NCBI RefSeq assembly: GCF_000719345.1
Contig: NZ_JOFX01000054.1
Span: 1 to 26,073 of the forward strand
DNA length: 26,073 bases
Direction: 5' to 3'
Origin: Streptomyces sp. NRRL F-2664
GTDB taxonomy: Bacteria > Actinomycetota > Actinomycetes > Streptomycetales > Streptomycetaceae
Positions 1 through 26,073 of this stretch are shown here, one piece after another. The translations under genes and the position numbers were made by a program. The notes beneath the pieces are model-generated. The model saw only the letters and a list, made by a program, of their open reading frames with translations, did no database searches and was not told the origin of the DNA. Position 1 is the stretch's first letter, and each line of letters opens with the position of its first letter.

Positions 1-715
1 GGCACAGTCCCCACCGGAGACGGCTTGGCTATGTTCTCGCTGGTCACAGGTGCACTCTTCCATGATCGGAGTTACACCGTTCTCTTTACAGTCCCCGGCA
101 GACCATCCCGGCCTCGACGAGTATGCGGTCAGCCGCTCGTCGAATCGGGTGCGCGAGTTGAACGCGTTGTTTAGCCCGAAGTCGTGGTGTCGGACTTCGA
201 CGTGAATGTCGAGGATGGCCTGCCGGACGAGCGGCAGCTGCTCCGCCGTCACCTGCTGGAGCTCGACCGCCAGTTGGGTTCCCCTCGCCTCGGTGTAGCG
301 ATTCATCCAGTTCGAAGTACTCGACGCGTTCGGCGCCGCAGCACGTAGTTCTCCTCCAGGGCGAGCGTGGCGGAGTAGTACCCCCGATTGCGGAGCAGAT
401 CCGGGCGTAGGCGGGTCAGGGTGGTGCAGGAACGCCTCTGCCTCCGCGTGCCCGCCGGTTTCCTCCATGACGAGCGCCGTCAGTCCCTTGAGCTCGGCTT
501 CGCCGTAGAAGCCGAGCCACGACGGCCGCTTCTCACCGGGGTCGGCCCTTGCGGAGCGCCGTGCGGGCGTGATCGACCGAACTCTGCACGCCGGTGTACT
601 CGCGTGCCTGTGCCTCAGCGCCCGCGAGTCGTGCCGTCGCAAGGGATCGGTAAAGCGGGTCGCGTCTGCAGGCGGCGGAAGCGCGGCCGGCCTGCGCGGC
701 CGTCAGTGCTTCGCT
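1..715 (-). pseudogene. Remnant of XRE/TPR-type transcriptional regulator (C-terminal part)
   Basis: Several minus-strand reading frames join into one protein resembling the C-terminal TPR half of Streptomyces XRE-type regulators. About 715-545 encodes segments such as DPLYRSLATARLAGAEAQA, about 543-420 gives RPSWLGFYGEAELKGL followed by GGHAEAEAF, about 420-340 gives LLRNRGYYSATLALEENYVL, and 320-1 is an open frame rich in charged residues (RTRFDERLTAY). The WLGFYGEAEL and RNRGYYSATLA segments are hallmarks of this family as I know it. At least three frameshifts (near 545, 420 and 335) separate the pieces, and no N-terminal helix-turn-helix remains: the homology stops where the IS110 element begins. 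It is not functional as it stands. The exact 3' end is unclear because the last frame is open to the window edge. Confidence 0.6.
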
Positions 716-727
716 CTCTCCCCCCCC

Positions 728-987
728 GTTATGTTTTTCGCGGTCCTGCAATGGGACCGCTGGCCTGCGGGCCCGGTATGACTGTGTCCCCTCTGTCGAA
801 CGGATGACCTGGGGGGTGGTGCCGCCGGGCCCGGCAGGTGCCGTCGGAGACGCTGATGAGAGACCCGGCCACCGCCCGGCCCGGCGCAATGCCGGGCAGT
901 TCGCGGGCGGCAGGTCTGCATAACGTGGATGCGCGAGCACGGTGCCACCGCCGAGGCCGGCACGGTCAACACCTCTGGAATGGTGCA
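728..987 (+). ncRNA. Candidate bridge RNA region in the IS110 left end
   Basis: IS110-group elements encode a structured bridge RNA in the non-coding DNA between their left end and the recombinase gene. Here about 260 bases precede the transposase start. They contain a 7-bp stem with a 7-base loop (740-746 with 754-760), a 12-base GC palindrome (824-835), and a 7-bp stem with a 5-base loop (879-885 with 891-897). The position and the density of hairpins fit a bridge RNA. I cannot identify the target- and donor-binding loops, so the exact RNA ends and strand are inference. Confidence 0.35.
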
Positions 988-2200
988 ATGTTAGACACCG
1001 AAAGCATAGGCGTCTTCCTCGGGATGGACGTCGGCAAGACCGCTCACCACGGCCACGGGCTGACCCCGGCCGGCAAGAAGGTCTTCGACAAGCCCATGCC
1101 CAACAGCGAACCGAAGCTGCGGGCCGTCTTCGACAAGCTCAAGGCCAAGTTCGGCACGGTCCTGGTGATCGTGGACCAGCCCGCGTCCATCGGGTCCCTG
1201 CCCCTGACGGTCGCCCGCGACGCGGGCTGTGAGGTCGCCTACCTGCCCGGACTCGCGATGCGGCGGATCGCCGACCTCTACCCCGGCGAGGCAAAAACCA
1301 ACGCGAAGGACGCCGCGGTGATCGCGGACGCCGCCCGGACGATGCCCCACACCCTGCGCTCACTGGCGCTGGCCGACGAAATCACCGCCGAGCTCACCGT
1401 GCTGACCGGCTTCGACCAGGACCTCGCGGCCGAAGCGACCCGCACCAGCAACCGGATACGCGGCCTGCTCACCCAGTTCCACCCGTCGCTGGAACGTGTG
1501 CTCGGCCCCCGGCTGGACCACCCGGCCATCCCCTGGCTCCTCGAGCGCTACGGATCCCCGGCCGCCCTGCGCAAGGCCGGCCGACGCAGGCTCGTCGAGC
1601 TGATCCGGCCCAAGGCCCCGCGGATGGCTCAGCGGCTGATCGATGACATCTTCGACGCCCTCGATGAGCAGACCGTCATCGTTCCCGGCACGGGCACCCT
1701 CGACATCGTGATCCCGTCCCTGGCCGTCTCGCTCGCCGCGGTCCACGACCAGCGCCGGGCACTGGAAGCCCGGATCAGCACCCTGCTGGAGGCCCACCCT
1801 CTTCACCGGGTCCTGACCTCGATGCCCGGAGTCGGAGTCAGGACCGCCGCAGTCCTGCTGGTCACCGTCGGCGACGGCACCGGCTTCCCCAGCGCCGCCC
1901 ACCTCGCCTCCTACGCCGGCCTCGCCCCCACCACGAAATCGTCGGGGACCTCGATCCATGGCGAACGCACCGCGGGGCGGAAACCGGCAGCTCAAACGCG
2001 CTATGTTCCTCTCCGCCTTCGCCTGCATGAACGCCGACCCGGCCTCCCGCACCTACTACGACCGGCAACGAGCACGAGGTAAAACGCACACCCAGGCACT
2101 CCTGCGACTCGCCCGCCAACGCATCAGCGTCCTGTTCGCCATGCTCCGAGACAACACCTTCTACGAGTCCCGAACGCCCACCATCACCCTCGCCGCATGA
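988..2200 (+). pseudogene. IS110-family transposase, frameshifted and active-site mutated
   Basis: The ATG at 988 opens MLDTESIGVFLGMDVGKTAH, the usual N-terminus of Streptomyces IS110 transposases, with the first catalytic Asp in GMDVGK. A RuvC-like DEDD domain follows, then the C-terminal domain with SMPGVGVRTAAVLL and HLASYAGLAPTTKSSGTS. Around 1970 the frame breaks: the codons for GERTA continue in the +2 frame as RGGNRQLKRAMFLSAFAC and on to a TGA at 2198-2200. One base appears to be missing from a GC run. In addition, the conserved KTDxxDA motif reads KTNAKDA: codon 1300-1302 is AAC where the family has GAC, so a metal-binding Asp is lost. The frame is open upstream to 838, but 988 is the conserved start. 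The encoded enzyme should be inactive. Confidence 0.85.
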
Positions 2201-2225
2201 CCACCCCAAACAACCCCATACCCGG

Positions 2226-2253
2226 CTCTATGTCCTTGACGAAGGACATAGAG
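2226..2253 (+). terminator. Perfect 12-bp hairpin at the IS110 right end
   Basis: CTCTATGTCCTT (2226-2237) and AAGGACATAGAG (2242-2253) are perfectly complementary with a GACG loop. The hairpin lies 25 bases after the transposase stop and is followed by a C run, not a T run. It could terminate transposase transcription or be part of the right-end recognition structure. Which of these is true cannot be read from the sequence. Confidence 0.6.
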
Positions 2254-2304
2254 ACCCCCCCCGCACCGCCCGTGCACCGCGGCGGCTGAATGCGGGAGGA
2301 GTCG

Positions 2305-2768
2305 GTGAGCAGGCTCGCACCGCCGGACCCGGAGTTCCTGCCGGGGATCAAGGTCGACACCACCTACACCTTGGGCGCATCGGTGCCTGTCGTCACGCTG
2401 TTCCGTCCTCATGCGCACACCCGCAATGAAGTGGCCGGCACGGCGATGCTGGCCATCGCGAGTGGTCTCGGTCTCCGCTACGGCCGGAGCTTCCCGCGGA
2501 CGGGGCAGTGCGTTTACAACATCTGGGATTACTGGGCGCGGGATACGGACACCCGCGCGACGTCCTGACCTTCTTCCCGCAGGACCTATCTGGCCGCACG
2601 TGGTACGCGGCGGCGGGAGCTGCTTCTTGGCCCATCAGCCTGGAGCACGAACCCCGTCCGCAGAACGAGGTCCGCATCCTGACGGGCCGGGGCGCCCTGA
2701 GGTACCAGGCGCCCCGCGAGTGGATAAGCACGGTGAAGGCGGCGGCTGCGGGGAGGCGCGATTTCTGA
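2305..2768 (+). pseudogene. Broken hypothetical gene upstream of the FxLD locus
   Basis: A GTG at 2305 has a good Shine-Dalgarno (GGGAGGAG, 2293-2300). The frame reads VSRLAPPDPEFLPGIKVDTT and on through GQCVYNIWDYWARD, then loses sense near 2540. From there another frame continues convincingly as GHPRDVLTFFPQDL, SGRTWYAAAGAASW and APREWISTVKAAA to a TGA at 2766-2768. The two halves together would give a soluble protein of about 154 residues, so a single one-base frameshift best explains them. I do not recognise the family. Its position, directly before the FxLD methyltransferase region and in the same direction, suggests it belonged to that operon. Confidence 0.5.
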
Positions 2769-2813
2769 GACCGGCCCAAAGGTGACTGGAGCGAGGGACG
2801 GCCTGGTGAGTAG

Positions 2814-3258
2814 CCACTCCTGGGGGTCCGGGAGCACGCCGACTCCTGCTACCGCATGGGGTCCGTGGCACTGTCCCAGGGGCACCGGCAGCTGGCCGAG
2901 AACTGGCTGTGGAAGGCCGTGGAAGCCCCGTGGGATGCGAGAGCAATATCCGAGGTGTTCAAAAAGCTAAACCCGACCGATCACCCTGAAGGCTGGTCCG
3001 CTTCGCCGTCACCGTCCACTGCCATGTCCCTGCATACTCGGCGATGAGGCCCTGTACCCGTACTTGCGCTACCTCGTCCAAGCCGCCGCCGACTTCGGGC
3101 ACGGTGATGCTCAGTTGCTGCGCCCACTACTGCGAGACGCCTCCGCAGTCCTGGCGCCGTTTGACACCTGGGAGGACCCGGACTACGGACCGAGCTCGAG
3201 GCCGACCCCGATTGTCCTCCCCCTGCTTGACCACGACAAGGAAGAGGAAACCGGATGA
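2814..3258 (+). pseudogene. Broken hypothetical gene with Sel1/TPR-like helix pairs
   Basis: In one frame 2814-3000 encodes VREHADSCYRMGSVALSQGH then RQLAENWLWKAVEA and ISEVFKKL, which has the look of Sel1/TPR helices. A second frame from 3043 encodes DEALYPYLRYLVQAAADFGH, then DASAVLAPFDTWEDPDYGP, ending at TGA 3256-3258. A TAG (2811-2813) precedes the first part and a frameshift lies between about 3000 and 3043, so the gene is not intact. Its stop overlaps the ATG of the methyltransferase (ATGA, 3255-3258), so the two were once translationally coupled. The function is unknown and no catalytic motif is visible. Confidence 0.5.
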
Positions 3259-4454
3259 CCCATCTCGACACCGTCGGCCCCGAGGCCCTACGAGCCGACA
3301 TGGTGCAGGCCCTGCACGACCAGGACGCGATCACCTCCCAGTCGCTCACAGCCGCCTTCACCGCCGTCCCCCGCCACCTGTTCGCACCGGACATGCCTCT
3401 CGAACAGGCCTACGACCTGCACAGCATTATGCCTGTGAAGAAGGACGGCTACGGGCTCGACATCAGCGTCATCTCGGCTCCGCACCTGCAGGCGGTGATG
3501 CTGGAGCAGGCCGATATCGAGCCGGGCATGAGGGTGCTGGAGATCGGCTCCGGCGGCTACAACGCCGCCCTCATCCAGGAACTCGTCGGAGCCGATGGCG
3601 AGGTCACCAGTCTCGACATCGACCGTGACGTCATCGACCGCGCGCGCACGCACCTGGACGCCGCCGGGTATGGCCGGGTCAAGACGGTCGTGGCCGACGC
3701 CGAGAGCGCTGTCGTGCTCGGGCACTTCGACCGCATCATGGTCACGGTCTCCGCGTGGGACATCCCGCCGTCGTGGATCAGCGGACTCACCGCGAAGGGC
3801 CGACTCGTCGTCCCGCTCACCGTATGCGGCACCACCCGCTCGGTCGCCTTCGATCGCGACGGCGATTGCCTCGTCAGCCGCTCCTACCGGCTGGCCTCCT
3901 TCGTGCCCATGCAGGGTGAGGGAGCCGTCCCGGACCGCAAGGCCTTGCTGCTGGACGGCGTGGCCTTGCAGACCGATAACAAGAACGTCCCGCTTAATGC
4001 ACAAGCCCTGGCCCGAGCTCTGGAGGGCGACCGGCTGGAGGTGTGGTCGTGGGCCGCCTACGACCTGCCCGACGAGCTCGACTGGTTTCTCACCTTGAAC
4101 CTGCCGGCTCCCGCCCGCCTGCACGCCGCCCAGGACGTCATCGACAGCGGGCTCATGGAGCCGTCCGCCCGCCTCGGCGTGGCCGCCCTGGTCGACGATG
4201 ACAGCATCGCCTACCGCACCCGGCGCCCGAACAAGGACACCGGGACGGTCGGCTTCGAGAGCGGCGTCATCGCCCACGGCCCGCAGGCCGAAGCGCTCGC
4301 CGCCCAGTACGTCGAGCTCCTGCAGCAGTGGGCGACGGACCACCAGCGGCGGGGGGCGGCAACCATCCGGTACGTGCCGGGCGCCGCGCCGTCCCCGCTG
4401 CCCCCGGGCACGGCACGCAAGCGCCACGGCTACGTGTCGGTGACCTGGGCCTGA
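3255..4454 (+). CDS. fxlM: Methyltransferase, FxLD lanthipeptide system (PIMT-like)
   Basis: This is a 399-aa SAM-dependent methyltransferase of the family that accompanies FxLD lanthipeptide precursors. Related to protein L-isoaspartate O-methyltransferases, it shows the PIMT-like VPRHLFAP (residues 38-45), ISAPHLQAVMLE (73-84), SAM motif I VLEIGSGGYN (94-103) and the acidic LDID (120-123). A long C-terminal extension beyond the PIMT core (from about residue 220) is typical of these peptide-modifying enzymes. Known relatives methylate an Asp side chain of a RiPP, often leading to aspartimide; that activity is inferred here. The ATG overlaps the stop of the preceding broken gene, and the precursor gene starts 65 bases downstream. 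It looks complete, although its peptide substrate and partner dehydratase are broken. Confidence 0.85.
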   Translation: MTHLDTVGPEALRADMVQALHDQDAITSQSLTAAFTAVPRHLFAPDMPLEQAYDLHSIMPVKKDGYGLDISVISAPHLQAVMLEQADIEPGMRVLEIGSGGYNAALIQELVGADGEVTSLDIDRDVIDRARTHLDAAGYGRVKTVVADAESAVVLGHFDRIMVTVSAWDIPPSWISGLTAKGRLVVPLTVCGTTRSVAFDRDGDCLVSRSYRLASFVPMQGEGAVPDRKALLLDGVALQTDNKNVPLNAQALARALEGDRLEVWSWAAYDLPDELDWFLTLNLPAPARLHAAQDVIDSGLMEPSARLGVAALVDDDSIAYRTRRPNKDTGTVGFESGVIAHGPQAEALAAQYVELLQQWATDHQRRGAATIRYVPGAAPSPLPPGTARKRHGYVSVTWA

Positions 4455-4519
4455 CACTCCGGGGCCGACCGGCCCCGGGACATCGCACCATCCATCCACC
4501 ACTCCAAGGAGGGGACCCG

Positions 4520-4639
4520 ATGACGATTCAGATCGGCACGGCCACGACCCCGGCGACAACCGCCGAGCAGGACGACGCCGACTTCGACCTCGACATCACC
4601 ATCGTCGACCCCTGCCCGCCCCAGACGCACACCGCACGT
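4520..4639 (+). pseudogene. fxlA: FxLD-family lanthipeptide precursor, leader only, core lost
   Basis: A strong ribosome binding site (AAGGAGGGG, 4506-4514) precedes ATG 4520. The leader runs MTIQIGTATTPATTAEQ then DDADFDLDITIVD: the F-D-L-D motif at about residues 24-27 defines the family. A Cys/Thr-rich core should follow. Instead, from about 4637 the DNA encodes, in another frame, the N-terminal region of a LanB dehydratase. The original frame reads on into a Pro/Arg-rich tail until a stop at 4811-4813, which looks like out-of-frame translation and not a real core. The few Cys in that tail (CPCCATFC) come from out-of-frame dehydratase DNA. A deletion joining the precursor to the next gene is the simplest explanation. 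Confidence 0.7.
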
Positions 4640-5150
4640 GCTTGCCCGTGCTGCGCTACCTTCTGCGCGCCCGCGGGCGCGCCACCCCCTTCGGGCTGGT
4701 CGCCGGCGTCGCCGCCGCCCGCTACGGCCCCAATCCGGAACTACGGATCGGCACGAGCACCAGGCCGTCGCGGAGCCGGACGCCGCCGTCAACGCCCTCG
4801 TCGTCCGCCTTGAAGCACACCCCAGGCTGCGCACGGATTTGCTGCTGCTCACCTCCAGCCTCGGCCGCCCACCACACCCGGCGTCGAATCCGATCACATG
4901 CAGATCCGCCTGACAGGGCCTGTCCACGGCGCCGTGGAGGACGCGCGGACACCTATCCGGTGGAGCGAGCTCGCGGCGAACTTCGCCGCGGTCTGCCCCC
5001 GAGCGGAGCCCACCGCGGTAGACAACCTCCTCGCAGGCCTGGTCCAGCAACGCTTCCTCCTCCCCGGCCTACGGGCGCCGGGATCACCACCACCGACCCG
5101 GTGGCCGCGCTCCTCCCCCACGCCGCCAAGCACCTCCCCGACCAGGCCGC
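4637..5150 (+). pseudogene. Lantibiotic dehydratase (LanB-type) N-terminal remnant
   Basis: Four pieces in three frames line up in order with the N-terminal domain of class I lanthipeptide dehydratases. 4640-4750 gives LPVLRYLLRARGRATPFGL (the conserved R.TPFGL region). About 4750-4870 gives PDAAVNALVVRLEAHPRLR then TDLLLLTSS. About 4875-5078 gives ARTPIRWSELAANFAA and LLAGLVQQRFLLPGL. 5078-5150 gives TTTDPVAALLPHAAKHL. At least three frameshifts break it, the first several dozen codons are gone (fused to the precursor), and the rest of the roughly 1000-residue enzyme is replaced by a transposase fragment. An intact LanB would dehydrate Ser/Thr of the FxLD precursor using glutamyl-tRNA. Here the pathway is dead. 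Confidence 0.75.
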
Positions 5151-5476
5151 AGCCTCCTCGCGGACGCCGGCTGACAGGACTTGGCGCCCAGACGTGCGGC
5201 CAGGTCGTCATGCCACCACGCAAATCCAGAGGCAAGCACCTCGAGCACCTGCAATGGCTCATGGCCCGTCACGAAGCGGCCTGGTACGCCCACCGATCAG
5301 TAAGAATTCCGGTCGAACACGGCATCGCCCACATCAAGAACCGGCGAGTCCTCGAACGACACCACGGCCAACGCGAAACCCTGCCCGACACCATCCGAGC
5401 CGTCGCCGGACTCCGCCCTGACCGGCAAACAGCTCAGCCGTTCACCACCCGCGCACTGCCCGCCGGACGAGCGTGA
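5151..5476 (+). pseudogene. DDE transposase C-terminal fragment (IS5-like)
   Basis: From about 5151 the sequence resembles the C-terminal end of Streptomyces IS5-type (DDE_Tnp_4) transposases: SLLADAG, then after a stop and shift GLGAQTCGQVVMPPRKSRGK, and RIPVEHGIAHIKNRRVLERH followed by RETLPDTIRAVAGL, to TGA 5474-5476. The Glu in VEHGIAH is the last residue of the DDE triad. The N-terminal two thirds, with both catalytic Asp residues, are missing. The fragment directly abuts the truncated dehydratase, so an insertion or deletion involving this element probably removed the downstream lanthipeptide genes. Confidence 0.75.
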
Positions 5477-5530
5477 TCAACAGCCGATCCACTGCTGAAC
5501 ACGTCCTCAGAACAACCATGGAAGAGGTCG

Positions 5531-6868
5531 TTAGGCAGCCTTCAGCATGGGGAGTGCCCTGTCATACAGCTCGCGCCCATGGGCGTTCTTCCGGTGCGGT
5601 GCGATCGCGGAGAGCATGATGCGGATCCGATCGTCGCACCGGCCCGACTGGACGTTCGGGTAGTCGTCGAGGACCCGGTGCCAGTCCACGCATGCCTCTT
5701 CCAGGCGCCCCACAGCCAGCTTTCGCTCCGCCAGCATCGCGTTGTAGCGGACGCGGGTGCGGCGGTGGCCGGGTTCCCGCAGACGGTCCGCCATTTGCAG
5801 GGACTCGATGGAACCAGCGATGTCGCCCAGCTCGTACTGGACCTGCCCCACGTGGTAGTTCAGCGACGACGGGTCGTAGGAGCCGAACGCCTTCGCCCGG
5901 GACTCCGCCTTGTCCATCGCGACCTCGGCCTCCTTGATTTTGGCCAAGGCACCGGCCCGGTCCCCGGTCTGCGCTGCAGCGTGGGCGTGCTGCCCCATCA
6001 GGAACGCCACCGTCCTCGGCCCGGCCTGCGGGGAGGCGGATGCCGCCGCATCCGCCAGGCGCACCGCCAGCGGCCCGTGCCCGAGGTCAACAGCCTGGAC
6101 GCTCATCCCTCGCAAGGTCGTGCAGTAGGTCAGGTGGTCACCCGCCGCGCCCGCCAGCTCCAGAGCCTTCGTGTAGTACTGCTGAGCAAGGCCGTCTGCG
6201 CGCTCATCCATGGCCATGTACCCAGTTAGGTAGAGGTGATCGGATGCAGCGGACAGCATCGCCTTACGGACGCCATCCGAAGCGTCGGCCTTGAGGTAGG
6301 GCGCGATGATGTTGACAAGGAACGCTGCGGCTAGGGGGCGGGCCATCCGGCCGCCGAACGCGTCGTCGAGGCCGCTTATGTGCTCGGTCATCGCGATGAC
6401 GGCGTTCACCTCGGGCGTCCCGATCCGGGTGTGCGGGTCGGAGCGTAGCCGCTCGAACCGGTCAAGGACGTCCGGCCAGTCCGGGATCACTAAGGCCGCC
6501 GAGAAGAGTCCGGCACCCAGTACAGCCCTGCGTGATGGGTCCATATCAGCGCTCCCGAGATCGACCAATCCAGCCACCGTATCCGCAGGCGCCGGGGAAA
6601 GGTCGGGGGATTTCGTGAACCCCGCATCAAATGCGGTGACCGGCCGTGCGAGCTTGCGTGACAGGGCCTCCAGGATCAGCGGACGCACCGATTTGCGGGG
6701 CATCGTGCCCGATAACCAGTGCGGCACCGCCGACTCATCGTAGTAGGCCACCACGCCGATCTCGGCGCCCACGCGGCCGATGGCGCGGGTGAACTGTCCC
6801 CGCGACCAACCCGTTTCCGCGAAGAGTCTGGCAAGCCCGGTATTCGGTGTGCGTGTGCGTGCAGCCAT
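5531..6868 (-). CDS. XRE-family transcriptional regulator with TPR-like C-terminus
   Basis: This 445-aa protein carries an N-terminal helix-turn-helix (about residues 8-70, with LARLFAETGWSRGQFTRAIG and VPHWLSGTMP) and a long helical TPR-like region (about 150-440, for example DHLYLTGYMAMDERADGLAQ and NYHVGQVQYELGDIAGSIES). The architecture is that of the pleiotropic regulators found beside RiPP and secondary-metabolite genes in Streptomyces. I chose ATG 6868 over the upstream GTG/ATG at 6898 because a GGGGGGA motif lies six bases before it. It is transcribed divergently from the ATP-grasp RiPP genes across a 188-base spacer and is the obvious candidate for controlling them. The ligand and target site are not visible. 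The gene looks intact, unlike the similar remnant at 1-715. Confidence 0.8.
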   Translation of the reverse strand: MAARTRTPNTGLARLFAETGWSRGQFTRAIGRVGAEIGVVAYYDESAVPHWLSGTMPRKSVRPLILEALSRKLARPVTAFDAGFTKSPDLSPAPADTVAGLVDLGSADMDPSRRAVLGAGLFSAALVIPDWPDVLDRFERLRSDPHTRIGTPEVNAVIAMTEHISGLDDAFGGRMARPLAAAFLVNIIAPYLKADASDGVRKAMLSAASDHLYLTGYMAMDERADGLAQQYYTKALELAGAAGDHLTYCTTLRGMSVQAVDLGHGPLAVRLADAAASASPQAGPRTVAFLMGQHAHAAAQTGDRAGALAKIKEAEVAMDKAESRAKAFGSYDPSSLNYHVGQVQYELGDIAGSIESLQMADRLREPGHRRTRVRYNAMLAERKLAVGRLEEACVDWHRVLDDYPNVQSGRCDDRIRIMLSAIAPHRKNAHGRELYDRALPMLKAA

Positions 6869-6915
6869 GTGGTCCCCCCGAGCTTTCACGACGTTCACGG
6901 TCCAGCGCTACTCCA

Positions 6916-6929
6916 ACCGTACTCACGGT
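6916..6929. promoter_or_regulatory. Short inverted repeat in the divergent spacer, possible operator
   Basis: ACCGT-ACTC-ACGGT (6916-6929) is a small perfect dyad about 48 bases upstream of the regulator start and 128 bases before the first gene of the opposite operon. This is where a dimeric XRE-type regulator could bind. A TTGACT at 6943-6948 could be a -35 box, but no good -10 follows at the right distance. The repeat is short enough to occur by chance. Confidence 0.25.
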
Positions 6930-7056
6930 AAGCGCGCACTGGTTGACTATGTATCAGACGCCCGGGGCGCTGGGCTCCAGGTGGTTTCCCAGCAACGCGG
7001 TGCAAGCCCTCCCCTGCACCCCGCACCCCGCTGCGTAGCTCCCGACCGAGGACGCC

Positions 7057-7458
7057 ATGACCCAACAGCCTCTCCCCCGCCGCCACCCGCTTACCCACCA
7101 GATGCAGGACCAACCGGAGTGTGCGCCCTGGGGTGACGCCTCCGACAGTCTGGACTCCAGCTCCACTCTCCTGGCCCTAGCCAAGAGCGATTGGGAAACA
7201 TGCCTACGACGCGTCGGCACTGACGAACCCGGCGACGAAAGCGAGGGACCAGTGAGCAAGCTCCCCTCTTGGCTGCACGAAGGGGCCCGCGTCCTGGACC
7301 CAGAGCGGGGATGCGAAGCGATCGTGCAGTTCATCGGCGAGTGGGAGGATCCGAAGACGCGCCGGATCAATCCGCAGGCCGTCTTCCTACGCCCCGAGGG
7401 TGGCGGAATCGAGTGGATCGCCGAACCCGGCGCCCTCCGACGCGCAGACGCCTGCTGA
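7057..7458 (+). CDS. Small hypothetical protein, first gene of the ATP-grasp RiPP operon
   Basis: This 133-aa protein has no signal peptide or membrane segment. ATG 7057 follows a GAGGA motif. An internal GTG at 7252 also has a good site (GAGGGA, 7243-7248), and the product from there (VSKLPSWLHEGARVLDPERG, EAIVQFIGEWEDPKTRRI, AVFLRPEGGGIEWIA) matches the better conserved part as I remember it from Streptomyces. The real protein may therefore be only 68 residues. The C-terminal half looks like a small beta-rich fold with a conserved VQF.G.WEDP...R motif. The gene lies 101 bases before tgmA in the same direction. No function is known to me; a role as an accessory or immunity-type protein in RiPP production is speculation. 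Confidence 0.65.
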   Translation: MTQQPLPRRHPLTHQMQDQPECAPWGDASDSLDSSSTLLALAKSDWETCLRRVGTDEPGDESEGPVSKLPSWLHEGARVLDPERGCEAIVQFIGEWEDPKTRRINPQAVFLRPEGGGIEWIAEPGALRRADAC

Positions 7459-7470
7459 CGCCTGCTGACG
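7445..7470 (+). repeat. Tandem direct repeat over a stop codon
   Basis: The 10-base unit GACGCCTGCT occurs twice in tandem (7445-7454, 7455-7464), followed by a partial third copy (7465-7470). It covers the last codons and stop of the preceding gene. It looks like a slippage duplication without obvious function. Confidence 0.7.
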
Positions 7471-7559
7471 CCCCCCAGACTCCCCGCCCACGTCTTCACA
7501 GGCGCTAGGTACGGGCGAGGTACACACCACCTACACATACTCATCTACAGGAGGACACC

Positions 7560-7778
7560 ATGCCAGCAGCCCCGCTCGTACCGTTCGGCGCCCGTGCCGA
7601 ACGCGTCCCGTACACGATCGAGGTGGACGGGTCTTCGTTCACCTATGACCGTCAGAGGCAGGTCAACATCACCAAGGACGGCGTCCTGCTGGCTCACACC
7701 AGCCTCGCCGCATCCTGCACAAACACCAACTGGGACTCGAAGAACGACGACACGTCCGACCCGTACATGATGCGATGA
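7560..7778 (+). CDS. tgmA: Putative ATP-grasp-modified RiPP precursor peptide
   Basis: This is a 72-aa precursor with an excellent ribosome binding site (AGGAGG, 7549-7554) five bases before ATG 7560. The leader carries PFGARAERV and the family signature YDRQRQVNI (about residues 30-38). The C-terminal core from about residue 52 is hydrophilic and rich in Thr, Ser, Asn, Asp and Lys: SCTNTNWDSKNDDTSDPYMM. In this family the partner ATP-grasp enzyme is thought to join side-chain carboxylates to Thr/Ser hydroxyls or Lys amines, and this core supplies four to five Asp donors plus Thr, Ser and Lys acceptors. The stop overlaps the start of tgmB by four bases (ATGA), so translation is coupled. The single Cys and the PYMMR tail look unusual for the family. 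Confidence 0.85.
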   Translation: MPAAPLVPFGARAERVPYTIEVDGSSFTYDRQRQVNITKDGVLLAHTSLAASCTNTNWDSKNDDTSDPYMMR

Positions 7779-8746
7779 CCCAGCGACTGGACGGCGGCGC
7801 GGTGCTAGTCGTCGCGAAGGAGATGGATCCGGCGGCCGACCTGGTCGTGGACGAGCTGTCCACCCTCCAGATGCCGGTGATGCGCTTCGACATGGGCGAC
7901 TTCCCGCAGGGAATCTCGCTCACCGCCGAGCACACCGTCGGTCCGTGGTCCGGGCCCCTGACCAATGACCTTCGCACCGTGCGGCTAGAGGGGGTGAGGG
8001 CCGTCTACTACCGGCGGCCCCGCCTCCCCTTAATCACCGACGCCATAGCCGAACCCCACTACACGTGGGCCGTTGATCAAGCCCTGGCCGGTCTCCTGGG
8101 CACCCTGTACGCCCTGCCCGTACTGTGGGTCAACCGCCCCGAGGTCGATGGGATCGCATCCCACAAGCCGGTCCAGCTCCCGGTAGCCGCCCGCAGTGGA
8201 CTGCGCACCCCGCGCTCTCTGGTCACTAACGTGCCGCAGGACGCCCGCGACTTCGCCGCAAGCATCAACGGACCGCTGATCTGCAAGCCCCTCATGGGCG
8301 GGCCTCTCAACTACGAGGACGGGCGCCGCAACGGCGTTCCCACCCACCTGATCAACCCTAACGACCTGGACCACTCCGTGGGCCTGACCGCGCACCTGTT
8401 CCAAGAGTGGATCCCGAAGGCACACGAAGTCCGCCTGACCGTGATCGGCCGGAAGATGTTCGCCGCCGAAATCCACGCGGGCAGCGACGCCTCCCGGATC
8501 GACTGGCGCTCCGACTACGACTCCTTGACCTACAAGCCATGCGAGGTTCCCGACGCAGTCAGGGCCGGGGTCCTACGCTGGCTGGACCACTTCGGCCTCA
8601 ACTTCGGAGCCTTTGACTTCGCCGTCACCCCGGATGGGGAATGGGTGTTCTTCGAATGCAACCCGTCTGGAGAGTGGTCCTGGATACAGAACAAGACCGG
8701 CTTACCCATCGCCCGCGCCCTCGCCGAACTTCTCGCCGGAGGTTAA
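7775..8746 (+). CDS. tgmB: ATP-grasp ribosomal peptide maturase
   Basis: This 323-aa cytosolic ligase shows all expected ATP-grasp elements. These are an N-terminal pre-ATP-grasp domain with the VRAVYYRRPRLP stretch (residues 74-85), ASHKPVQLPVAARSGLRTP (128-146), nucleotide-binding Lys in ICKPLMGG (169-176), FQEWIPKAHEVRLTVIG (209-225), and the metal-binding Asp of FDF (280-282) with ECNPSGEW (294-301). This C-terminal pattern is characteristic of the graspetide-type peptide ligases (microviridin/MvdD-like). It should activate Asp/Glu carboxylates of TgmA as acyl phosphates and form macrocyclic esters or amides. It has no ribosome binding site of its own and relies on the ATGA overlap with tgmA. 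The next gene starts two bases after its stop. Confidence 0.9.
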   Translation: MTQRLDGGAVLVVAKEMDPAADLVVDELSTLQMPVMRFDMGDFPQGISLTAEHTVGPWSGPLTNDLRTVRLEGVRAVYYRRPRLPLITDAIAEPHYTWAVDQALAGLLGTLYALPVLWVNRPEVDGIASHKPVQLPVAARSGLRTPRSLVTNVPQDARDFAASINGPLICKPLMGGPLNYEDGRRNGVPTHLINPNDLDHSVGLTAHLFQEWIPKAHEVRLTVIGRKMFAAEIHAGSDASRIDWRSDYDSLTYKPCEVPDAVRAGVLRWLDHFGLNFGAFDFAVTPDGEWVFFECNPSGEWSWIQNKTGLPIARALAELLAGG

Positions 8747-8748
8747 CC

Positions 8749-9840
8749 ATGACCGTGGACAGCGCCGAGGCCCGCGCTCTGCGGATCCAACTGGCCGATA
8801 TCCTTCAGGAAAAAGGAGACCTTACCGATCCGGAATGGCGCCGCGCCTTCGAGACTGTGCCCCGACACGCGTTCGTCCCCGCCTTCTGGGACAGTCCGGA
8901 GGAGCTCGTCAGCCTCGACAACTGTGGACACCTGGCCCGCATCTACAGCGACGACGTGCTGATCACGCAGATCACGGATGGCGTGGCCACCTCCTCTTCG
9001 ACCGCACCCAGTCTCATGCTCGTGATGCTGGAGGCCTTGGACGTACGCCCGCATCACCGAGTCCTAGAGGTGGCCACCGCCACCGGATACAACGCCGCGT
9101 TGCTGTGTGAGCGCGTCGGCTCTCACCACGTGACCACGATCGAGGTGGACCCGGAGCTTTCCCACACAGCGGAACGCCGCCTATTCGAGGCGGGCTACAC
9201 GCCCACCGTGATCGCCGCCGACGGACGGGCGGGGTACTGGGAGAAAGCCCCGTACGACCGGCTGATCGCCACCTGCGGCTTCTCCGCGGTCCCGTACACA
9301 TGGGTGAAACAGATGCGGCCCGGAGGCGTCATCGTGTGCCCGGTGGGCTCCGGCACTGTCCGCTTGGTCGTGAGCGAGGCTGGCGAAGCCGCAGGCAATT
9401 TCCTGTCCACAGCGTCGTACTTCATGACCGCCCGCGACTCGGGCACCGCCGGCTCCGCGCCGTACCCCGGCGATCCCGAGAACCCCGACCACCGCCCGAC
9501 CGCACTCGGACCCGCAGCCCCATTTACGAAGGACGGATTCCCCTTCCTGCTATCTCTGACGATTCCGGGCGTGGCTCTCTCCTCCGAGCCTGACGACACA
9601 GGCCAGGTCACCGGCTGCCGCCTGTGGGCCGCCGACGGCTCATGGGCCCGCATCAGCGACGGAACGGCATACCAGGCAGGCCCTCGCAGACTGTGGGATC
9701 TCGCTGAAGGAGCCCACGACACCTACCAGAAAAACGGCCAACCGAACCGCGAACGCTTCGGCCTCACAGTCTCTGTCGGCGGCAATACCGTCTGGCTGGA
9801 CGACCCCGGCAACATCATCAGGAGCCTCCCCCCAGCCTGA
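8749..9840 (+). CDS. tgmC: ATP-grasp peptide maturase system methyltransferase (PIMT-like)
   Basis: This is a 363-aa SAM-dependent methyltransferase. ATG 8749 has GGAGG (8738-8742) six bases ahead, within the end of tgmB, so I reject the in-frame extension to 8641. Visible motifs are VPRHAFVP (37-44), a PIMT-like SSSTAPSLMLVMLE stretch (82-95), SAM motif I LEVATATGYN (106-115) and the acidic IEVDPE at about 132. The C-terminal region of about 150 residues is specific to the RiPP-associated branch. Known relatives in other graspetide clusters methylate an Asp of the cross-linked peptide, which then closes to an aspartimide. The same chemistry on the Asp-rich TgmA core is inferred. It is the last gene of the operon and is followed by a strong hairpin. 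Confidence 0.88.
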   Translation: MTVDSAEARALRIQLADILQEKGDLTDPEWRRAFETVPRHAFVPAFWDSPEELVSLDNCGHLARIYSDDVLITQITDGVATSSSTAPSLMLVMLEALDVRPHHRVLEVATATGYNAALLCERVGSHHVTTIEVDPELSHTAERRLFEAGYTPTVIAADGRAGYWEKAPYDRLIATCGFSAVPYTWVKQMRPGGVIVCPVGSGTVRLVVSEAGEAAGNFLSTASYFMTARDSGTAGSAPYPGDPENPDHRPTALGPAAPFTKDGFPFLLSLTIPGVALSSEPDDTGQVTGCRLWAADGSWARISDGTAYQAGPRRLWDLAEGAHDTYQKNGQPNRERFGLTVSVGGNTVWLDDPGNIIRSLPPA

Positions 9841-9852
9841 CCCCGTGGACCA

Positions 9853-9888
9853 CCGCCCCCTACTCCGAAGTCCAGGAGGAGGGGGCGG
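9853..9888 (+). terminator. Hairpin terminator after tgmC
   Basis: CCGCCCCCT (9853-9861) pairs with AGGGGGCGG (9880-9888). After one mismatch the stem continues with CTCC/GGAG (9863-9866 with 9875-9878), closing an eight-base loop. It starts 12 bases after the tgmC stop. There is no T tail, which is usual for actinomycete hairpin terminators. Confidence 0.65.
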
Positions 9889-10264
9889 CATGCTGCCCGT
9901 GGCCGATGGGGTGCTGCCCTCACGGAGGCACGACGACCAACCCCTTGCCCAGTGGGCTGCACGCCGGCCGGGCCGCCTGCGCAAGCCCGGCGAGAAGAAG
10001 CCCTCGCCCTCTCCGACCCGCAGCTTGGCGCCCACTGAGGCGGTTCGCCTGGCAGGCCCGCTAACGACGGTAGAGGACTACGCGGCAGCCTGCCGACCCT
10101 CAGCACGTTCCCCGAAGCCGCTGCCGCCGACCACTCTGAAACGAGCGGCACCAAGCCCGGACGCAACCTTCTGGCCCCAGGCGCTGGGCGCCATCGCACG
10201 CCCCGGCAGCAAATCGACGGCGCCGAAAAACTCTGCGCCTACCGACGTACCGCTCCCCGATAGC

Positions 10265-10304
10265 AAACGGCGATACGATCCGCCGTTTACCGTTTGTTTT
10301 CCCG
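10265..10304 (+). terminator. Terminator-like hairpin with T-rich tail
   Basis: AAACGGCG (10265-10272) and CGCCGTTT (10281-10288) form a perfect 8-bp stem with an eight-base loop. The downstream sequence is T-rich (ACCGTTTGTTTT). This is the most classical intrinsic terminator in the window, yet it lies 425 bases after the nearest upstream gene, so it may belong to a lost gene. Confidence 0.5.
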
Positions 10305-10359
10305 AAGAGGTGGTCGGGTAGTGGGGGGCGAGCAGTTCAGCGCCATGGTTCTACTTGAC

Positions 10360-10375
10360 AAGGCCTCGAGGCCTT
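10360..10375. repeat. Perfect 16-base palindrome
   Basis: AAGGCCTCGAGGCCTT reads identically on both strands. It has no loop and is not followed by a T run, so it is a better candidate for a dimeric protein-binding site than for a terminator. I do not recognise it as a known operator or attachment site. Confidence 0.5.
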
Positions 10376-10758
10376 CGGTGATCTGGCCAAGGTGGCCGGG
10401 GTTGTAGGGCTGGTTTGGGCGGCCCGGCGTCCTTTTGGTGCAGAAGGCTGCGGGGCGCCGTCCAATGCGATCGGCCCGCTGGCCGTCCGACGATTAGTAG
10501 CCTCAGCCCCCTCACGCCGCCGGAAACCACCTCGCCACACGCGGCCCTCCGCACCTCTGTGCTCGAGGATCCCCTTTCGGGTCCGACGCCTTTGAACAGA
10601 GTAAACATCACATCTGGCCATCACATACGCAGAGAACAGGCCAAGGGGCCGGTTCCCGCGGCGCCACCCCTCCACGATCAGCATCCACTCCCATCAGGCG
10701 GGGACTCAACTCCTCCCAACTGACATCCCCCAACCGCATTGGGGTCATAGCAACGCGA

Positions 10759-10788
10759 TTGACACCTCCGTCCCATGAATCCCATAGG
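10759..10788 (+). promoter_or_regulatory. Possible promoter of the Tad operon
   Basis: An exact TTGACA (10759-10764) is followed 18 bases later by CATAGG (10783-10788). The -10 match is poor, so this is tentative. If used, it would give a 5' leader of about 110 bases before the GTG at 10908. Confidence 0.25.
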
Positions 10789-10907
10789 CCTGCTGACCGT
10801 TTGGCCATAGGGTGCGCTGTACCAACAGATCGCAACCCGCGAACTCGTTGCGGCAGCGATGAGGCTTGCTGTCCATCCGACCTGCAGGGTGTCTTGGGGG
10901 TTTCCAC

Positions 10908-11492
10908 GTGATAACAGCACACCGGCACGACACCCGCGCCACACGATTACGCATGCTCCTCACCGCCGCCGCGCTCGCGACAACGGTTGCGGTTGTCACC
11001 GTCGGCTGCACGAAGGAGAACCAGGCTGCTCCACCGCCTAGCCCGACCGCGTCACTTACCCCCTCGACCGATGTGCAGGCCGCCGAGAAGGACGCACTCC
11101 TCGGCGTATACAGAGCCTTCTGGGACGCCCAGCTGAAGGTGTACATGAGTGGCTCGATGAAGGACACCGGCATTGAGAAGGTTGCTGGCGACAAGGCCTA
11201 CTCCAAAATCCAGACGACCCGCGCCTATTACGTGGACAACGGCTCGATCATGAAGGGTGAGCCCATCCTGTCCCCCACGGTCAGCGCTTTGGACATGACG
11301 GAGACGCCCGCCGCTGGAACCATCACCGACTGCGTTGATACCACCGGATACATCCAGGTGATCAAGGAGTCGGGTCGGCCGGTCGAAACGCTCAGTAGCA
11401 AACGACGACACCTCAGCACCTACACCGCACTCAAGATCGCCGGAGCGTGGCAGATCCGCGACCTTGAGATCGACCGGGACCGCACATGCTGA
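10908..11492 (+). CDS. Putative lipoprotein, first gene of the Tad operon
   Basis: This 194-aa exported protein starts at GTG 10908, with GGGGG (10896-10900) seven bases upstream. The longer frame from ATG 10866 lacks such a site. The N-terminus has Arg residues (RHDTRATRLR), a hydrophobic stretch (MLLTAAALATTVAVVTV) and a lipobox-like TVGC with Cys34, followed by a flexible Pro/Ser/Thr linker (about residues 41-55). The rest (ALLGVYRAFWDAQLKVYM, TRAYYVDNGSIMKGEPIL, ALKIAGAWQIRDLEID) looks like a small NTF2/SnoaL-like fold, a guess from its pattern. The stop overlaps the next start, tying it to the Tad genes. Its role there is unknown. Confidence 0.75.
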   Translation: MITAHRHDTRATRLRMLLTAAALATTVAVVTVGCTKENQAAPPPSPTASLTPSTDVQAAEKDALLGVYRAFWDAQLKVYMSGSMKDTGIEKVAGDKAYSKIQTTRAYYVDNGSIMKGEPILSPTVSALDMTETPAAGTITDCVDTTGYIQVIKESGRPVETLSSKRRHLSTYTALKIAGAWQIRDLEIDRDRTC

Positions 11493-12415
11493 CCATGCGT
11501 CGCATCCTGGTGGTGACAGGAGCTCTGCTCTCTCTCCTTGTAACGCAGCCAGCGGCCATAGCCGACCCCGGACCCGGCACGGAATGCCCCCCGCTCGTCT
11601 TTGACTGTGACGTCCGCTCTGGCGGCACCAAGCCGCCGAAGCCAGAGAAGCTCGGAGGAGGGGGCGGCGGAGGTGGGGGTAGTTCCGTCAATTGCATGGC
11701 TCGGGACGGTTCAGGCGGGACGTTTGAGGTGCCCTGTTACGACAAGGAGTCGGGCTGGTTCGACGCGTCAAGTTCCTGCTACTGGCAACTGCTGGAGCCG
11801 CAGCCACCTGCGGAGGACCCGGTGTGGGTCGGCCGTTCGCCTGGGGATGGGGCGGTCTACAACGGGCAGTGTCCCGGACAGCCGCTTGCTGGCGGCTTCC
11901 GGTGGTTCCAGAGCCCTCCTCCCGGTTTCGGGGGCGGCCCGAACCTGGAGGCTCTGGCGCAGGAGGCGGTCACGAAGATGCGGCTGCTGGGTGCGGACAT
12001 CGGGATCGCTCCGAGGCTGGGTGGTACGGGGACGGTCGGGGTGCCGGTGTGGGTGTGGAACGGGCCGAGTCCGCAGACGACCGGACCGACGTCGGCCAGT
12101 GCGACTGCGCTCGGGGTGACAGTGACCGCCACGGCGACCGTGCAGGACGTCGTGTGGAACTTCGGCAACGGCACCAGCGTGTCCTGCCCGTTCCCCGGCA
12201 CCCCCTACAGCCCGTCGTTCGGACTGACTCCGCCCAGCCGGGCCAGCGGCCAGTGCGGCATCGCCGGATACTCACGTGTCGGTGAGTATCCGGTGACCGC
12301 GACGACGACGTGGGCCGTGCACTGGGCCGGGGGCGGCCAGCAGGGCGATCTGACCACGACGCGCAGTTCGCAGGCCGCGGTGCGCATCGGAGAACTCCAG
12401 GTCGTCGGCCAGTAG
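11486..12415 (+). CDS. Secreted protein of the Tad locus with poly-Gly linker and PKD-like end
   Basis: This 309-aa protein has a Sec signal peptide (MRRILVVTGALLSLLVTQPA, likely cleaved after AIADP or nearby). A charged Pro/Lys linker leads into nine consecutive Gly (about residues 57-65), then a Cys-containing middle domain (VNCMARDGSGGTFEVPCYD, SCYWQLLEP, NGQCPGQPL) and a C-terminal beta-rich stretch with VVWNFGNGTSVSC and GEYPVTATTTWAVHW that resembles a PKD/Ig-like domain. Such proteins precede cpaB in many Streptomyces Tad loci and are often mislabelled as ATP/GTP-binding; I see no nucleotide-binding motif. ATG 11486 has GGGA at the right distance and overlaps the stop of the lipoprotein. 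It is probably an extracellular component or cargo of the pilus system. Confidence 0.75.
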   Translation: MLTMRRILVVTGALLSLLVTQPAAIADPGPGTECPPLVFDCDVRSGGTKPPKPEKLGGGGGGGGGSSVNCMARDGSGGTFEVPCYDKESGWFDASSSCYWQLLEPQPPAEDPVWVGRSPGDGAVYNGQCPGQPLAGGFRWFQSPPPGFGGGPNLEALAQEAVTKMRLLGADIGIAPRLGGTGTVGVPVWVWNGPSPQTTGPTSASATALGVTVTATATVQDVVWNFGNGTSVSCPFPGTPYSPSFGLTPPSRASGQCGIAGYSRVGEYPVTATTTWAVHWAGGGQQGDLTTTRSSQAAVRIGELQVVGQ

Positions 12416-12459
12416 GCCCTATGACCGCACTTCCCTTCCCCTCTCAGGAGGCAGAGCAC

Positions 12460-13179
12460 GTGAGTACGACTACCACGCCCGTGACGCCGGGCCAGGCCGC
12501 CGTACCGGCGCCCGGCGGCCCTGGCGGGCAGCCGGCGGCAGCCCCCCGCGTGGTCCGCCAGCGCCGTCGGCGCCCAGGGCTGACCGCCCTGTCCGTGGCC
12601 CTGATCGCGGCCGGCGGGCTGTCCGGCGCGCTGCTGTTCACCGCTTCCGGCCAGCGCACCGCCGTCCTGGTCGTGGCACGCGACGTGCCGGTGGGTGCCG
12701 CGGTCACCGACGCCGACCTGGCCCCCGCATCGCTGGCGCTGGACCCGGCCGTCAAGGCCGTCCCCGTCACGAAGAAGAAGTCCGTCGTCGGGCAGCGCGC
12801 CGCAGTCGCCCTGAAGACCGGTGCGCTGCTGTCCCCGGAGCACGTCACGTCGGTGTCGCTGGTGAAGGCCGGTGAGCAGCTGGTGGGTGTGGCGTTGAAG
12901 CCGTCGCAGCTGCCGGCGAGCCGGCTCGCGCCGGGCCAGAAAGTGCTGATCGTCTCCACCCCGGACAGCCCCCAGGCGGTGGGCGGGGCGAAGCCGGCTG
13001 AGCCGGCTGGTGCGCCGAAGACGGTGGCGGCGAGCGTGGTTGCGGTGGGGGCGGCCGCGCCGGCGACGGGCGTTGTGGTGGTGGATGTGGCGGTGCCGGC
13101 GACCGACGGGCCGGCGTTGGCCGCGCGGGTGGCGACCGGTGCTGTCGCGTTGATCCTGGCGCCTCAGGAGGCCGGCTGA
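12460..13179 (+). CDS. cpaB: CpaB/RcpC-like pilus assembly protein with SAF domain
   Basis: This 239-aa protein starts at GTG 12460, behind AGGAGG (12446-12451). The in-frame ATG 12421 has no such site. The order is a Pro/Ala-rich cytoplasmic tail ending in RQRRRRPG, one membrane helix (about residues 41-62), a SAF domain (about 66-130: AVLVVARDVPVGAAVTDADL, VVGQRAAVALKTGALLSPEH), then a beta-rich extracytoplasmic part with a Pro/Ala-rich insertion. CpaB proteins line or assemble the periplasmic channel of Tad pili. In a Gram-positive cell the role is probably at the outer membrane face or in the wall. The TGA shares its A with the ATG of the next gene. Confidence 0.85.
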   Translation: MSTTTTPVTPGQAAVPAPGGPGGQPAAAPRVVRQRRRRPGLTALSVALIAAGGLSGALLFTASGQRTAVLVVARDVPVGAAVTDADLAPASLALDPAVKAVPVTKKKSVVGQRAAVALKTGALLSPEHVTSVSLVKAGEQLVGVALKPSQLPASRLAPGQKVLIVSTPDSPQAVGGAKPAEPAGAPKTVAASVVAVGAAAPATGVVVVDVAVPATDGPALAARVATGAVALILAPQEAG

Positions 13180-13997
13180 TGGCGGTTGTCGCGCTGGCCG
13201 GCGGGCTGGGGGCTCCTGGGGTGACTACGGCCGCCATGGCGCTGCTGGTGACGTGGCCGCTCGCGGAGGGGCACCGCGTGATACTGGCCGAGGCCGACCC
13301 GGACGGCGGGGCGATCCTTCCCGGTGCGCTCCAGGGCACGCTGGGCAACACGCACGGTCTGCGGAATCTGGCGATCGCGGCTCGTCAGGGCCAGCTGGTC
13401 GAGGCGTTCTGGCGTCAGCTGGTCGATGTGACCGACGCAGGCAGCCGGGACCGGCTGGTGCTGCCCGGCCTCTACGACCCCGCGCACGCCTCCGCGATGG
13501 AGCCGGTGTGGCAGCCGCTGGCGCGCCTGTTCACCGGGATCGGGGTGCACGGGCACGACGTCCTGGTGGACTTGGGCCGGCGCGGTGCGTTCGGTCCTTC
13601 GGCGGTTCTGGCGCAGCGGGCTGACGTCGTCCTGGTGGTCGCGCGCTCCACGCTGCGCAGCCTGCAGAGCGCCCAGGTGCGGCTCGAAGCTCTGCGTGAG
13701 AGCGTCGGGGGCAGCGTCGAGGTGGGCATGCTGCTCGTCGACGAGGGGCCTTTCTCCAAGGAGGAGGTCCGCAAGACGCTGGGCGTACCGGTCACGGCTG
13801 TCCTGCCGTGGCAGCCCAAAGAGGCGAAGGTGCTCTCCGACGGGGCCGAGCAGCCCCGCCGGTTCGAGTCCGGGGCGCTGATGCGCTCCGCGCGGTCCGC
13901 CGCGGTGCGGGTGCGGGAGCTGGTGGAGGTCCGGCGTTCCCGGCTCGCCCCACCGCCCGGGCCGGTCGAGGGGCGGGTGGTCAGCCATGCGCGCTAG
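13179..13997 (+). CDS. ParA/CpaE-like ATPase of the Tad locus, atypical Walker A
   Basis: This 272-aa protein has a MinD/ParA-type N-terminus, VVALAGGLGAPGVTTAA (residues 3-19), and the Asp-containing EADPDGGAILPG (38-49), a Walker A' match. In place of the deviant Walker A KGGxGKT it reads AGGLGAPGVTT: both the signature Lys and the P-loop Lys are absent. A central VLVDLGRRG and VVLVVARSTL match the Walker B strands of the family. CpaE proteins place the Tad machine at the pole in other bacteria. Position between cpaB and cpaF fits that role, but nucleotide hydrolysis is doubtful. The end overlaps the cpaF start by 11 bases. Confidence 0.8.
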   Translation: MAVVALAGGLGAPGVTTAAMALLVTWPLAEGHRVILAEADPDGGAILPGALQGTLGNTHGLRNLAIAARQGQLVEAFWRQLVDVTDAGSRDRLVLPGLYDPAHASAMEPVWQPLARLFTGIGVHGHDVLVDLGRRGAFGPSAVLAQRADVVLVVARSTLRSLQSAQVRLEALRESVGGSVEVGMLLVDEGPFSKEEVRKTLGVPVTAVLPWQPKEAKVLSDGAEQPRRFESGALMRSARSAAVRVRELVEVRRSRLAPPPGPVEGRVVSHAR

Positions 13998-15525
13998 CCC
14001 TCTGCACGGTGACCCGCAGGTCGCCGCAGGCACGTTGCAGGCCCGCCTCGCCGCTCCCCGCCCGGTCCCGGTCGGGGCGCCTGCGGCCCCGCTGGCGTCG
14101 GCGGATCCCCGGGCCGCGCTGGCCCCTGCAGCCCCGGCGTCGGTGGTGCTGACGATGGACTACGCGGCGGTCCGCCTGATCAAGAAGGAGGTCGGGGATC
14201 GCCTCACCGATCTGCTGCGGGCCCGGCCGGGGATGAGCGCGGCCGCGCAGGAGCAGCAGGGCCGGCACCTGATCAACGAGCAGGTGGCGGTGTGGTCGGA
14301 CGCGGAGGCCGTCAAGCGCGGCGCAGCCACCAGCCCCGCCGAGGACGCCGCGATCGCGCAGGCCGTGTTCGACCTGCAGTTCCGGGCTGGCCGGCTCCAG
14401 CAGCACCTGGACAACGCGGCCGTGGAGAACATCTTCATCAACGGGTACGCCGATGTGTGGCTGGACTTCGCCGACGGCCGCCGCATCCAGGTCGCACCGG
14501 TCGCGGACTCCGACGAGGAGCTGCGCGAACTGTTGCGGGACCTGGCCCGGCGTACGACCGGACAGGCTGAGAGGAGCCTGTCGACGGCGGACCCGTTCCT
14601 GGCTTTGCGGCTGTCGGACGGATCCCGTCTGCAGGCCGTCATCGACGTGACTCCTGGCACCTACGTCACGATCCGCCGGCACAGCATGCGCCACGCCGAC
14701 CTGCCGGAACTGGTGGACCGGGGCATGCTCGACTCCACCCTGGAGGCGTTCTTGCGCGCGTGCGTGCGTGCGGAGAAGAACGTGATGATCGCGGGCGGGC
14801 AGGCAGCGGGGAAGACAAGCCTGCTGCGCGCCCTGCTGCGGGAGATCGACCCCGACGAGCGGTTCGCCACCCTGGAGACCGAGTACGAGCTGTTTGCCCA
14901 CGAGAACGGCCACCACCGGCAGGTCGTGCCGATGGAGGCCCGCGAGTCCAACGGCGAGATGGTAGCCGGGCAGGCGGCCGGTGAGATCACGCTCATGGAC
15001 CTGATGTACCGGGCCCTGCGCATGACGCTGACCCGGATCGTGGTGGGTGAGGTCCGCGGACCTGAGATCGTCGCGATGCTCCAAGCCATGACCAACGGTG
15101 CGGGCGGGAACCTGTGCACGCTGCACGCCATCCACCCGTCGGTGGTTTTCGACCGGATCGCCGAGCTGTACCTCCTCGCGCAGGCCAACATGAGCGAGGT
15201 GCTCGCCTACCGGCAGGCCGCCAATGGGCTGCACTTCATCGTGTTCGTCTCCTCCATCGACGAGACGAGGATCGGAGGTCACCGCCACCGGTTCGTCTCC
15301 CACGTCCTCGAGGTCACCGGCATCGGTGAAGGAGGCCGGCCGGAGACGAACGCGATCTTCGGGCCGCGACCGGAGTGGGGCGAGCTGCGGGCGATACCGC
15401 TCATGCACCCCCGCTGCATCAACGACCTGCGCCGCGCCGGATTCGACGCCGGCCTGCTGAACGTCCCGAGCGGGGCCTGGCCCGCAGCCCTGCCCCTCCT
15501 CGTCGACGAGGGAGCCGCCCTGTGA
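13987..15525 (+). CDS. cpaF: CpaF/TadA-type secretion ATPase
   Basis: This is a 512-aa type II/IV secretion ATPase. After a Pro/Ala-rich tail (1-55) come the N-terminal domain (LDNAAVENIFINGYADVWLD, 141-160) and the RecA-like core: Walker A GGQAAGKTS (270-278), Asp-box-like FATLETEYEL (293-302), Walker B RIVVGEVRGPE (350-360, catalytic Glu355) and His box GGNLCTLHA (373-381). The Walker A has QAAG where most members have TGSG, a mild variant that keeps Lys and Thr. It would be the cytoplasmic hexameric motor powering pilin extrusion through TadB/TadC. The stop overlaps the tadB GTG (GTGA, 15522-15525). Confidence 0.92.
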   Translation: MRASPLHGDPQVAAGTLQARLAAPRPVPVGAPAAPLASADPRAALAPAAPASVVLTMDYAAVRLIKKEVGDRLTDLLRARPGMSAAAQEQQGRHLINEQVAVWSDAEAVKRGAATSPAEDAAIAQAVFDLQFRAGRLQQHLDNAAVENIFINGYADVWLDFADGRRIQVAPVADSDEELRELLRDLARRTTGQAERSLSTADPFLALRLSDGSRLQAVIDVTPGTYVTIRRHSMRHADLPELVDRGMLDSTLEAFLRACVRAEKNVMIAGGQAAGKTSLLRALLREIDPDERFATLETEYELFAHENGHHRQVVPMEARESNGEMVAGQAAGEITLMDLMYRALRMTLTRIVVGEVRGPEIVAMLQAMTNGAGGNLCTLHAIHPSVVFDRIAELYLLAQANMSEVLAYRQAANGLHFIVFVSSIDETRIGGHRHRFVSHVLEVTGIGEGGRPETNAIFGPRPEWGELRAIPLMHPRCINDLRRAGFDAGLLNVPSGAWPAALPLLVDEGAAL

Positions 15526-16457
15526 CCACGCTGCTGATGTGGGTGGTGACCGGACTCGCCCTCGCGGGCGGACTGGTAGGGCTGGTGACCGGGATCGTGG
15601 GCACCACCGCACCCCAGGGCCCGACGATCGCCGCGCGGCTTCGGGCGGGCCGGCAGCTGGCCGGCCGGGACGAGCGAATGGCCCGCCGTACCCGGCTGGC
15701 CGGCGGCGCTGTGGCCGCGGTGGTGCTGTGGCTGGTGACCGGGGTGTTCGTAGCCGGGGCGCTGGTGTTCCTGGCCGTGATCGGGGTGCCGTGGCTGCTC
15801 GCGCCCACCAAGTCCGCGACGACCCGGATCGGGAAGCTGGAGGCGCTGGGCGACTGGACCCAGCGCCTGGCCAACGTGCTCCGTCTCGGCCGCGGCCTGG
15901 ACGAGGCGCTGCGGATCTCCCGCAAGGGCTGCCCCGAGGACATCGCCGACGAGGTCGGCGACCTGGTCGACCGGCTTCACGTCGGCTGGCGCCCGGCCGA
16001 TGCGCTGCGCCTGTTCGGCGACGCACTGAACGACGTGACCGCGGACAAGGTCGTGGCCGCGCTCGTGCTGTCGGCCGCCGACCGCGGTCCCGGCCTGGCG
16101 CAGGCGTTGGATGACCTCGCCGAGTCGGTGCACGAGGAGGTCGCCCGAAGGCGGGCGATCGAGGCGGACCGGGCCAAGCCGCGTACGACGATGCGGTGGA
16201 TGACCATCATCACCCTGGCCGTGATCGGCCTCGGCTTCCTCATCCCCTCCTACACCGCCCCCTACGGGACGGTGCTCGGCCAGCTGGTCCTCGCCGTCCT
16301 CTCGGCCGGCTTCGTGGGTGTGCTGGCGCTGATGCGGCAGATCGCCGACGCCAAGCCGGTCCCCCGCTTCCTGGTCGCCGACCCGCGCAGCGCCGTCACC
16401 CCGCCCGCCGCGGCCGCCGATCCTGCCGGGCACGAGAGCGCGGAGGTGCTGGCATGA
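15522..16457 (+). CDS. tadB: TadB-like inner-membrane platform protein (T2SSF)
   Basis: This is a 311-aa membrane protein. Two N-terminal helices (about residues 3-28 and 62-88), a cytoplasmic T2SSF domain (LEALGDWTQRLANVLRLGRG, DEALRISRKGCPEDIADEVG, ESVHEEVARRRAIEADRAKP) and two C-terminal helices (about 228-245 and 253-277) give the standard GspF/TadB layout. The start is GTG 15522, overlapping the cpaF stop. There is no separate ribosome binding site, so translation is coupled. It forms the membrane platform with TadC on which the CpaF ATPase acts. The ATGA overlap continues into tadC. Confidence 0.88.
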   Translation: MTTLLMWVVTGLALAGGLVGLVTGIVGTTAPQGPTIAARLRAGRQLAGRDERMARRTRLAGGAVAAVVLWLVTGVFVAGALVFLAVIGVPWLLAPTKSATTRIGKLEALGDWTQRLANVLRLGRGLDEALRISRKGCPEDIADEVGDLVDRLHVGWRPADALRLFGDALNDVTADKVVAALVLSAADRGPGLAQALDDLAESVHEEVARRRAIEADRAKPRTTMRWMTIITLAVIGLGFLIPSYTAPYGTVLGQLVLAVLSAGFVGVLALMRQIADAKPVPRFLVADPRSAVTPPAAAADPAGHESAEVLA

Positions 16458-17335
16458 TGCCCGTGGCCGCGATCCTGTCCGGGGCGGCGATCGGCGCCGG
16501 CGCAGCCCTGCTGATCCGCGAAGTCCTGCGCCCGGCTCCCGCCCTCGGCCCGGCGCTGCGCCGTCTCAACCAGCCCGCCCCACCCCGTAGCGGCGATGCG
16601 GGAGCCGACCGGGACGAGCGGTGGGGACAGTGGCTGGTCGAGCACCTCACCGACGTCCCCGGCGTACGGATCCCCCACAAGGATCTCGTACTGGCCGGCA
16701 CCACCCCGGCAAAGTTCATGCTCACCAAGGTCGCCCTCGCGGTCGGCGGTCTGCTGCTGCCCCCGCTGTCGACGATCCCGCTGCTGCTGCTCGGCCTGCC
16801 CCTGTACCTGCCCGCCATCGTCGGCATCCTCGCCGCAGTGCTGCTCTGGTTCACGCCCGACCTGGCGCTGCGGGACAAGGCCAAGCGGGCCCGCGCGGAG
16901 TTCGCGCACGCCATGGCTGCCTACCTTGACCTGGTCGCGCTGCGCCGGGCCGGGAACGTCTCGGCCGAGCAGGCCATGGAACAGGCCGCGCAGACCGGCC
17001 AGGGCTGGGCGTTCGTCCGCATCCAGCAGGCCCTGGCCCGCTCGCGGGTGGACAAGGTCCCCCACTGGGAGTCCCTGGCCCGCCTCACCGCCGAACTCGA
17101 CCTGCCCGTCCTGGACGACCTCGCCGCGATCATGCGGCAGTCCGCCGACGACGGCGCCTCCGTCTACGCCACCCTGCGCTCCCGGGCGAAGAACCTGCGC
17201 ACCGAGCTCCTCACCGCGCAGGCGACCGAAGCCAACGCCGACAGCGAGAAGATGACCGCCCCCGGCGCGCTCCTCGCTGTCCTGGTGATGCTCCTGATCG
17301 CCTTCCCCGCCATCATCCGCATGCTCAGCACCTGA
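16454..17335 (+). CDS. tadC: TadC-like inner-membrane platform protein (T2SSF)
   Basis: This is a 293-aa protein. It has an N-terminal hydrophobic segment (about residues 4-22), two adjacent helices (about 91-135, very Leu-rich), a T2SSF cytoplasmic domain (EFAHAMAAYLDLVALRRAGN, ESLARLTAELDLPVLDDLAA, RSRAKNLRTELLTAQATEAN) and a C-terminal helix ending FPAIIRMLST. ATG 16454 overlaps the stop of tadB (ATGA). Pairing of TadB and TadC is the rule in Tad systems. Confidence 0.88.
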   Translation: MMPVAAILSGAAIGAGAALLIREVLRPAPALGPALRRLNQPAPPRSGDAGADRDERWGQWLVEHLTDVPGVRIPHKDLVLAGTTPAKFMLTKVALAVGGLLLPPLSTIPLLLLGLPLYLPAIVGILAAVLLWFTPDLALRDKAKRARAEFAHAMAAYLDLVALRRAGNVSAEQAMEQAAQTGQGWAFVRIQQALARSRVDKVPHWESLARLTAELDLPVLDDLAAIMRQSADDGASVYATLRSRAKNLRTELLTAQATEANADSEKMTAPGALLAVLVMLLIAFPAIIRMLST

Positions 17336-17355
17336 CCCGAAAGGGGCAACACGCC

Positions 17356-17571
17356 ATGCTGAACAAGATCGCCGCCCGTGCCACGAATGCCGCCCACTGC
17401 GCTGTGCGCTGGTACAAGTCCCGCCTGGAGCAGGGCGGCCCGGCCGACCGGGGCGACATCTCCATCACCACGATCATCATCTGGGTCGCCGCGGTGGCCG
17501 GCGCGATCGCCATCGCCGGGACCATCGCGGTGGTCATCGGCCGCTACAACACCACCCTCTCCGGCATCTGA
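17356..17571 (+). CDS. 71-aa pilin-like membrane peptide
   Basis: A small protein starts at ATG 17356, preceded by AAAGGGG about ten bases upstream. A basic N-terminal half (ARATNAAHCAVRWYKSRLEQ) leads to ADRGDISITTIIIWVAAV and one long hydrophobic helix to the end. The G-D before the hydrophobic segment could be a prepilin-type cleavage site, but it lacks the Glu at +5 and the Glu-Tyr of classical Flp pilins. Its position straight after tadC, where other Tad loci encode the major pilin, makes it the best pilin candidate in the window. Without a match to the Flp motif this remains an inference. Confidence 0.7.
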   Translation: MLNKIAARATNAAHCAVRWYKSRLEQGGPADRGDISITTIIIWVAAVAGAIAIAGTIAVVIGRYNTTLSGI

Positions 17572-17615
17572 CCGCGCCAAAGACGGATACCAGGGTGTGC
17601 GGGGGAAGGAGGAAC

Positions 17616-18056
17616 GTGCCGCACGACAACGACGACCCGGCCGACCGGCAGCACCGGGCCGGCCGTGCACAAGGCCTGGCGTGTGGTGACCGGGGGGAGT
17701 CGTCCATCCAGATGGCGATCGTGTTCCCGTTCGTCATCCTGCTGACGGTGGCCGTGGTGCAGGCCGCGATGTGGGTCCACGCGCGCAACGTCGCGCTGAC
17801 CGCCGCGCGTGAAGGCGTGGCCGCGGCCCGCACCTATCAGTCCCCGGAGGGCGCGGGTGCCGACCGCGCCCGCGAGACGCTCGGCCGGATCGCCGGAGAC
17901 AGCCTGCGCGCACCTGCCGTCAGCACGGACGGCAGCACGGCCACCGATGTGCGGGTGACCGTCACCGGCAGCGCCCCCTCGATGGTGCCGGGCCTGTCGG
18001 GGCTGTCGGTGTCGCAGTCGGCGTCGGCTCCCCGCGAACGGTGGACCACGCCATGA
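17616..18056 (+). CDS. TadE-like pseudopilin
   Basis: This 146-aa protein has an N-terminal cytoplasmic tail, ACGDRGESSIQMAIVFPFVI with a TadE-type G-E-S-S segment before the hydrophobic helix (about residues 28-55), and an extracytoplasmic domain (HARNVALTAAREGVAAARTY, ATDVRVTVTGSAPSMVPGLS). The start is GTG 17616. The AAGGAGG before it (17606-17612) leaves only three bases of spacing, unusually tight, and an upstream GTG at 17595 has no site at all. The stop overlaps the next start. Confidence 0.8.
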   Translation: MPHDNDDPADRQHRAGRAQGLACGDRGESSIQMAIVFPFVILLTVAVVQAAMWVHARNVALTAAREGVAAARTYQSPEGAGADRARETLGRIAGDSLRAPAVSTDGSTATDVRVTVTGSAPSMVPGLSGLSVSQSASAPRERWTTP

Positions 18057-18514
18057 CCGCCATGGGTTCCGGTGGCGGCTGGCGCGGGCGGCTGCAGGGG
18101 GACCGGGGCAGTGAGGCCATCGCCACCGCGATCGTCGCCCCGCTGCTGCTGATGCTGCTGTGTACGGCGATCGCCGGCGGCCGGATCGTCACCTCGGGCT
18201 CGAAGGTCGACGCCGCCGCTGAGGACGCCGCACGCGCCGCCTCCATCTCCCGTACCCACGCCGGCGCCGAGAGCGAGGCCGCCGAGGCCGCCGCCCGCTC
18301 ACTCAACGACCAGGGCATCCGGTGCGCTTCGGCGTCGACGAGCATCGACGCCTCCGGGCTCGCCGTCCCCCTCGGCCAGGTCGGCACCGTCACGGTGACC
18401 GTCTCCTGCACCGTGCCGCTGTCGGACCTCCTGCTGCCCGGGATGCCCGGGTCCAAGGCCATGACCAGCACGTTCACGTCCGTCGTGGACGCCTACCGCT
18501 CCCGGGAGGGGTGA
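18053..18514 (+). CDS. Second TadE-like pseudopilin
   Basis: This is a 153-aa protein from ATG 18053 (ATGA overlap with the preceding stop). It has RLQGDRGSEAIATAIVAPLL, a TadE-type start of the hydrophobic helix, followed by an Ala-rich coiled helix (SKVDAAAEDAARAASISRTH) and a beta-rich end. It is a paralogue in layout of the gene before it. Two TadE-like minor pilins in tandem are common in actinomycete Tad loci. Confidence 0.8.
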   Translation: MTAMGSGGGWRGRLQGDRGSEAIATAIVAPLLLMLLCTAIAGGRIVTSGSKVDAAAEDAARAASISRTHAGAESEAAEAAARSLNDQGIRCASASTSIDASGLAVPLGQVGTVTVTVSCTVPLSDLLLPGMPGSKAMTSTFTSVVDAYRSREG

Positions 18515-18518
18515 CGCC

Positions 18519-18968
18519 ATGCCCGATCCCGCACCCCGCCGGGGCCGCCGGCGGCTGCACGGCGACAAGGGCGGCGTCGCCGTCTACACCGCAATCTGCA
18601 CCATCGCCCTGCTGGGCATCATCGGCCTCGCCATCGACGGCGGCGGCAAGCTGCGCGCCGCCGAACGCGCCGACGCGGTCGCCATGGAAGCAGCCCGGGC
18701 CGCCGGACAGGCCATCGCCCCGGGCGCCGCAGTGACCGGCGAGCAGATCCGCGTCGACCCGGCAGCCGCGCAGGCCGCCGCGCACGCCTACCTCTCCCGG
18801 GCCGGCGCCCGCGGCAGCGTCGGCCTTTCCGCCGACGGCACCCAGCTGACCGTCGCTGTGAACGGCTCTTATGCCACCAGGTTCCTGTCCGTCGCCGGCA
18901 TCGGCTCGATGAGCGTCTCCGGGCACGGCAGCGCCCGCCTCCTGCACGGCGTGACCCAGCCCGAATAG
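18519..18968 (+). CDS. TadG/Rv3660c-like pseudopilin
   Basis: This 149-aa protein starts at ATG 18519 with GGGAGGGG eight bases ahead. HGDKGGVAVYTAICTIALLG and IIGLAIDGGGKLRAAERADA match the N-terminus of TadG-like proteins (hydrophobic helix followed by D-G-G...R/A-rich helix). The typical VWA domain of full TadG is absent, so it is a short form. The final domain (VGLSADGTQLTVAVNGSYAT) is beta-rich. Confidence 0.75.
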   Translation: MPDPAPRRGRRRLHGDKGGVAVYTAICTIALLGIIGLAIDGGGKLRAAERADAVAMEAARAAGQAIAPGAAVTGEQIRVDPAAAQAAAHAYLSRAGARGSVGLSADGTQLTVAVNGSYATRFLSVAGIGSMSVSGHGSARLLHGVTQPE

Positions 18969-18993
18969 GGCGCCGATCGAGAAGGACCCGAAC

Positions 18994-21900
18994 ATGTCGA
19001 AGCCCATCCCGAAGCCGTCGCGGCCCGCGCGCGGCGGCGCCCAGACGGCGGCCGCCGTGGCCCGCGGCCTGCTCAGCCTTCTCCTCCTTGCCGGGCTCCT
19101 GGCCGGCCTGCCGATCCTGCTGTGGCGGGCCACCTCGGTCGTCGGCCCGCCCGGAGTTGCCGCGCTCGGCTCCCTGTTCTCCGGCGACTCCGGCCAGGTG
19201 TTCCTCCTGGCCCTCGCCATCGCCGGATGGATCGGCTGGGCACTGTTCGCGTGTGCGGTGCTGCTGGAGATCCCCGCCCAGCTCCGCGGCCGCGCCGCCC
19301 CGCAGATCCGCGGCCTGGTCGGCCAGCGCGCCGCTGCCACCCTCGTCGGCGCGGTCCTGCTGGCCCTGCCCGCCACCACCGCCTTCGCCGCTCCCGCCAC
19401 CGCAGCCGACACCCCGACTGCGCCGGTGAGCGTCAGCGCCCCTGCCGTCCCCAGCGCCAGCGGAGCCGTGCCGGTTGCCGCGGCGGGCGACGACGGCACC
19501 AGCGCGCAAGGCAGCTACACGGTGCGGGACGTGAAGCCGGCAGAGAGCCTGTGGTCGATCGCGGAACAGACCCTGGGCGACGGACAGCGGTGGGAGCAGA
19601 TCGCCCAGCTGAACGAGGGACGCACCATGGCCGACGGATCCCTGTTCCGTGCCGACCGCCCTATCCGGCCCGGCTGGGTCCTCGCCCTTCCCGTCCCGGC
19701 CGAAGCGCCCGGGATCCAGGCACAGGGGACGTCCGCCGGCCTGGCCGGCGGCGGGGGTGCCGAGTACACGGTGCGGGAAGGGGAGAATCTGTCCCGGATC
19801 GCCGTGGCCCAGCTGGGTGACGCCGACCGGTACATGGAGATCTTCGACCTCAACCGTGGAGAAGCCCTCCCGGACGGCGCGGGGACGTTCACCGACCCCG
19901 ATCTCATCTACCCGGGCCAGCAACTCACCCTCCCCGCGCCCGGGAAGGATGCTCAAGAGACCGGAGGAGAGGCGGGCGCGAAGGCACCGGCTGGGCCGGC
20001 ACCCGCAGCGCGCACGGCCACGGCGCAGTCCGGCTCCCCCACGCCGGCCCCCACAGCCTCAGCGCCGAGCAGCGGCACCTCTGCGGCCCCGACTGCGCCG
20101 GGCACGCGGTGGCCAGCGCCAGCGGCGAGCACGACGCAGGCACCGCCTGCCAGCGACTCCGCAAAGCAGGGCGCCGGCATCGACTGGACGCTGATCGCAG
20201 GGGTCGGCACGCTGCTGGCCTCGTCCCTCGCCGGCGCGCTGGGCGTACGTCGGGTTCTGCAGCAGCGGCAGCGCCGGGCCGGGCAGACCATCGCCCAGGA
20301 CGCCGAACCCACCTCCACCGAGCAGGCCCTGGCCGCTGCGGCGGAGCCCGCCGGCGTCGAGCTCCTCGACACCGTCCTGCGCACCCTCGCCCGGCAAAGC
20401 GCCGAAAACGACCGGGGGCTGCCTGCTCTGCGCGGGGCCCGCCTCAGCACGGACGAGGCCGTCACCCTGCTGCTCGACGAGCCTGCCGAGCCTCTCCCCC
20501 CGTTCACGGCGGGCCCGGACGCCCGTACCTGGGTCCTGGACCCCCGGAAGGCCATGGCTAAACCCGGAGAACTGCACGGCGTGCAGGCGCCCTATCCGGG
20601 GCTGGTCACCCTCGGCGCCGACGAGCAGGGGCTGCTTCTGGCCGATCTCACGACCTGCCAGGTTCTGCTGCTGGACGGCACCGACGACGAGGTCCTCGAA
20701 GTCGCCCGGGCCCTCGCGCTGGAACTGGGCACCTGTGCATGGACGGACTACAGCGAGATCCTCACCGCCGGACTGGGTACCCGACTCGCCGGCCTGCTGC
20801 CCCAGGGCCGAATCCGCACCATGCCGCACCTGCCCGCCGTCGCCGCCGACCTGGGAGAGCTCCTCCTGGAGGCCCACCAGAGCGGCGAGCAGGTCCTGCC
20901 CTGGCTGCTCATCGGCGCCGGCAGCCACGCCGACAACGACGTCATCCAGCTCGCCGACGCACTGTCCACCGCCCGTCACCTGCAGACGGCCGTCGTACTG
21001 CCCGCCACCGACAGCACCCGCCGCGCATTCCCCCACGCCGAGATCCTCGACACGACGCGCGGCGAGCGGCCACTCCTGGCCCTGCTGGACACGTCTGTCA
21101 CCCTGCAGCGGGTCACCGACGACCAGTACCGCGGGTATGTGCACGCCCTGCAGGTCTCCACCCGGGAACCGGTGCCCGCGACCGGACCCTGGGAATTCAG
21201 CGAGGACCACGGCTCGGCTGCCGCCGCAGGCAAGCCGCTCACGGTGCGCGTGACGAGCGCCGCAGCTACCCCGGACCCCGGCAACCCCTTTCCCGCCCTC
21301 CTCGCCGGAACCGCCCCCGCACCGACCGCCGTTGCCAATCCGCCGCAACCCGCCGAAACAAGCGCCGCCCAGAACGACGAGGAAGAGCCAGAAGACGGCG
21401 CTGAGCCCTCTCCGGCGCTCCCCTCACAGGCTGGCGAACCGGACGCCGAACCGGCGCATCAGGAGAGCGCGGCGCATCAGGAGGGCGGGGTGCGCATCGA
21501 GATGCTGGGGCCGCTGCGGATCACCGGCGGCACCGGCGCCACGGGCGCCCACACCCTGCGGACCACCGCCGTCGCTGCCTTGATCCACCTTCGGCCCGGC
21601 CGCACCACCGAGTACCTGTGCCGGGCCATGGACCCCGTGAACCCGTGGAGCACCCGCACCCTGCACTCGCGGCTCTCCGAGCTGCGCAACGAAATCGGCC
21701 TGGCCGACGACGAGGCCCCGCTGCTGCCGCGCCCGAAGAACGGCGCGGGGTACGTCTTCCACCCCGCCGTGACGTCGGACTGGCAGCAGTTTCAGCAGTT
21801 GGCCGCCGCCGCCCTGGCCAGCGGCCCGGCACGGGGAATCGCCGATCTGGAAGGCGCCATGGCGCTGGTGCGCGGGAAGCCCTTCGACGGCCGCACTCTG

Positions 21901-22233
21901 CCGTGGGCCGACCCCGTGATCCAGGAAATGCTGTCCCGGATCACCGACATCGCGCACACCCTGGCCCGCTGGCACGCCGACGGCGACACACCCGACCTCG
22001 ATGCCGCCCGCCGCACCGTGCTGCACGCCCTCGACATCGAGGAGACGTCCGAAGTCCTATACCGCGACCTCCTGCACATCGAATGGGCGGCAGGCAGCCC
22101 GGCAGCCGTACGCCGCACCGTCGCCCGCCTCCAGCAGATGGCCCGCACCTACGACATCACCCTCGACGGCCTCACCGAAGACACCGTCGCAAAGGTCCTG
22201 TCCGACCGGCCCTCCCCCCTCACCGCCGGCTAA
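18994..22233 (+). CDS. Membrane protein with two LysM domains and C-terminal BTAD domain
   Basis: This 1079-aa protein starts at ATG 18994 with AAGGA at the right distance. The order is three N-terminal hydrophobic helices (about 21-46, 68-93, 113-133), LysM 1 (about 175-235, YTVRDVKPAESLWSIAEQ), LysM 2 (257-315, YTVREGENLSRIAVAQLGDA), a Pro/Ala/Thr linker, a further helix (397-418), a large intracellular region without a domain I recognise (425-830), and a BTAD/SARP-type C-terminus (833-1079) with VRIEMLGPLRITGG and a winged-helix-like part. Topology places LysM outside and BTAD inside, so it could sense the cell wall and control transcription or pilus function in one chain. It ends the Tad operon, 25 bases after the TadG-like gene, and a hairpin follows. 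Confidence 0.88.
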   Translation: MSKPIPKPSRPARGGAQTAAAVARGLLSLLLLAGLLAGLPILLWRATSVVGPPGVAALGSLFSGDSGQVFLLALAIAGWIGWALFACAVLLEIPAQLRGRAAPQIRGLVGQRAAATLVGAVLLALPATTAFAAPATAADTPTAPVSVSAPAVPSASGAVPVAAAGDDGTSAQGSYTVRDVKPAESLWSIAEQTLGDGQRWEQIAQLNEGRTMADGSLFRADRPIRPGWVLALPVPAEAPGIQAQGTSAGLAGGGGAEYTVREGENLSRIAVAQLGDADRYMEIFDLNRGEALPDGAGTFTDPDLIYPGQQLTLPAPGKDAQETGGEAGAKAPAGPAPAARTATAQSGSPTPAPTASAPSSGTSAAPTAPGTRWPAPAASTTQAPPASDSAKQGAGIDWTLIAGVGTLLASSLAGALGVRRVLQQRQRRAGQTIAQDAEPTSTEQALAAAAEPAGVELLDTVLRTLARQSAENDRGLPALRGARLSTDEAVTLLLDEPAEPLPPFTAGPDARTWVLDPRKAMAKPGELHGVQAPYPGLVTLGADEQGLLLADLTTCQVLLLDGTDDEVLEVARALALELGTCAWTDYSEILTAGLGTRLAGLLPQGRIRTMPHLPAVAADLGELLLEAHQSGEQVLPWLLIGAGSHADNDVIQLADALSTARHLQTAVVLPATDSTRRAFPHAEILDTTRGERPLLALLDTSVTLQRVTDDQYRGYVHALQVSTREPVPATGPWEFSEDHGSAAAAGKPLTVRVTSAAATPDPGNPFPALLAGTAPAPTAVANPPQPAETSAAQNDEEEPEDGAEPSPALPSQAGEPDAEPAHQESAAHQEGGVRIEMLGPLRITGGTGATGAHTLRTTAVAALIHLRPGRTTEYLCRAMDPVNPWSTRTLHSRLSELRNEIGLADDEAPLLPRPKNGAGYVFHPAVTSDWQQFQQLAAAALASGPARGIADLEGAMALVRGKPFDGRTLPWADPVIQEMLSRITDIAHTLARWHADGDTPDLDAARRTVLHALDIEETSEVLYRDLLHIEWAAGSPAAVRRTVARLQQMARTYDITLDGLTEDTVAKVLSDRPSPLTAG

Positions 22234-22249
22234 CACCGCGTACCGGGAA

Positions 22250-22284
22250 CAGGCGGGGGCTGCCCCACGCCAAGCCCCCACCTG
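22250..22284 (+). terminator. Hairpin terminator of the Tad operon
   Basis: CAGGCGGGGGCT (22250-22261) pairs with AGCCCCCACCTG (22273-22284) with one mismatch and an 11-base loop. It lies 17 bases after the last stop of the operon, where a terminator is expected. Confidence 0.65.
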
Positions 22285-22520
22285 TCGACGGTGCCTGAAA
22301 ACGTCGGCGCCGCTCGGCGGTGCGATTGGGCTGGACCTCCCGGACGTCGTATCCGGCCGCGGAGAGGGCCAGGGGTTTGGCCCAACGCGGCGGATCCTTG
22401 GACTCCGATGCGGTCGATAGCCAGCTCGGTGTCAGTGAGGAACTCCAGCAGTTCGTCGATGCCCGCCGGGGTCACCGGGAAGGAAGCCACGTCGGCCAAG
22501 TGCCCGTGGCTGTTCGACAA
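22285..22520 (-). pseudogene. IS110-type transposase N-terminal fragment
   Basis: Minus-strand frames give GHLADVASFPVTPAGIDELL and TELAIDRIGVQGSAALGQ, then after a frameshift near 22400 LALSAAGYDVREVQPNRTAE RRRR in pieces. The order IGV(E/Q)GSA, GYDVREVQ, RTAERRR is typical of the IS110 N-terminal DEDD domain from a lineage other than the element at 728-2254. It lacks the first catalytic Asp and everything after RRRR, so it is a short dead fragment. Confidence 0.55.
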
Positions 22521-22829
22521 CAGCCAAGGTGGCGCTGTGTCTGTGCGGGTCTATCCCGTCGACTCCATGCCTTGCTTCCAACGCCACTGCTTCTCCCGGG
22601 GACCGGCTGCGGCGGGAGCGCGGGCCTCGTGGGTGTCGGCAGATCTGGGTTGAGTCGGACAGGCTCTCTTCAAGCCAGGCACTCGAGGCCCGCGCTCACG
22701 GGCCTGCCCGACACTTCGAATCCAGGGCACCCCGTTCAGGGGCCAATCGCGTTCAAGTCAGGGCGGACTCGCTTTGAACACCGGCCTGGGTAGCTACTCC
22801 CCAATCCATGGCAGAAGTACAGCACCCAG
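22521..22829. other. Spacer between two transposase remnants, nothing coding recognised
   Basis: Contains a 7-bp hairpin, AGGCCCG/CGGGCCT (22686-22692 with 22699-22705). No gene-like reading frame with a recognisable product is seen. It is probably the debris of insertion element ends. Confidence 0.4.
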
Positions 22830-23370
22830 ACCGCGTTCGCCGTGCAGACGTTCCACCGTGTCTCGGCGTCGAACTGCAGGAACGGGACGAATTCCGCCCA
22901 GGCGTTCTCCCAGAGCCGGACGATCGCCGGATACTTCTGTCCCCGCTCCTCGCAGAACTCAGGGAACCGGCTCGTCGCGGCGTCCTCGGCCGGCGCTGTG
23001 TAGACGGGCTTCAAGGCTTTGGCGGTCTTGTCCCAGTCCTGGCGGGCCGCACCAGCGGAACGAGGCCCGAAGGAGATGGACCACGCAGGTCTGGACAACG
23101 GCCTGGGGCCAGACCTCGCCGACTGCGTCGGGCAGGCCCTTCAACCGTCGCAGACCAGCATCAGGACGTCCTCGAGGCCGCGGTTCTCCAGCTCGGCCAG
23201 GACCCGGAGCCAGTGCTTGGCACTTCGCCTCCTCGCCGTCGGCCTACAGTCCGAGGATGTCGCGGTGGCCCTCGGCCGTGACCGCCAGGGCCATATAGAC
23301 CGGGCGGTTTGCGGCCTGGCCCTCGCGGACCTTCACGTTGATGCAGTCGGAATCGCCGCGCCGTCCTCCT
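22830..23370 (-). pseudogene. IS256-family (Mutator-type) transposase remnant
   Basis: Minus-strand pieces assemble in order into the catalytic half of IS256 transposases: INVKVREGQAANRPVYMALA then VTAEGHRDILGL (ending in an in-frame TAG), [23 protein letters not shown] across a frameshift, [20 protein letters not shown] then [10 protein letters not shown], and after another frameshift [20 protein letters not shown] with PAIVRLWENAWAEFVPFL. The CDG Asp is a catalytic residue of the family. N- and C-terminal parts are absent. It stops about 30 bases from the end of the Rhs gene. Confidence 0.85.
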
Positions 23371-23402
23371 TGGCGGGAACTGCCTTCACAGTGGATCGGG
23401 GC

Positions 23403-26073
23403 TCAGTTGACAAAGCGGCCGTTCCTTATTTTGAATCCCCATACGGGGCCGGAGGCTTGTTTTCCCACGACGGCTGCGCCTTCATATCCGTTCACCCAGC
23501 CGGTTAACGAGTAGAGTTCAGGCGTAGGCCGGTGCACCTTATCTCCGGGGTATCGGGCGGATATAAGGACGCCGGGGAGGCGCTTTGAAAGACTGAGGAG
23601 GCCGGCCTGGCAGCTGCTGCATACACCCTTGGCGGAGGTGACATCGATCACCCCGTAAGCCCGTTCAGCCCAGTCGGAGCCTGCCAGCTTTTTCCCGGAT
23701 TCAGAGAGCTTCAGCCAGACTTCGTTGATGAGGTTATTCTCCCCGTCGTAGCGTCCGAAGTACCGGACTACGCCGTCTTGTTTTATTCCGATGCCCACGA
23801 ACTCCTGGCGGGCGGGGGAGCTTTCCCGCCCACCGAGAGACTTGAGCGTGAAATTCAGATTTGATTCATTAGTTTCCCCGAGGAACCAGACATCTATGTA
23901 TCCATGTGCCTCGACTGCCTGTGATCCGCGAGCGCGCTGCGGGATGACGGCACCCCGGTACGGCAGAGCCTGGGCGGGCTGCGGGACGGAGCCATCAGTG
24001 CTCCATCCGTACTTGTTCATGGTGATGCTGGACGGAGAAAGATGAGCCCACCTGCTTTTCTGGTAGTCAATTAATTCCACCCTGGCCTGCTCTCCCCGGC
24101 TTTCCTGCACCTCGCGTGCCGCCCGGTCCGACTCCTGGATAGCCCTCTTCTCCTTGGCGGCCATTCTGTTCGCGTGTGCGCGGCTTTTTCCGTTCCCGGT
24201 CGGGTCGGTGTATTCTACGGGATTTGCCCCGAATGCCTGGTATTTGTTGAGAGGTACGGGGTGGGGGTCGCGGGTGGTGAAGCGCCCGGTGGCGGGATCG
24301 TAGAGGCGGGCCGGGGCATAGTGGGTGGCCGTTTCGGTATTCGTGTATTCGCCGCCGAAGCGGAAGGGGTTAGCAGCGGGGTCTGCGGCCTGGGTGGCGG
24401 GTGTGCGGGGTTCGCCGCCTGGCTGTGTTTCCTGGCCGTAGTCGGTGTACGACCGACAGGTACGGATATCTGCGGCCGGCCCGGTTTCGAGAACGGTGTT
24501 ACCGCGGCGGTCAGCGTGCAGGTAGAGGGCGGTCTGGGGGGTGCCCGCGAGAGTGCGTGCTTCGCGGCCTGCCGGTCCGGTGAGGTAGGTGGCAGTGCGG
24601 CTAGGTCCGCCGTCGCTGCTGGTGTGGGTGTCGTTGGCGATCTCCCCGCCGAGGGTGTAATGGAACAGGACCGCCTTGCGGGTGCCGTCGCCGGCGGTGG
24701 TGCCCGAGGATCTGCGGCTCCCGTCGGCCCAGTAGGTGTATTCGGTGCGGGTGCCGTCTGCGGTGACGGCGGTGGCGGGCTTGTTGTCGGGGGTGTATGT
24801 CCAGGCGGTGCCGTCGGCGCCTTTGAGGAGGTTTCCGGCAGCGTCCCAGCTCTGGGCGGTGGTGGTGCCGTCAGTGGTGAGGGCGGTGAGGCGGCCTGCC
24901 GGATCGGTCACGTGCGCGGTGGCGGTCTTCTTCCCGTCCGCACCGGTGACGGTGACGGTAGTGACATCGCCTGCAGCGTTGGCGGTGTAGGCCGTCGTCC
25001 GCAGCAAAGGCCCTTTAGCGTCGGTGCCGTTGTGGAGGGCGGTGGAGGTGAGGCGGCCGTAGGCGTCATAGGAGTGGACGGTGTGGGTGGTCACTGCCGT
25101 GCCGGAGGTGCCTTCACCGGCTGCCTTTGCCTGGCTGCCGGTGAAGGCAGCCGGGGGGCGGGTGTCGGTGCGGGTGGCGAGGTCGCCGCGGCTGTTGTAG
25201 GTGTAGGCGGTTTCCGACAGTACGGTGCCGTTTTTGCCGGTGAGGGTCTCCTTCTCCGGCTGGCCGCTGTCGTAGTAGTCCACAGCCAGTACGGTGCCGT
25301 TGCCGTAGGCGGCTTCCGCCAGCCGTCCGAGGCTGTCGTAGGTGTAAGCCGCAGAAGCGGTCTGCCCGTCCGCGGTCTCCTGGACGGCACTCTTGAGGCT
25401 GCCGTCGGGGTTGTAGGCGTATTCGGTGTCGGCGCCCGCTGCGTCGATGGCGGTGGCGAGCTGGCCTGCTGCGTTGTAGGTGCGGGAGACGGTCTTGCCG
25501 TCGGGGTAGGCGGCCGACACCAGACGGCCCTCACCGTCATATCCGTAGGAGATCAGCGTTTTCTCTCTGGCTGCTTCTCCTTCCCCTTCCCACAGGCCGG
25601 CCAGGCGGTTCAGCCGGTCGTACTCCATATGCCGGGCCGTGACAGCACCTTCTGCATCCGTGACCGCGGCGGAGGTGAGGAGCCCGGTGTCCTGGCTGTA
25701 AGCGTAGGCAGTCCGGGATACGGCCTTGCCGTCACGGGTCTCCACCACAGCCTGGGCCACCTGCCCCTCACGGGTGTAGGAGAACGTAGTGGTGTTGCCG
25801 AGCTGGTCGGTCTGGGACGCCAGGCGCCCGGCCGCATCGTAGGTGCTGCGCACACCGGTGCGGGTGTCGCCCTGGCCGGGATCGCCCTGGGTGAGGGTCT
25901 TAGCCGTCTGGCGCCCGGCGAGGTCGCGGGTGAGGGCTGCGGTGAACTCCTGCCCCGGATACACATCCGGTGCAGCCGGGTTCAGGACCGTGCTGTGCGG
26001 GATGCCGCCCGTGCCGTAGGAGGGTGCGGCGGTGACTTCGCCGCTGGTGGAGGACACCACACGGCCCAGGGCA
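23403..26073 (-). CDS. Rhs/YD-repeat polymorphic toxin, 5' end beyond window
   Basis: The frame is open at the right edge, and about 890 residues are seen. From the edge inward come many YD-type repeats (TYDAAGRLASQTDQLGNTT, YGYDGEGRLVSAAYPDGKTV, YTYDSLGRLAEAAYGNGTVL), then the Rhs core closing with RLYDPATGRFTTRDPHP and NKYQAFGANPVEYTDPTG at about 24320-24200. After it lies a distinct C-terminal domain of about 265 residues (23403-24190) with GVCSSCQAGLL (CSSC at 23610-23621), preceded by NLINEVWLKLSESGKKL. The pattern of a Glu-bearing helix followed by a CxxC helix resembles deaminase toxins, but the His/Cys zinc ligand near the Glu is not obvious. Polymorphic Rhs toxins are exported and their C-terminal domain is released into a rival cell. 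The stop is TGA at 23403-23405. Confidence 0.85.
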   Translation of the reverse strand, partial: ALGRVVSSTSGEVTAAPSYGTGGIPHSTVLNPAAPDVYPGQEFTAALTRDLAGRQTAKTLTQGDPGQGDTRTGVRSTYDAAGRLASQTDQLGNTTTFSYTREGQVAQAVVETRDGKAVSRTAYAYSQDTGLLTSAAVTDAEGAVTARHMEYDRLNRLAGLWEGEGEAAREKTLISYGYDGEGRLVSAAYPDGKTVSRTYNAAGQLATAIDAAGADTEYAYNPDGSLKSAVQETADGQTASAAYTYDSLGRLAEAAYGNGTVLAVDYYDSGQPEKETLTGKNGTVLSETAYTYNSRGDLATRTDTRPPAAFTGSQAKAAGEGTSGTAVTTHTVHSYDAYGRLTSTALHNGTDAKGPLLRTTAYTANAAGDVTTVTVTGADGKKTATAHVTDPAGRLTALTTDGTTTAQSWDAAGNLLKGADGTAWTYTPDNKPATAVTADGTRTEYTYWADGSRRSSGTTAGDGTRKAVLFHYTLGGEIANDTHTSSDGGPSRTATYLTGPAGREARTLAGTPQTALYLHADRRGNTVLETGPAADIRTCRSYTDYGQETQPGGEPRTPATQAADPAANPFRFGGEYTNTETATHYAPARLYDPATGRFTTRDPHPVPLNKYQAFGANPVEYTDPTGNGKSRAHANRMAAKEKRAIQESDRAAREVQESRGEQARVELIDYQKSRWAHLSPSSITMNKYGWSTDGSVPQPAQALPYRGAVIPQRARGSQAVEAHGYIDVWFLGETNESNLNFTLKSLGGRESSPARQEFVGIGIKQDGVVRYFGRYDGENNLINEVWLKLSESGKKLAGSDWAERAYGVIDVTSAKGVCSSCQAGLLSLSKRLPGVLISARYPGDKVHRPTPELYSLTGWVNGYEGAAVVGKQASGPVWGFKIRNGRFVN

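What the first reader, a model, noticed from the sequence alone, without database searches (positions are those of the whole stretch)
7057..9840. Intact four-gene ATP-grasp RiPP operon with divergent XRE regulator
tgmA, tgmB and tgmC overlap or abut, which fixes their cooperation. The precursor core SCTNTNWDSKNDDTSDPYMM holds several Asp plus Thr, Ser and Lys, ideal for side-chain ester/amide cross-links and an aspartimide. A Cys in the core and the PYMMR tail are uncommon for the family as I know it. The product is likely undescribed.
Basis: partly seen in the sequence, partly recalled or inferred. Interest (0 to 1): 0.75.

Follow-up and report, generated by a model that had tools for sequence, protein, structure and literature searches.

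The report
A graspetide peptide gene cluster
Three genes in a Streptomyces-like genome should make a small, internally cross-linked peptide of a known family; its core is almost identical in relatives, and the third enzyme carries an unusual change where it should bind its methyl donor.

Summary
The core observation holds. tgmA (7560-7778), tgmB (7775-8746) and tgmC (8749-9840) encode a precursor, an ATP-grasp ligase and a PIMT-like methyltransferase of the known group 13 graspetides (graspimiditides); it is the only TIGR04187 locus found in this genome. The precursor is typical of its subgroup: of 27 sequences (window included) 26 keep Cys53, all 27 keep SxTNTNWDS, and 21 have the C-terminal Arg, so neither Cys nor tail is odd there. 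Over 120 precursors of four sister core types, hydroxyl residues stand at 52, 54 and 56, Asp at 59 (119), an acid pair near 63/64 (119) and D-x-[YW] at 67-69. This suggests a stem-loop with two or three nested Ser/Thr-Asp esters and methylation at Asp59; Lys61 is not conserved. Corrections: the "fourth gene" (7057-7458) has no homologue at 52 related loci and instead accompanies regulators beside other genes, AmcB-type cyclophane genes in 5 of 14 places. The divergent regulator is an NsdA-family TPR protein; such regulators recur beside graspetide genes but are not universal. TgmC has Ala where 51 of 51 other loci have Gly in SAM motif I, so the aspartimide step may be impaired here. New member of a known kind.

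The parts
7560..7778 (+). tgmA, 72-aa graspetide precursor
   Evidence: TIGR04186 22.9 bits, cut-off 25; 26 relatives at E <= 2e-19
7560..7712 (+). leader, residues 1-51; PFGARAER recognition-like motif at residues 8-15
   Evidence: P8, F9 and R12 invariant in 13 diverse precursors; RPFG is the key leader motif of ThfA (PMC13003496, passages); the Arg before PFG is absent here
7713..7766 (+). conserved core, residues 52-69, SCTNTNWDSKNDDTSDPY
7767..7775 (+). C-terminal tail MMR, variable in relatives and absent in two sister core types
7775..8746 (+). tgmB, ATP-grasp peptide ligase (macrocyclase)
   Evidence: TIGR04187 377.7 bits; aligns to solved graspetide ligases 9bou, 5ig9, 7mgv; invariant columns incl. 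K171, D281, N296 in 15 sequences
8749..9840 (+). tgmC, PIMT-like peptide aspartyl O-methyltransferase with C-terminal extension
   Evidence: TIGR04188 331.3 bits, PCMT; model pLDDT 85.0, best fold match TmPIMT 1dl5 over 357-359 columns
9079..9081 (+). codon of TgmC residue 111, Ala in SAM motif I where relatives have Gly
   Evidence: 51 of 51 other loci matched by the pattern have Gly
5531..6898 (-). divergent NsdA-family TPR regulator, candidate regulator of the cluster
   Evidence: NF053720 412.5 bits; all-helical model with TPR matches; 61% homologue divergent from tgmB/tgmC in L180
7057..7458 (+). 133-aa ORF, regulator-linked small protein; probably not part of the graspetide pathway
   Evidence: absent from 52 tgm loci; present beside regulators elsewhere
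9853..9888 (+). inverted repeat, 14-base arms 93% complementary, 12 bases after the tgmC stop; possible terminator without a T run
   Evidence: not reported by the terminator scan

Best explanation
tgmABC is a group 13 graspetide (graspimiditide) cluster. TgmB binds the TgmA leader (PFG motif), activates core Asp side chains with ATP and joins them to Ser/Thr hydroxyls across a hairpin: innermost Thr56 to the Asp63/64 pair, then Thr54, and possibly Ser52, outward to Asp67, giving two or three nested omega-esters (-36 or -54 Da). TgmC then methylates Asp59 in the loop, which closes to an aspartimide and reopens mostly to isoAsp. The tail after Tyr69 is probably trimmed or of no account, and the leader is cut by a protease coded elsewhere. 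Shown: genes, homology, conservation pattern. Inferred: links, order, site, trimming. In this strain TgmC may be weakened by Ala111, so the product may stay at the ester-only stage.
For: Family assignments; relatives of the ligase with solved structures; near-fixed core in 27 precursors; 120 of 120 precursors with Ser/Thr at 52, 54 and 56, 119 with Asp59, 119 with an adjacent acid pair, and a variable distance between Asp59 and that pair (7 residues from 60 to 66 in 113, 10 in the 7 of type IV) as expected for a loop; a further core type with longer loops keeps the same positions. Residue 60 is Gly in 67 and Ser in 53 of 120; the four characterised members all have Gly after the methylated Asp, and Ser is named as possible (PMC13001092, parts 1-2 of 5 read). 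Esters are nested Thr-Asp stem-loops in characterised members. TgmC model matches TmPIMT with its C-terminal domain, as described for RiPP enzymes (PMC10787088, parts 1-3 of 5 read).
Against: No chemistry is shown. TgmA and TgmC score below their NCBIfam cut-offs. The 120 precursors were found with a profile that itself holds these residues, and the core pattern used to read them demanded S/T/D at 54 and S/T at 56, though only 1 of 121 (P0028, whose C-terminal part is unrelated) failed it. Natural members lack one of the proposed acceptors: P0024 has Gly63, L015 Asn64, L018 Ala67 with its leader lost. One of 120 has Val at 59. Ala111 in TgmC speaks against the aspartimide step here. Lower nonsynonymous change in core than leader is not significant: 0.155 (0.036-0.332) against 0.321 (0.189-0.489) in 15 sequences.
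Confidence: 0.85

Rival explanations
1. The cluster is decaying in this strain: TgmB still cyclises TgmA, but TgmC no longer binds SAM well, so a plain graspetide without aspartimide or isoAsp is made, or nothing is.
For: Ala111 in SAM motif I against Gly in 51 of 51 other loci; TgmC differs from 11 relatives at five positions where they all agree, TgmB at one against 14; the neighbourhood holds an IS110 transposase and a lantibiotic dehydratase piece; relatives with damaged precursors exist (L003 and L018 frames lack the PFG leader).
Against: All three frames are open and closely packed; the core is unchanged; the TgmC fold is predicted well, though such models do not feel single substitutions. 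A sequencing error in a draft genome of 672 contigs is not excluded.
Confidence: 0.3
2. All four genes and the regulator form one dedicated unit, with the 133-aa protein a needed partner.
For: Same strand and only 101 bases between 7458 and 7560; one report deals with partner-protein-dependent graspetides (PMC13097080, passages only); NsdA-family regulators lie near tgmB in 7 of 52 loci at E <= 1e-4 and divergent from tgmB/tgmC in L180 (61% identity).
Against: No homologue of the 133-aa ORF in 52 tgm loci nor in L180; homologues sit beside regulators with no tgm gene among the called ORFs of 14 stretches, 5 of them with AmcB. Partner proteins of other graspetides were not compared with it.
Confidence: 0.08
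3. Cys53 is an acyl acceptor: TgmB makes a thioester, or the thiol later opens the aspartimide.
For: Cys53 is kept in 26 of 27 of the subgroup.
Against: The position is Thr (36), Ser (29) or Glu (7) in 72 of 120 wider relatives and Ser in P0017; residues 52, 54 and 56 are the constant hydroxyl positions.
Confidence: 0.04

Closest known systems
Group 13 graspetides / graspimiditides: fuscimiditide, amycolimiditide, albusimiditide, SsfA(BM)
   Same: Precursor, ATP-grasp ligase and PIMT-like methyltransferase side by side; PFG-type leader; Thr and Asp on two sides of a loop that holds a conserved Asp
   Different: The four characterised members have Gly after the modified Asp, here Ser; the core sequence, Cys53 and donor spacing (52, 54, 56) are its own; no Arg before PFG; TgmC motif I Gly replaced
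SAV_5884-type systems of NCBIfam (TIGR04186/TIGR04187/TIGR04188)
   Same: TgmB above its cut-off; TgmA and TgmC match
   Different: TgmA 22.9 of 25 bits and TgmC 331 of 380 bits fall below the cut-offs
Microviridin ligases MdnC/MvdC/MvdD
   Same: ATP-grasp fold and catalytic motifs
   Different: TIGR04184 and TIGR04185 score far below their cut-offs; no Lys-amide donor conserved
Pamtides / imiditides
   Same: Related methyltransferase (PMC10787088)
   Different: There the methyltransferase acts alone, without an ATP-grasp enzyme

Membership tests
Group 13 graspetide (graspimiditide) | ATP-grasp macrocyclase of the actinobacterial RiPP branch | tested here: met
   TIGR04187 377.7 bits, cut-off 350
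Group 13 graspetide (graspimiditide) | Adjacent PIMT-like methyltransferase with C-terminal domain | tested here: met
   PCMT 101 bits; best fold match 1dl5 including the C-terminal part; TIGR04188 below cut-off
Group 13 graspetide (graspimiditide) | Precursor with conserved PFG leader motif | tested here: met
   PFGARAER; P, F and R invariant in 13 precursors; the Arg of RPFG is absent
Group 13 graspetide (graspimiditide) | Core with Ser/Thr donors and Asp acceptors on two sides of a loop with a conserved Asp | tested here: met
   120 precursors
Group 13 graspetide (graspimiditide) | Omega-ester links made by the ligase | not testable with these tools
   needs mass spectrometry or NMR
Group 13 graspetide (graspimiditide) | Working SAM site and aspartimide formation | tested here: inconclusive
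   Ala111 in motif I, Gly in 51 of 51 other loci
Dedicated four-gene operon including ORF 7057-7458 | Fourth gene kept next to tgmABC in relatives | tested here: not met
   0 of 52 loci, 0 of 1 in L180
XRE regulator | XRE/Cro-type HTH domain match | tested here: inconclusive
   No Pfam HTH match; NsdA family by NCBIfam; helices 20-83 could form an HTH
RRNPP-type peptide receptor | HTH plus TPR fold that binds a peptide made next door | tested here: inconclusive
   TPR fold matches, first LGN/Pins, Rap at ranks 18, 28 and 47 with TM-score 0.40-0.44; binding not testable

The most novel reading that the evidence does not exclude
The near-fixed, thiol-bearing, two- or three-ring graspetide is a signal rather than a weapon: it is read by the divergent TPR regulator, an RRNPP-like peptide receptor with a modified, macrocyclic ligand in actinomycetes. 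The recurrence of TPR or other HTH regulators divergent from graspetide genes, and the sharing of the regulator plus small-protein pair with cyclophane-peptide genes, would then mark a common control module for RiPPs.
Probability: 0.08. Interest if true: 0.75.

Novelty: new member of a known kind. Interest (0 to 1): 0.35.

Why it matters
No biological role is known for graspimiditides; the 2026 review calls linking them to function the bigger challenge (PMC13001092, passage). A core kept almost letter for letter in 27 precursors of Streptomyces, Kitasatospora and unnamed relatives, next to changing regulators, gives a single molecule to make and test, with an Asp-Ser methylation site that the characterised members lack and a natural TgmC variant to probe whether the imide matters.

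Tried and rejected
Lys61 amide link: rejected, Lys in only 21 of 27. Thr65 as donor: not conserved, Ser/Thr at that place in 30 of 120. Paralogous ligases: TIGR04187 gives 1 match in the genome. Viewing the regulator as unrelated to graspetides: I held this, because 23 of 24 regulator homologues other than the window had no TgmB match within about 1.5 kb; following the one exception (L115) showed a 61% homologue divergent from tgmB (35%) and tgmC (35%), so that view was dropped. Signal by a strong sigma-70 promoter: 0 found. First core/leader ratio had misaligned leaders for L003 and L018, and the second held the window twice; one search replaces both. A script failed on its last item. Rfam and tRNA scans: nothing. 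An FxLD lanthipeptide precursor in the genome: none over the cut-off, best 16.4 bits of 30. Text searches for tgmA/tgmB (0 papers), AmcB with cyclophane (0).

Full report
What is there. tgmA, tgmB and tgmC are three closely packed genes. TgmB is over the NCBIfam cut-off for TIGR04187 (377.7 of 350 bits); TgmC (331.3 of 380) and TgmA (22.9 of 25) match their families but fall below the cut-offs. TgmB aligns over almost its whole length to solved graspetide ligases, best 9bou at E 6e-48, and TgmC to PIMTs. A model of TgmC (pLDDT 85.0, 12 sequences) matches T. maritima PIMT 1dl5 over 357-359 columns, i.e. with the extra C-terminal domain, as reported for RiPP-associated PIMTs (PMC10787088, parts 1-3 of 5). 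The genome holds one TIGR04187 match.

The precursor. A search of 5.8 billion proteins gave 28 hits including the window; one (P0028) shares only the leader and was set aside. In the remaining 27, positions 52 and 54-60 read S-TNTNWDS without exception, 53 is Cys in 26, 61 is Lys in 21, Thr in 5 and Gln in 1. DNA-level constraint in 15 sequences is stronger in the core (pN/pS 0.155) than in the leader (0.321), but the bootstrap ranges overlap. A search with a profile of diverse relatives gave 133 proteins, of which the best 120 were listed and read. They fall into four core types by my rule: I (27, the window's), II (62), III (24) and IV (7). All 120 have Ser/Thr at 52, 54 and 56; 119 have Asp59; 119 have two adjacent acids before D-x-[YW]; residue 60 is Gly in 67 and Ser in 53; residue 53 is Cys in 48, Thr in 36, Ser in 29 and Glu in 7. 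The profile contains these residues, so the hits lean to them. Types III and IV end at the aromatic residue in 30 of 31 sequences, so the MMR tail of the window is dispensable in principle; L071 keeps a type I core with no tail. Loci with yet other loops (L016, L062-L064, L070) keep the same positions. L081-L083 are more distant and lack the acid at 64.

Mechanism. In characterised graspimiditides, nested Thr-Asp esters form a stem and the methylated Asp lies in the loop (PMC12291112 passages; PMC13001092 parts 1-2). The constant positions here map on that plan: donors 52, 54 and 56, acceptors 63/64 and 67, loop Asp59. Two or three links are possible; natural sequences that lack one acceptor exist (P0024, L015; L018 also lacks its leader), so three is a guess. 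TgmC should act on Asp59, with Ser instead of Gly after it.

A warning on TgmC. In a pattern scan of all loci held, 52 motif I stretches were found; the window alone has Ala at the third place of (G/A)TGTG, and 51 of 51 others have Gly (several species occur twice). The window differs from 11 aligned relatives at five sites where they all agree, against one such site in TgmB with 14 relatives. Draft-assembly error is not excluded.

The regulator and the fourth gene. The divergent gene is an NsdA-family TPR protein (412.5 bits), one of 12 matches over the cut-off at 11 places in this genome (two adjoining matches counted as one), and all 150 Streptomyces-genus genomes searched have some homologue. 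Its model (pLDDT 79.2, pTM 0.65, 9 sequences) is all-helical and matches TPR proteins, with Rap receptors among weaker hits. NsdA-like matches occur near tgmB in 7 of 52 loci, from 22 to 66% identity and in one case over only 51 residues, all on the opposite strand 1.1-3.8 kb upstream. Of 24 regulator homologues other than the window (L103-L126), 1 has a TgmB match within the flank held; that locus (L180) shows the regulator at 61% divergent from tgmB (35%) and tgmC (35%) and, by eye, a different precursor. Among 16 loci with 70-75% identical TgmB, 15 have a regulator of one of four families within the upstream DNA (12 divergent, 3 in the same direction; the sixteenth, L013, holds 1.2 kb), by a simple ORF caller; Pfam confirmed an HTH in 7 of the 8 regulators scanned. 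Publications report XRE/DUF397-DUF5753 and HATPase genes beside such clusters (passages of PMC13097080, and PMC8939145). So a regulator upstream is usual, its kind is not fixed.

The 133-aa ORF has homologues in 41 of 392 genus genomes at E <= 1e-3, usually matching its C-terminal half; its N-terminal half resembles a separate small ORF next door in L167 (E 9e-5). In 14 stretches around the stronger places, from 12 genomes, it lies near various regulators; 5 carry AmcB homologues (one split over two ORFs), and none of the called ORFs matches TgmB or TgmC. The AmcB name rests on one protein, L171, with NF041718 at 443.4 of 425 bits. The two regulators 75-76% identical to the window's (L172, L177) both have this ORF divergent from them; L172 has the AmcB genes and L177 a remnant. 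No trace of AmcB was found in the window. The window thus joins a regulator/small-protein pair seen elsewhere with cyclophane-peptide genes to a graspetide cluster.

Novelty. Group 13 is a described family with more than a thousand clusters in surveys (PMC13001092). I found no print of this core (full text of open papers only, no figures or supplements; not held). It is a new member of a known kind. Frequency: precursor match in 7 of 199 genus genomes, of which 3 (G000, G091, G196) have the type I core; 40 of 394 family genomes with the profile, the weaker ones doubtful; 11 of 394 in the class draw, which shares five genomes with the former.

Noticed in passing
3255-5476: A second PIMT-like gene, FxLD-system methyltransferase TIGR04364 (490.9 bits, cut-off 320), and a 192-aa ORF matching only positions 141-200 of 649 of Lant_dehydr_N: remnant of an FxLD lanthipeptide cluster beside the graspetide cluster; no FxLD precursor over the cut-off in the genome.
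   Followed up: partly
838-2082: IS110-family transposase.
   Followed up: no
11486-22233: Flp/Tad-type pilus genes: SAF domain, T2SSE, T2SSF (two), TadE (three ORFs), LysM protein.
   Followed up: no
23403-26060: Large minus-strand protein with RHS repeats.
   Followed up: no
L165, L166, L170-L172: AmcB-type clusters with precursor-like ORFs holding repeats of FDNRPTWDN, a pentapeptide-repeat protein and a 239-aa protein of no family, next to homologues of ORF 7057-7458.
   Followed up: partly
L003 and L018, upstream of tgmB: Frames with the type I core but without the PFG leader: the precursor genes look damaged.
   Followed up: no
L179 (genome contig C2): Another PIMT-like match (266.7 bits to TIGR04188) beside what by eye looks like a von Willebrand-type and zinc-ribbon protein cluster, perhaps the FHA-VWA clusters of PMC10787088.
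   Followed up: partly
7057-7458: The 133-aa ORF looks like a fusion of two small ORFs that L167 encodes separately.
   Followed up: partly
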